Made by a program: the position numbers and the translations under genes
Notes under the pieces: generated by a model
Told to the model about the DNA's origin: nothing
The model's database searches: none
Seen by the model: the letters and a program-made list of their open reading frames with translations, nothing else
Assembly (NCBI GenBank): GCA_029204225.1
Contig: CM055095.1
Location: forward strand, 75,998,896 to 76,062,895
Direction of reading: 5' to 3'
Origin: Diphasiastrum complanatum
Lineage: Eukaryota > Streptophyta > Lycopodiopsida > Lycopodiales > Lycopodiaceae
DNA: 64,000 nucleotides
Shown: positions 1 to 64,000 of the stretch, one piece after another
Numbering within the stretch: the first letter of the stretch is position 1
How the letters are laid out: every line of letters begins with the position of its first letter

Positions 1-404
1 TTATCAAAGGAGGAAAAGCAATGTGTTTTTCTTGCAATGCCGCTGTCAGAGCAATTCTGCAGCGATTATATTTTCATGAGAAAAGTAAGCGCGTATTAAT
101 TCCTGATCGTAACCTGTGCAGGGAGATGTTGATGGCAACAAAGGATTGAGCTTTGAAGCGATGTAATCGACTTCTCGGGTTACGGAAAATCTGCAACAAA
201 ATGCAAGAGGGAGCTGATACTATCAAAACCGCATCGAAAAAGAAGTGGGTTCTGAAGGAAATTCTCATTTGCTGCAGGGTTTGATCGCAGTATATTGATC
301 ATGATCACAGGAATGCTGCTAGGCAGAGAGGAGGCTTGGTTCAAGGAATAAGGCAAGTCAATTGTGTGTTTAGACTTACAGAGGAAGAAGAAGAAGAAGA
401 AGGA
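1..404 (+). promoter_or_regulatory. 5' flank / leader of BAC2-like gene, copy 1
   Basis: This is the upstream region of the carrier gene, cut by the window edge. It ends in a run of GAA triplets just before the chosen ATG. No ATG lies in frame upstream of position 405 after the preceding stop. Compared with copy 2 it lacks 71 bases around position 151, so the two copies differ in promoter or 5' UTR structure. No TATA box can be assigned with confidence. Confidence 0.45.
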
Positions 405-2930
405 ATGGAGTTCTGGCGGGATCATTTGACATTTTCTTTGGGAAAAGACTTTCTAGCAGGTGGATTGGGTGGCATAGCAGGGGTGATCGCTGGCCATCCT
501 CTGGACACCATTCGAATCCACTTGCAGCAGCCGCAGCGGCCCTCTGCTTCTGGGCCAACTACGGCTGGAGCGGTGGTACGCCATCTGCTAGCCACCGAAG
601 GGTCGTCTGCTTTCTTCAAAGGGATGTCCTCGCCTCTTGCCACTGTCGCTATTCAGGTTGATTCTTTATCAATCTTTCAAGTCTCAATTATCAAGCATCT
701 GCTTTTCCATCACTCAGTAAATCTACTCATTAATCAAGCTCCCTGTAGCAAACTGCAGCAACTTATGACATCGGTTGTGCCTTTTTTTGGGATTATATTT
801 ACATATTAGAACAGACTCAACAATGCGATCATAAATAATTCAAGCATGCTTCCCAGACTGAAGAATGCCATTTTTTTATCAATCCTTCTACGCAAAGGAG
901 AGAAGAAGCGTGAAGCTGTATATCCTGAAAGCTAGCTCTTATGATCAACAAGATGCTGGAAGCATGCTCATCATTTGGAAGATGCTGCAAGCATTGCATC
1001 CTATTCCAAACCTTTGCATGTACAGCTTGAAATAATAGTAAAAGAATAAACTCTAATCTTGTTTAAGATCCTCTAAGGATTGCCGATTCCTATCTAGTAT
1101 CCCTGTACAGGTCGATGAAAACTGCAAGCTTAAGATCTTCACCACTAGTTAATGGTCATTGTTGCTGTGCAGGAATCATCCAACTATTGTAGTTTGCTAA
1201 ATTGGATTGAGCCACTAATGTACTCGCAGCTACAAGGAACTCCCTCGTGTGGTATCAGGCTAAAAGTTCTATTCAGAGCATCAAACCCAAAGCTTGATCG
1301 AGCAATCAGAAGTTATGAACTCATGCCTCACCAGTTCAAGAACGTGAATATATTTAGTGTATCTGGTCATTGATGTCGAGCTTTTAGTATCACATTTTGG
1401 CCTTTAGAGGAAACCATTCTGCATCAGTAAGGGTTTGTATTGCGCTAAAACTTTGTTCATAACGATCGTGCTTGCTGCGGAAACACTTCCTTCAGTCAGT
1501 TATGATATCCTAGAGAACTTCCTACCCCACCTTATTAACCTCTGTAAATCACATAGTTTAGTTCTTTCTATGTATGGTGGACCACTTTCCGTTTTCGCGA
1601 GGATTGCTTACATTGTTGAGTAGAATGAAACTGTTGCAGCCATAAGCAAACACGTGGGTGTATCATGCGTGCTTGAGTTTGGCTCGGGCAACCAGGTTTG
1701 ATTCGTGGTGATCCCATAAATACCAAAAACCACTAGCAATCACGTGTCTTGTACTTTGATCTACTGTTCTGTACGCTTCAATCAGCTTCTGGGAGAAAGT
1801 AGCTACAAGGGAGAGCAAACAGTCCATTTTCCAGATGAAATTTAAGCTTTCAGGTTTTTACGTACATGAATTATAAGCTCGGTCAATACTGTTATCTCCC
1901 TCAGCTTTAAAAATAAGCATTCCAAAATAACCTGCTATTGGGAGCCTCTTGACCCTGTGAAATCTAGTAGCGAAATGCTAGTTTTGGTTGTTATGTTTTG
2001 ATTGCCTCATGATTGGAGGAAAATTGGCTGTTGACTAAAATTTTGTGTTTACAAGAGGATTTCCATAATATATAGTTGTATGCCAAAATGTGCGAATGTT
2101 TTCAGAGTTTTACTCTACATTTCTCCGCTTGAAGTAATATCTGTACCTGAAGTTTAATGAGCTTAATACCCGGAAGCAACTCTGGCTGACTGATCCTTTG
2201 ACCTGTTGGTTGTGCTGTATAGAATGCTGTAGCATTTCAGGCGTACGCTCTCTTATCTAGAGCTTTAGCTGTTGAAAAGAGTGAGCCTTTGCCTCTTCAC
2301 AGAGTTGCAGCTGCTGGAATAGGAGCAGGTTCCTTGCAGACACTAATATTGACACCAGTAGATCTTGTCAAAATTCGCTTGCAGCTACACACGGCTCACG
2401 GCGGCGGAAGATCTCGGCCCACCATCAATTTTGATGGTCCTTGTGATGTTGCACGAGACATCATCAAGAGGGAGGGTGTGCGAGGACTGTACAGAGGTTT
2501 CAGAGTGACTGTGCTGCGAGATGCTCCTAGCCATGGTGTCTACTTTGCTGCATATGAGTATATTCGAGAGTATTTGCATCCTGGTTGTCGAAAAAATGGG
2601 GGTGAAACTGTCATGACCATGCTTACAGCAGGTGGATGTGCTGGAGCATTAAGTTGGATAGCTTGTTATCCACTGGACGTTGTAAAATCTCGCCTTCAGG
2701 CACAGGGACAGGGACGTGACAGTCGCGGGAGATACAAAGGTATCACTGATTGCATCTCGAGGAGCATCCGAGAGGAGGGAGTTTCAGCGCTCTTTCGAGG
2801 ACTTGGAACTGCTATTGCAAGAGCTTATTTGGTGAATGGAGCTATTTTTTCTGCCTACGAGATGACTTTAAGATTATTCTATTCGCAACCATCTCAGGAA
2901 ACAATGCTTGAGAACCCCACCCCCATGTAG
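405..2930 (+). CDS. BAC2: Mitochondrial basic amino-acid carrier (BAC2-like), copy 1
   Basis: This is a mitochondrial carrier (SLC25 family) spliced as 405-656 and 2223-2930, giving 319 residues. The intron (657-2222) has GT and AG ends and is phase 0 after a CAG codon. The three carrier signatures are visible: HPLDTIRIH at residues 31-39, TPVDLVKIRLQ at 128-138 and YPLDVVKSRLQ at 233-243. This is the expected three-repeat, six-helix fold with no cleaved presequence. The closest family I recognise is plant BAC2, from features such as VLRDAPSHG, REYLHPGCRK and VNGAIFSAYE. Arabidopsis BAC2 moves arginine, ornithine, lysine and related amino acids across the inner mitochondrial membrane. The start at 405 was chosen because MEFW aligns with the BAC2 N-terminus and has a purine at -3 and G at +4. 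Copy 1 has Ala273 and Leu278, where copy 2 has Val at both. I see no disabling change. Substrate is inferred from family only. Confidence 0.9.
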
Positions 2931-4120
2931 CAACAGCATCTCCATAATCACTACTCCAAGGATTACTCATATCTACTTCATCATTATTCTCTTTGCATTT
3001 TCCATTAATTAGACCTGTTATTCACTATTTAGTTGGATCTCTCTAGTGATGGCTTAATGCAATTTGAACCAGAGCTGCTTTTCTATCCATGGATGCAAGA
3101 AATGCTTCAAATTCTATGAAAGTCAGATAAAGTGGATCATGACAAATTTGGAAGACATTATTATGGCAATTTATGGTTGTTGATGGTAGTTTTAGAACCT
3201 CAAGATCCATTCGAAATTAATATGGATAGCCATTACTTGGCCTGAGCATCTGTGCATATTAGGTACCCACTTTCAACTTGGTCAGCTACATCATTAAGAG
3301 AATATAAATATAATGGTTGGATTATCATTTGACAACTTTTCTTTTTTGGTTATATTGCATGGTACAAATATTATAATTACGGACTTTCTCATGAATTAGT
3401 CCCCAATTGCAATTTTTTGCTTTGCTTTTTACCCATCTCAGGTTTAGATCTTGCTCTTTGGATAAATTCATGTTCACCATCAATTCCACTCTTTCTGTAA
3501 ACTGCCGAATGTCTATAGTCTCTAGTCCTTGATTGCACTTATTCTTCTAAGCATATGTGTACTTGAAACATAACATCTCTTTATGATACAGAAAGCCAAG
3601 TGACTCTCATATTGACAGAACAAATAATATTGTTGCGATATTATCAAAAGCAAATTGTAGCTAATCTTCTTTGCATATGTCTTCTTATAATATTGTTTTT
3701 CTCCCCCACTACAAACATGGGCAAATTGTCAGACACATACGATGAGGCCCATCTTTGGCTTCTTGGTCCTGTGTGGCAATTTTTGTGGCAATCACATGGC
3801 AATGAGCACGTGGCTCTACCACGTGTGGTAGTGCCACACCACCAAAATTTTCTACGACGACGATGAAAAGGGGACGGGAGGGGGACATGGCACAACCACA
3901 CAATTATTTGAGAGAGAAAAAGCGAGTGGAATGGACATTGGCTTTTTCCCAACATTAGTACTAGTTTTATTATTTGTGATACCAAAAGAGAGAAGAGATA
4001 TGAGAAAATTGAAAGATCAGGTGACAAATAATTAGATTAGATTTTTAACTAGATTTCATTGATAGATTACATGAATGTTAGTTGGATGTTGAATAATTTG
4101 TTTTTGATTTATTGATTTGT
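2931..4120. other. 3' flank of BAC2-like copy 1 inside the arm
   Basis: No convincing gene. The first few hundred bases are the likely 3' UTR and polyadenylation region. Around 3765-3850 there is a cluster of GTGGCA/TGCCAC words and a near-palindrome CTACCACGTGTGGTAG, repeated in inverted form in the right arm. Open frames of about 90-127 codons at 3600-4027 have no recognisable domain and run on both strands, so I treat them as chance. Confidence 0.5.
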
Positions 4121-4810
4121 TTAAGATGCAATCTACTTGAATGATCTTTGGTTAGAAAGAGAAATACACTACCAATCTCACCAATGTAGAAAAATCAGCA
4201 TCTACACAGAAATTGAGATGCAAACACCAATAGAACTTAATCAAACTTGAATGAAATGATTATGTGTTGTTGTTGTTCGTACAAAACCAACAAGCTACTG
4301 TATTTCACACGTTGGATCCAAAAATAACAAATATAGATCATTCTACACATAGAATTGCAAGCAATCACCAAGATAGTGCACCAACGGATAGTAGAACCTA
4401 AGAGAACCATGTATAAGCATGAAATGAGATAGAGAAGAGAGAAGATTGCTCTCTCCATGAGTTACATCCTTTTATAACAGGTCCAAACCCTATTTGGCCC
4501 CTTGGATTTCCCACCAAAATGCTAACCCTACTCATTTTGGGTCTAGATTCAATGTACCCAACTATTCAAATTGAATCTACTCAAACATGCATTCTAACTT
4601 TCCCACACTTTCAAAAAGTGTTTATTCAAATGAAATTTAGACTAATGAACTTTGAAAATTCAACCTCTAAGTCTAAAACAAGTTTTGGCCTCAATATGCC
4701 AAATATGAAAATATTGCAAAATGTGATGAAACTAGTTGAATCTTTCACAATTTTCACAAATTTGTTGGCATGTAAAACTTGGCTACTTATGATAAAATCA
4801 TCATAAAATT

Positions 4811-5034
4811 GCCCACCCAAAATGTGGCTAAAGGAAATTTTGTGGCCTTGGAATTGGCCCATAAAATATTTCACGGCCTTAGAATTGGCCTAAATGCACA
4901 AATTGTAATAGTCGACATTGCCACGCTAAATTTTCTATGTACTAAAATACTTTTTTGCTAGTACGTATAGACAATCATTCAGTGTGTGTTTTTTGTAGGG
5001 TACCGGTCTACCAGAACAATCCCAAGTCATGAGT
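4811..5034 (+). repeat. Dispersed repeat, copy 1
   Basis: This matches 61691-61895 in the same orientation with moderate divergence and indels. Shared landmarks in order are AAAATGTGGCTA, GGCCTTAGAATTGGCCT, TTTTCNATGTACT, ACCGGT and CCCAAGTCATGAGT. No coding potential. The two copies have unrelated flanks, which fits an undescribed non-coding transposable element or an LTR fragment. Confidence 0.7.
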
Positions 5035-6528
5035 CACAGAAGTTGCAAAAAAGACAATTCAAACAGATCACAACGAGGAGTAGGGCGAGTTTGGACCCAA
5101 TATATAGAGCCAAAAGCATCCTGGGCACATAGCCATGCATAGCCCTAAGTTCCCTATACATAGATTCACCTAGAATAGAGTCCTAAGCATGGACCACCTA
5201 TTCATAGAATTGTTATTGATAACTCTACACATGCATGCATTGTCTCATACCTTGTCTAAACTCCATTTAGTGTATTCTGGGCCTCACAAGGATATCAGTT
5301 ACTTTCGAGTCACATCCAGTATGATGTGGCATAACTAACAGCTTGATTTACTGGAGTACCGTTGTATCCAAAAATAGGAGTATACTGAGTCGTACTTACT
5401 GGCCATGGACATAACATTAGGAGTCATGACCAATATCTCAAATCTCCTACAAAACACTCTTTTATGACCAATATTATTTGGCATCATTTAGATTTATGGC
5501 CATATTATGGTTAAACTGATCCAGCTAGTTTTATATCTCCGTTTTGGTATTGCTTGCGTCCCATACCACAAGTTCTTCCTCCACGAAAGCCCTTCACTTC
5601 CTGATCAAATTGTTACAAAAAATAATTTTTGTTAACAAGTATATGAAGTTCTCGAAAATTGTTTATAAATTCCAACTTCATCATACAATTTCCAACTCAT
5701 ATTTTCTTTCGCCCATGTTCATGATATGTATGGTCATTGAAAGGATAATAGGTTTCATCCTAATATGCCTTGAGTGACAGATTTAGAAATGGGGAAGAAT
5801 GAGTTGACTTTTTCTTGTTCTTATTTCTTACTATATTGGTATGCCCCAGCTTCAAGCACATCAAAAAAATGTCTTTTTTCGTTTCATTTTAGTCTTTCCA
5901 TCGTAGGCTTCTAAGCCATTTGGCCGTGCCCGTTTCTGAGAAAAACGACACCTTGGCTCAAAAAATCCAAGAACTTCTAGACATAGGTGTCCAATGTTGA
6001 GGGTATTACAGTGTAAATAAATAAATTAGTTGGAAATAGTTCGAGGGTCGTGGCATCCTGCGTGCGTAAGCCCATGGCCCAATGAGCACTTCTAAATAAA
6101 TAATTTTGCCATGTAATTAAAAATAATATTAGAAGGCCAAAGTTAAGCTTAAACTTAAGTATCTCAGTTTGTGAAGTAGTCAATGGTCAAATGGTGTTAG
6201 GTGGGGTGTGTTTCTTCCTACACCATAGACTTATTTGTGCTTCTTGTGAAGGGTGTGGATTTCAATCCCACCTTCTTGCAAGTAGCCAATAGGAAACCAG
6301 GGGCAAGGGCCACCCCAAAGATAAAAAGGCGCCATTTGTAATGATTTTGCATGCTTAATAGAAAGGAGGAGGCTCTACTATTTTGTGAGCTCAAGCATCC
6401 TCATTTGCTAATCCCTCATGCTAATGCTATTGTGGTGTTTTCTACTTGCTTTCCATTTCAATGTTCTTGTTTTGATTAGTTATGGCTTTTCCATTAGCAT
6501 ACACATTGAGCATTTGAGCTAACCTACA

Positions 6529-6534
<6 letters not shown>

Positions 6535-6605
<71 letters not shown>
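6535..6605. repeat. (CT)n microsatellite
   Basis: An uninterrupted CT dinucleotide run of about 70 bases. Confidence 0.98.
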
Positions 6606-6608
<3 letters not shown>

Positions 6609-7071
6609 ATCGTGAATGTATGTGCTTAGAGTTAACAAAGGTAGTATTAAAAAAGTTAGTGTTAAGGTAGAGTTAGTAAGCACCTAAATTAGCAATTAAG
6701 TATAGTTAAGGCCCTATCTTTGTGTTCTAACACAGGCAGTGTGAAAAAATGGTCAAAATCTATTTTGGTTGTTTTATGTTTTTAGTTTGTGAGGAAAAGA
6801 TCACATGTGTGGAGCATGTTCCCACATGTAGAAAAAGTCAAAAATAGTTTATGATGTTAACTTTAGGGGTATCACAAAGTTTTATGTCAAGCATCTTTGT
6901 GTAGAGTTGTGACAGGGCCAAAAATTGGCATAGTTGGCAAATTGGTCAAATCCACATGTAATGCCACTATTGAGTCAAAAGTCATTTGTGATGCAAACTC
7001 AAGCTATGTAGGCTAGTAAACAGGATTGTGATACTTGTATTAATGTAGTTTGATGAGTGATGAAATCAAAG

Positions 7072-7566
7072 TGTTGGCTTTGGTCAAGGGGTACAATAGG
7101 AATTGAGAAATCTTGAAGAAAGGTCCAATAGAATTGTAGGATGGATGCATCACTCATCCAATAGCATTAGAGAGGCTAGGATTAGGGGTCCAATAGCATG
7201 CAAGGAGGATTCTCCCCAGGTTTATATGTACTCCACTTTGGAATCATAATTTAAGTTGAGTTTTTTAGTCAATCTTTGTATGGTGGGATTTGCTTGTTCA
7301 ATCTTCTCTCTCTACCCGAGTTGAATTAGCTCTATTCTCTCTCTACCTGAGGATAGGAGCTTAATTTTACTTAGTTTTATCAAAAAGCACTTCCTCTCAT
7401 GTGTATGTACTTTGGTCATCAACAAATACATCCATCTTTGCCTCTATGCCTTGTGTTTTTGATCTAGATCTTGGAAATCAATCTAGAATCCGTCTACAAG
7501 TGCACAAGCTTGCTTAGGAGATCAATCACACACTTTAGGGCATTCCCAAACGTGTGAATTTTCACA
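7072..7566 (+). repeat. 5' LTR of copia family A, left copy
   Basis: The segment begins TGTTGGCTTTGG and ends TTTTCACA immediately before a copia primer-binding site. It matches 38507-39002 along its whole length, while the bases upstream of the two copies are unrelated. This defines the 5' LTR edge. Length is about 495 bases. It contains a CTCTCTCT-rich leader-like stretch near 7300. No matching 3' LTR of family A was found in the window. Confidence 0.82.
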
Positions 7567-7578
7567 TGGTATCAGAGC
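7567..7578 (+). promoter_or_regulatory. Primer-binding site (initiator tRNA-Met type), family A
   Basis: The sequence TGGTATCAGAGC lies directly after the LTR. It is the standard plant copia primer-binding site complementary to initiator methionine tRNA. Confidence 0.93.
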
Positions 7579-8326
7579 CTACCTAGGTATTTGACGTTTG
7601 TTTCATCCAAAGTTCCAAAATTTTTCTTGAAAATCTAGATCTAGAGAGACTAGTTTGCTTCTCCCATGCTATCTTAAGCAAATTTGGATCAAGAGGGTCC
7701 ATTATCATATGGATTGGACCAAATATGGTACTATACAGATTTTCCTGCTCAGACACATGTGAAGGACAGCCCAATTCATTTTGGTGGTTCTCTTCCATGT
7801 GTGATCCAAAATTGATGCTTGATAGCTAGTTTTAAAGCTATTTGAGTTTAGTTTGTGTAGCAATTGACTTCATATTGATTGGATCTCTCAATTAAAAGTT
7901 ATAGTCAATTGAATCAAGGTGGGTAGGGCACCCAACCTGCTTGGACACTTTTTTCTTTTGACTCTATTATGCTTGTTTGATCAAAAATCTCACTTCTAGG
8001 CTTGCCAATCTTGTTTTCTTGAGATCTAGTTATCATTTTGAGGTCATTGCCACTTTCTTTCATACAATTGGATTGTATTTGAGCGATTTGTGGATTCTTG
8101 GAGTGTTTCCCACGTGCCAAAGATAGCTTGACCCAAACTTAGCCCATACTTCATCAGTTGATGTGAGATTGATCTAGATTAAGAGAGATTGGAAAAGCTA
8201 GTGAGGTCCATATCTCACTTTGTTGCACGATCTTGCATAGGAGTTGGTAGTACACCTTTAAAGGATCCTATAGTGAGAGAGAAGCAACATTTTAGTGTCT
8301 AAATCACAAGGAGTCTTCACTATTAT
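7579..8326 (+). mobile_element. Untranslated leader of family A, left copy
   Basis: About 750 bases between the primer-binding site and the gag start. It is conserved with 39015-39759 and, more weakly, with 63550-64000. No long open frame. Confidence 0.75.
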
Positions 8327-9214
8327 ATGGCATCTATGGGTTCCTACCTATTGGAATCTAGTGAAAGACTATCTACCTCCAACTATTCTATTTGGAAGGT
8401 TAGAATGGAGTCTATCTTGATACTCCAAGATGTAATGGACATTGTACTTGGGATTGAGGAGGAGCCTCAAGTCCTTCAAGAAGTATAAAAGTACAAGAAG
8501 AGAGCTAGGATGGCTCTCCACCTTACCAAGATGAATGTCTCTAATGAGGTTTTGACAGAGATTGGTGTTTGCAACTCAGCCAAGCAAGCTTGGGATTCTC
8601 TCAAAGATATTTATGAAGCCAAAAATACCACTAGACTCCCCACTCTTAGAAATCAAATCTTTCAAAGTTCTCAAAAGATTGATGAGAGTGCCACTAATTA
8701 TGTGTTGAGAGTGAAAGATACTCATAGGGAGCTTGCTTGCATTGGAGGATCCATAAATTAAAGTGAGCTAGTCCAAGTCATATTTAATGGCTTGAGAGAT
8801 GAGTATGAGAACCTTGTCCAATCCTATGCCATCAAGGAGGAGCTACCTATTTTGGAGGCTTTGCAAGGAGTGCTAATGGCTGAAGAATCAAGGCATGAGA
8901 ACAAGCTATTAAGGATGGACAAATTGTCACTCAATCATAATGGTGAAGAAAAAGTTTTATTTTCCAAGCACAAAGAGAGGAACAAAAAGCAACACCAACA
9001 CTTCTCTAAGGACAAAGCAAAAGACCAATATGAAGAGGATGTAAAACACCTGATCAAACAAATGTTGATTCTACTAACAAAGTGCATAGTTTACTTGACA
9101 AAGGATGAGAAACGAACTCGAACTCAAAACACTTCTATTTGTGGTCAACCTCAAAAGATTCATGAAATATCTTGTGGTAACTCAAAAGATTTGCGAACAA
9201 ATTTCATATGGTGA
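8327..9214 (+). pseudogene. Copia family A gag (UBN2-like), broken, with a family-B tail
   Basis: Translation from the ATG at 8327 gives a copia capsid-type protein. The middle reads NSAKQAWDSLKDIYEAKN and then FQSSQKIDESATNYVLRVKD, typical of the gag-polypeptide (UBN2) domain that forms the virus-like particle. Two stops break it: TAA at 8486-8488 and TAA near 8759-8761. Both stops recur at the same places in the right copy at 39760. The C-terminal zinc knuckle expected in gag is absent. After about 9040 the sequence instead matches the stretch that precedes LTRs of family B. Not functional. Confidence 0.85.
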
Positions 9215-10124
9215 CTCGAAAGATTTGCGAACAAGTTCTTGTCGCGAAATATTCTATTTCTTGTTCATACCTCACATGTCGTGAACTTGGGATTGAGGAG
9301 GAGTCTCAAGTCCTTCAATAAGTACAAAAGTACAAGAAGAGAGCTAGGATGGCTCTCCACCTTATCAAGATGAATGTCTCTAATGAGATTTTGAGAGAGA
9401 TTGGTGATTGCAACTCAGCCAAGCAAGCTTGGGATTCTCTCGAAGCTATTTATGAAGCCAAAAACATCACTAGGCTCCTCACTCTTAGAAATCAAATCTT
9501 TCAAAGTTCTCAAAATATTGATGAGAGTGTCACTTATTATGTGTTGAGAGTGAAAGTTACTCATAGGGAGCTTGCTTGCATTGGAGGGTCCATAAATCAA
9601 AGTGAGCTAGTCCAAGTCATACTTAATGGCTTGAGAGATAAGTATGAGAACCTTGTCCAATCCTATCTCATCAAGGAGGAGCTACCTACTTTGGAAGCTT
9701 TGCAAGGAGTGCTAATGGCTGAAGAATCAAGGCATGAGAACAAGCTATTAAGGATGGACAAATTGTCACTCAATCATAATGGTGAAGAAAAAGTTTTATT
9801 TGCCAAGCACAAAGAGAGGAGCAAAAAGCAACACCAACACTTCTCTAAGGACAAAGCAAAAGACCAAGATGAAGAGGATGTAAAACACCTGATCAGACAG
9901 ATCTCGATTCTACTAACAAAGTGCATAGTTTACTTGACAAAGGATGAGAAACGAACTCGAACTCGAAACATTTCTATTCGTGGTCAACCTCAAAAGATTC
10001 GTGAAATATCTTGTGGTAACTCAAAAGATTCGCAAACAAATTTCTTATGGTGACTCGAAAGATTCGCGAACAAGTTCTTGTCGCAAAATTTTATGTTTCT
10101 TGTTCAAACCTCACATGTCGTAAA
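8447..10124 (+). repeat. 839-bp tandem duplication of gag and LTR start
   Basis: Unit 1 is 8447-9285 and unit 2 is 9286-10124, with a constant offset of 839 bases (for example ATG at 8510 and at 9349). Each unit begins CTTGGGATTGAGGAGGAG. The paralogous composite at 38507 onward has a single unit, so the duplication happened after the two composites separated. Confidence 0.9.
9286..10053 (+). pseudogene. Second tandem copy of family A gag fragment
   Basis: This is a 5'-truncated repeat of the preceding gag, open for 234 codons from 9349. It keeps a Gln codon where unit 1 and the right composite have the second TAA, but carries its own TAA near 9319. The C-terminal part runs into family-B 3' sequence and then the B LTR. 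No independent promoter or start region is present. Confidence 0.85.
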
Positions 10125-10740
10125 ATTGTGGCCCGTCGCCTGTCGCGAACAATTCGCAAAATATTTTTTATTCTTCTTCAAGCTCAAAACTATCAACTGT
10201 CGCAAACAATTTGCGAAACACAAAGATGTCATGAAAAGACAAAGTGTCACAAACAATTCACGAAACACAAAGCTTAGACAAAGAGATAAACTGTCATGAA
10301 CAATTCGCGAATAGAAATTATTCGAGCCTGGAAATAGAGTGCTTATTTGAATATCAACTGTCGTAACGGTTAGATCTACTGTTATAGAATTAAAAGGCCA
10401 AAAGACCTGTCCTGTAGCAATATAAATACATGTGGACTACTCATTGTAACACACTCTCATAACTCTCTCAATCAAAGACACAACAGCGAGATAAGACAGC
10501 AAGAGATGTATACTGATGATTTAGATTCAGAATTATAAATTTGTTTTTGATCAAAGTTTCTCATTGTCTAATATTGTTTGAAGTTGTCTCTTAATTTTGC
10601 ATGCTAAATTCAATCAAGGCAAAATTGTTCTATTAGTACATAGATAAAAAATAGACCCGATTGAAGACACTGATATTAGTTTGATTTATTCAAACTTTCA
10701 TCGTGTTTTCTAAAAAAGAATTATAACTATTTTTCCTACA
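9954..10740 (+). repeat. LTR of copia family B, copy 1
   Basis: It ends CCTACA next to a primer-binding site at 10742. The 5' edge is approximate: a purine-rich AAAGGATGAGAAA at about 9942-9953 could be the polypurine tract, giving an LTR of roughly 780 bases. It carries many TCGCGA/TTCGCGAA words in its U3 part and a TATA box (TATAAATA) at 10421-10428, about 30 bases before a CTCTCATAACTCTCTCAATC start-site-like stretch. Related LTRs lie at about 14291, 40546, 46376 and 47517. Confidence 0.75.
10421..10428 (+). promoter_or_regulatory. TATA box of B LTR copy 1
   Basis: TATAAATA follows AGCAA. It is conserved at 14829-14836, shortened to TATAAA at 41015-41020, and mutated to AAATAAATA near 46846 and CATAAATA near 47666. 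This pattern fits a retroelement promoter decaying in older copies. Confidence 0.7.
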
Positions 10741-10741
10741 G

Positions 10742-10753
10742 TGGTATCAGAGC
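10742..10753 (+). promoter_or_regulatory. Primer-binding site, family B copy 1
   Basis: TGGTATCAGAGC lies one base after the LTR end and is complementary to plant initiator tRNA-Met. Confidence 0.92.
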
Positions 10754-10931
10754 ATATCAGAGTCGATATAGTGGTATCCTTACACCCCTCTCAGCATCCT
10801 TCATCCACCAGTAGCCCCTGCCAAAGAACTTCGAGAATGCAATCTCAAAGGAAAAATAGCTTAGCTATTTTCTTCGAGCCCTACCCAGGTCATTCCACAC
10901 AACTCAAACTTTACTGGCAAAAGATTCAACA

Positions 10932-13900
10932 ATGACACTTCAAAAGGCAATAGATGGAGTCAAAGAGGAAGTAAAAGCTCATGAACGATATGACAATAAT
11001 GGTGATTCCAAAAATGCGCTATTTACTCAGAAGAATAAATCTTCAAATAAGTCTAAGTTTAAGAGGGAGTCTTCTAAACAGAATGGAAATGAATCCAAGA
11101 CAAATGATCAACAATCTAGAAAACAACAGAAAAATTTTGGTGATAGGAAGATTTGCAACAGATGCAAAGGATTAGGTCATACATAAGATAAGCGTTGGTT
11201 AAATCCAAAGATTGAATGCATTCATTATCATAAATGGGGTCATGGAGTACTAGACTGTTATCAGAATCCCAAAAATAAGGAGGAGCATAATCGAAGCAAA
11301 CCTTCAGATTCAAACTATGTCGAAGACAAAGCAGAATGCTCCAGAGCATCAAAAGACATGACAACAAAAAATTCAGCAGCGTATGTTTGTGCTGATCAAT
11401 GTTGTTCATCAAATTCAAAGATTCGAGAAGTAGTACTTGATTCGAAAGCCACGTCACATTTTGTTTCCTCGAAACAAATATTGTCTGAGTACAATAAGAC
11501 GAATTATTCGATATTTATTATACTTGGAGATGGTTCTAAACACGTAGTTGATGGAACTGGTGCACTATGGCTAGACATGAATCAGAGTGACAAGAAACTG
11601 GAAGAAATTCTCTATGTCCCTACTCTTGATAAAGATATTATATTCGTAACAAAGATAGTCGATACAAGCATGTCAGTAACCTTCACAAAGGACTATTGTA
11701 AACTGTTTGATGAGGATTATGATAACCTAGTTGCTAAAAGCAACAAAGAAGGAAATTTGTACTACTTAAACATTCAAACTTGAATCGAACAAGCGAATCA
11801 TACTCAAGAATCAACAGATATTCTGTGGCACAAGAGGCTATGTCACATGAACATGGAAGCCTTGTACCAAGCCAACAAAAGTCAGAGAATCGAAGGCGTC
11901 GAAATCAAAAGTCGAGATATTCGAACTACCTGCGAATCTTGTCTTAAAGGCAAAATGACTAGAACACCTTTTAGTAAGGATGTTTATAAAGCAAGCAAGG
12001 TACTGGAAATTGTGCATTCAGATATTTGTGGACCATTTGGAGTATTGTCTTTAGGTGATGCAAAATACTTCATTATGTGTATTGATGACTTCAGCAAACT
12101 CGTTGTGGTATACTTTATTCGTACAAAATCTTTTTGAGAAATTTGTTGAGTATATGAATTGGGCTGAGAAGCAGATAGGCAATAAGTTTAAGCAAATTTG
12201 CATAGATTGTGGAGATGTGTACATTTCCAACGAATTCAAAGCTTACTGTACTGATCGAGGTATTATGCATACGAAGACTGCATATCATATACACCTCAGC
12301 ACAATAGAATAGCTATACGAAGGAATCGTACACTTATGGAAGCTGCTAGGTGTATGATGGCTCATGCGAAAGCACCAAAACAATTGTGAGCGGAACCAGT
12401 GGCTACATCAAATTATCTTTAGAATCGATTTTTGAAATCTCAAATACCAGATAAAACTCCTCATGAGATATGGTGGAAGTCAAAGCCAAATCTTGCACAT
12501 GTTCGGACATTCGGATGCGCAGTTTATATGCACATACTAGACAAATTGAGAAAAAAAACTCGATGAAAAGACAGAACAAGGTTTTGTAGTAGGATTCGAC
12601 TTACATTCATCATATTATCAAGTCTACATACCCGAAACTGGCAGAATAAAAGTTGTTCAAGATGTCAAATTCGATGAGTCAAAATAAATAGCACACAGTG
12701 ATTTAGTCGACTATGATATTCTCAAGAATTATTATGAGCTACCAATGATAGAAGTAAAACAAGAAGAAGATGAACGAAAATTACCAGATTCGGAGAGATT
12801 TAAAGATCGAGTATCTGACAGACTTGAGTCACCAGTTCGAATTCCAGCAAAAAGGTTGAACCCAAAACTGCAAAATCGAACTCGAAACCACTTGTGAGAA
12901 GATCTGATAGACAACAAAAACCACCAGTAAAATTTGGTCAGGATGTTTTAACAAATGTAGCCATCGAATTTTGAGGTTTCTAAGACGAACCTCAAACATT
13001 CGAGAAAGCTATTGATGGACCAGATAAAGATCACTAGATTCAAGCAATGGAGGACGAAATCTCATCCATGTATAAGAACAATGTATGGACACTTGCACCT
13101 ATACCTGATGGAAGAAAACCAGTTAAATCCAAGTGGATCTACAAGGTCAAAACAGGTCCTGATGGAGAGAACATCAGATACAAAGCAAGGTTCATTGCAA
13201 AAGGTTTTTCACAGAAGTATGGGATCGACTACACTGATACTTTCTCACCAGTAGTCAAACACACATCAATTTGCTTGTTATTCACTTATGCAGTGGCTCA
13301 TGATCTAAAAATCCATATTGTGGATGAGAAAATTGCTTTCTTGCACGCAGAATTAGAAGACAACTTATTCATAGACCAACCACTTGGTTTTGTAAGCCAA
13401 GATTATCCAGCATTCGGATGTCACATGAATAAAAGAATAAAAGCATTTATGGTCTGAAACAAGCAGCCAGACAATGGCATAGAAAGAAGGATGAAACACT
13501 ACGTTCTTTAGGCTTCAAATCTCTATTCATTGAATCGAATGTCTATATAAAGCATGTCCAAAATGAAATAATCATTTGAGTTGTTTATGTTGACGACACG
13601 CTAATCTTCTCAATAAAAGATAAACTAATTTTAGATGTCAAAAGAGACATTTCTGAAATATTTGAGATCGCTGACCTAGGAGAAGCAAAAACCTATCTAG
13701 GCTTGTCAATCGAGAGAGACTTTGAAGGTGGTAAGTTGTTACTTCACCAACAAAAGTACACTCAAAAAACCATTCAAGACTTCAACATGCTCAAATGCAA
13801 AGGTGTGCATATCCCATGATACCTGAAACAATACTGAGCAAGGCAAATTGTCTGCAGACTCTTGAGGAAGAGAAGCGAATGGCCAATACACCCTATCGCA

Positions 13901-14220
13901 GGATAATTGGATCATTGTTATATCTTGCAGACAACACCAGACCTGATATAGCATTTGCAGTATATAGACAAAGCCAATTTAATCAGAATCCAAAATCGTT
14001 ACATTGGAAGTTGGCAAAGAGAGTAGTACAATATCTCCAGGAAACAAAAGACTATGGAATGTGTTATTCGAAGGAAGCTGGATTTCGGATCGAATCTTAC
14101 AGTGACGCAAGCTGGGCATCCATGAAGCATCAATGATAGCAAAAGTATTTCAGGAGGTTGTACTCTAGTATCTGGTGCAGCCATATTCCAGATAAACAAG
14201 AAGCAAATGTAGAACAACTG
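10932..14220 (+). pseudogene. Copia family B gag end and pol, left copy
   Basis: This is a decayed copia polyprotein read in pieces. The gag C-terminus with a zinc knuckle is at 10932-11186 (CNRCKGLGHT, the following Cys replaced by Arg). The protease region is at 11358-11783, where the catalytic DSG reads DSK in VLDSKATSHF. The GAG-pre-integrase and integrase HHCC region is at 11847-12137 (HKRLCHMN, then CESCLKGK), with integrase core remnants to about 12900. The reverse transcriptase is at 13047-13457 (KWIYKVKTGPDG, then DYTDTFSPV), its YVDD near 13590. Late RT/RNase H sequence is at 13861-14136 (RPDIAFAVY, then SYSDASWAS). Stops and frameshifts occur throughout, several of them shared with 41420-44922, so it cannot encode active enzymes. 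Confidence 0.9.
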
Positions 14221-14290
14221 ATCAAATAGATCTTGATTCTACCAACCAAACGTGCAGTTTACTTGAAAAAGGATGAGAAAGAAACAAACG

Positions 14291-15127
14291 TGAACTCAAA
14301 ACATTTCTATTCGTGACCAACTCAAAAAGATTCGCGAAGGATTCGCAAAATTTGTCTTGCAGTCAACTCCAAAGATTCGAGAAACAGTGTCTTGTGGAAG
14401 CTCATGGCTTTCTTGTTGAAGCTCAAAAGATTCGCGAACAGAATCTTGTCGCAAAAAAATTTTCTGTTTCTTGTTCAAAGCCTCAGATGTTGCAAAATTG
14501 TCGTGAAATCTTCTGGACTGTTCTTCGAACTCACCTGTCGCAAAACTATCTTGAACAGTTCGCGAAATATTATAGTTTCCTTCTTCAAGCTCAAGAATTG
14601 TCATCTATCGTGAACAATTCACGAATGACGAAAATGTTGCGAAGAGTCAAGTGTCGCGAACAATTCGCAAACACAAAACTAAAATGAAGAGACAGATTGT
14701 TGCAAAATATTCGCGAACAGAATTTATGCGAGCCTGGAAACAGAGTGTCTGTTTGAATATCAACCGTCGTAATGGTCAAATTTCTATTGTTACAGTATCA
14801 AAAGGCCAAAAGACCTCTCTTGTAGCAATATAAATACATATGAAATTAACTCAATCAGAGACACAATAGCAAGAGATGTATATTGATGAATCAAATTCAG
14901 AGTTATGAAAAAATTCGTTTTTGATTAATAATTTCTTATTGTCTAAATGGTCTTGAGTTGTCTCATACTTCCGCATATAATTTTTGCACGCATATTCATT
15001 CAGAATAAATATTGTTCTATTAGTACATAGATCAGATAAAATCGCGATTGAAGACACTGATATTGGTTTGATTTATTCGAACTCGCATCATGTTCTATGT
15101 GAAAGAATAACTGCTATTTTTCTTACA
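14291..15127 (+). repeat. LTR of copia family B, copy 2
   Basis: It follows the RNase H remnant and a purine-rich AAAAAGGATGAGAAAG, and ends TTCTTACA before a primer-binding site at 15129-15140. The U3 part is dense in TTCGCGAA-type words (14326-14720), and TATAAATA is at 14829-14836. A primer-binding site followed by gag immediately downstream means this LTR is both the 3' end of one B unit and the 5' end of the next. The start coordinate is approximate. Confidence 0.75.
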
Positions 15128-15128
15128 G

Positions 15129-15140
15129 TGGTATCAGAGC
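15129..15140 (+). promoter_or_regulatory. Primer-binding site, family B copy 2
   Basis: TGGTATCAGAGC directly follows the LTR. Confidence 0.92.
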
Positions 15141-15242
15141 ATACGGAATTAAAGTTGATACAGTGGTATCTTCATATCCCTCTTAACATTTTTCATACAT
15201 CCATCAGTAAGCCGCTATTTGGACCTTATTCAGAATTAAAAG

Positions 15243-15886
15243 ATGTCATAGATCACCAACATTCAAGCTAAGATCACTACTATCTTGGACCCAGAAGGTT
15301 CAAACTACTTGATTTGGAAATTAAAGACTTCACTCTTGTTGAAAGGCAAAGGTCTATGGCAATGGATAGAACCAATTGAGAAGAAGCCAGAAGCTACTCT
15401 TGGCAAAGAACTTCAAGAATGGAGTTTAAAAAATGACAAAGCTATAGCAATTATTGCATCTTCAATGCATGACAATATAATGCTAGATCTTACATCAATT
15501 TCAAACGCAAAGGATTTATGGGAAGGATTTATTTCAAACGCAAAGGATTTCAAATGAAAAATGAGACTCGATCTCGTAATCAGATCATGTTTTTGGAAGA
15601 CCAATTAACTTACCTACAGTGGGATGGCAAAGACCTGAACACATTCGTGCGAAAGATAAAAGATCTATTTATTTCCTTGCAGAATTTCAGTGCAAAGAAT
15701 ATAATTTCTAAGGAGAAACAGCTTAGTTATTTTCTTCATGCCCTACACAGGTCATTCCACACAACTCGAACCTTGTTGGTGAAAGATGCGACAATGACAC
15801 TTCAAAAGGAAATAGATGGAGTGAAGGAGGAAGTAGAAGCTCGTGAACGCTATGACGACAATGGTGATTCATAAAATGCTCTATTT
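15243..15886 (+). pseudogene. Copia family B gag, truncated
   Basis: The N-terminus matches the DUF4219/UBN2 gag type: GSNYLIWKLKTSLLLKGKG, then KELQEWSLKNDKAI, then MFLEDQLTYLQWDGKD. Codon 3 is a stop here (TAG), whereas the relative at 47292 has TCG. A 19-base word, TTTCAAACGCAAAGGATTT, is duplicated near 15499 and 15533 and brings a frameshift and stop. Homology to other B copies ends at about 15886, where unrelated sequence begins. This marks either an insertion point or a deletion breakpoint. Confidence 0.85.
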
Positions 15887-16335
15887 CTTTCCTTATCAAG
15901 GGTGTTGATTAGGAAGTGACTAATATCCTTAATAGATGATTGAATAGAGGATGATGCCATAGGAGGGTCAGCAACAGAAACTTCCTCATTATCTGGGATC
16001 TGAACTAACAAGAAAAGTACGAAACCACTCTGATATTCAACCACTCGACATTTCTTGTTGCAATAAAGACACATTGAACTGCTTTTGAAAAGATCAAACA
16101 ATTTGGTGAACATTCTATCTAGTCTATGTTTGAAAGATGGGAAGAAATGAACAAGATCAGTATAATTCATGTACAAGAGTGAGCCTATGGAGATAACAGA
16201 CTTACTAAGTATATCCCTGAATCTAACATAATGTTCATAAAATACGTCAGAATTTGGTTGTGCAGTTCTTAAAACATGTAAATATGGCCTGAATAGGCTG
16301 TGGAAGTAGTCTAGATTTTCAGTAATCCCAAATTT
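15850..16335 (-). CDS. Unidentified minus-strand reading frame
   Basis: An open frame of 161 codons with no stop from 16335 down to 15850; the first Met is at 16176. I do not recognise the protein. It has a hydrophobic, aromatic N-terminal half (words such as DVFYEHYVRFRDIL and LVHFFPSFKHRLDRM), a possible zinc-binding pair CLYCNKKC, and a polar C-terminal part. The last few dozen bases overlap the truncated B gag on the other strand. It could be an exon of a broken gene, since TAA in frame precedes it and no start is obvious. It lies next to the histone-like frame on the opposite strand, with the motif-rich region between them. Confidence 0.35.
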   Translation of the reverse strand, partial: KFGITENLDYFHSLFRPYLHVLRTAQPNSDVFYEHYVRFRDILSKSVISIGSLLYMNYTDLVHFFPSFKHRLDRMFTKLFDLFKSSSMCLYCNKKCRVVEYQSGFVLFLLVQIPDNEEVSVADPPMASSSIQSSIKDISHFLINTLDKERNRAFYESPLSS

Positions 16336-16379
16336 TTAAAAAAATAAACTCAGGCCTGAATCTCATGTAGATCCTGAGG

Positions 16380-17215
16380 AAGAGGCAATGGAACTACGAC
16401 AGATATCGCACTTGTACACGAGGGAGAACAAACAAAACAAAACTAACTCTAACGATCGCACACAAGAGGGATATATATGGCAGGTAGCAACTGAATATCG
16501 CACTTGTGCGCAAGTAGGTATCATTGCAAAAAATGGAAAACAAGGCATGCGCACAAGAGCGATATGTTGTGAATTTCGAGAAAGAAAAAAATAAAAAATT
16601 AATCAGGTTTTGTGCCTTTTATACATTTTCACACCTGTGGTCAACGGTCAATGGACACGTGTTTACTTCCAATTGGACTGCAAGCACTGGCATGTGTGAG
16701 GTGACACTTGGACACGTGTGAAATGACACCAATACACGTGTCTCGTGTTCATTCGTCGGTTCAACAACACATGTCGCTCTCGCATTTGGCCGTACAAATC
16801 CCACACATGTAAAATGACAACCTGACATGTGTCGCTCTCGCATTTGGCCATACAAATCCCACACATGCGACAGGACATTCTTGCGCACGTGTGAACCGTG
16901 ATATAAAATCACAAACTTCGATGAATTTTTTTCTCTTTTTTTTGGGGTCTGCATATCGTACTTGTGCGCCTCCTTCACAATCGATATTCTGCCTACTGCC
17001 TTCCATGCGCACAAGTCCGATATTTTTGCCTACATGTCTCCTTATATCGGACTTTTCATCTCTCTTCTATACTAATCGATCTCTCTGATATTTGGCTCGC
17101 ACAGGTCCGATATACCGTACATTCTTTCCGTACATATCGGTCCTCTACGAGGGCTTCATAATCCTTCCTTGCTTATCCTAGTCGTCATGCACACGTGTGA
17201 TATCCCCTAGTACAC
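16380..17215. promoter_or_regulatory. Motif-dense, promoter-like region (CACGTG and GCACTTGTGCGC words)
   Basis: This region has two word families. One is ACACGTGT or CACGTG-like (16650-16900, again at 17190). The other is ATATCGCACTTGTGCGC-like, in both orientations, near 16400, 16495, 16545, 16950, 17008 and 17100. A 58-base period repeat with TGTCGCTCTCGCATTTGGCC lies at 16769-16867. CACGTG is the G-box/E-box core in plants. The region sits between the minus-strand frame and the histone-like frame, so it could be a shared promoter, but transposon origin is equally possible. Confidence 0.4.
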
Positions 17216-17219
17216 TTCC

Positions 17220-17618
17220 ATGGATAGGAGAAAGCAGACAAGGAGGGATTTCTTCTCTGCTGGCTCGTTTTTAGCTCCTGTAGTTGCCATTACACCTCCC
17301 GCTAGATCTAGAAGGCGCAACCGCAGCAGGTGGCTCTCTAAAATACGTAAGTATCAGAGATCAGCCACTCTATTGATTCCCAGAGCTCCATTCTACCGTG
17401 CCGTCCGAAATATAACTAGAAATGATCTTGGACAGCTTGTTAGATTCACACCCACATCTCTCTAGTGCCTTCAAGAAGCTGTTGAAGACTATATGAGTCT
17501 TTCTTTTGAAGATTTATTTGTGCTTGCTATTTATTCCAAGAGAGTCACCATAATGCCTAAGGACTTTCAGCTACTAAAGATAATGAGGGAGAGGTTTTGC
17601 AAGTTACATGTATCTTAG
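17220..17618 (+). pseudogene. Histone H3-fold protein (CENH3-like features), single exon, one internal stop
   Basis: The 133-codon frame aligns over its length with histone H3. The start MDRRKQTRR resembles the H3 tail around Lys4. The alpha-N segment is KIRKYQ (41-46), helix 1 is LLIPRAPFYRAVRNIT (51-66), helix 2 is LQEAVEDYM (84-92) with FED (96-98), and the C-terminal part is [16 protein letters not shown] (103-118). LLIPxAPF and RxIT are the plant CENH3 form; canonical H3 has LLIRKLPF. Loop 1 has the canonical H3 length rather than the longer CENH3 one. The tail lacks the usual K9/K14/K27 context. Codon 82 is TAG (17463-17465), where H3 has Ala. The absence of introns suggests a retrocopy, since plant CENH3 genes have several. 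Function would be nucleosome assembly if intact; as read it is probably a pseudogene. Family assignment is confident, subtype is not. Confidence 0.75.
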
Positions 17619-18025
17619 CCTGCTGCTCCCATACTTGTTCCTCTAGATAGGACTGATCTTCCGAAAAATGTAAGGAGGGTAGATACCACCAAATCTGTGA
17701 AGCCTAACCCGGAACCAATTGTAGATGATGCTACTCTAGATAATGTTGTAAATATAGCTACATTGATTTTGGATACCCTTGTACAAAGCCGATGTTGTAG
17801 ATAGAATTGGTACTCCTTTTTGTTTTAGACTAGAGGAACTTGACTTAAGTATAAATTATAGAGTTGTTGATTGTTTGGATCTCAAAAATAGACGGGCTTT
17901 TATCAGTGATCTTGTGATAGAGTCTGGGCTTACACTCTTGCAATATGACATCGCAAGAGATTCTTCCAATGAGTTGTTGGTGCTGAGTAACTTTTTGCTT
18001 CAGGCCTTTAAGGAGAATAACGACA
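17619..18025 (+). pseudogene. C-terminal extension of the H3-like frame, then an unidentified domain (copy 1)
   Basis: After the H3-like TAG at 17616-17618 the same frame stays open for about 60 codons to 17801, with a Pro/Asp-rich start and a hydrophobic helix-like word NVVNIATLILDTLV. From 17787 a different frame encodes a domain beginning DVVDRIGTPFCFRLEELD and continuing through CLDLKNRRA and LVIESGLTLLQYDIARDS. The nucleotide segment 17787-18025 has a same-length partner at 45004-45242. I counted 11 mismatches in 239 bases and no gaps. I do not recognise the domain. Whether it was once fused to the H3-like part, or joined by rearrangement at 17787, cannot be told here. Confidence 0.5.
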
Positions 18026-18029
18026 TGGT

Positions 18030-20757
18030 TGACTCCATAGATGTTTTCTTGTCGTCAACCTGGTTCTTGTTACCAAATTCGTGTTCAGATTTGTCACTCG
18101 AATCGTCAGACTCTTTCGAGTTTGTGTCTACAATGTTAATTTCTTCATACAAAACATCAGCTTCATCATTGCAGGCATCGAAGAATTTTTCATCATCAGC
18201 ATTCTCATAACGTTCAAAGTACTGCACTTCAATATCAGATTTATAGAAAAAAATATTCAAGGCATACAAAGATTCTTTAGATGTAAAACTGGTGTCGGAC
18301 AAAGGAGTTTCACCTTCATATTTGTCACGACTCCAGATTATGATTTGTTCTGCTGGCTTACCTTGATTATTGGTCTCACCAGTTTGAAATCTTAGCTCTC
18401 TGGATAAAGCCAAGGTCGTCCAATCAGCACAGAATAGGATGATAAACCGAGTGGTTTGATAACAATAAAATTCGTGGTGAATGGCTTGGCTTGAATGTAG
18501 ACGGTGACATCCTTCAGCTCACCAACAGGTTTTCATCATGTTGAATCAGCTAACTTGATGTTTCGTTGTGTTGGTTGAATGTCAGTCAGCCCCAGAGCAT
18601 GAGCTGTGTCTTCTGTTATTATATTTACACTAGAACCAGAGTCAATTGGCACATTTTTGATTAGGCATCATGCAATAGCAACATCAATTTCAGGTGCACC
18701 GAGATCACCTAAATCAATGGACAAAACACCAACATCTGGTAGAAAATTTTTCTTCTTCTTCTTCGTAGGCACATAAAGGCCTTTCAACTGCTTTCTGTAA
18801 TAAGTGTTATCTACCAACAGCTGTTCAAAAGTAATGTTTGGTCGAAGAGATCCGATATCAGTTACGATGTCATATTCTTTTGTCTTTGATTTTGAGGTTG
18901 GTTTATCAATAACAGCACTAGACAATTTCGTCTTCGCAATTTCTTCGTCTTCTTCCTTGAAAGCGACCACCTTCTCTGCAGGAACAGTCTTTAGTTCAGC
19001 GTCGATGATCTCCTTTGCTTCTGCTGAGATATCTTTTGCAAATAACTTCGCAGCATCACGGTCATAGTCAGGGTCATCCTTGAGATATTCTTTAGTTGTG
19101 GATTTGTTCGTCATCTTGCTAGAAGATTTTGTCTTCGCGGATTTTCTGTGCTTTGTCGAAGATTTCTGATCAGGTTTCGAGGAGCTTTTGCTTCTCGTGG
19201 TGACTTCAAAAATATTTTTCACGTCAGTCGGCCAGGATTGATCTTTAGTCATTGCCAATTTTTCTTCAATAACGTCAATTCTCTATACAATAGCATCTGT
19301 CACAGCTTTCGCTTTTGTGTCTGCGGCAGCTGGTGTTGCTACATACTGATATTTGGGCCGCGGATTCTGCGGATGAGGGCAGTCAGGATACTTGTGACCA
19401 GGTTCTCTACATTTTGAACATAATGGTACGAAACCAATTGGCTTCTGTGGTTGAGGACAGTCAGGAGAAAAATGTCCCGGCTCTCCACAGTTGTAGCAGT
19501 TGCCCGAAACTAGTTTATTCAAGGTTTGAGACTTCGCTGGTCCAACAAATTTAGGAGGATTATGTCTTCTTGGTGCGAATTTGGGTCTATCTTGCTGGGC
19601 TGATGCTGTAGTACCCGTACATAGTTAGTAGTCGCATCATTCTAAAAAATAAAAAGTACCTCCTAGGCAGGATCTTTAATGTATTTCACATTAACGAAAG
19701 TGCAGTCTTCCTTGGTGTGTCCAGATGTTCCACATTTTATACACCACATTCCTGAGTTAGAAGAAGATACCTTTGGTCTTTTATCTACAACTTTTGAGAT
19801 CTGCAATTTCAAGTCATTAAATTTTTTATTAAGGTCAGCCATATTACTTTTCCAAAGCTTTTCCACTTTGGAAGTTGATGACTTATCCTCGACAACTTTC
19901 GTGTCGTTCTTTCATTTAGTTCGTCGTTTATTCTTTTTCTCTCCTTTGTCAGCATCTGATTCTGATGAATTGCTACTTTCAGATTCCAAGCTTGAAGAAC
20001 TACTACTGGAATCTGAATCTGAATCATCATCGTTGTCATTGGAATTAGTCTTAGACTTTCGAGATTTCTTCGTTGATCGCCGCTTTCGTGCTAATTTCGA
20101 AGTCTCAAAATTTTCTACACTAGCTATAACAATTGCTAAGGATTTCATGTCCCCTTGTCTGCAGTATCGATCAATCTTTGGTGGTAGACCAGCCAAAAAC
20201 CATTCGATTTGCATATCCACGGGATATACACCGGTTAGTTTTCCTATTAGGTTTTTAACCTTACGTGTATATTTGCGAAGAGATTCTTTACTCTTCTTCT
20301 GAACATCGTTCAGTCGTCCAAGAATTCTAGATTTGTAACCTATCTCTCTGAACTGGTTCAGAAATGCATCTTTCAACAGGTACTAGGTTCCTACACGGCT
20401 TGGTTCTACCTAACTATACCAGATACGCACCTGCTTTCTTAGCAGACCAGGAAAAATTTGTAGTTTGTCTACGTCAGTTCCCTAATATTCGCATTGGCTA
20501 TTGACTCAAATTGTGAGACATAGCTATCTGCATCATCGGAGCTAGTCCCTTTAAAATAATCATATTTAATTTTAGAGATAGAAGTGAAGCGTGTAGTAGG
20601 GCCCTCCATACAGAAGCTAATTAGGAGTTCAAGTAACTGAGCAGTGATTTTGTCTAGATTTCTATGACTAATACTTTCACTCTGTCTTCGTAAAAACTCC
20701 TCTCTAAGCTTCCGATATCTTTCTAATCTCGATTCTCTATCTGACATACATTAGAGA
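18030..20757 (-). pseudogene. Ty3/gypsy gag and protease, decayed
   Basis: Read from right to left. A charged N-terminus lies at 20747-20469. The retrotransposon gag core is at 20376-19912 (AFLNQFREIGYKSRIL, then SLRKYTRKVKNLIGKL), with a Ser/Asp-rich tail. Zinc knuckles follow at about 19745 (CIKCGTSGHTKEDC) and at 19498-19380 (CYNCGEPGHFSPDC and CSKCREPGHKYPDC). A Lys/Ser-rich linker is at 19258-18668. An aspartic protease remnant is near 18650-18420 (VPIDSGSSVNIIT, then SVLIGRPWL), with two adjacent stops. The frame then continues as a linker to 18000. Reverse transcriptase and integrase are missing, because the element ends at the junction with the unidentified domain near 18030. Three zinc knuckles in two clusters is more than the usual one or two. 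Confidence 0.88.
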
Positions 20758-20800
20758 TGGAAATGGATCTTCAAATTTCTTATAACTTTTCCTAAACTAT

Positions 20801-20817
20801 CCCCAGCAACGACGCCA
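20801..20817 (-). promoter_or_regulatory. Primer-binding site of gypsy element 1
   Basis: On the minus strand it reads TGGCGTCGTTGCTGGGG, two changes from the tRNA-Asp-type site TGGCGCCGTTGCCGGGG used by many plant gypsy elements. The upstream LTR end (minus strand) would be near 20820. Confidence 0.75.
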
Positions 20818-20820
20818 AAA

Positions 20821-23800
20821 ATTGGTATATGTCGTGCTATACCAACAGGTTTAATATAGATTTTGTAGTGAAAAGTATCGTTCCCACAGAGGATAGCATT
20901 AGAAAGTTACATTTTTGGTGTAATTATGGCAGGTGGTTTTGAATGTTAGTTTGGTTGTCAACAGACATTAAAAAGTAACTAGTATTACTTATATTTGAAA
21001 TGGGTAATGTTAATGAATTCAGAACAACAATCTGGCCTCTATCAAATTGAAGGAAGCGTGTTCTACAAATGAAATGTTATCAGAGTAGAACAATAGACTA
21101 CACTCTGGCTGACTAAGGTGTCAACAGAGAATCGAGAATTGTTCGATGTATTTGCGACTGTGCAGACAATTAATTAATCGAGTTCACGAACTACTCATTC
21201 CTAGACAATACTCCTCAACAACTAATGCCCAACTTAATGGTTAAAGAGCACGAATGGTTTTAGAGCACGTTAGAAACTTATGTCAATGCCAATCAGGAAA
21301 ACAGATCAAAGACTCAATTCTTCAGACAGGGACTGTCATCTCATTTGTATACATACAACTTAATTCAATGATCGTGCTAGACTGCACAAAGATAGTCATT
21401 ATTCGAGTGTCGAAAAGAAAGTATTCGTGACAAATGAATAAGATGATCTTAAGACGGTTCTTTAGAGCATGCTTTATGGAAACACAGCAAACGACTGTAA
21501 TGCACTAGAGCGTCTGTCTGATCAGAGAGTAATTCATGAAATGCGCTAGAGATTGTTAGCAGACTCAAGATCACTCACACTCAACAGTGCGGAGAATAGA
21601 GATAAGGGAGAATAACTCACAGAACTCTATTCACTTCTTCAATCCCTTACGTAATCATAAACTCTTTTCTCTCGATGATTGAGACTGAAGTGTGAGATCA
21701 ATATATGTTCTACGGGGCGAACAAACACACCTCTTAAACAATAGGTGTGTTGCTCATGCGAAAGGGTCTAGTTAAGAATTAAACTGAAAATACATTCAAC
21801 TATACCATAAGAGGTATACTTAACTATGAGTTAAAGTTTCTCTAGTTTAACATGTCTTTTCATAACTAGTCGTTTTGTATGGACGACCTAGTTAAGGGTT
21901 ACCCAAGGCAATGTCTTTTCCTATTAAAGGACTAGCCCTTAATTTATAAGGCAAGTACCTAGGAGATATTATCTCGAAAAATGACTTAGGCCTTTTCATG
22001 ATTTATACTTAACCAGCTCATATCTTCATTTTCGAGTATATTATGCCATATTTATGTTGATATTCAATTTTTGACATTTGTGTGGCATCACACTCTTACT
22101 TTTCCTAAGTTATGTTAGACATATACTCCGATATCCTGTAAATGATTAAGTATGATTTGGATTTCAGAAAATTATGATTGATGAATCATATGGATCTAAA
22201 TATTTATGGTTGACGAATCATAAATAGATACTTAGTTATAGTCAGACGATTATAAGGAATTGTAATGATTCTTAAGTCTGTTGATTAATTCTTGATTTCT
22301 TATTTGAGTAAGAATTCAGATCAGTGTTTTGAATCTCTCTACTCTAGTATTTTATTTAAGAACCTATGGATCTCACAGATATTCTCACAAGATAAGTATT
22401 TTATTTGTAAAAAATTTAATTTATCTAGTGGATGTTATTCTGCTACAGTCTATGGTCTATATATGCTTGAGTACAGTTCTTCATTTGATTGGATCTCCAG
22501 TTTTCCATTGTGGTTTATCTTGTAAGCAGTCTCTTAGGGAGCTTTCCTTATACCTAAGGGATATCTCAAATTGACAAAACCGGAAACCCGATAAACTATT
22601 GCCTTATACGAAGAGTATATTTGTAGATTTTCTAACATTTCATGTGATTTTTTGAAAGGTCATTTTAGTACCCTTTGACCTTACGAAGTCACATGAATGT
22701 AAAATGTAGTTGTTTCTAAAAATCATTTTCTCCTATTTAAATCTTCAATGAATCCTTTCCTGATTATACAAGTCAATTTTCTATCTTAAGATAAGTCATT
22801 CAGAGAAAAGTGTTGGGACATGAATAGTATTTGATAGTATTAATGCAACACGTTTCTTGACTTTAAAGATTTTTTTTTGCAATTTTTCTTGGTAACATCT
22901 CCTTGGGCTATCTAGACTGATATGCACCCCTTGGAAACTTGTGTGGTTTCCTGTTAAAAGAGGGAGAAGTAGGAAGAATAGAACAAAGAAACATCTACCA
23001 AAGATTCCAGGAGCAATCTATTACTTGAATAGTTGAGGACTTGATTCAAGGACGATAGGATATTTTGATATTACAGAAATCCTCTAAGGATTATAGTATA
23101 TTTCCAATTGGAAGATAGAAGAGAAGAAATATAGAAAACACTCTTGCAGTAGAGAAATTTGCTGATCACAAGTCCGATTGATTTGTATCAGAACTAGGAA
23201 ATTCACTTTGCAATATATTCTTTTGAGTGAATCTCCAGTTGAGATTTTGGTTGTGAAATAGTACTCTATGAGAAATAACTCTCTTAGAGTTAACTGAGCT
23301 ACATGATTCTCAGTTGGAACAACAATGGTTACAAATGGGATGAAATCTATAGAGATTTGCTATGTTGTGAATCATTGTGTAGATCATAATTTCATTGCGG
23401 CAAATTCTAATTATGTAAATCTACACTGTATTCCATGGACTTAAGTTTAAAGCATGCATAAACTAGTCGTTAAAACATAGACATATTGATGAGAATTGTA
23501 TAGAGACAATTTTTCACCGAGTAAAAGTGGCTTATAGACCTAGGTGGAATTAGAATTAGATTGAATGTGGTGTTTTGGATCCACTCCTATACATTCAAAT
23601 ATTTTCTAAATCCAATACAACTAATGGAGTCACGAGTGATCCTTCTAAATTACTTGTTTCAATCAACAATATAATCTTATTATTGATGATATGTATTGCT
23701 TATAAGTCACAATCTTTATAAATTATTCTTTGGTCCATTTCAGAAAGGGTTTGTGCGTAGAGGACATGAAATACTTTTGGCCTTTATCTTTATCTCGGTT

Positions 23801-23849
23801 GGAAAAAGATAGAACGTTATCCCGATAACTCAAGATGGAGTTGGATATG
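20821..23849. other. Probable gypsy LTR, then unassigned DNA
   Basis: On the minus strand, sequence just upstream of the primer-binding site carries GTGGGAACGATACTTTTC, the kind of end seen in gypsy LTRs and echoed at 57060-57090. The far end of the LTR could not be fixed because no second copy is present. From about 22000 to 23849 I see no gene; short open frames at 22292-22574 have no recognisable domain. Confidence 0.45.
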
Positions 23850-24408
23850 GAGGTAAGTTGAAAGATAAGGCAATAGCACTCTGATTATCACAGAATAAAA
23901 TTGTGGGGTTGTATTGATACAAATTAATATCTGACAGTAAATTTCTCAACCAAAATGTTTCCTTAATAGATTGAGAAGCAGCAATGTATTCTGCTTCTGT
24001 AGAAGAAAGTGTGATAGAGGTTTGCTTACGACTGTTCCATGAGATAGGACCGTCGTTGAAGAAGAATGTAAATCCAGATGTGGACTTACAATTGTCTACA
24101 TCTCCTCCCTAGCTTGCATCAGAATATCCACTGATCTGATGAAGATTGTCGTTGCTAACATCTCCATAGCAGATGCACTGGTCCATGGTAGCTCAAATAT
24201 ACCTCATGACTCTTATGAGAGCCTTCCAATGGGTAATGCCAGGATTAGCCATATATTGGCTGAGTGAGCTTACTGCAAAAGAGATGTCTAGTTTTGTGCA
24301 GACCATTGCGTACATGAGAGATCCAAGTATCGATTGATAAGTGATAGGAAAAACTATCAGTGACTTAAGTATGAAAATATGGTACTGAATTGCAGAACAA
24401 GAAGACAA
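23850..24408 (-). pseudogene. Copia RT tail / RNase H fragment
   Basis: Reading down from 24408 the frame gives YQSILGSLMYAMVCTKLDIS, then SLSQYMANPGITHWKALIRV. After a break, RNase H follows on the minus strand between about 24150 and 23850 with GYSDAS, SGFTFFFNDGPISWNSRKQ, TLSSTEAEYIAA and LFCDNQSAIAL. These are the standard copia C-terminal motifs (D, E and D of the RNase H site). A stop lies between SDAS and GGDVD. The N-terminal polyprotein is missing, and the fragment is fused almost directly to an LTR-proximal leader at 24410-24480. Confidence 0.87.
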
Positions 24409-24465
24409 TTAATCTATCGGCTAGTAGAGTCTTGTACTGTGAAAGCTTATCAGGCTACGAAAATA

Positions 24466-24477
24466 GCTCTGATACCA
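24466..24477 (-). promoter_or_regulatory. Copia primer-binding site, minus strand
   Basis: On the minus strand it reads TGGTATCAGAGC, preceded by an LTR end CTTTCTCCAACA. It belongs to the internally deleted copia element whose RNase H lies at 23850-24408. Confidence 0.9.
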
Positions 24478-25200
24478 TGTTGGAGAAAGAGGGTGTGTGA
24501 GTGTGAGAAACTAAAATAGCTCGAAAAGAAAATGAACACGAAAAGAAACGAACTCGCAACTTGAACAAGAAACGAACTCGAACGGAAAGTGTTTTTGCAT
24601 AGCGGAATGAGCTATATTACTCTTTCCCTAAGCATGCTATGCCTATTAGAAACGAACAAAACGTTAGTAATAGAAATCATGGTCAATTTGATTACGTAGC
24701 CAAACATTAAGCAACAACACATCAGAAGGATAATTTGTCGCGAACAACTAGACAAATTATTAGTCGCAAATGATTCGCGAAGAGCTAGACTGAGCTCTAC
24801 TGATAATCAGTCGCAAATTAGTCGCGAAAGGCAAGACTAAATATTAGTCGCAAACAACTAGAATAATAATAATTTGCTAAGAATAGATTACCAGATTGAG
24901 CAATAAGAGAGTCAGACAAAATGTAGGAAAGCATAGCAATGTTGACACAAATCTGAACGCAGAACAAAACAGAGCTGTTATCAGATTAAGTATAGCAAAA
25001 TATACATGTCAATAATGTTGTGGAGCACAAGACAATAGCGGACGAAACCTCGTGCTCTACAAAGCTAATCCAATTTGTAAAAGGAATGAACCTATTATTG
25101 ACAATACAAAGAATCAATGCGCGAGGGCATCTACTTCGTCTATCTCTGATAAGCTTCTGATGCTATTGTTTTTCACACATGACGTTATCTCACATCTGTA
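24478..25200 (-). repeat. Putative LTR of the minus-strand copia element
   Basis: This is sequence upstream (minus strand) of the primer-binding site. It carries TCGCGAA-type words at about 24735-24835, like the family-B LTRs, although overall it does not align with them by eye. The outer boundary is unknown, so the end coordinate is a guess. Confidence 0.4.
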
Positions 25201-27918
25201 GAATACACAAATGGTATTCAATATATATACACAATTTTACAGGTGTGCAGATGAAGAAAGTGCAAAGTGGATGTGTTGTCCATAGGAGATCGTGAGTGGC
25301 TGCTGTCGTTGTCAAATCTGTTAGCACAGTTGCATGGGATGAGCGTGAAAAGGCCGCGACGTGAACCTTTGCTGAATTGAACATTGGTGAAGATGCAAAA
25401 AATGCGACACTTTGACAAATTCAAACATTTAATTTACAAGGTGCCTTCACTTTTCTGTAAGGGCACCTTCGGCCTTTTGTAAGGTAGTATCGTCTTTTTC
25501 GCCTGTCACAAATCACGTGTAAAAACACAGTATCGCGTTTTTCGCCTTTCTCACCCGTGGAAATTTACTTGTATTTATGTAGACAGTCGTGTTTTTCGCT
25601 TGTCTTATTTTACATGTAAATATGCAGACTGTGTGACAACATGAGTAAAAATACAGCATGAATGGAGGCAGATTAAAATGGGATTTAGGAGAGTAAAGAA
25701 GATAAATCCATCCTTGGATTAGGACTTAATAATAATCACCTAACAACATACTACTTTAATGCATGAAAAAGGATGTTATAAAAATCCATAGCTATTGTAG
25801 CTCTAAAAATCCATGGTTAAATCGACTCTTTTATGCAATGATACATTTTCCCAGTATGCCTTATGGTTCCCGGAACTCAACTAGCCTTAAGTTGGTCAGA
25901 TTCCAATGGAGTATGTGGTAAAAATTGGCAGGATACTCTAAGTTGTGAACAACATCGATTTGCAAACTGGAGAGGTCAAGTGGAAAAATGGTGAGTACAT
26001 TACGCATACCATCATGTTCACTAGATGGTAGCGTTTTCCAAATTTTGAGTCTAGATATTTCAGTAGACAATACCAAAAATGGTGTGCCTATGTTGCGACT
26101 TAGCCATGATAGCTTGTTTCAGCTGTTCCTGGCGGACTACCTACTTTGGTGTTTCACAGAGGTCGGGTCAAGTTAACGCACTCTCCATAAATGACGAGAA
26201 GACGTTTTCAAACTTGACGATTTATTGTCGTTCAACTAACCCGTCTATTCTAGCAAAATGTATAGCAAAAAACGCATTTACTTAGTTTTTGTAAGGTGCA
26301 TCAATTTAATACGATGTCAATAAATCCTAATTACAATTAGTCTTGGTTTTGGCTGATAAGTTGAAAAACAAAAAGCAATCTATTCTCTAGACAACCACAC
26401 AACATTTGTCATACCTTACTATAGTTCCAAACTGAACTCCTATTGGTGCAAAAAATGGTTCACTATCAAATTCTAAATCGTTTGTGTGAATGCAACTACG
26501 AGATCTAAAACTTAACCACCCTATGGTGGATGGCTCAAAATAGTACATGAGCGAAAGCAATGACGGTTTTAACCTTTAAGATGATATGATTAATCCTTCA
26601 AGAACTTGATTCAACTAAAACACTTGTAAAACCTCACTTGAACCGCAAATGATTATGGCTACCATACCACACCACATTTTGATTGAAAGTAAAAGCTTAT
26701 GGAAAATAGCCTCATGAACTTATTGGGATGAATAGCAATGCAAACCCAAGTCAAGTAAAATCTTACAAGAGGGAGATTCACCACAACACACATAAGGTTC
26801 TCAACACTTCTTTTGTTCATTCCATTTCAATCAATTAGGTAAGTACAACGGCTCTTATAGCCTCGCGGCTGAATCCTAAAAGATAATAGCCATAAATACC
26901 TAACTTACTTTGGTAACAAATTCTAGAGTTCAAGCCCTAGATCGATTTCCAAAACTCGATACATATTGAATTTTACTTAGTGATTTCATCCCACCTAGAA
27001 AACTACTAAAAATTTATTTACTATAATAAAGTCGGCATTACTACTCCCAATAAAGTTAAGTTCTAATTCTTAACAAAGATAAAAATATTGAAAACAAGAT
27101 TAAGTGAGCCATCACAAATAAGAAGAAATATCTAATTGATGCAACAGAGTTAATGCTATTCAAGGACATATCGAATAACCCACACCAAATCAAATCAACT
27201 TAAAATCAGCTTAAATGAAGGACCTCTAAACAAAGGACAAATATGAACTACATATACCTTAGAGAGAAGGTCGACCCTGAAGAGAATATATATGATGATG
27301 CATATTTGCACGTTATATAAAACGTTGTATCTATCCACACACTTGTTTCTTATTGGAGCAATGTCGTGTAACTAGGATGCCACATTAGAAGTTGTACACA
27401 TGTAATTTTCTTATTGTTATAATTAGTTAAGTTATTATAAATAAGAACTGGCACATCAGTTTTTGAGGGATGCGTTCATTCGCACTCGGACATCTATTTG
27501 TACTCCATACACATCCCATTGTAACCGTCGAGTTTCCAGAAGAACAGAGAGTTTTCTTGAGTCTTTGAGATTTCACTGCTCTTCACTTTCATATGTTATC
27601 TGAATGCTGAGTGCTTTTATGCTTACAGTTGATAGTCTCGGCCTGACGGATTTATCATATGTTTGATTACTCTAGTCTGACAATACTTTTAGCCTCAATA
27701 CTGCCGTAAGTGTTCAACCGTAAATTCGATGTTGAGATTGTCTTTAAACTCATCGGTTGTTTAATTGCTTGAGTAATTGAACTAAACTTAATTGATATCA
27801 AGACATTTGAAATCATTATTTCGTTAACTTTGCAGAATGTCCATTCTTACACATTCTAAAGAGTTCACTGTGTTGTTGTAAGTTGGTATTGATTGAATTT
27901 TGCTTACGGATCCTTTCT
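25201..27918. other. Unassigned DNA up to the right arm
   Basis: No gene recognised. Around 25440-25640 there are repeated CGCCTGTC/TTTTCGC and CACCTTC words. Near 27300-27900 a TATA-like TATAAATA (27436-27443) followed by a stretch rich in CTGAGT/TTTGAG resembles a retroelement LTR, but no primer-binding site follows and no partner copy was found. Confidence 0.4.
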
Positions 27919-30900
27919 ACAAATCAATAAATCAAAAACAAATTATTCAACATACAACTAACATTCATGTAATCTATCAATGAAATCTAGTTAAAAATCT
28001 AATCTAATTATTTGTCACCTGATCTTTCAATTTTCTCATATCTCTTCTCTCTTTTGGTATCACAAATAATAAAACTAGTACTAATGTTGGGAAAAAGCCA
28101 ATGTCCATTCCACTCGCTTTTTCTCTCTCAAATAATTTTGTGTGGTTGTGCCATGTCCCCCTCCCGTCCCCTTTTCATCGTCGTCGTAGAAAATTTTGGT
28201 GGTGTGGCACTACCACACGTGGTAGAGCCACGTGCTCATTGCCATGTGATTGCCACAAAAATTGCCACACAGGACCAAGAAGCCAAAGATGGGCCTCATC
28301 GTATGTGTCTGGCAATTTGCCCATGTTTGTAGTGGGGGAGAAAAACAATATTATAAGAAGACATATGCAAAGAAGATTAGCTCCAATTTGCTTTTGATAA
28401 TATAGCAACAATATTATTTGTTCTGTCAATATGAAAGTCACTTGGCTTTTTGTATCATAAAGAGATGTTATGTTTCAAGTACACATATGCTTAGAAGAAT
28501 AAGTGCAATCAAGGACTAGAGACTATAGACATTCGGCAGTTCACAGAAAGAGTGGAATTGATGGTGAACATGAATTTATCCAAAGAGCAAGATCTAAACC
28601 TGAGATGGGTAAAAAGCAAAGCAAAAAATTGCAATTGGGGACTAATTCATGAGAAAGTCCGTAATTATAATATTTGTACGATGCCAATATAACCAAAAAA
28701 CAAAAGTTGTCAAATGATAATCCAACCATTATATTTATTTTCTCTTAATGATGTAGCTGACCAAGTTGAAAGTGGGTACCTAATATGCACAGATGCTCAG
28801 GCCAAGTAATGGCTATCCATATTAATTTCGAATGGATCTTGAGGTTCTAAAACTACCATCAACAACCATAAATTGCCATAATAATGTCTTCCAAATTTGT
28901 CATGATCCACTTTATCTGACTTTCATAGAATTTGAAGCATTTCTTGCATCCATGGATAGAAAAGCAGCTCTGGTTCAAATTGAATTAAGCCATCACTAGA
29001 GAGATCCAACTAAATAGTGAATAACAGGCCTAATTAATGGAAAATGCAAAGAGAATAATGATGAAGTAGATATGAGTAATCCTTGGAGTAGTGATTATGG
29101 AGATGTTGTTGCTACATGGGGGTGGGGTTCTCAAGCATTGTTTCCTGAGATGGTTGCGAATAGAATAATCTTAAAGTCATCTCGTAGGCAGAAAAAATAG
29201 CTCCATTCACCAAATAAGCTCTTGCAATAGCAGTTCCAACTCCTCGAAAGAGCACTGAAACTCCCTCCTCTCGGATGCTCCTCGAGATGCAATCAGTGAT
29301 ACCTTTGTATCTCCCGCGACTGTCACGTCCCTGTCCCTGTGCCTGAAGGCGAGATTTTACAACGTCCAGTGGATAACAAGCTATCCAACTTAATGCTCCA
29401 GCACATCCACCTGCTGTGAGCATGGTCATGACAGTTTCACCCCCATTTTTTCGACAACCAGGATGCAAATACTCTCGAATATACTCATATGCAGCAAAGT
29501 AGACACCATGGCTAGGAGCATCTCGCAGCACAGTCACTCTGAAACCTCTGTACAGTCCTCTCACACCCTCCCTCTTGATGATGTCTCGTGCAACATCACA
29601 AGGACCATCAAAATTGATGGTGGGCCGAGATCTTCCGCCGCCGTGAGCCGTGTGTAGCTGCAAGCGAATTTTGACAAGATCTACTGGTGTCAATATTAGT
29701 GTCTGCAAGGAACCTGCTCCTATTCCAGCAGCTGCAACTCTGTGAAGAGGCAAAGGCTCACTCTTTTCAACAGCTAAAGCTCTAGATAAGAGAGCGTACG
29801 CCTGAAATGCTACAGCATTCTATACAGCACAACCAACAGGTCAAAGGATCAGTCAGCCAGAGTTGCTTCCGGGTATTAAGCTCATTAAACTTCAGGTACA
29901 GATATTACTTCAAGCGGAGAAATGTAGAGTAAAACTCTGAAAACATTCGCACATTTTGGCATACAACTATATATTATGGAAATCCTCTTGTAAACACAAA
30001 CTTTTAGTCAACAGCCAATCTTCCTCCAATCATGAGGCAATCAAAACATAACAACCAAAACTAGCATTTCGCTACTAGATTTCACAGGGTCAAGAGGCTC
30101 CCAATAGCAGGTTATTTTGGAATGCTTATTTTTAAAGCTGAGGGAGATAACAGTATTGACCGAGCTTATAATTCATGTACGTAAAAACCTGAAAGCTTAA
30201 ATTTCATCTGGAAAATGGACTGTTTGCTCTCCCTTGTAGCTACTTTCTCCCAGAAGCTGATTGAAGCGTACAGAACAGTAGATCAAAGTACAAGACACGT
30301 GATTGCTAGTGGTTTTTGGTATTTATGGGATCACCACGAATCAAACCTGGTTGCCCGAGCCAAACTCAAGCACGCATGATACACCCACGTGTTTGCTTAT
30401 GGCTGCAACAGTTTCATTCTACTCAACAATGTAGCAATCCTCGCGAAAACGGAAAGTGGTCCACCATACATAGAAAGAACTAAACTATGTGATTTACAGA
30501 GGTTAATAAGGTGGGGTAGGAAGTTCTCTAGGATATCATAACTGACTGAAGGAAGTGTTTCCGCAGCAAGCACGATCGTTATGAACAAAGTTTTAGCGCA
30601 ATACAAACCCTTACTGATGCAGAATGGTTTCCTCTAAAGGCCAAAATGTGATACTAAGAGCTCGACATCAATGACCAGATACACTAAATATATTCACGTT
30701 CTTGAACTGGTGAGGCATGAGTTCATAACTTCTGATTGCTCGATCAAGCTTTGGGTTTGATGCTCTGAGTAGAACTTTTAGCCTGATACCACACGAGGGA
30801 GATCCTTGTAGCTGCGAATACATTAGTGGCTCAATCCAATTTAGCAAACTACAATAGTTGGATGATTCCTGCACAGCAACAATGACCATTAACTAGTGGT

Positions 30901-32112
30901 GAAGATCTTAAGCTTGCAGTTTTCATCGACCTGTACAGGGATACTAGATAGGAATCGGCAATCCTTAGAGGATCTTAAACAAGATTAGAGTTTATTCTTT
31001 TACTATTATTTCAAGCTGTACATGCAAAGGTTGGAATAGGATGCAATGCTTGCAGCATCTTCCAAATGATGAGCATGCTTCCAGCTTCTTGTTGATCATA
31101 AGAGCTAGCTTTCAGGATATACAGCTTCACGCTTCTTCTCTCCTTTGCGTAGAAGGATTGATGAAAAAAATGGCATTCTTCAGTCTGGGAAGCATGCTTG
31201 AATTATTTATGATCGCATTGTTGAGTCTGTTCTAATATGTAAATATAATCCCAAAAAAAGGCACAACCGATGTCATAAGTTGCTGCAGTTTGCTACAGGG
31301 AGCTTGATTAATGAGTAGATTTACTGAGTGATGGAAATGCAGATGCTTGATAATTGAGACTTGAAAGATTGATAAAGAATCAACCTGAATAGCGACAGTG
31401 GCAAGAGGCGAGGACATCCCTTTGAAGAAAGCAGACGACCCTTCGGTGGCTAGCAGATGGCGTACCACCGCTCCAGCCGTAGTTGGCCCAGAAGCAGAGG
31501 GCCGCTGCGGCTGCTGCAAGTGGATTCGAATGGTGTCCAGAGGATGGCCAGCGATCACCCCTGCTATGCCACCCAATCCACCTGCTAGAAAGTCTTTTCC
31601 CAAAGAAAATGTCAAATGATCCCGCCAGAACTCCATTCCTTCTTCTTCTTCTTCTTCCTCTGTAAGTCTAAACACACAATTGACTTGCCTTATTCCTTGA
31701 ACCAAGCCTCCTCTCTGCCTAGCAGCATTCCTGTGATCATGATCAATATACTGCGATCAAACCCTGCAGCAAATGAGAATTTCCTTCAGAACCCACTTCT
31801 TTTTCGATGCGGTTTTGATAGTATCAGCTCCCTCTTGCATTTTGTTGCAGATTTTCCGTAACCCGAGAAGTCGATTACATCGCTTCAAACTATTAGTCAA
31901 GATGAACTTCCAAAACACATGGGATGCAGAAAAAGGGTACACCGTAGAGCACCTGGCGCAGCTCAATCCTTTGTTGCCATCAACATCTCCCTGCACAGGT
32001 CACGATCAGGAATTAATACGCGCTTACTTTTCTCATGAAAATATAATCGCTGCAGAATTGCTCTGACAGCGGCATTGCAAGAAAAACACATTGCTTTTCC
32101 TCCTTTTGATAA
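27919..32112. repeat. Right arm of large inverted duplication
   Basis: Reverse complement of 1-4120. It may extend past 32112, but the left partner lies outside the window. It contains a 71-base segment near 31890-31960 that is absent from the left arm. Confidence 0.93.
29112..31636 (-). CDS. BAC2: Mitochondrial basic amino-acid carrier (BAC2-like), copy 2
   Basis: Spliced on the minus strand as 31636-31385 and 29819-29112, giving 319 residues. The intron is 29820-31384, one base shorter than in copy 1, and keeps GT and AG ends. Retention of the intron shows that this is a DNA-level duplicate, not a retrocopy. The three carrier signatures (PLDTIRIH, PVDLVKIR, PLDVVKSR) are intact. Exon 1 encodes the same protein as copy 1; exon 2 differs at residues 273 (Val here, Ala in copy 1) and 278 (Val here, Leu in copy 1). 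Both lie in the matrix-side part of the third repeat. From memory of Arabidopsis BAC2, Val is expected at 273 and Leu at 278, so each copy has one unusual residue. Role as for copy 1: exchange of arginine, ornithine and lysine across the inner mitochondrial membrane, inferred from family. Confidence 0.9.
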
Positions 32113-32456
32113 GGTAATGAGTATGCTTTCGTCACACCTCTTCTCATGACCTTATCTCTCCCTGTTTGTCCTCTAGGCTCTATCGCTCTCTCTCTCACAG
32201 ACACACTTACATGCAGTCTATCTACACATTATGTCTTTGTTGTCTGCACACACTGTCTTCAGCTTTCCACACGTTGTATACCCACTGGACTGACTGTTAA
32301 CCTTCAGCAGAATGACCATGTTAGGAAACGTACTTTCCACCTAAATCCTTGGTTGGCACTGATGTTCCCCTCCCGGACCCACATGAGTCCTGCTCTCCTT
32401 CATCAGTACATGATCCTACACCTCTATCCCCCCTCAGCTGATCAGAGCTCTCTAGA

Positions 32457-32491
<35 letters not shown>

Positions 32492-33480
32492 TTTTTATCA
32501 GCTCCCCAAATCCTCCACCAAAGCCAACGCTAAGTAAAAACCCACCTCCAACACCATTGCCTGCATTAATCCCAGGAATTGTGAGGGTGATAGCTCAGCC
32601 ACAGGTTCGAGGAAACAAAGCATAATCCTCGATATTCCTCATGCCTCATGAGGTACATGGTAACCTGAGGCAAGGAGGCTGAATATCTGGACGTACCTTG
32701 CCTTTTCATAAAGCATTCCTAATTTTTTTTTCTTTGCTATTTAAGGTAAGTAAGCATATTGCAATCTTAATATTTTTACTTTTTTATTATTTATGATGTG
32801 TGTGTGTTTTAGGGTGTACACAAAGATAAAAATATTAAGGATACTTTATGTAAAGTGATGCATTCATTTGAGAGAGTTCCTAGCAAGCGAGGCCACGTTT
32901 CGATGCGTGTTTCGTGCACACCTCCAATAGCAGGAGAAAAATGGTGTAGAGGAGAGAGCTTTGCAAAAAGGCACCTTCATGTTAAATGATGGCAAGGACG
33001 GTCCGGTTGGACCAGTGGGTCGCATTTAATCCTTGGACCACTTGTCTTTTCGTGAATGTGACATGTGGTGCCAATTTGTGGCTGCCACAAGCATGTGACA
33101 AATGCCCTCTTAAAGAGGCTGCCTCTGAGGTAGCCTCCTACATGTGGCTTAGCTATGAGAGAGAACTCCATTGCCAAAATCTTTGGCTTTCTTGCCAACC
33201 AAAAGCAAAACTGAAAGCTGAAAAGAAAGAAAGAAAGAGAGACGGGGGGCAGGCAAGAAATAATAAAACTAGAAATAAAATGCACTTGTACTCCAATGGC
33301 CCATTTGACTTTCACAGTAAAGTATTAATTACAAGTCAAACTTTACAAATAATTACCGTTTCTTTTTTTATCCAATTCATTGAAAGCCAATAAAAATTAA
33401 ATTTTGCTTCTAAACATACAAAATAATTACTCTTTGAAAAGCCTAAAAGGTTTTTAATTTTTTTTTTAAAAAGTAGCATG
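31637..33480 (-). promoter_or_regulatory. 5' flank of BAC2-like copy 2 and downstream spacer
   Basis: This is the upstream region of copy 2. The first about 475 bases lie in the duplicated arm and the rest is unique in the window. It includes a CT microsatellite at 32461-32487 and a CT/CA-rich stretch at 32150-32600. CT-rich tracts are common near plant transcription starts, but this is only suggestive. A 159-codon plus-strand frame at 32146-32625 is low complexity and I do not call it. Confidence 0.4.
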
Positions 33481-33483
33481 GTA

Positions 33484-33787
33484 CACAATAACATATCACA
33501 GGAGTTCCGACGTGGGCGTTCGATGGATTTTTGGAAATTTTATAATTTATCGCATTTTGACGGCATCGGATTCCGACACCCAAGTAAAAATTCCCAAATT
33601 GGGCATTTGATGATCGGGAAATTGTGGCTCCAACCAATTTTCAAACTTGTCGTCAGATTCCGACATTCCAACGTGGATATGGCATGGAATATTGTCTACC
33701 AAAAAAAAATAGTTGGCATCCAACGTGGATGTCAGATTCCGACATTCGCATTTTGACGTCCACGTCATTGATGTGTGTATGTGTATA
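33484..33787. repeat. Short interspersed GATTCCGACATTC-type repeats
   Basis: Words such as ATTCCGACA, CCAACGTGGAT and GACGTCCACGT recur in this 300-base stretch. No coding potential. It abuts the AG/TG array. Confidence 0.4.
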
Positions 33788-33875
33788 TGTTTTGCATTTT
33801 GCATTGATTTAGAATTTAGGGTAATAGATAAGTAGATAGTGTTTGATAGTAATTGAATGTTAGATTTGTAATTGG

Positions 33876-33949
<74 letters not shown>

Positions 33950-34042
33950 GTGTGTGTGTGTTTTGCATTTTGCATTGATTTAGGATTTAGGGTGATAGAT
34001 GAATAGATAGTGTTTGATAGTAATTGAATGTTAGATTTGTAA

Positions 34043-34136
<94 letters not shown>

Positions 34137-34314
34137 GCATTTTGCATTGATTTAGAATATAGGGTGATAGATGAATGGATAGTGTATGATGAAAATTGAA
34201 TGTTAAATTTGTAATTTGTTAGAGAGAGAAAAAATTAAATGCATATTGTATGATGATTTGCATAGAAAGTTAAATATGCAATTTGTTTAAACAAAGCTAA
34301 AATAGACTGAAAGA

Positions 34315-34400
<86 letters not shown>

Positions 34401-34579
34401 GATTGTTGTAATCTTATAGAAATTATTACATTTGTGAAAATAAAATACAAATTAGATGATGAGAGAGAGAGAGAGAGGATGTGATGTGAGTGTGTGTGTG
34501 TTTTACATTTTGTATTGACTTAGGAATTAGGGTAGTAGATGATAAATAGTGTTTGATGGTAATTGAATGTTAGATTTGT

Positions 34580-34652
<73 letters not shown>

Positions 34653-34790
34653 GAGTGTTTTGCATTTTGCATTGATTTAGAATTTAGGGTAATAATAGAA
34701 TGAGAATGAGAGAAGTAGATTAGTATAACACAATAGAAATTATTAGAGAGAGAGAGTGTGTGTGTGTGTTTTGCATTTTGGCATGTGTGT
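33788..34790 (+). repeat. Higher-order array: about 90-bp unit alternating with (AG)n and (TG)n
   Basis: Five units begin TTTTGCATTTTGCATTGATT (starts near 33788, 33960, 34133, 34500 and 34658). Each continues through TTTAGGGT, GATAGTGT and TTGAATGTTA, and most end in a long AG run (33879-33942, 34047-34106, 34319-34397, 34584-34649). TG runs precede or follow some units. The unit is thus a compound minisatellite with microsatellite linkers. Confidence 0.93.
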
Positions 34791-36757
34791 GTTATACTAA
34801 TATTAAAATCTTATATTAAATATAAGATTTTATGCTTTGAATCTATCAACTTTTAATTCTTTAATCTTTATATAATGTATTTACAAACACACAATATATT
34901 GCTTGCAATAGTTCAATTGTGTAATAGTATTACTTTTGAATTGCTTGTGTATGTGACAAAGGTATTCGAAGAAAAGAAAAGAGAGCAAGTGTTGAAACTT
35001 GAAAGAGCGAGCGTGCTTGCACTTAAGCTTCGAGCTTACTGGCGATAAGTTTGTGTTGTTTCAATTTTTGGATTATTTGAATATGTTATCTAACATAGTA
35101 AAAAAGTCAAATGTAATTCATCACTTTCATTTTGTTCATAGCAATGTCGTATTTTTATAATTTATTTTTTATCACATACATTAGAAATTAGTTTATATGA
35201 AAGAGTCAAATATAGGTGATTAAATTTTCGAATCCTAGGAAGGTGTGTAGCCCTTACTTTTTTTCAATAAAAGCGAGGTTCTAATCTTTCCTTAAATGGA
35301 AAAACCTACATGTTGCAGGGAGGGAATATGAGGTGACATTCTGAAATAGGACATAGCCGCAAGGTTCGGGTATTATAATTATCACATTCAACTCTAATCA
35401 AGGTTCCGGGTATTGAAAAGGGTCCGAGCTTTTATAGATACTGAGTCAAAGCTACGGGGACAATACCAGTATATAGACTAATTTTCATCTATAATAACAA
35501 TAAACCCTAAACTTTAAACAACAATAGGAGACACTTAACTTTGATAAATCCGTGAGAAACAATGTAATCCTCAATCAAATTTGGATCATCGTTAATATTC
35601 CAACTGCACCCTTCATTTTTTCCTCACAATTCAAGCATTTTTCATTTTTTCCACGGTAATTGTTGTCCATGTCATGTACAAGAGAATCGGAATTATTCCT
35701 GACGTGGATAGCCGGTCACTCCAGTTGTATGTGGTTATTAGTTATGCTACGTCATTCCGGACGTGGTCGAATAAAATAATTAATAATCATATGAGGGCCC
35801 AAACCTATAATTGGACATAGGAGCACATGCATGGTGAAGACTGCTTTAATGCAAGAACAGGAGATCAATAGCTCAATTTAGATTGCATGGGGATCCTAAA
35901 GCAAATATTCTCTCTCTCTTGAGAAGAATAGGTCTAGTGGAAACTCGCCCATCCTCCTATTATGAATTGTGATTCTTCAGCCAATTCTTCCTCTCCTCTC
36001 TTGTGTTCTTCACTGTGGCTTGGGGGTGGATTGGTTAGGGTATTGACTAACCTCTCCATATTGGTTGGGTGATTCATGCTCCACAGGTGTCCTTTTGGTT
36101 TGTGTGAAAATTGTCAACATTTCCTAGCTAGTTTGAGGCCTAAATTGGCAATTTTTGTACATAGTTTTGGATCTAACCTTTCACACGTGTGAAAGAGGCC
36201 TAGATACTTTTATTTTAGTATATATCTCATATTGAAGAAGTCTCAAACTTCAGGACCTTCGAAATGACACCAAAATCATGTTATTTGGACATATAGGCCA
36301 AAATTGGCTATTTTAGGCTACTGGTGCCCTAAAATTGGGTCCTAAGTTCTAGAGAGAGGAGAGAGAGTCATCTCTCTCACCTATATTAGATTGAATTTTG
36401 CGGAGAACAGGTTGGAGAAACTTATTATATTGTTGAGAGAGATCAATAGATCATTGTCACAGTTTCTTCCTCCATTGAGAGCATTGCTTTGTGTATTGTC
36501 TTCAAGCTTTTGTGTATGATCTTAAGAGATTTCCAAAAGTGGTAGGTTGTTGTTGTAGGGCTGGTATGCTGTTGTTTTTGGCTGCCATCAGTACCTTTTA
36601 TTAGTTTGTTTTGTCTCTTGAATGATTTGCAAAGTTCATGTGTATCAAAGGTAGCATTAGGATGCTTTGCCATTTCTAGCTTTTGTAGCTTGTTGTGCAA
36701 AGATCTTAGCCAAGTATTTTGGGAGTTTGGATCCATTCAAGATCCACTTTTTTCACA
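34791..36757. other. Unassigned DNA ending in a probable copia LTR
   Basis: No gene recognised. The end of the stretch (TTTTTTCACA) sits at the copia primer-binding site at 36758, so some hundreds of bases before it should be an LTR. No second copy is available to set its start. Confidence 0.4.
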
Positions 36758-36769
36758 TGGTATCAGAGC
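36758..36769 (+). promoter_or_regulatory. Copia primer-binding site, family C
   Basis: TGGTATCAGAGC follows TTTCACA. The sequence downstream (36770-37230) shows no gag, so the element is truncated. Confidence 0.85.
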
Positions 36770-37249
36770 TAGTTGGCTGTTATTTTTAGTAAGATTTCCA
36801 TTTATGCTGATATTTGGATGTTTGATCAAGTTCTAGCATGATTATGCATTGCATTGTTGATCAAATCTTACTAACCTTTGTTTTGTGAGTTGAACTTGTG
36901 GATCAAAAGCATATTTCAGGTCTATTGAGTATCAGAGGCTGAGAAGAAGCTATTTTGGATTGGATCATAACACCTAATCATCTGTTGATTGTGAGGCTTG
37001 TGCATATTCAATACTAACAATGTTCTATTCAATGTATTGTTGACAATCTCCACTTCTGTGGATGAACACTCTCCTTTGTGGATGAACACTCTCCTTAAGT
37101 GGATGAACCTTCTCCTTAAGTGGATGACAAATACTCTTTGAGTGATTTTGCATTTCTCCAAAAGGCTGAGCAAAGCTCTTCTTGTTGCTGATTTGAGTGA
37201 CTGGTTGTAGCACTATGTGCTTGTTGTTGAAACTACTTCTTCTTTTCGT

Positions 37250-37750
37250 TGTTGTACCTTGATTCCGGAGCCACTCTTCTTACAGTATTTGCACAATAGT
37301 TTCTACACTGGTTGGATTGATGAAGAGCTTCAAGGCAACCACGTGTCCTGACACTATATGGTCGAGAATCAAGCCATGTGTAACCCAAAATTGACATTTT
37401 TCTGGATTCAAGGAGATCTAAAAATTGCGACATTTTTGTAGCACTTTCTCCAAATTGGAAAAGTGTCTTGAGTTTGGTCCATGCACGCACAGATCGTCCA
37501 AGAAAATTTCCAGAAATTTTTGCAAATATTCTTTGAATGTCTCCTGCATGACACGCTGAAAAGTGCTTGGGGCATTGCAAAGTCTGAATGGCATCACTCT
37601 ATAGACATAGATTCCCCATTCTATGGCGAATGTTGTCTTGTGCTGGTCTTGGGGGGCTATCTTCACCTTGTAAAGTCCTCCAAATCCAAGGTAGAGCCTC
37701 CAAATGTCCTCCAAGCAACCTGCAAGCTTCAAGATGCTCCCCAACTCCAA
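37250..37750 (-). pseudogene. Ty3/gypsy reverse transcriptase fragment
   Basis: Minus-strand frames give TTFAIEWGIYVYRVMPFRLC followed by NAPSTFQRVMQETF and FLEIFLDDLCVHG, the core RT motifs (catalytic pair normally xxDD). In another frame it continues as NPEKCQFWV and DHIVSGH. A frameshift near 37420 separates the two parts. The element is truncated on both sides. MPFRLCN has Arg where Gly is usual. Confidence 0.88.
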
Positions 37751-38506
37751 GCTAGGATGTCTTCACCTGCAAGTAAGGATCTGCAAGCCTCCAAGGATCT
37801 CTCTCCACCTGTGTCCCTACTCTTTAAACACAAAGATAGATAACAAGCTGGCCTCAAGTATTCACCACCCAACCATAGCTAGATCCAAGCTCCAAGCAAG
37901 ACCTATCTAGCACCCCCTTGCTAACCATAAACAAATCACAAGCATACCACAACACTCCAGAGTATACTCAAGATCCAAACCCTACTTATGTCTCATACCA
38001 TAAGCAAGATCCAAACCTTAAGCATACTACCACAAGAAAGCACTCTACACACTAATAGCAACACTAGAGCATAAGCAAAGCAAACAAGAGAGATCTCCAC
38101 CTCCCAATGGGCACCCTACTACTCTCATATAGATGGCCCATGGACATCTCCAATACATGCCCATCCAATAAGAGAGAGAGAAGCCTAGGGGAGTTAAAGA
38201 ATCTCCAAGAGCCTTCATAGACTTATGGAAGGTCAAGAGACTCCTTCCATAACCTATGACTCTTTGAATGCCTTTCTTGTGGAAGTTGGGAACTCAATGG
38301 ACACTTTAGAAGGGAGCCCTCCTACTAGGTCCTATTGCCCAAGTTGTGTAAGTATACTTTGGTCCTAGACCAATAAAGTGATATGGTTCAAGGTTGAGGC
38401 CGAAGGTTTAGAAAAATAGTCACCCAATGACTTTCTAACACCTCTCTAGGTTCCATACCTCCATCCAAGGCATAGACACCTACCTGCCCTTAACCAAGGA
38501 CACTAG
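37751..38506. other. Gene-free DNA rich in CTCCAAG words
   Basis: No gene recognised. From about 37680 to 38000 the words CTCCAA, CTGCAAG and CCAAGC recur, giving low-complexity open frames. The stretch ends at the 5' edge of the second family-A LTR. Confidence 0.5.
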
Positions 38507-39002
38507 TATCGGCTTTGGTCAAGGGGTCCAATAGGAATTGAGAAATCTTGAAAAATGGTCCAATAGAATTGTACGATGGATGCATTACTCATCCAATAGC
38601 ATTAGAGAGGCTAGGATTAGGGGTCCAATAGCATGCAAGGAGGATTCTCCATAAGTTTTATACGTACTCCACTTTGGAATCATAATTTAAGTTGAGTTTT
38701 TGAGTCAATCTTTGTATGGTGGGACTTGCTTGTTCAATCTTCTCTCTCTACCCGAGTTGAATTAGCTCTATTATCTCTCTACCTGAGGATAGGAGGTTAA
38801 TTTTACTTAGTTTTTTTAAGAAGCACTTCCTCTCATGTGTATGTACTTTGGTCATCAACAAATACATCCATCTTTGCCTCTATGCCTTGGGTTTTTTATC
38901 TAGATCTTATAAATCAATCTAGAATACATCAACAAGTGCACAAGCTTGCTTAGGAGATCAATCACACACTTTAGGACATTCCCAAACGTGTGAATTTTCA
39001 CA
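38507..39002 (+). repeat. 5' LTR of copia family A, right copy
   Basis: Matches 7072-7566 end to end. The first bases are TATCGGC rather than TGTTGGC, so the terminal TG has mutated. It ends TTTTCACA. Confidence 0.82.
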
Positions 39003-39014
39003 TGGTATCAGGGC
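39003..39014 (+). promoter_or_regulatory. Primer-binding site, family A right copy
   Basis: TGGTATCAGGGC, one change from the consensus. Confidence 0.85.
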
Positions 39015-39759
39015 CTACTTAAGTATTTGATGTTTGTTTCATCCAAAGTTCCAAAAAATTTCTTGAAAATCTAGATCTAGAGAGACTAGTTTGCATCTCC
39101 CATGCTATCTCAAGCAAATTTGGATCAAGAGGGTCCATTATCATATGGATTGGGCCAAATTTGATACTGTATAGATTTCCTGCTCAGATACATGTGAAGG
39201 ACAGCCCAATTCATTTTGGTGGTTCTCTTCCATGTGTGATCCAAATTTGGTGCTTGATAGCTAGTTTTGAAGCTATTTGATCTAGTTTGTGTAGCAATTG
39301 ACTTCATATTGATTGGATCTCCCAATTAAAATTTATAGTCAATTGAATCAAGGTGGGTAGGGCACCCAACCTGCTTGGACACTTTTTCTTTTGACTCTAT
39401 TATGCTTGTTTGATCAAAAATTTCACTTCTAGGCTTGCCAATCTTGTTTTCTTGAGATCTAGTCATCATTTTGAGGTCATAGCCACTTTCTTTCATACAA
39501 TTGGATTGTATTTGAGTGATTTGTGGATTCTCGAAGTGTTTCCCATGTTCCAAAGATAGCTTGACCCAAACTTATCCCATACTTCATCAATTGATGTGAG
39601 ATTGATCTAGATTAAGAGAGATTGGAAAAGCTAGTGAGGTCCATATCTCACTTTGTTGCAAGATCTTGCATAGGAGTTGGTAGTACACCTTTAGAGGATC
39701 CTATAGTGAGAGAGAAGCAACATTTAAGTGTCTAAATCACAAGGAGTCTTCACTATTAT
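39015..39759 (+). mobile_element. Untranslated leader of family A, right copy
   Basis: Aligns with 7579-8326. No long open frame. Confidence 0.75.
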
Positions 39760-40548
39760 ATGGCATCTATGGGTTCCTACCTACTGGAATCTAGTGAAAG
39801 ACTATCTACCTCCAACTCTTCTATTTGGAAGGTTAGAATGGAGTCTATCTTGATACTCCAAGATGTAATGGACATTGTACTTGGGATTGAGGAGGAGCCT
39901 CAAGTCCTTCAAGAAGTATAAAATTACAAGAAGAGAGCTAGGATGGCTCTCCACCTTATCAAGATGAATGTCTCTAATGAGGTTTTGACAGAGATTGGTG
40001 TTTGCAACTCAGCCAAGCAAGCTTGGGATTCTCTCAAAGATATTTATGAAGCCAAAAATACCACTAGGCTCCCCACTCTTAGAAATCAAATCTTTCAAAG
40101 TTCTCAAAAGATTGATGAGAGTGCCACTAATTATGTGTTGAGAGTGAAAGATACTCATAGGGAGCTTGCTTGCATTGGAGGATCCATAAATTAAAGTGAG
40201 CTAGTCCAAGTCATATTTAATGGCTTGAGAGATGAGTATGAGAACCTTGTCCAATCCTATGCCATCAAGGAGGAGCTACCTACTTTGGAGGCTTTGCAAG
40301 GAGTGCTAATGGCTGAAGAATCAAGGCATGAGAACAAGCTATTAAGGATGGACAAATTGTCACTCAATCATAATGGTGAAGAAAAAGTTTTATTTGCCAA
40401 GCACAAAGAGAGGAGCAAAAAGCAACACCAACACTTCTCTAAGGACAAAGCAAAAGACCAATATGAAGAGGATGTAAAACACCTGATCAAACAAATGTTG
40501 ATTCTACTAACAAAGTGCATAGTTTACTTGACAAAGGATGAGAAATGA
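39760..40548 (+). pseudogene. Copia family A gag (UBN2-like), right copy
   Basis: Same UBN2-type gag as 8327-9214, with ATG at 39760-39762, the same early TAA after QEV and the same TAA after GGSIN. It runs into the family-B 3' stretch and LTR at the same point as the left copy, so the A/B junction is older than the duplication of the composite. Only one unit is present, without the 839-bp tandem duplication. Confidence 0.87.
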
Positions 40549-41327
40549 ACTCGAACTCAAAACACTTCTATTCATGGTCAACCTCAAAAGATTCATGAAA
40601 TATCTTGTGGTAACTCAAAAGATTTGCGAACAAATTTCATATGGTGACTCGAAAGATTTGCGAACAAGTTCTTGTCGCGAAATATTCTATTGCTTGTTCA
40701 AACCTCACATATCGTGAAATTGTGGCCCATCGCCTGTCGCGAACAATTCGTGAAATATTCTTGATTCTTCTTCGAGCTCAAAACTGTCAACTGTCGCAAA
40801 CAATTCGCAAAACACAAAGATGTCGTGAAAAGACAAAGTGTCACAAACAATTCGCGAAACACGAAACTTAGACGAAGAGATAAACTATCGCGAACAATTC
40901 ACGAACAAAAATTATTTGAGCCTGAAAATAGAGCGTCTATTTGAATATCAACTATCGTAACTGTTAGATCTACTGTTATAAAATTAAAAGGCCAAAAAAC
41001 CTGTCCTATAGCAATATAAAACATGACTCATTGTAACACACTCTCATAACTCTCTCAATCAGAGACACAACAACGAGATAAGACAACAAGAGATGTAGAC
41101 TGATGATTCAGATTCAGAATTATAAATTTGTTTTTGATCAAAGTTTTTCATTGTCTAAAATTGTCTATAGTTGTCTCTTAATTTTGCATGCTAAATTCAA
41201 TCAAGGCAAAACTGTTCTATTAGTACATAGATCAAAAACAGACCCGATTGAAGACACTGATATTAGTTTGATTTATTCAAACTTTTGTGGTGTTCTCTGA
41301 AAAAGAATTATTATTGTTTTTCCTACA
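40546..41327 (+). repeat. LTR of copia family B, copy 3
   Basis: About 780 bases from TGAACTCGAACTC, just after AAAGGATGAGAAA, to CCTACA. It carries TCGCGAA-type words at 40626-40900 and TATAAA at 41015-41020. The start is inferred from the TG and the purine tract. Confidence 0.72.
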
Positions 41328-41328
41328 G

Positions 41329-41340
41329 TGGTATCAGAGC
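41329..41340 (+). promoter_or_regulatory. Primer-binding site, family B copy 3
   Basis: TGGTATCAGAGC directly follows the LTR. Confidence 0.92.
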
Positions 41341-41419
41341 ATATCAGAGTCGACATAGTGGTATCCTTACACCCCTCTCAGCATCCATCCATCAGTGGCC
41401 CCTGCCAAAGAACTTCGAG

Positions 41420-44400
41420 AATGGAGTTTAAGAATGACAAAGCTATAGCAATTATTGTGTCTTTAGTGCATGACAATATAATGCTAGATCTTACATCAAT
41501 TTCAAACGCAAAAGATGGGAACCAATAATGAGACTCGATCTCGTAATCAAATCATGTTCATGGAAGACCAATTAACTTACCTACAATGAGATGGCAAAGA
41601 CCTGACCACATTCGTACGAAAGATAAAAGATATGTTTATCTCTTTGCATAATTCTGGCGTAGAAAATGCAATCTCAAAGGAAAAATAGCTTAGCTATTTT
41701 CTTCGAGTCCTACCCAGGTCATTCCACACAACTCAAACTTTATTGGCAAAAGATTCGACAATGACACTTCAAAAGGCAATAGATGGAGTCAAAGAGGAAG
41801 TAAAAGCTTATGAATGCTATGACGTAATGGTGATTTCAAAAATGCTCTATTTACTCAGAAGAATAAATTTTCAAAGAAGTCTAAGTTTAAGAGGGAGTCT
41901 TCTAAAAAGAATGGAAATGAATCCAAGACAAATGATCAACAATTTGAAAAACAACAGAAAAATTCTAGTGATAGGAAGATTTGCAACAGATGCAAAAGAT
42001 CGGGTCATACAGAAGATAAGTGTTGGTTAAATCCAAAGTGAATGCATTCATTATCATAAATGGGATCATGCAGCAGTAGATTGTTATCAGAATCCCAGAA
42101 ATAAGAAGGAGCATAATCGAAGCGAACCTTCATATTCAAACTATGTCGAAGACAAAGCAGAATGCTCCAGAGCATCAAAAGACAGGACGACAAAAAATTC
42201 AGCAACGTATGTTTGTGCTGATCAATGTTGTTCATCAAATTCAAAGATTCGAGAAGTGGTACTTGATTCAAAAGCCACCTCACATTTTTTTTCCTCGAAA
42301 CAAATATTTTCTGAGTTCAAGAAGATGAATTATTCGAGATTCATTATACCTGGAGATGGTTCTAAGCACGTAGTTGATGGAACTAGTGCACTATGGCTAG
42401 ACACGAATCAGAGTGACAAGAAACTGGAAGAAGTTCTCTATGTCCCTACTCTTGATAAAGATATTCTATTCGTAGCAAAGATAGTCGAACAAGCATGACA
42501 GTAACCTTCGCAAAGGACTCTTGTAAATTGTTTGATGAAGATTCTAATAACCTAGTTGCTAAAAGCAACAGAGAAAAAAATTTGTATCACTTGAACATTC
42601 GAACTCGAATCAAACAAGTGAATCATACTCAAGAATTGACAGATATTCTGTGGCACAAGAGGCTATGTCACGTGAACATGGAAGCCTTGTACCAAGCCAG
42701 CAAAAGTCAGAGAATCGAAGGAGTCGAAATCAAAAGTCGAGGTATTCGAACTACCTGCGAATCCTGTCTTAAAGACAAAATGACTAGAACACCTTTCAGT
42801 AAGGATGTTTATAAAGCAACCAAGGTACTGGAAATTGTGCATTTGGATATTTGTGGACCATTCGGAGTATTGTCTTTAGGTGATGCAAAATACTTCATTA
42901 TGTTTATTGATGACTTCAGCAAGTTCGTTGTGGTATACTTTATTCGTACAATCTGAAGCTTTTGAAAAATTTGTTGAGTATACGAATTGGGCTAAGAAGC
43001 AAATAGGCAATAAGTTAAAGCAAATTCGCATAGATTGTGGAGGTGAGTACATTTCCAAAGAATTCAAAGCTTATTGTACTGATCGAGGTATTATGCATAT
43101 GAAGACTGCATATCATACACACCTCAGCACAATGGAATAGCTATACGAAGGAATTGTACACTTATGGAAGCTGCTAGGTGTATGATGGCTCATGCAAAAG
43201 CACCAAAACAATTGTGGGCGGAAGCAGTGGCTACATCAAATTATCTTCAGAATCGAATTCTAAAATCTCGAATACCGGATAAAACTCCTTATGAGATATG
43301 GTGGAAATCGAACCAAATCTTGCACATGTTCGGACATTCGGATGCGTAGTTTATATGCACTGTACCAAACAAATTGAGAAAAAAAAACTTGATGAAAAGA
43401 CAGAACAAGGTTTTCTAGTAGGATTCGAGTTACATTCATCATATTATCGAGTCTACATACTCGAAACTGGCAGAATAAAAGTTGTTTGAGATGTCAAATT
43501 CGGTGAGTCAAAATACATAGCAGACAGTGATTTAGTCGACTATGATATTCTCAAAAATTATTATGAGCTACCAACGATAGAAGTAAAACAATCAGAAGAT
43601 GAACGAGAATTACCAGATTCAGAGGGATTTCAAGATCAAGTACCTGACAGACTCGAGTCACCAGTTTGATTTCCAACAAAAAAGGTCAAACCCGAAACTG
43701 CAGAATCGAACTCAAAACCACCTGTGAGAAGATCTGATAGACAACAAAAACCACCAGTAAGATTTGTTCAGGATGTTTTAACGAATGTAGCCATCAAATT
43801 TTGTGGTTTCTCAGACAAATCTCAAACATTCGAGGAAGCTATTGATGGACCAGATAAAGATCACTGGATTCAAGCAATGGAGGACGAAATCTCATCCATG
43901 TATAAGAACAATGTATGGACACTTGCACCTATACCTGATGGAAGAAAACCAGTCAAATCCAAGTGGATCTACAAGATCAAAACAGGTCCTAATGGAGAGA
44001 ACATCAGATACAAAGCAAGGTTGGTTGCAAAAGGTTTTCCACAAAAGTATGGGATCGACTACACTGATACTTTCTCACCGGTAGTCAAACACACATCAAT
44101 TTGCTTGTTATTCGCTTATGCAGTGGCTCATGATCTGAAAATCCATATTGTGGATGAGAAAACTGCTTTCTTGCACGCAGAATTAGAAGAAGACTTATTC
44201 ATGGACCAGCCACTTGGTTTTGTAACCCAAGATTATCCAACATTCGGATGTCACGTGAATAAAAGCATTTATGATCTGAAACAAGCAGCCAGACAATGGT
44301 ATAGAAAGAAGGACGAAGCACTGCGTTTTTTTCAAACCTCTTTTCACTGAATTGAATGTCTATATAAAGCATGTCCAAAATGAAATAATCATTCTAGTTG

Positions 44401-44922
44401 TTTATGTTGACGACACGCTGATCTTCTCAAGAAAAGATAAACTAATTTCAGATGTCAAAAGAGACATTTCTGAAATATTTGAGATCGCTGACCTAGGAGA
44501 AGCAAAAAACTATCTAGGCTTGTCAATCGAGAGAGACTTTGAAGGTGGTAAGTTGTATCTTCACCAACAAAAGTACACTCAAAAAATCATTGAAGACTTC
44601 AACATGTCAAATGCAAAGGTCGGCATACTCCCATGATACCTAGAACAAATCATTGTTATATCTTGCAGACAACACCAGACCTGATATAGTTTTTGTAGTA
44701 TACAAGCTGAGCCAATTTAATCAGAACCCAAGATCGTTGCATTGGAAGTTGGCAAAGAGAGTACAATATCTCCAGGAAACAAATGACTATGGAATGTGTC
44801 ATTCAAAGGAAGCTGGATTTCGGATCGAATCTTACAGTGACGCAAGCTGGGCATCCATGAAGAATGATAGCAAAAGTATTTCAGGAGGTTGTACTCTAGT
44901 ATCTGGTGCAGCCATAGGATAA
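41420..44922 (+). pseudogene. Copia family B gag end and pol, right copy
   Basis: This is the less decayed version of 10932-14220. The gag end has an intact zinc knuckle (CNRCKRSGHTEDKCWL frame, near 41980). The protease remnant again reads DSK in place of DSG (VLDSKATSHF, 42256-42498). The integrase N-terminal zinc region is at 42495-42956 (HKRLCHVN, then CESCLKDK) and the integrase core follows to about 43700. The RT region is open for 208 codons at 43724-44350 (KWIYKIKTGPNG, then DYTDTFSPVV), its YVDD at 44403-44414 after a short break. The RPDIVFVVY and SYSDASWAS motifs are at 44653-44922. Most of the gag start is deleted between the LTR and 41420. Stops near 44348 and 44634 and the integrase frameshift near 43100 disable it. 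Confidence 0.9.
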
Positions 44923-45316
44923 ACAAGAAGCAAATGTAGAACAACTGAGAAAGATAGATCTTGATTCTACCAACGATGATTATCTTAAATTTGAGAAGGA
45001 CATAGCCGATGTTGTAGATAGAATTGGTACTCCTTTTTGTTTTAGACTAGAGAAACTTGACTTTAGTATAGATTATAGAGTTGTTGATTGTTTGGATCTC
45101 AAAAATAGACGGGCTTCTATCATTGATCTTGTAATAGAGTCTGGGCTTACACTCTTGCAATATGACATTGCAAGAGATTCATCCAATGAGTTGCTGGTGC
45201 TGAGTAGCTTTTTGCTTCAGGCCTTCAAGGAGAATAACGACACATTGTCACAGTGTCTGACTAGTGGATTCACACCAGCAACAAACTACCTGCTTGTCCC
45301 TTATCATACCAAGTAA
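44918..45316 (+). CDS. Unidentified domain downstream of B pol (copy 2)
   Basis: An open frame of 132 codons with no stop, bounded by TAG at 44915-44917 and a stop at 45316. It starts DKQEANVEQLRKIDLDSTND and continues YLKFEKDIADVVDRIGTPFC, then through YRVVDCLDLKNRRAS and IESGLTLLQYDIARDSSNEL. Bases 45004-45242 match 17787-18025 without gaps. Of the 11 differences, about six change the amino acid, so there is no clear sign of selection on the protein. I do not recognise the family. Here the frame follows RNase H; at the left it follows the histone-like frame. There is no ATG at the frame start (the first Met is at 45092), so it may have been read as part of a polyprotein or be a captured exon. 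Confidence 0.45.
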   Translation, partial: DKQEANVEQLRKIDLDSTNDDYLKFEKDIADVVDRIGTPFCFRLEKLDFSIDYRVVDCLDLKNRRASIIDLVIESGLTLLQYDIARDSSNELLVLSSFLLQAFKENNDTLSQCLTSGFTPATNYLLVPYHTK

Positions 45317-45522
45317 GATATATTAAATGCTTCTTGATGTTTAATGTTTTATCATTGGCATTATCAATGGAAATAGTTCTCAAAATTGCAGCTAAAGAAA
45401 TTTCAATCTTATTTTGCAACAATTGCTAAAATGAATTTTCGCAATTTTTGCCCAAAAAGTCTAGCAAAAAATATCAGCCAAACAAATTGCAGAAACAAAT
45501 TGTGAACATAAATCCGCAAAAG

Positions 45523-46375
45523 ACTTCAGCAAGTTCGTTGTAGTATACTTTATTCGTACAAAATCTGAAGCTGTCGAAAAATTCGTTGAGTATACGAATT
45601 GGGCTGAGAAGCAGACAGGCAATAAGAATTCAAAGCTTACTGTACTGATCGAGGTTTTATGCACACAAAAACTGCATCTTACACACCTCAACACAATGGA
45701 ATAGCTGAACGAAGAAATCGTACACTGATGGAAGCTGCAAGGTGTATGATATCTCATGCGAAAGCACCAAAACAGTTGTGGGCAAAAGCAGTGCCTACAT
45801 CAAATTATCTTTAGAATCGTATTTTGAAATCTCGAATACCGGATAAATCTCCTCATGAGATCTGGTGAAAGTCTAAGCCAAATCTGACACATGTTCAAGC
45901 ATTTGGATGCGCAGTATATATGCACATACCAAACAAGTTGAGAAAGAAACTCGATGAAAAGATAGAACAAAATTTTCTGGTAGGATTCGAGTTACATTCA
46001 TCATACTATCGTGTTTATGTACCAGAAACTGACAAAATAAAAGTTGTTCTAGATGTTAAATTTGATGAGTTGAAATACATAGTAGACAGTGATCTAGTCG
46101 GCTATGAAATTTTCAAAAATTATTATGAGCTACCAACGACAACAGAAGAAAAACAAGCAGAAGATGAAAGAGAGTTACCAAATCCAGAGGGAGGTCAAGA
46201 TCGACTACCTGACAGACTCGAATCGCCAGTTTGAATTCTAGCAAAAAAGCTCAAATTAGAATCAAACTCGAAACCTGCAGAATCAAACTCGAAACCACCT
46301 GTGAGAAGGTCAAACAAACAACGAAAATCACCAGAAAGGATGGTCAGGATGTTTTTAATACAGCCATGGAATTTT
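45523..46375 (+). pseudogene. Copia family B integrase C-terminal fragment
   Basis: Frames give FKAYCTDRGFMHTKTA, then PQHNGIAERRNRTLMEAARC (integrase core around the catalytic Glu), then KLRKKLDEKIEQNFLVGFEL and the acidic linker before RT. The GIAERRNR motif is intact here but disrupted in the two composites. The fragment ends at TTTTGTGG, where pol switches to the B LTR. Confidence 0.87.
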
Positions 46376-47176
46376 GTGGAAGCTCATGGCTTTCTTGTTG
46401 AAGCTCGAAATATTCGCGAACAGGATCTTGTCGCGAAAATTTTTTTGTTTCTTGTTCAAAGTCTCAAATGTCGCAAAATTATCGTGAACAATTCGGAAAT
46501 CTTCTGGACTGTTCTTCAAGCTCACTTGTCGCGAAACTATCTCGAACAGTTCGCGAAATATTCTAGTTTTCTTCTTCAAACTCAAGAATTGTCATCTGTC
46601 GCGAACAATTCGTGAATGACGAAAATGTCGCGAAGAGTCAAGTGTCGTGAACAATTCGCAAAACACGAAACTGAAACGAAAAGACAGATTGTTACGAAAT
46701 ATTTGCGAACAAAATTTATTCAAGCCTGAAAATAAAACGTCTGTTTGAATATCAACCGTCGTAAATGGTTAGATTTCTACTATTATAGTATGAAAAGGCC
46801 AAAAGACCTGTAAATAAAAGACCAAAAGAGCTGTTCTGTACCAAAATAAATACATATGAAACTAACTCAATCAGAGACACGATAGCGAGATAAGACATCA
46901 AGAGATGTATATTGATGAATCAGATTCGGAGTTATAAAAAATTTCATTTTTGATCAATAGTTTCTTATTGTCTAAGTGGTCTTGAGTTGTCTCATACTTC
47001 TGCATATAGTATCTTACTTTCGCATATAAGTTTTGCACGCATATTCAGTCAGAATAAATATTGTTCTATTAGTACGTAGATCAGATAAAATTGCAATTGA
47101 AGACACTGATATTGGTTTGATTTATTCGAACTCGCAACGTGTTCTCTATGGAAGAATAATTGCTATTTTTCTTACA
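46376..47176 (+). repeat. LTR of copia family B, copy 4
   Basis: Begins TGTGGAAGCTCATGGC and ends TTCTTACA. TCGCGAA-type words at 46410-46700. The TATA box is mutated. The primer-binding site follows at 47178 with one change (TGGTATCAGAGT). Confidence 0.75.
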
Positions 47177-47291
47177 ATGGTATCAGAGTATACGGAATTA
47201 AAGTTGATACAGTGGTATCTTTGTATCCCTCTTAACATTTTTTATACATCCATCAGTAAGCCGCTATTTGGACCTTATTCAGAATTAAAAG

Positions 47292-47516
47292 ATGTCGTCG
47301 ATCACCAATATTCAAGCTAAGATCACTACTATCTTGGACCCAAAAGGTTCAAACTACTTGATTTGGAAATTAAAGACTTCACTCTCGTTGAAGGGCGAAG
47401 GTCTATGGCAATGGATAGAACCAATTGAGGAAAAGCCAAAAGCTACTCCTGGCAAAAAACTTCGAGAATGGAGTTTAAAAATGACAAACCTTTAGCAATT
47501 ATTGTGTCTTTGGTGC
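47292..47516 (+). pseudogene. Copia family B gag N-terminus, truncated
   Basis: Starts MSSITNIQAKITTILDPKGS and continues with NYLIWKLKTSLSLKGEGLW, the DUF4219-type gag start. A frame break near 47490 and an abrupt switch to LTR sequence at about 47517 end it. It keeps the sense codon that is TAG in the copy at 15243. Confidence 0.85.
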
Positions 47517-47972
47517 ATGACAAACTGTCACGAAATATTCATTCGAGCCTGGAAACAGAGCGACTGTTTGAATATCAACCATCATAAACGGTTAGATTTC
47601 TATTGTTACAATATTAAAAGGCCAAAAGACTTGTAAATAAGAGGCCAAAAGCAGTCTTGTAGCAACATAAATACATATGAAACTCAATCAGAGATACAAC
47701 AACGAGATAAGACAGCAAGAGATGTATATTGATGAATTAGATTTAGAGTTATAAAAAAATTCGTTTTTGGTCAATAGTTTTTTATTGTCTAAATGCTCTT
47801 GAGTTGTCTCATACTTCCGCATATAATTTTTGCCATATTCAATCAGAATAAATATTGTTCTATTAGTACATAGATTAGATAAAATTGTGATTGAAGACAC
47901 TAATATTGGTATGATTTAATCGAACTCCCATCGTGTTCTCTGTGGAAGAATAATTGTTATTTTTCTTACAAC
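47517..47972 (+). repeat. 5'-truncated LTR of copia family B, copy 5
   Basis: Matches the 3' part of the B LTR from AACTGTCACGAAATATTC to TTCTTACA. The primer-binding site is missing; RNase H sequence follows directly. Confidence 0.75.
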
Positions 47973-48215
47973 AAACAGCAGTAACTCAATCTTCCTGTGA
48001 AGCCGAAAATGTAGCAGTAGCCAAGATGGCAAAAGAGCAGATCTGGATCAAACAGATATTGGAAGGATTTGATGAATCTAATTCTGAACCTTATGTCTTG
48101 TTAATGGATAACACTTTAGCAATCTATACGAAAGATCCTATATTTCATTTGAAAACGAAGCATATAGGTATTAAATCTTACAAGATGCACATTTCTTCTT
48201 TCTTCAAGATTTATG
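47973..48215 (+). pseudogene. Copia family B RNase H fragment
   Basis: Frame gives QQTAVTQSSCEAENVAVAKM followed by AKEQIWIKQILEGF, LLMDNTLAI, then KTKHIGIKSYK, the end of copia RNase H (usual SSxEAEY, DNxSA and KHID). It begins exactly where an LTR should meet its primer-binding site, so a deletion removed leader, gag and most of pol. Confidence 0.85.
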
Positions 48216-50439
48216 GTGCATGATTATTTCCTATTATTCAAAGCATATGTTGAGATGGAATTCTCATTGAAGATCAAAGCTTTGAGGAGTGGTGGAGCTC
48301 TTGGAGGAAATATACCATATGAAGTATTATTATTGAAGCCTAAGGTTGATTGCCTTAGTGTCTTTGAAGGTTCTCGCTTTGCACATATTCCCTTGGAAAC
48401 AAGGAGGATGGATGATCCAAGCTCATGAAAAATGGTTGGATGCTTATCCACCAAGGAGGCCTATAAAGCCATTATGCTCTCTATTTTTAAAAGTGATTGA
48501 GATTAAAGAAGTCATATTTTGTGAAGATCTACATTCAACCTTGGAAGGGGCCAAGTTCAAGGCATCCCAAGATGCATCTCAAATCATATCTATTGAAGAT
48601 TATCAAGATGTGAAGGGGCCTTCTCAACATATGATTTCAAGGGAATCTTCAAGATTGATGGCCAAGTCTTTATGGCTCATCTTTTATGGTAAAGAGAGGA
48701 AAAGTTCAGTTGGTATCCACTTTAACATTCTCACTTATGCTTCTCTTTCATTACTTGATGTACTATCTTGCTTTATTGAGATTTCTACATATTAAAATTC
48801 ATGTAAGGCAATTCTAGTTTTGGATGATGCCTATTGTATGGACATATTTCTTGTCATTGATGGCTTGGATATGTTTCCAAAACATTTTAGATGCAAGATA
48901 TTGTATCATCAAAAGTATGCTCTTAGATTTAGTAAGAGCAAGATTGAGCTTGTTGCCTAAAATTTGAAAAATCATGTTTTCACATGTTTTGAGGCAAATT
49001 GTAAACTTCTCTTGAGATTAAGTGAAGCATCCAAAGAGAACGCTTACATTCTTGAGCAAGTAGTTAGTCTCAAGAAGATCAGGATTTTATTTGATATCAA
49101 GATTAGATCCATCATGGATATAGTTCATTGTATGTGGACTAGTCAAGCTAGAAAGCATAATCTTGACGATCATCATTTTTTCACATCTTATGATCTTGAT
49201 CTCTATGATCCTTATGAGGCTTGGAAGCCTCGAATTTCTCTATTTATGGTGCAGCCATCATGCAAGTGGAGCTTCAAATCAAAGGCCATCATCAAGCATG
49301 GAGGAAGCACATGGTCATAGTGGCATATTGGTGGAGTACTCTTCAAGGATATTGGCAAGAGATTTCTACCAAAAGGCCTCTGTCACCAGTTAATAAGGTT
49401 TTTGGGTTTTACGAAAGCGATATCAAATCTACGCTTTTCCCAGACCAAGATATATTTTCAAGTTATGTAATCTTTCAGTACAAAGAGTTGAGCCTCCGAC
49501 TTGTGGTGTGCCAGCTTCAATGTTAATAAAAAGTGGCCAGTAAATTGAGTACTGTGCCAAATAGCTTAAATGTATAGTTATTTTAATTGGGAGACACCTT
49601 TACTTTAATCTCACATCTAATGAGAACATCAGATTTTATAAAGGTGGGGTGGATGTTGTAAAGCTACCTTTACAAGCTTTACTTCTGGTGCCAGCTATGT
49701 CCCCGACGCCAGCAGTGCCCCTGCTGCTCCCGGCGCCAACGGCGCCGGCACCGCTCCTGGCACCACTGTGACCAGAATCCAGCCGGCGCCAAGTTCCTAT
49801 GGCTGAAAATCTTTGATCGGTTCTAGTGGAGTCCAGAGAGCTCAGATCGATGTGCAATCACCTCACACGATCTAAGCATGATTAAAGGAAGCCTAGGGAT
49901 CAATAAAATCTAGAGAGAGAAAATGACTTTCTAGAAAGAGAAAATTCTAGAGAGAGAAAAACGTGCTTTACCAGCTTGGGTAAAGTGCTTGGTATGAGGG
50001 GGGGTGCTGAATCACACCAATACTATAGGGGAGTGCGGGTTGCGACTCAGGGCGAGCTCCAACCAAGTCTTAGCCTCCCTTGCTGGAATGTTGTCATGGC
50101 TCTCGCCTTGGCATGCTAGGGCCCCGGAGACTAGGGTCGGTCACACACTTGAAATGTAACCTTCTCAGATTTATCAATAAAGTGGGATTTTCCTCAAACT
50201 GACTCTGATTACCTTATGGGTTTCAGTGTTCGGTAAAAGCGCCAGTTGTAAGGCCGCTTCCAAATTTTTAAGTTGGCACATAGCTGAGGGTCGTATCCCG
50301 GGACGCCAACGGTATGCTGTCGGGACCATTTGGTCCAGGAACTAGTTGTCTCCATATCTGTCGCGGCTTGTGGTTCTGAGTGTTCCTTGCATGAACGTGA
50401 ATGGGTTAAGCTCTTGGGGAACGGGCTCTAATCTGTCGG
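48216..50439. other. Unassigned DNA with a GC-rich island
   Basis: No gene recognised. Open frames at 48346-48795 and 48964-49320 (149 and 118 codons) have no domain I can name, although their sequence is not low complexity and could be remnants of a gene or element. A GC-rich patch with GGCGCCAACGGCGCCGGCACC-type words (over 49690-49795) contrasts with the AT-rich surroundings. Confidence 0.4.
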
Positions 50440-50760
50440 CTGAGTTGGATGGCTTGCTTGGGTGGAAGTTACCTGTTTATGGCTGTCCAGTCTGGCATGG
50501 CGCCAGGTTGGCTTTCAACGCTCGTGACGAAGCTTTCAGTTGGTTAAGTCTGATGTAATTTAGACCGCTTGCTTGGAATGGATGTTACTCGTTTGTAACG
50601 AAGCTTCGAGTTGGTCAAGTTTGATGTATGTCGGGCAGTTTGCTTGGAGGGAAGTCACCCACATCGGGACCCCCGATCTGGCCTGGCGCCAGGTTGGATC
50701 TCAATGTTGGTTCTCGAAACTTCAAGTTGGTTAAGTCTGATCGTTGTTGGCGAGTTGGTT
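50440..50760. repeat. Imperfect tandem repeats with GGCGCCAGGTTGG
   Basis: Three diverged units share GCTTGCTTGG, GAAGTNAC, GCGCCAGGTTGG and AGTTGGTTAAGTCTGATG; the middle one has an internal deletion. They lie beyond the end of the gypsy pol remnant. Confidence 0.6.
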
Positions 50761-50809
50761 GCTTGTATGTCAAGTGGGTTTGGATGGCAAGAGTTGAAGG
50801 CTGGGAAGC

Positions 50810-52347
50810 TAAGTCGTGGTTCCCGGCTCCCTTTGGGATGCCTGCACTACAGGTGAGATGCCTTTCATGTCTTTATAGGACCATGCAAAGACATGTCTAT
50901 ATTTTCGTAGGAGCTTTTCAAGCCCTCTACGTTGCTCGCGATTGAAATGAGCCCCGACGTGGACAATATATTTGTCACTTTCAGGTGGCTCGCTCGAGGA
51001 AAGTGATGGTTCGGGCAGGGCCTTCATATGATGAATTACCCTTTGGCTCGCGTTGAGCTTGGGGTAATTGGATGGTTACATCCTTGATCGTATAGTCCTT
51101 AAAATATGCAGGCACATCATGGGCTAAAGTTTTGAGGGGGGCCTTGTCTTTTAACTACCTATTTGGTGATTTGGAAGATTCAAAGGTTGGTGTAGGAACA
51201 GAAGCAGTCTCATGAACTTCCTTAACAGTGGTAAGGTCGCCAGGCGGTTGAATTTGAAGAGGTTTCTTCATCTTTTTCTTCATGTTATGGCCACATGGTT
51301 GTGGCTTCGGAGGTCGTGAAGTGTGCGGGTGAGGAATGTGTGGTACATCATGGAAAATCTCGTCATCAATTTGAGAGATTGTTTCTTCCTCACAAAGATC
51401 CCATGGATAATTTGGTCGTTTGACACAGCAGAACTTAGAATCGGTTTTTCGACTGCCACCTTAGCAACTGGTTCCACTTTGGATGCATGTTGTGGGAAGG
51501 CCTTGAGTGGAAGTGCTTCCATGTAGTTGAGGATTTGAATATCAGAAATGTCCAAATTGTTTGGGCAATTTTGAATTCGTAGGACATTCTCGTTATCTAT
51601 GAATAAATCTTTTGATTCATCAGTAGATAGCCATGCAACGTTTAGCAACTCATCATTGTGTGGAAGAATATCAATAAAATTGATATTAATGATAGGTGTA
51701 TCAAGATCAGGTAATTGTTCGTGGTCGATCAGGGGAGGAGAGGAACAATCATCCTGATGTTGAGCACAGTAATCGGCATTCACACAATCAATGGTAGCTA
51801 GACTATGACTCAAGTTTATGATATCAGTAGATTTAACATAATGACATTTTTTGTGGCTGGACTGGTATGGCTCAAACACTGAATTAGTGGTCGAGGATCC
51901 CTCGTCATGAATGCATGCGGGTGAATCAATGGTGACAAAACTGTCTCGATTTTCAAAGGTGGCTCGACCTTTGCTCCAGTTGTGAACGACTCGTGCATTG
52001 GTGAGCCATGGGCGACCAAGTAGTAACTCATAGGAATAGGCATTATTGGGAATATCAAGTACTACTAGATCTATAGAAAACTTTAGACCTCCTAGTTTGA
52101 TCAACACTTGCGGAAGGAAACCGGTAGGTCGAACCACACTTTGATCAGCCATCCTAAGCTGACGAGTGGGTTTGGTAAGCTTGTCTCTCAGATTCCATTC
52201 TAGCATAAGAGATGTGGAAATGATATTGACACTTGAGCCGCCATCGAGAACAGCTAGGACTTCACAAGATTGGCGATGGGTAGCTGGTATTTTGATGTTG
52301 CCCCGTTCACTGAGTGGATTGGCGAGGTGTAATGACATTTCGGGCAA
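50810..52347 (-). pseudogene. Ty3/gypsy protease and start of RT, element 2
   Basis: An open frame of 355 codons (52347-51280) holds an aspartic protease: AVLDGGSSVNIIS at the catalytic site (DGG rather than DSG or DTG), then ADQSVVRPTGFL, then ELLLGRPWL. A linker follows. At 51027-50810 the frame ELLRKYRHVF-type motif (EKLLRKYRHVFAWSYKDMKG) marks the start of the RT region of plant gypsy elements. RT, RNase H and integrase are missing beyond 50810. The long uninterrupted protease frame suggests a younger insertion than element 1. Confidence 0.88.
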
Positions 52348-54057
52348 CTCATCAGGGGTGGTGGTGTCAGTGGATTGGATCTAGTGTGTCCATTTGCCAG
52401 CATACTTCCATAGAACATGGAAAGGGAGAGTGACATTGGCTTGCAGTAAATTCCCAGACTTTAGTACCTTCAAGGGTTTTGCTTTCAAAAGGCTTGTGAG
52501 GTACTTTATGGGAGGTGGAAAATTGCTGATCGGCATTGTGGATTTGCTGGCGATACTGATGATGCAGCCAAATTTTTTTAGATCGGTGAGGATAAACTAT
52601 CGAGGTCGAACCTTCACTTGGAGGGATAGCATGCTATTGAGTTTTGCTAGGTGCAAGTGTAGGGGCTTGGCGTTGAATTTGTGCCCGAGTCAAGACCCAT
52701 GCGGGATGAGTTTCAACTGGCAAAGTTTCTACTTGCACTGAACAGACAGGAGCAGCAGGTTTGGATCAGAATGTGCTGTCCTTCACGTGATGTTCAATAT
52801 CGTAGTTTTCACAAGCTGGAGGAAAGCGGAGTTTATCTGGGCAGCAAATACTAGGATGCTTACATGCACAGATAAAACATCCTTGTATTGTTGGGAGTTG
52901 ATGCGCAGCAAATACCGCATGGTTTGGATTGTACGTTTGGGCATTGGGGTCCACTGCTTGGGCATTAGGATCATATGTATAATAAACAACTGTCTTAGTG
53001 GGGTACTGTTGTTGAGTATGGTCTTCCACATAGTAGGTTGCTGGATCGATAGTATTGGGATCAAGATAATGTACAGCTTGTTGTGGAGCAGGTTGGTTAA
53101 CGGCAAACTATTGACGTGGTGGTTGGTACTGATTTGGTGCAGTTGGTCATGGTTGGTATACCTCTGGTTGTGGCATAGGCTGTTGTGGAGGGTAGGGGCG
53201 GTATGCTCGATAGATGGTGGGTCTGGGTGCAGCTGGAAAATGGTTTCACAATTGAGGGCATTCATTAGCAGTATGATGTTGTGAGCAGATTGGACACCAG
53301 ACATTTTCTCGTGCTAGAAAAGATTTCTCAGCAATCTATTTCATGGCGGTTTGAAAATCGGCAGTGAGTTTATCCATATGTGATTGTTGAGCTTTTTGTC
53401 AGATTTCCATTTGATGCATAATTTCAGAAGATTGAGCAACATTTTCAGACTGCGGGTGATTAAGATGGTGGGATTCTTATATTTCTTTTTATGATGGTCA
53501 AAGTCATCGTTGAAACCTTCGTCTTCTTCACGGATAGCATCAGTCATCACGTCTTTAAGTTGATCATCAAGGTCAATTGGTTTTAGTTCTCGGCGGATGT
53601 TTTTAGGCAATTCAGCCAAGAACAGTTTTATGGCCATTCGTTTAGTGATGTTTTCATCAACACATTCAACCTTGAGACGTTTGAAGTGCTCAATGTAGTT
53701 TCAAACAGACTCGTCGCGACACATCTTGATATGGGTAATTTGGATGAACGGGCTCTAAGTCAGTTTGGATGGTCTGAAACACTTTATGAGGGCATCTTTG
53801 AGAGTGGTCCAAGAAGCAAAATCAGGAGTTTCAAGGTTAAGATACTACTCTTTGGTTGTTCCATAGAGTACCATGGGGAATAGGCGAAGCTTTTCAATCT
53901 CAGCGGTATCTCCACAGAAGCGGCATGCATTATCAAAGTCTTGGAGAAATCGGACTGGGTCAGATTCTCCATCGTACTTTGGTGCATCGATATGTCAAAT
54001 TCTGCGTTCTAGTCGTGGAGGGGTTGAATTGGAAGATTCAACACAATCTCGAGACAT
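52348..54057 (-). pseudogene. Ty3/gypsy gag, element 2
   Basis: From the ATG at 54057: IDAPKYDGESDPVRFLQDF, then RLFPMVLYGTTKE, then YIEHFKRLKVECVDENITKR, then IKLFLAELPKNIRREL. This is the retrotransposon gag (capsid) domain. Four or more in-frame stops lie in the first 120 codons, and a frameshift follows near 53480. Downstream is a Pro/Gln/Tyr-rich region with Cys/His clusters (CSICSQHH near 53290 and CFICACKHPSICC near 52880) that may be degenerate zinc knuckles. Confidence 0.87.
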
Positions 54058-55290
54058 TATGCAGAGTGTGGAGTAGAGTAACAGTATAGATGATCAGGGC
54101 AGTACTGTCCTTGGCAAAAAAGACAAAAAGGGTAGTTTTCTTGTAGAATGGAGGATTTTGGACAAAAAATTGGACTTTTGTGTTGTAAGAGAATTTGCAG
54201 ATGGGCTAAGAAATCATGGAGAGACAGAGGAATCAAATTGTAGTAGTCGCAAATTCTGACAGGGAGTGCTTTTTGTCAAAATACTAATTTTTTTAATATT
54301 TTTGAAAAAAAAATTGAATGGTAGAATTCGCGAAGGGTATAGATAATTCATGCTCACTGAGGACGATTTCGTAGGGTGGCTAACGATTTCTGATTTTACT
54401 GACAGAGAGAGGATAAGGTTGAAAAGGTGACTTTCTAATAGAAAACAGACAAAATCTTTGAGATAGAATTCGCGAAGTTGCTGGAGACTGATCTTGACTA
54501 GATCGAGCCTCAGGGAAGCCGTCAAATTCTAAGACAAAGATTTGGGTGAAAAGCAAGGGATTTTGACAGTATATTAAGTTGTTTTCACAGAATCTGAATT
54601 GGGTCAGAATTCATGGAGGTGATAAAATGAAAGATCAGGGTCTGTTATGGCTGTAGACAGACCGGCGAATTCTGATATACCTGTTTGGTTGGAAAAAATT
54701 GGTCACTTCTTTTCAAAGAAAATACCCAAGTTGAAACTTTTGTTGCTTCCCCCCTACTCACAATATGGTGTAGTATAGAGAGGATTGTCCACCTTTTAAG
54801 TTCCTACCAAAAGCTTCAAAAGGAAATAGTTAACGAAAATGAATGCACTAAGGCTTGCCCAACTAGTGCCCGAAACGAAAATGAAACTATCTAAAACAAT
54901 AAGTAACCAATCCTTGCTAAGGCTTACCCAACTAGAAAGGTTACTAAACTAGATCCTAAATTAACACTCACAAGGGAAATGGAATGATAGATTGCGGCTA
55001 ACTAAATAATCAATCAAATAAATACATGCCACAATACAAACCGACGAGAAGGATGCAAGAGGAGGCCCGAGCACCTTCCCTCAAGCTATGCACCTTCCCA
55101 AAGGGAACAAATGAAATAGAGAGATAGTCTCAAAAATAGAGAGCTTGATAGCTTATTCTCAAAAGTGTCCTTTACGTGGCAAATACCTCTCCTTTTATGG
55201 CAAGGAGGTCTTCCATAAGTATCCACTAACTTATGGGATTAACTTATTTCTAGCCTTTCTAGAACTTCTAACTTAGGACTTAGAACTTCA

Positions 55291-55400
55291 AAAAGTTTCT
55301 AACTTAAGAAAACTTAAGACAAAAGTTTCTAGCTTAAGAAAACTTAAGACAAAAGTTTCTAATCTTAAGTTTCTTAAGTCTAAGTTCTAAATCTAAGTTT
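55291..55400. repeat. 30-bp tandem repeat within an inverted repeat
   Basis: Units at 55291-55320 and 55321-55350 differ by one base (AAAAGTTTCT, then TTAAGAAAACTTAAGAC), with a partial third unit. The right part reads CTTAAGTTTCTTAAGTC, complementary to the unit, so the region can fold into a hairpin rich in CTTAAG. Confidence 0.85.
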
Positions 55401-55884
55401 AAGTTATTTTATTATTTTAAGCTTCTACTCATGGACTTACAAAACACATGCCATGGTAGAAGTTTATTGACAGAGACTCATACGTGGACTTACAAAACAC
55501 ATGCCACGGAGTTTTATTTCTTTTTTATATTTTCTCTGTGTTTGCACAGTTGCTAACATGGATGGATGGTGGCACGTATTTGAATAGGGATGATCACACA
55601 AAAAAATGGATGTTGTAACGGTGCAGTTGGCAACAATGGTGAGTGATAGATGGCCTCGACGGTGCCAGGGCGGGTGGGGTCCGGGGTCTGGCGCCTTGGC
55701 CCAGGGGTCTGGGGGACTGCGCTGGCCTCCAGCACTAAACGATATGACTTGTATAAGATCAAACGGGTATTTCGCGGGTCAAGTCACTAGTAGTTCAAGA
55801 TTTTTTTTGATTTTTTCAGATTTTTTTAACAGAAACCTTCGCCTGCTGATATATGATTTACCACAATGTATTACCACTTTAGGG

Positions 55885-56720
55885 AGCTTGGCGAGGGTTT
55901 TTGTTGGCGAAGGATGGTTCAGCAAAGGCTTTGAAAGCATTTTGGGCGCGATTAGCACTGGGAACCTTCGCCACTATCCCTCTGATGGAGACTAACCTTT
56001 GCCAACTTGCAAGGAAGTACAGATTGATGATAAGAGGGTTGGCGAGGGTTAGGCGAAGGTTCTCATGGCGAGAAATAGTCTGGTGAAGGTCTAGAGGGTA
56101 ATTTGGCACTTTTGAGAGCTAAGAACGTTCACCGGACTAGTCACAGGTGATATTAACCTTCCTGACTTCACAGATACTTTAAAACAATGTTTTATGACTA
56201 TTATGAGCTCAGCGAAGATTAATGATATATTGGCGAGGGTTTATGAAGATTGGCGAAGGTTCAAAGGACTTAGATTTTTCTGTAAGCATTGGGAACGTCC
56301 ACCTAACCACTTTTTCTCAATATTAATCTTCGCTGACTTCACTGAAGTTAGAAAACATGGACAAGTAGCTACTGGCAAACTGGCGAAGGTTTACAGTAAG
56401 TACTTTTACAGATATTGAAGTTGGCAAGGGTTCTGATAGCAAATTCCTACTTTTGGTGACTAAGAACCTTCGCCAGAGACCATACACTCGGTATTAACCT
56501 TCGTTGACCTCCTGGGCGAAGGTTGTCTAGGGTGTTTTGGGCTACTGTGAGATTCTAGACATTTTTAACAAAGGTTATTTCATTTTTCTGGCTATTTTTT
56601 GGCAATTTTGGCAAACTGCCTGGGAAATAACCTTTGCCTGACTAACTGTAGGTATTGATGATGTGGCAGAACGTACTTCCAGGTGGGCAAAGGTTGGTTT
56701 GATCAGAGCAGAAAGTTATG
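55885..56720. repeat. Dispersed GGCGAAGGTT words
   Basis: The word or its complement occurs at 55906, 55964, 56052, 56252, 56382, 56465 and 56515, with GGCGAGGGTT variants at 56041 and 56232 and GGCAAAGGTT variants further right. Both orientations occur at spacings of 60-200 bases. Confidence 0.85.
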
Positions 56721-57002
56721 AGGTCTGATAGGTGTTTTTTGGCTCTTTTCTGGACAGTTTCTCAAAACTACATGATTTTTTCTAATTTTTAGGATCTATG
56801 GAAGGGATAGGGTGCTAGGATCTGATGATTCTCACCTCTCAATCTCTCTCCACAGATCAAATTAGCAACAAATCATGAAAAAAACAACAAATCTAACATC
56901 TACTCCACACTAAACTACCCCCACACATTCATTCCACAAGTAAAAATCACAAATACAAGATGAATGTATGCAAGCTAAAAAAACAAGAAAATGCTAGTCT
57001 AT

Positions 57003-57020
57003 TCCTCGGCAATGGCGCCA
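57003..57020 (-). promoter_or_regulatory. Primer-binding site of gypsy element 2
   Basis: On the minus strand it reads TGGCGCCATTGCCGAGGA, close to the tRNA-Asp-type plant gypsy site. The adjoining LTR end is near 57026. Confidence 0.82.
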
Positions 57021-57324
57021 AAAAATTGTAACGGCCTTGGTTCACCTGTCACGTATCGATTCGTTCCCAAGGGAATAGTGCTTCCCTTGCGAAGTTAGCT
57101 TGTAAAACCTACTCTAACCACACCTATATTAACCACATATAACTAACCACCCTACTTTAACCACAAGCATGAGACTGAAGAATAGATTACAATGGAGGAG
57201 GTGCTTACATCCTATCCTCTCTACTCTCTTAGAAATCATTAACAACATGCAAATAGAACAAAGAAGAAAATACAAGACACAAAAACGTGAGAGAGAGAGA
57301 GAGAAGGTGGGGGGGGGGGGAGGG

Positions 57325-57396
<72 letters not shown>

Positions 57397-57540
57397 AGCA
57401 AGGATGTTTTAATCTCATTTGGGTATAATCTCCTCCTCTTATTGAACATAGATATATGGTACAAATGGTGCCTTTTTATGGATGGGGAAGGCCCTTGCCC
57501 CTTTCTCCTATTGGTTAATTATAATGGCAAGGATCCTAAT
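57021..57540 (-). repeat. Gypsy element 2 LTR end with GA microsatellite and G-run
   Basis: The minus-strand LTR 3' end carries GGGAACGAATCGATACGTG. Further along, (GA)n occupies 57288-57305 and 57327-57391, split by G-runs of 12 and 6 at 57309-57327. The far edge of the LTR is not fixed. Open frames here are microsatellite artefacts. Confidence 0.6.
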
Positions 57541-58471
57541 CCAAGCCTCCTAAATTAACACAAAATGAATCTGGTGGTTCTAGGAAATCACAAGGGCACT
57601 CACATGATTCATGTGAGTTCTAATTTGGGCCCTTTTAGCTTTTTTATTAACAACTTGACTTAGGGCCTCTAATGTCATTTTAGAGTTTTAGGCCCCTAGT
57701 CATTTATTCCTAATTCTACAAGTTCTACAAAACCAAATTGCAAGCTCATTGGGTTGGGCTTATACATGCAGGAAGCCAGTGCCCTCGCACTTGTTACTCT
57801 ACATGTACAGTGTACTATGGTGGGGCCCACTTGGTAGTAGTATTTGGTTTAGCCAGTAGTATTTTAGTGGCGGGACCCACTAAGTGTCCCAACAGTGCAA
57901 AATTGACAAAAAAAAATTGGGTGCATTTGTTGAATCTATGCAAATGCAAGTCTAGGTGATACTAGGTGTTTCTCTAATTGGTTCAATTTTTGGACAGTTG
58001 GTATTTTTTTGTTCATTGATACATTTATTAGGAATAGAAATGGCAGCATTCTTTTAGCTTTCAAATATTTATAACAATTTCAGCAAGTTTGCATTGTATG
58101 TTTGTTTGCATAATTGAAATGGTTTGTTGTAATTGTTTTAAATATAGGCTTATTTCTACTGATAATTGCCTTGTTTGATACTTGAAATTGAGTTTTCCAT
58201 AACTAAGGCATACATGTATAGGTGTGTCTTTTATTTGTCGAAGGTACCTTTGTTGTTGTTTATTTTGAACAACGTTATGATTTGTATCTAGAGAAATATG
58301 GTAATGTGCAAATCGGTTATTTGGGACTTCGCCCGTTTGTCTTTTTAAGTATCGTATATGTCAGACAATTGCAGTTATTTTGATATGTGCAGGTACATCA
58401 ATAATTGAGCAAAATTGTTTTGCCATTTCAAAACTAGAGAGATATTTGTTATCATGAATTAGCTGCAAAAT
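57541..58471. other. Unassigned AT-rich DNA
   Basis: No gene called. On the minus strand, short stop-interrupted peptides continue from the reading frame at 58472-59559 (for example HDNKYLSSFEMAKQFCSIID near 58400), so part of this stretch may be the decayed end of that gene. Confidence 0.4.
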
Positions 58472-59559
58472 TCATTCACGGTATAAAGTTGCCCATTTAA
58501 AACAATTTCTATTTTCAATATATGGTTGAATATATGTTCTTGGCATTATGCCAAGACAATGTTGTGTATTTTGTTTTTTAAGTATTTGATGTGCCTTGTT
58601 ACTTGTTTTGTAGTCAAACATTCGCTTGGGATTTTCATAGTTTCTAAAAAAACAAACTGGAATGTGCTCAATTTTCAAAGTATTGTCAGCCATTATTTTG
58701 AGTAATTCATTATTCATATGAGCATGCCAATGGAACTTTGTATGTCGTTTTCTTTTTCGATTTATTGTTTTGGTGATTGGCATGATTTTTGTATTGTATT
58801 TATAATTTGGCTTTTCAGTAGCAATATCGACAAAGGTACGTATACATACTTTGTGCAAGTCATCTCCACTCCAACAAGATTGTTTTGACCATCAAGTTGA
58901 TATTTCCCTTTAGTTTCAACAGCCAGTATTTTGCCACGAATAGAAATTGGGTCTCTTTCATATGTTGTTGGCAATGATTCAATTAGCCCCAACATTGTTT
59001 GGACCCATTCATCATAAGTACTCACCACCACAACTTTACCATTGTCATCTTCAATTATCACATGTATGGCAAAAACATGTCGCCAATGATTTTCTCGTGA
59101 TCTTTTTGGATTGGCAAATTGAACAGACAAAGTCGATCGGTGGTGCATTTATATTTGTAATTTTCAATGTTTCGAATACTTACATGCACATATTTTCCAA
59201 CATTTGTTCCAAGTCTATACATTTAAAGTATATAACATAAACCAATAAAACATGCAACGAAACAAATAAAACAAAAGTCTAAAATTGTAACACGTGAATG
59301 TTTTCCAAGTACACCTCCATTCCAATAGTTGTGGTTTGAGCAAAAGCTTTTGAAATTTCAAATCATGGATTGTTGAAAAATTTGTATAAGGTTGCACAGT
59401 AAGTCGAATCAACCCATTTCTGAATGTGCCTTGAACATTTTTTAGCATTATCATAACTGGACGACCTTGTCGGAAACCTTTCTCTAGCTCAAAATATTGT
59501 GTGGAGCAGGGCAAGAAAAAAGGATGCTCAAATAAGCCAAAATCCATGTGGATGACCAT
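58472..59559 (-). pseudogene. Decayed minus-strand gene of unknown identity
   Basis: Three frames follow one another on the minus strand. At 59559-59215: FELEKGFRQGRPVMIMLKNV, then FRNGLIRLTVQPYTNFS. A further frame near 59215-59110: LGTNVGKYVHVSIRNIEN. At 59148-58762: HVFAIHVIIEDDNGKVVVVS, then SIRGKILAVETKGKYQLDGQ. After a shift near 58860 it continues at 58858-58472: VCIRTFVDIATEKPNYKYN, then KIMPITKTINRKRKRHTKFH. The pattern of short beta-like strands around EDDNGKVVVV and RLTVQPYTNF reminds me of OB-fold single-strand nucleic-acid binders, but this is a weak impression. A GTAAGT near 59175 could be a splice donor, so a spliced gene is possible in place of frameshifts. I do not recognise the family. 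Confidence 0.35.
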
Positions 59560-60726
59560 CGTGGGCTAACTTGTGCTGAACTTGTTGCAAGGACTTGTTA
59601 CAAGCAACAAAAGTCGATAGCAAATGCAGCCATGTACTGCTAGCTTGCCATATTTCATTCCCTTTCGTTTAACAATTTCATATCTATCTCCGATTGAGAC
59701 ACTTGTGGCTGACAGGAAGTGAGTTGCCCATTTGACTCAAAATTTTAATCCCTTCTAATAAAACTCGCTCTCTATGTCACTACTTTTTATTCATTTTGGG
59801 TTGAAGTTCTAAATTGAGAATAATAATAGCCTTCTGTTACCTCAAAGTTAGAGATTGATCTGTATGATTCATGAATATGGATGCTAGCATTTCATCTCAT
59901 CATTCTACGTTATGAGAGTTTGTTAATCAGCACAATCAAATAAAGGAAGATGTCATCATGTGTCAATCATGAGTCTCTAATTAAGTAATCCTTCACAGAG
60001 AGAGCAACATAGACTAATATGGTTTGCAAAGTCCCATTTCTAATCTAATTGGCCATAAAGAGAGGACTTCAAGTAAGGAGCTGTAGAGAACTGTAGATCA
60101 TAAAGTGTCATTGAAAAGGCACTCAATGAGGAGTCGTCATGTTGGCTGACTGGTAACACCTTTGTCACCAATAATGATCATTTTGTTAATGTCATCTCCA
60201 GTAAACATTAGCATTATTTTCTTTGAAAAAAATATGAGCTATTTCATTATAAATTCCTTCCTTGATGCTGATTCAAATCACTGAAGGTGAAGCTTTAGCT
60301 TACCACTGAAGATGATACAAATGGCTGTGAAATTTGCAAGACTGTCCTTGGACACAGTAACTGACGGGAGGACGGTAGGACGAAACAAATGGACCTTTCT
60401 GGTGTTTATGAGCATGTGATGGTGAGCAAGGCAGAGAGAGAAAAGGCAACAGAGCAAGTGAAAGAGTATGGAATCATTTTTGTTGCAAATCTTGAAAAAT
60501 AACAGCAACTAGGCAGTGCAACCATCTACTGCTCTCCATCTCTCTCTCTTAAAAAAACACACACACAATTTTATCTTTTCATATTGTCAACTAGTCGTCT
60601 TTCTATGGATAAGATGAACTCCATTCCAAACAGCTCTAAATCATTAGGGCCCTTTTTGGACTCAAAAAATGGTCTCTTCCATTGTTGGTGGGTATATAGG
60701 GTCATGGCTGGTATCAATAATGGGTA
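59560..60726. other. Unassigned DNA
   Basis: I see no gene, RNA or clear repeat. A CTCTCT and CACACA stretch lies at 60538-60570. Confidence 0.5.
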
Positions 60727-61500
60727 TCAACATGGTATCAAAACACATGTCCGACTGCTCTGATTGTTGCAATAGAGTATAGTTGGACTTATTTGAGAGA
60801 TCATAGAATCCTTAAGCAATCTTCTGAGCCAGATAATTTCTTTCACTGTAGAGGTAGCTGCGACATATTCTGATTCTGTGGAGGACAAAGAAATGCATTT
60901 ATGCTTCCTCCTTTGGAAAGCAAAGATAGCTAGAAGTGGATTTTCTTGTGTCCACATTACCAGCCCAATCAGAGTCAAATTAAGTAGGTAATGTCAAAGC
61001 ATCCTCTATATTTCCATTATAACACAAAGCATAGTGCTTAGTGGCTTGAATGTATCTTGGTACTCTGAGTAGAGCCTTCCAGTGAGGTAGGCCGAGATTT
61101 GACATAAACTGTGACAATGTGCTGATTGTAAATGCTAGATCAGGTCTGGTGCAGACCATGGCATACATGATCAATCCGACTATCGACTGATAGGAGTAGT
61201 TGCACATATGTTTATTCATCAGTCTTCAGGCACATATCCTTTGACAGTTTAAATCCTGAGTTCATAGGCGAGTCTATTGACTTGTAGTTTTCCATGTCAT
61301 ACCTATAGAGTACACTGATTAGATACCTTTCTTGACTTAATGTGATACTTCTCTTTGCTCTGTCTCTGTTTATTTCGATTTCTAGAAGGTAGTGCACAGG
61401 GCCTAAATCGGTCATTTCGAATTCCTTCGACAAAATAATCTTCGTCTCATGAAGTAACTGATTTGTGAGTCATCAACATATAGAGCTATTATGACATAGC
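60727..61500 (-). pseudogene. Copia RT C-terminus and RNase H fragment
   Basis: From right to left: a YVDD-type motif (LYVDDSQ) near 61490, EFEMTDLGPVHYLLEIEI (61433-61212), SYQSIVGLIMYAMVCTRPDL (61219-60980), and RNase H with CISLSSTESEYVAATSTVKE and ILYCNNQSS (60978-60727; DNxSA reads NNQSS). Several stops and frameshifts. No LTR or primer-binding site was found next to it. Confidence 0.88.
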
Positions 61501-61690
61501 TTGAGCCTCTGTGTTTGAGATAACCATTAGAGTCAGCAGAGTTAGGAATGAAGTCATGCTTGTTAGCCGATATTTTTGCACGAAAATCGGGCTATTTTTA
61601 GAGCAATTTTTACAATTTTGTAAAACTCGGCATGTAAAACTCGACTATTACTAATAAGATCGGCATAAAGCCCTATAGACAGGGGTCCCA

Positions 61691-61895
61691 GCCCGTCCAA
61701 AATGTGGCTAGAGGATTTTGAGGCTTTAGAAATGGCCCATAGAATAGTTTACGGCCTTAGAATTGGCCTGATTATACTAGCCGACATGGCCGAGCGAATT
61801 TTCCAATGTACTCTGTTACTTTTTATTAATATAAAAAATTGCCTACTGTGTTTTTCAGGGAACCGGTTGCCTTAAAGAAACCCCAAGTCATGAGT
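61691..61895 (+). repeat. Dispersed repeat, copy 2
   Basis: Partner of 4811-5034 in the same orientation, slightly shorter because of indels. The 17-base word GGCCTTAGAATTGGCCT is identical in both. Confidence 0.7.
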
Positions 61896-63529
61896 GATCG
61901 CCAGTACCAATACACGGAAAACGACAAAGAGAAAAATTAACTCACAACAAATGGCCAAAAATTATGTGACAGGGTCAAGGAAATTGTAACAAAAAGATAG
62001 GCAAGTTCCAGTGCAAGTCGAAGCGGCACCCTGACGGACAAATCACCTCGACGGCTTGAGCCATGGGCCACATACACGCAAAAGGGAAATACAAGTGGAG
62101 GCCAAAAAGTGCTTAACAAAAATACCCTACCTAAAAGTGGTAGGAGTTGACCACAAGTAGCAATGAGGACCACCCAATTAAGAAGAGTAATCAAGAGAAG
62201 TACTTACCATTTACACCACCAACAGGTGCAAAAGAGAAAAGTGACTCACACATGTGGTACCCTTGTACCCATGACCCCAATCCATCTTTTCCAAAAGGGG
62301 AAGGGTACCCCTTGTGGTCAAATCACAACTAAGAGCCATGTACAAGAGAGGACACTTTTCGATATGGCATTCTGAAGGGGAAGGTGTGAGAGGTGCCTAT
62401 AAAGGGAGAGGCTTCTTTTTGCATTCACGTGGAAGGATGAGTAGATGGGAGAGGGTTTTTCCTTTATATATAGATTGAGAGGTTGGTTGTAAAAGAATGG
62501 TCATTGTGTTGGTTGTGTGAGAGAATGAATAGGAAAGAAGTTGGAAAGCAAACGATTGGTTGTGTGGCTGAGATGCCTTGGTTGTTGCTTGTTGTGAGGG
62601 TTTGAGAGAGAATGTAGAATGGAGAGTGTGAGAGTGTTGCATGCTAATGAGTGTCATGGTTGAGAAGATGGCTTTGTGGAAGTGAGGTTAGTAATGGATT
62701 GTTGAGAGGAGAATTTGTGGTATGTGTAGTGAGCATGAGTGTTGTTGAGAAGATGTTTTTCTTTTTGTTCTTTAGATGGGTTTGATAAGAGGTGTGTATT
62801 TTAGAGAGAAAGCTCCTTTGTTTGAAAGGATGAGGGTTTAAAAAGAGGTTGTTTTTGTTCTGAGGTTGGTTGTGAGAGGCGTGATCCAAAGTTTTGGAAA
62901 GTGAATGTAGGTAATGGAGGGAGTGGGCTCTTTGATCGCATGAGAGATGAATTGTTGTGTTACAAAGAAATGTAACCGAGGTCATAAGAGAATAATAAGG
63001 TGTGTGCCTTGAAGCGGCTGTCATCTTCATGTGTGGATCTTATTACCTGCAATATTTGAAGTTGATTCTTAGAGTGCGGGTGTAGTTCCACACCTGACCA
63101 ATTGGTGTTTCCACTTGAAGCGCAACTGAAACCAATGTTGAAGCATCCCAGGGCATTCACAACTGTCCACTTGTAGATACAGTTGTTTTGGTGGGGAGCC
63201 CAGCTCTATAGCCATGAACTCAGCACTCCATCAGCTGCTTAGTTCGGTTCTGGCCATAGCACCCTGAGACCAGCGGACTATTTAGTGTGTGGGACAAATA
63301 TTGTAGCTTGAAAGCCAGACCATCGCTGCTATGCACCTACTGATACGGTTTTATTGTTGATGTATAATTTGCATTTACTTTAAAAAGAATGGAATTCTTT
63401 TTGTTTGAAAGAGAGAGTGCATATCTAGTTATTACAAACTTAGTTGGAACTCTCAAAGTATTTTCAGTTTGTTGGCCTTGCCTTGCAAAGGCAATTATAC
63501 TCTATCTTGAAGTTGGTCAATGGAGTTTG
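61896..63529. other. Unassigned DNA with a GT/GA-rich stretch
   Basis: No gene recognised. From about 62430 to 62960 the plus strand is strongly purine/GT-rich (GAGAG, TGTGTG, TTGAGAG words), producing spurious Ser/Thr-rich frames on the minus strand. Confidence 0.5.
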
Positions 63530-64000
63530 GAAGAAAGTCAATATATTGGATTGATCCCTGCTAGGTACTATACGGACTGTACTACTCAGGCACGTGTGAG
63601 ATCACCAAAATTTGAATGGTTGGCGTTTGTCCAAGGTAGATCCAAATTGAGTGCTTGATAGCTTGTTGGAAAGCTAGTGGAGTGTAATTTCTAGTGCAAT
63701 TGATTTCACATCAATTGGATCAAAAGTTATAGACTTTTGAATCAAGGTGGGTAGGGCACCCAACCTGGTTGGACACATTTTGTTTGACTCATATCTTGCT
63801 TGTTTGATCCAAAAACTCAAGAAAAAGCTTGCCAATCTTGTCTAGTTGAGATCTAGACAATTTTTTGAGGTCATAGTCACATGGTTTCATGCAATTCAAT
63901 TGTATTTGAGTCATTTGCGAATGTTTCAAGTGCTTTTTGTGTGCTTGAGTCAAGTTGACCCAAAGTTTTTCCTTGCTCCATCTCTGAATGAGAGTTTGAT
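63530..64000 (+). mobile_element. Leader of a third copia family-A element, cut by window end
   Basis: Aligns with the family-A leader at about 7720-8150. Shared landmarks in order are GGTACTATAC, GTGCTTGATAGCT, AATCAAGGTGGGTAGGGCAC, TTGCTTGTTTGATC and GTTGACCCAAA. It is clearly more diverged than the two composites are from each other. gag would lie beyond the window. Confidence 0.75.

What the first reader, a model, noticed from the sequence alone, without database searches (positions are those of the whole stretch)
17220..17618. Intronless histone H3-fold frame with CENH3-like helix 1 among retroelements
Seen: a 133-codon frame matching H3 from tail to C-terminus, with LLIPRAPFYRAVRNIT and [12 protein letters not shown], and one internal TAG. 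Known: plant CENH3 differs from H3 in just this helix-1 segment (LLIPxAPF versus LLIRKLPF) and is encoded by several exons. Inference: a retrocopy of a CENH3 or divergent H3, or a captured H3 in a mobile element. The mixture of CENH3-like helix 1 with H3-length loop 1 and TIMPKD is unusual.
Basis: partly seen in the sequence, partly recalled or inferred. Interest (0 to 1): 0.82.

Follow-up and report, generated by a model that had tools for sequence, protein, structure and literature searches.

The report
Transposon histone H3 lacking lysine 9
A plant-like genome is full of "jumping gene" elements that carry their own version of the DNA-packaging protein histone H3, which keeps the first eight residues of the normal protein's tail but has lost the very next one, the lysine that cells mark to switch such elements off.

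Summary
Window 17220-17618 encodes a real histone H3 fold (PF00125, 79.9 bits) with two in-frame TAGs. It is not supported as a CENH3 retrocopy. It is the H3 gene of a decayed copy (15887-18025) of a ~9.3 kb multi-gene DNA transposon with terminal inverted repeats. Two divergent families (A, B) share four genes: transposase-like, X, Y and H3. The element is abundant in this 1.74 Gb genome (thousands of first-look candidates; only the best 40-150 were scored). Between family-A lineages the H3 fold is under purifying selection (dN/dS 0.10-0.14). Six of eight H3-bearing families keep the whole H3 N-terminus ARTKQTAR, the other two most of it; then similarity stops. The K9 position is not K in 21 of 21 TE tails read. 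Genome-wide, 514 frames start MARTKQTAR; 26 continue with K9, and 22 of those have a host-type H3 match. Family A also has an eight-copy 16-bp motif cluster beside H3. Best explanation: a transposon-encoded, K9-less H3 that builds chromatin resistant to H3K9me/CHG silencing. The transposon gene is shown; the anti-silencing role is inferred. Closest precedents: fungal hAT elements with H3-like genes and VANC anti-silencing transposons.

The parts
15887..18025 (+). Remnant of a family-A multi-gene TIR DNA transposon; both ends truncated
   Evidence: blastn to 7 other A copies: 78-80% over 1.8-1.9 kb (0.9 kb in L026) plus a 220-243 bp block at 85-87%
15883..16446 (-). 5' part of gene Y (function unknown), transcribed divergently from H3
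   Evidence: tblastn to E025 and L018 Y frames, 72-79%
16403..17203 (.). Divergent promoter region with 8 copies of a 16-bp motif (CGCACAAGTGCGATAT, up to 3 mismatches), partly as inverted pairs about 55 bp apart
   Evidence: 8 matches in the whole window, all here; 0.25 expected, none of 100 shuffles reached 8; also 8 and 7 copies upstream of H3 in elements E025 and E013
17220..17327 (+). H3-like N-terminal tail MDRRKQTRRD...; aligns with H3 MARTKQTARK (6 of the first 9), one lysine in 36 residues
17247..17249 (+). Codon at the position of H3 lysine 9: GAT (Asp)
17328..17597 (+). Histone H3 fold (this decayed copy has lost H113 and R129)
   Evidence: PF00125 79.9 bits; dN/dS 0.10-0.14 against other A lineages
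17463..17465 (+). In-frame TAG inside the fold
17616..17618 (+). Second TAG; frame open again to 17777 as linker
17783..18072 (+). Part of the C-terminal extension, in another frame
   Evidence: tblastn 68-71% to extension residues 229-325 (17788-18072); DNA match 17783-18025
44972..45418 (+). Second fragment of a family-A extension, inside sequence that looks copia-like by eye
   Evidence: 81-82% protein (44972-45313), 86% DNA (44975-45418)

Best explanation
SHOWN: this is the H3 gene of a multi-gene TIR DNA transposon; the window copy is dead; the H3 gene is present in both families A and B together with three other shared genes, and in family A it was kept by purifying selection between lineages. 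INFERRED: the element-encoded H3 pairs with host H4 and is deposited on element chromatin, possibly guided by an element protein that binds the 16-bp motif cluster beside the gene. It keeps the ARTKQTAR terminus (K4 kept in all families but C) but has no lysine 9 and almost no other tail lysines. Such nucleosomes could carry K4-type marks but could not be given H3K9me2, so the H3K9me2-CHG methylation loop (KYP/CMT3 in Arabidopsis, recalled) could not lock onto the element. Where K9 is replaced by leucine (families D and E) it might also trap K9 methyltransferases; that is speculation.
For: Families A and B share all four genes by protein similarity of the pieces: transposase-like 21-64%, H3 44-52%, Y 30-38%, X 27-44%; both begin CATTAG. 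H3 dN/dS between A lineages: fold 0.10-0.14, tail 0.20-0.28, linker 0.52-0.64; within subfamily A2 fold 0.70 and tail 0.93, as after insertion. Tail identity to host H3 is 9/9 (Met + 8) in six of eight families, then 0-4 of the next 20; K9 is replaced in all eight. K9 was absent in 21 of 21 TE tails read (of 33 TE loci held; 12 tails were missing or unreadable) and present in 11 of 11 host H3 tails. 488 of 514 MARTKQTAR starts lack K9. Tetramer residues H113, R116, D123 and R129 (roles recalled) are kept in most copies of families A, B and C. Copies carry CG and CHG C>T decay: 0.055 and 0.068 against 0.015 at CHH. A1 and A2 elements are mostly 90-97% identical except for a cassette of Y start, motif region and H3 tail/fold at 78-89%.
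Against: No expression, protein or chromatin data exist here. Old copies were evidently methylated, so any protection does not last. Family C has also lost K4. The 488 starts are not independent: about 50 of the 100 listed lie in one array on contig C3, and only some were checked for a fold; one of four taken from the list (L048) has none in frame. Once K9 was lost in an ancestor its absence could simply persist, although D, R, A, L and P beside an unchanged octapeptide argues against drift alone. One K9 start (C1:40570870) has a TE-type fold match. Transposase-like pieces (0.17-0.59), X (0.48-0.66) and the extension (0.44) show weaker constraint between A1 and A2. That all TE H3s share one ancestor has low support (83/66). 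The window copy and a few others have lost one or two tetramer residues. The transposase-like gene reaches no Pfam cut-off and no target-site duplication was established.
Confidence: 0.55

Rival explanations
1. Passenger capture: a host H3 sequence was picked up by a transposon and amplified with no function, as Pack-type or transduplicated genes often are.
For: Several fetched copies carry stops or frameshifts, and dN/dS within subfamily A2 is near 1. Amplified, inactivated H3 capture is known in fungi (PMC6710886).
Against: dN/dS 0.10-0.19 between lineages, the same gene set in two divergent families, and a conserved octapeptide in 24 synonymous spellings among the 100 places listed need selection.
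Confidence: 0.1
2. Architectural or targeting role: the H3-fold protein is a transposition cofactor, or directs insertion to particular chromatin (for example centromeres), and the missing K9 is incidental.
For: CENH3-like helix 1 in families A-D; weak sub-threshold CENP-T and CENP-S similarity; long fused extensions.
Against: Family-A copies are spread evenly along chromosomes (117 of the 150 scored hits lay on contigs of known length; KS p=0.09). The stop of H3 similarity just before K9 is unexplained.
Confidence: 0.25
3. CENH3 retrocopy: an intronless copy of the host CENH3.
For: Helix-1 resemblance; host H3.3-type genes have introns.
Against: Multi-gene TIR element; H3-type MARTKQTAR tail in several families; trees do not put A and C-F with plant CENH3.
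Confidence: 0.05
4. H3-tail mimic: the octapeptide mainly serves to bind or occupy H3K4 readers or K9 methyltransferases as a decoy away from nucleosomes.
For: In families B and B2 tail and fold are separated by about 300-325 residues (L041, L040); K9 is replaced by L in D and E.
Against: The fold is the most constrained part in family A, which suggests that nucleosome or H4 contacts matter.
Confidence: 0.15

Closest known systems
H3L hAT transposons of Pyrenophora tritici-repentis (PMC3538342; section 20, part 1 of 2, and term passages read) and H3-carrying hAT of Pseudocercospora fijiensis and relatives (PMC6710886; abstract and Results part 1 of 2 read)
   Same: TIR DNA transposon carrying an intronless H3-like gene; many copies; in P. 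tritici-repentis the protein matches neither H3 nor CenH3 completely.
   Different: Fungi; hAT transposase (8-bp TSD reported in P. fijiensis); 26 near-identical H3L copies, or 784 H3-like sequences in RIP-inactivated repeats; no selection between lineages and no K9 pattern in what I read. Here: plant-like genome, a transposase-like gene without Pfam match above cut-off, a four-gene set shared by divergent families, purifying selection, K9 lost in all eight families.
VANDAL / Hiun elements with VANC anti-silencing protein (PMC5735166; abstract and Introduction read)
   Same: Multi-gene plant DNA transposon; clustered short motifs in non-coding DNA; escape from silencing.
   Different: VANC is a sequence-specific DNA-binding protein; no histone. 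X and Y here reach no Pfam cut-off; VANC itself was not compared.
Plant CENH3 (sequences recalled)
   Same: LLIP-APF helix 1; W in loop 1 in families D, E, F and G; long tails.
   Different: TE-borne, very high copy, H3-type octapeptide tail in most families, separate in trees except for the unresolved B.
Viral histones (PMC9145170; passages from a term search read)
   Same: Selfish DNA coding for a histone.
   Different: Viruses, other histone types; no relation shown.

Membership tests
Core histone H3 (PF00125) | Profile match above the curated cut-off | tested here: met
   Window 79.9 bits; one copy each of A, C, D, E, B2 69.8-98.2 bits; cut-off 26.4
Core histone H3 (PF00125) | Canonical tail with K9 and further lysines | tested here: not met
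   K9 absent in 21 of 21 TE tails read; 0-1 lysine in residues 10-30 of nine copies against 5 in host
CENH3 | Groups with CENH3 in a tree | tested here: inconclusive
   A, C-F apart from plant CENH3; B next to CENH3 without support (37.5/36); host CENH3 not found
CENH3 | Centromere localisation | not testable with these tools
   needs antibody or ChIP; A copies are evenly spread
TIR DNA transposon | Terminal inverted repeats | tested here: met
   A: 43 bp at 84% (E025) and 35 bp at 91% (E014), the two copies with both ends held; B: 37 bp at 97% in L020, whose right end may belong to another copy
TIR DNA transposon | Target-site duplication | tested here: inconclusive
   E025 flanks show no 8-bp repeat; E014 unclear; two more 3' ends missed
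TIR DNA transposon | Recognisable transposase | tested here: inconclusive
   Conserved gene in A and B, no Pfam match above cut-off
hAT H3L element | hAT transposase domain | tested here: not met
   No hAT match among the 10 A and 8 B frame pieces scanned; frames are broken, so weak matches could be missed
Processed retrocopy | Isolated spliced copy of a host gene | tested here: not met
   Homology to other copies extends 1.3 kb upstream into gene Y and the shared promoter
VANC-type anti-silencing element | VANC-related protein | tested here: inconclusive
   No Pfam match above cut-off for X or Y; VANC was not compared

The most novel reading that the evidence does not exclude
A so far undescribed superfamily of multi-gene plant DNA transposons whose defining accessory gene is a histone H3 cut off from silencing: it retains the ARTKQTAR terminus read and written by the K4 machinery, has discarded K9 in every family seen (D, R, A, L, P), and is deposited on the element as silencing-proof chromatin, directed by a co-inherited motif cluster.
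Probability: 0.4. Interest if true: 0.95.

Novelty: new variant of a known kind. Interest (0 to 1): 0.85.

Why it matters
Hosts silence transposons largely through H3K9 methylation (recalled). An element lineage that has kept its own H3 for long enough to diverge into several families, in every family seen without that lysine, would be a direct counter-move: supplying the nucleosome instead of attacking the enzyme. It would make the question of how transposons beat chromatin silencing testable in one plant, and it offers natural K9-less H3s with different substitutions as tools. It also warns that H3 and CENH3 gene counts in such genomes can be heavily contaminated by transposon copies.

Tried and rejected
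CENH3 retrocopy: not supported, as above. Host CENH3: a TIMxKDxQLAR pattern gave 24 places; of four loci then read, three are intron-bearing H3.3-type genes and one (L035) a broken H3 piece. A rice CENH3 protein query gave 13 canonical H3 rows (68-69%) and otherwise rows of at most 57% among the 150 scored of 5623 candidates; the 8 fetched from these were all TE copies. CENH3 stays unlocated. Domestication of the contig-C3 array of MARTKQTAR-L H3 frames: unlikely, because rows with 95-96% DNA identity have 86-92% protein identity, which is near-neutral, although 71 of 88 array rows against 34 of 62 dispersed rows have no stop (counted by eye). hAT origin: no support. Motif cluster in family B: only a different inverted-repeat cluster was seen; a first k-mer scan was too strict and found nothing even in A. 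Transposase family: best Pfam hit among A pieces was TnsA-like N-terminal on a piece of X, E=0.003, 18.5 bits against a cut-off of 26.5, not followed. Target-site duplication: not settled. Structure prediction: unavailable. A count of the family-A tail with and without K9 was asked for but did not complete. No plant report of a histone-carrying transposon was among the titles and abstracts listed in ten paper searches (lists capped, 74 and 110 empty), and a 2026 review of plant TE gene capture has no occurrence of 'histone' (PMC13317346, term search only).

Full report
1. The observation. The 133-codon frame at 17220 is a true H3 relative: Pfam Histone 79.9 bits, E=2.3e-22; solved relatives are H3.3C, H3 and Cnp1. 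It has TAGs at codons 82 and 133. In relatives without these stops the frame runs on through a linker with a proline run to a C-terminal extension (331-337 aa frames in L015, L018, L025, L026).

2. It is one of a great many. A six-frame PF00125 search of the window's genome (1.74 Gb, 5176 contigs) gave 6325 first-look candidates, of which 150 were scored (153 matches): 13 listed rows are canonical H3 at 164-165 bits, three are part-length matches at H3.3-type exons, and the other listed rows are divergent matches at 95-110 bits, found on all of C1-C23. The family-A extension alone gave 4269 candidates; all 150 scored were 92-99% identical to the query. Element ends gave 1489 and 1232 candidates, 40 scored each. 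Candidates are not confirmed copies.

3. It is a multi-gene DNA transposon. From I fetched 20 of the divergent copies, about 10 kb each: 7 family A (the window's kind), 12 family B and 1 family C (L017, with a second A-like H3 fragment at 7929). A copies share one unit at 88-95% DNA identity. With upstream flanks added for four copies, both ends were found in two: E025 (about 9.3 kb) and E014 (with an insert and an internal deletion), with imperfect terminal inverted repeats beginning CATTAGAGGA. B begins CATTAGGGCCC, with 37-bp inverted ends in L020. A codes for a transposase-like gene (+), Y (-), H3 (+) and X (-). B, a different DNA family, codes for relatives of all four in the same order but with Y and H3 in other orientations. 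None of transposase-like, X or Y reaches a Pfam cut-off, so 'transposase' rests on size, conservation and position. E025 appears by eye to lie inside a copia-like reading frame, and no 8-bp duplication flanks it; two further attempts missed the 3' ends.

4. The H3 gene is selected. Pairwise dN/dS over 132 codons between A1 (L013, L015), A2 (L011, L014, L018, L025, L026) and the window copy is 0.10-0.19 with dS 0.45-0.76; between A2 copies it is 0.51-1.43, and 0.40 for the A1 pair. By region between lineages: fold 0.10-0.14, tail 0.20-0.28, linker 0.52-0.64, extension 0.44 (A1-A2 only); within A2: fold 0.70, tail 0.93, extension 0.65, linker 3.6 on very few synonymous changes. So elements decay after insertion while the transmitted lineages kept the protein. 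For comparison, A1-A2 values are 0.17-0.59 for transposase-like pieces, 0.26 for Y and 0.48-0.66 for X, where dS is low (0.06-0.16). A1 and A2 differ little in those parts but strongly over a cassette of Y start, promoter and H3 tail/fold (L018 3532-5530: 78-89%, against 90-97% in all but two windows elsewhere, 86 and 89%), which points to recombination exchanging this cassette between lineages.

5. The tail. A second set of 8 loci chosen from fold matches gave D (L037, L038, L039, L044), B2 (L040) and more B (L041-L043); 4 loci chosen from the tail pattern gave E (L045), G (L046), F (L047) and L048, which has the tail but no fold in the same frame. B, B2, D, E, F and G begin MARTKQTAR exactly as host H3 (L039 has one change, MARTKQTTR); C begins MARTESTAR and A MDRRKQTRR. 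Right after it the similarity ends (0-4 of the next 20 residues), and the residue at K9 is D (A, B), R (B2, G), L (D, E), A (C) or P (F). In all, 21 of 21 TE tails that could be read, out of 33 TE loci held, lack K9 (L013 has G there; L048 is included), and 11 of 11 host H3 and H3.3-type tails have it. Genome-wide the MARTKQTAR start occurs 514 times (reversed-pattern control 0), in 24 synonymous spellings among the 100 places listed, about 50 of which lie in one array on C3; with a lysine codon next, 26. Of these 26, 22 lie at genes with a host-type C-terminal match, two more have host spelling only, and two share one spelling, of which one (C1:40570870) has a TE-type fold match. So 488 of 514 lack K9; they are not independent, and that all are followed by a fold was not checked.

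6. The fold. Helix 1 is LLIPRAPF in A, C and D, FLIPRAPF in B, altered in E, F and G, and like plant CENH3 in A-D. Loop 1 is RF in A and C, RW in D-G, RV or KV in B, RI in B2. Residues that join two H3 in the tetramer (H113, R116, D123, R129; roles recalled) are kept in most A, B and C copies, so pairing with H4 is plausible; the window copy has lost H113 and R129, and L014 and L025 have changed D123. In trees {A,C} and {D,E,F} separate from H3 and CENH3 (96-98% bootstrap), B is next to them without resolution; in the smaller tree TE proteins together against H3 plus CENH3 had only 83/66. One capture followed by divergence, or more than one capture, are both possible.

7. Cis features. Eight copies of CGCACAAGTGCGATAT (up to 3 mismatches) lie at 16403-17203 and nowhere else in the window; 0.25 are expected. 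E025 and E013 have 8 and 7 upstream of H3. This recalls VANC target motifs (PMC5735166), but which protein binds is unknown.

8. Silencing footprints. Among five A2 copies over 4.1 kb, C>T changes are 0.055 at CG, 0.068 at CHG and 0.015 at CHH, as expected if the elements were methylated at CG and CHG. In plants CHG methylation depends on H3K9me2 (recalled), which is the pathway a K9-less H3 would block.

9. Mechanism and judgement. Shown: transposon gene, selection in family A, tail pattern. Inferred: incorporation, K9me avoidance, guidance by the motif. Alternatives are given with their odds. Limits: one genome, unnamed (about 23 large contigs; a homosporous lycophyte is a guess from memory), no expression data, no structure prediction, transposase family and TSD unsettled, few lineages in the dN/dS test, and choice of copies from best-scoring lists.

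Noticed in passing
G000 C3:18.5-21.8 Mb and 29.9-30.15 Mb, C14:49.43-49.89 Mb (L045): 88 of 150 scored matches (of 6046 candidates) to the E-family H3 form local arrays (80 on C3, 8 on C14) of short frames beginning, where seen, MARTKQTAR-L; in the one read (L045) the frame is followed by a tandem repeat of 209-bp period. DNA 95-96% against protein 86-92% identity suggests near-neutral amplification.
   Followed up: partly
window 44972-45418: A fragment of the family-A C-terminal extension sits inside copia-like sequence (by eye), as if the retroelement had picked it up or been invaded.
   Followed up: partly
window 6-4120 and 27919-32106: A near-perfect inverted duplication (about 4 kb arms, 96-100% complementary) with roughly 24 kb between the arms that includes the H3 remnant.
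   Followed up: no
L017:4840-8831: A family-C H3 gene and a short A-like element with internal deletion and its own H3 fragment lie side by side.
   Followed up: partly
L043: A rearranged B copy whose frame fuses the transposase-like N-terminal part to the H3 fold (391 aa open).
   Followed up: no
L033, L034 (C20:32.9-33.0 Mb): Intron-bearing H3.3-type host genes with unusual tails (A15T and Q19E in L033, K14E and Q19E in L034) and TIMTKDMQL or TIMPKDMQL ends; possible host H3 variants.
   Followed up: no
L024:5229-5380: Family B has its own inverted-repeat cluster between the H3 and Y genes.
   Followed up: no

Follow-up and report, generated by a model that had tools for sequence, protein, structure and literature searches.

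A histone H3-fold frame of Diphasiastrum complanatum lies within a decayed, repeated element that resembles a DNA transposon

The stretch of Diphasiastrum complanatum DNA analysed here (64,000 nucleotides, referred to as the window) contains an intronless frame resembling histone H3 and broken by a single TAG codon. Such a locus raises the question of how a histone gene came to lie among mobile sequences and whether it had any role there. The original prediction offered two explanations, namely that a CENH3 or a divergent H3 had been retrocopied or that an H3 had been captured in a mobile element. The 133-codon frame at positions 17220–17618 of the plus strand, with its only internal TAG at codon 82, was borne out when coordinates and stop were re-read, and both sequence words quoted for it (LLIPRAPFYRAVRNIT and a second one of 12 residues) were present in the translation. 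The search of the frame against the Pfam Histone profile gave E = 2.3e-22, far beyond chance, and the comparison with the H3 chains of solved nucleosomes gave E of about 2e-18; one of the related copies described below (L034) matched the Pfam profile with E = 2.2e-25. The assignment to the histone H3 fold was based on the matched core histone profile, the H3 landmarks found in order, and the retention of H113 and D123. Helices were predicted at residues 28–49, 55–68, 79–105 and 113–131, in the same order as in H3, the structure model of the frame itself being weak (pLDDT 56). Three details of the prediction had to be corrected. The match to H3 does not run from the tail to the C-terminus, as the N-terminal tail resembles that of H3 only in RKQT (by eye) and the GTVAL stretch, located before the first helix in H3, is missing. 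Loop 1 is not of H3 length, being one residue longer than in H3 and one residue shorter than in Arabidopsis CENH3 in the alignment. Finally, codon 133 does not mark the true end, since it is likewise a degraded CAG and the reading frame continues in the relatives.

To identify the relatives, the sequence 17220–17780 was used as a query against the window's own genome (1,744,706,496 bases in 5176 contigs). Scoring was carried out for 40 of the 1419 candidates raised by a first look, and each of the 40 proved to be a match at 81–100% identity; the true copy number is thus at least 40. Most of these matches covered bases 1–557 or more of the 561 query bases, and they were scattered over many contigs and positions. 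Twenty loci (L001–L020, L001 being the window itself) were taken and the window region 14001–20500 was compared with them using BLAST. Among the 18 loci remaining after leaving out L001 and L002, with near-duplicate pairs still among them, the match began exactly at 15887 in 10 and stopped exactly at 18025 in 16, defining a common unit of 15887–18025. The features of the window that belong to this unit or adjoin it are listed below.

15531–15886, plus strand: right edge of a Copia block, interrupting the element on the left; 85% identical to 41499–41852, with the element match stopping at 15887
15887–18025: piece of the element carrying the H3 frame, cut on the left by Copia and on the right by a gag-protease retroelement
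15887–16394, minus strand: 5' portion of ORF B, the divergent gene, which is read from the spacer towards the left and has two stops near its start
16395–17219, no strand: spacer between the two divergent genes, with copies of a 17-nt motif and a tandem pair, common to other copies
17220–17618, plus strand: H3-fold frame, with the N-terminal tail in codons 1–35 and the H3 core in codons 36–128, broken by TAG at codon 82
17463–17465, plus strand: TAG at the place of H3 Met90 (codon 82), mostly CAG in the relatives; a C-to-T change at a CHG site
17619–17782, plus strand: continuation of the frame into a Lys/Arg-rich tail, from which about 90 bp have been deleted at 17783 in the window copy
17783–18025, plus strand: C-terminal domain of the histone protein (GTPFCFRLEELD...NELLVLSNFLLQAFK), ending the element piece in the window
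18026–20750, minus strand: retroelement encoding a gag with zinc knuckles and an aspartic protease, judged Ty3-like by reading, interrupting the element on the right
44974–45419, plus strand: another fragment belonging to this element family, located within the second Copia block, 84–95% identical to other copies

Since the matches stop at the Copia and gag-protease junctions, both retroelements interrupt another element. The description of the frame as lying among retroelements therefore applied to its neighbours, Copia-type up to 15886 and gag-protease from 18026, and not to the H3 frame, which is part of the different element interrupted by both. The two Copia blocks of the window contained, elsewhere within the blocks, a copia-type gag (1.8e-26) and RVT_2 (5.1e-41). 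The retroelement on the right was recognised by its protease (3.6e-5) and zinc knuckle (3.4e-11), with the gag (9.9e-5) just below the cut-off. The segments 17783–18025 and 45000–45242 were at first read as a separate repeat; this reading was rejected, as they belong to the same element as the H3 frame.

Several duplications were observed in and around the window. Locus L002 (C4:75812320-75815879) is a duplication outside the window, 98.8% identical to 15723–19280, reversed, on the same contig at a distance of about 0.2 Mb and including the right junction. Five pairs of element copies were 99–100% identical over the ORF (L004/L021, L007/L010, L008/L013, L015/L025 and L020/L027), representing either recent duplications or unpurged assembly haplotypes. 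A mitochondrial carrier gene (Mito_carr, 8.6e-52) was present twice, in 1–4120 and 27919–32112, as a 99% identical inverted repeat with copies about 24–30 kb apart, which reflects either a recent inverted duplication or an error of the assembly. At 33547–34750, repeated blocks contained long (CT)n/(CA)n runs.

The anatomy of the complete element was deduced from sixteen 10-kb stretches (L021–L036) and six shorter left extensions. Measured from the histone start, the shared sequence extended more than 4.5 kb to the left and about 3.75 kb to the right. The right end coincided within a few bases in six loci (L024, L025, L029, L031, L032 and L036), and roughly the final 36 bases of this end recurred inverted at the left ends with about 88–89% identity. 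The left ends read CATTAGAGGAGTTC in the 6 loci with flank, and the right ends read GAACTCCTCTAATG in 4 loci, with one base changed in one more copy and the last bases absent in L029. In locus L031, a left end and a right end flank the H3 frame on either side. Dispersed copies with common inverted ends, a pattern expected of a TIR transposon, were thus found. A target-site duplication was observed in neither of the two copies with both ends seen (L031 and L041+L032), both of which may be composite. Read from left to right, the element comprises a transposase-like gene (plus strand, in pieces), a second gene on the minus strand, about 0.8 kb of spacer, the histone gene (plus strand) and, again on the minus strand, one or two frames. 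Truncations or internal deletions and insertions affect many of the copies.

Only the histone passed the cut-off in the Pfam scan of ten element frames. For the transposase-like piece, 36 homologues were identified and 16 of them aligned, revealing the largely conserved motifs DLKTLKC, PCLYC and HICTLH..RIxEK. These motifs are read as those of a putative DDE transposase. No convincing Pfam match was obtained for the 16 homologues scanned, and no hAT family was detected in them or in the ten element frames; precomputed Pfam domains existed for one of the 36 homologues only, a calmodulin chimera. The predicted structure of the transposase-like protein was poor (pLDDT 53). One homologue of the piece is annotated in D. 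complanatum (84% identity over 24% of the piece). The protein P0041 (O6H91_19G041100) of D. complanatum reads as calmodulin and ends in sequence of the transposase family, being either a chimeric gene or a gene-model error. The divergent gene, ORF B, retained in the window an open run of 149 codons (16332–15886), cut at the Copia junction; a run of such length occurred in 2.2% of 1000 simulated sequences. In copy L026, ORF B was a 406-codon open frame, and no Pfam family was found for it in the Pfam scan. The right-hand frames, seen in L029 at 6594–8169 on the minus strand (EWKPAQSLVGILDVIHSDVGKLQYRG... and MARRPRSTIESVILYNEKDEVDNWKP...), showed no significant Pfam or PHROG family.

The spacer between the histone and ORF B contained a regular array of the 17-nt motif GCGCACAAGTCCGATAT. 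Six sites with at most 3 mismatches were found in the whole window, all within 16403–17113, against 0.04 expected by chance. At up to 5 mismatches, a looseness at which the count has no chance control, ten sites were present in 16336–17219 in strictly alternating orientation, with steps of 55, 37, 54, 404, 54, 37, 53, 37 and 53 bases. The alternating array at 16403–17203 showed a period of about 91 nt, and the tandem pair in the spacer consisted of 53-nt copies 58 nt apart. Because the spacer sits between two divergent genes, it would presumably serve as a two-way promoter and as a binding array for a protein of the element.

The decay of the histone gene was followed in 36 loci, reduced to 30 rows after removal of 6 that repeated a place already represented. 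Codon 82 was CAG in 19 rows, TAG in 7 (L001, L002, L023, L024, L030, L031 and L033), CAA in 2 and CGG in 2. Codon 133 was CAG in 24 rows, CAA in 3 and GAG in 1, the 2 TAG codons occurring only in the window locus and its own duplicate L002. A reassigned TAG codon was considered and rejected, as CAG stands at the same codons in the relatives and the main decay is C-to-T at CG and CHG sites. In unbroken copies, the H3 frame is followed by a Lys/Arg- and Pro-rich stretch and a further domain, giving at least 309 codons, counted up to the cut in the reference copy. The deletion at 17783 in the window copy measured 88–97 bp between the matched pieces in the copies examined. No Pfam family was found in Pfam scans for the C-terminal domain (17783–18025). 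A ubiquitin-like nature of this domain was considered and dropped, since two-domain ubiquitin chains scored about 13 bits with E of 0.7 or worse and low E-values came from longer polyubiquitin chains only.

To evaluate past selection, 7 near-duplicates (>96.5% identical) were removed from the 30 rows, leaving 23 copies, and the silent fraction expected was calculated from the substitution spectrum with CG, CHG and CHH contexts, as measured on the C-terminal part. Among H3-core variants present in at least two copies, 31 of 61 were silent versus 0.274 expected (p = 8.9e-5, with 4 further variants that were stops left out), a value to be read with the reservation that shared variants can partly be recurrent and that p-values are uncorrected for the number of regions tried. 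The excess persisted for variants in at least three copies (20/35, p = 2e-4) and for shared variants after exclusion of CG/CHG deaminations (21/34, p = 4.8e-6). No such excess was seen in singletons (24/104, p = 0.87), and all H3-core variants pooled gave 55 silent of 165 (p = 0.054). Sham frames gave p = 0.13 and 0.78, or 0.40 and 0.98 without CG/CHG deaminations. Within the histone gene, the excess was confined to the H3 core, as shared variants of the N-terminal tail (6/22 silent, p = 0.58) and of the C-terminus (p = 0.31) did not show it. ORF B displayed a weak excess in 13 copies (38/104, p = 0.009; 18/43, p = 0.011 without CG/CHG deaminations). In one transposase exon 3 of 21 were silent, below the 0.27 expected; for the transposase and the right-hand ORF D, the number of shared variants was too small to test for selection. 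The silent excess in shared but not in singleton core variants indicates that the core was conserved while the copies multiplied and drifted after insertion. Decay after copying was neutral with strong C-to-T change at CG and CHG sites. Judged from these substitution patterns, the H3 core was quite probably under selection in the past.

Of the residues compared in the 23 distinct copies, F67, F84, K115 and D123 were kept in all 23, H113, R116 and L126 in 21 and R83 in 20, with R69 (17) and R72 (16) less kept and R63 lost. Most copies thus preserve H113, R116, D123 and L126, which we take to be H3–H3 contacts. In the tail, lysine stood at the place of K4 in 21 copies, while the place of K9 was occupied by D in 19, N in 2, Y in 1 and K in 1, and a K27 block was not recognisable by eye.

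Taken together, we lean towards the view that the frame represents a decayed piece of a repeated element, probably a TIR DNA transposon, in which an H3-fold gene beside a transposase-like gene would have had an anti-silencing role; the identity of the element is the part held with high confidence. The capture of an H3 in a mobile element, one of the two explanations originally offered, is supported in the form of an H3-fold gene in a multi-copy unit with inverted ends and companion genes. Transposons are silenced by their hosts mainly via marks on the H3 tail and DNA methylation. Mobilisation by cut and paste would fall to the transposase-like protein, and an active element would have made the H3-like protein, which may have paired with host H4 and entered nucleosomes. 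With the K4 context kept, D at position 9 and no K27 block, the chromatin of the element would be devoid of the residues that receive plant silencing marks, so that such nucleosomes would refuse the usual H3K9 and H3K27 marks and keep the element transcribable. Each copy was likely methylated after insertion and then decayed, and the copy in the window was cut by the Copia and the gag-protease element. The anti-silencing step, which draws on the tail residues and on established knowledge of H3 marks, is put forward tentatively, and the lack of a silent excess in the tails weakens it. About as tentative is the wider proposal of an uncatalogued lineage of plant DNA transposons with its own replacement H3, whose core would be conserved, K4 kept and the K9 and K27 sites lost, and which the host could not silence by histone methylation.

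Other explanations were weighed against this reading. The histone could be a passive passenger, i.e., a host gene captured by transduplication and multiplied with a DNA transposon without any role in its life. Such passengers are documented in the fungus Pseudocercospora fijiensis (PMC6710886), and in the present family most copies are broken (16 of 23 with a stop in codons 1–128 and 7 without), codon positions are flat in the other ORFs of the element and the pooled core variants are of borderline significance. This is nevertheless considered unlikely, as a passive passenger does not account for the silent excess in shared H3-core variants and its absence in singletons, or for a frame and histone motifs still common to the copies despite about 50% protein divergence from H3. 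A retrocopy of CENH3 or H3, suggested by an intronless H3 frame with one stop, is the least probable of all and is refuted for this locus: a processed retrocopy is an insertion limited to the mRNA, with poly(A), whereas the frame lies in a dispersed multi-copy unit with companion genes and inverted ends that is shared well past the frame on both sides. The gene may, however, have originally entered the element through a retrocopy event. The possibility that the element is an H3-encoding endogenous large DNA virus, or something virus-like, would agree with the presence of several genes and of a motif array flanked by a divergent pair; single H3s are also known from viruses (PMC9145170). The short inverted ends and the transposase-like gene argue against a virus, and neither relatives among viral contigs (viral_contigs) of the histone, the divergent ORF, the C-terminal domain and the transposase-like protein nor any virion or polymerase family in the frames scanned (ten, and eight) were found, making it very improbable.

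A further alternative is a captured CENH3, with the histone targeting or mimicking centromeric chromatin and thereby marking the element or steering its insertion. The CENH3-like words noted at the outset are real, as the P in LLIPxAP, VRxIT, FT..AL, EDY and KDF are as in plant CENH3; they lie in helices 1, 2 and 3 and in the segment following loop 1. The link to CENH3 drawn from them was not established. Identity to plant H3.1 was 0.53 for L034, 0.55 for L003 and 0.49 for the window copy, compared with 0.48, 0.52 and 0.44, respectively, to Arabidopsis CENH3. The five relatives of the frame in the protein database (P0001–P0005) read as generic H3s. Foldseek with the model of the frame gave nothing significant, the best and weak match being the CENP-A nucleosome (6mup, E = 0.06), which would agree with such an origin. 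In a tree of 16 rows, the six element rows stood on one 0.78 branch, whose attachment among the H3, CENP-A and CENH3 rows was not resolved. Loop 1 of plant CENH3 is two residues longer than that of H3, whereas in the element it is one residue longer, and the 40 scored matches were spread over many contigs and positions. A centromeric role is therefore regarded as improbable. Because several residues are common to the element histone and plant CENH3, a CENH3 origin of the gene is possible on the grounds of sequence resemblance.

If the preferred reading of an H3-fold gene in a transposon-like element is true, an H3 supplied by the element and selected in its core during spread would offer a direct molecular test of parasites fighting silencing at the nucleosome, and transposon-borne H3 would extend from fungi to plants. 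The analysis also exposes a repeated element whose transposase-like protein is covered by no Pfam family. In practical terms, copies of the element can overwhelm counts of histone genes and searches for CENH3 in genomes of this kind.

No plant transposon with a histone was found in the freely accessible literature searched, and the word 'histone' is absent from the main text of a 2026 review of how plant transposons capture genes. The closest counterpart is the hAT element of Pyrenophora tritici-repentis carrying H3L, about 5.6 kb long, with a hAT transposase and several almost identical copies (PMC3538342). Both are DNA elements with inverted ends, a transposase gene, another ORF, an H3-like gene and several copies, and an H3-like gene between inverted ends was also found here, in L031. 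Unlike the fungal hAT, the present element resides in a plant, is roughly 9 kb long as judged from separate copies, has no hAT domain found in it and encodes a protein whose H3 core has diverged from H3 by about 50% and is joined to a basic tail and an extra C-terminal domain. In Pseudocercospora fijiensis and its relatives, 471 elements with H3-like sequence were reported, 9.5–9.9 kb at full length, with 20-bp ends, an 8-bp target duplication and copies that are inactivated passengers (PMC6710886). Many copies, transition-type decay and long elements are common to both, whereas here the H3 core is conserved on shared variants and a target duplication was seen in 0 of the 2 copies checked. Single viral H3 histones, 73–87% identical to the H3 of a possible host and thought to work with host histones (PMC9145170), likewise represent an H3-like gene in a genomic parasite, but no related viral contig was found for the element here. 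Anti-silencing proteins of other transposons, VANC of Arabidopsis Vandal elements and the TET/JBP genes of fungal DNA transposons, act on DNA methylation (PMC13317346, PMC12730594). The likeness, namely a transposase accompanied by an accessory gene with a presumed action on silencing marks, is an analogy only, and in contrast to them the histone would act at the nucleosome rather than on DNA methylation. Whereas H3-carrying hATs are known from fungi, the present element has a plant host and a transposase-like protein outside Pfam families.
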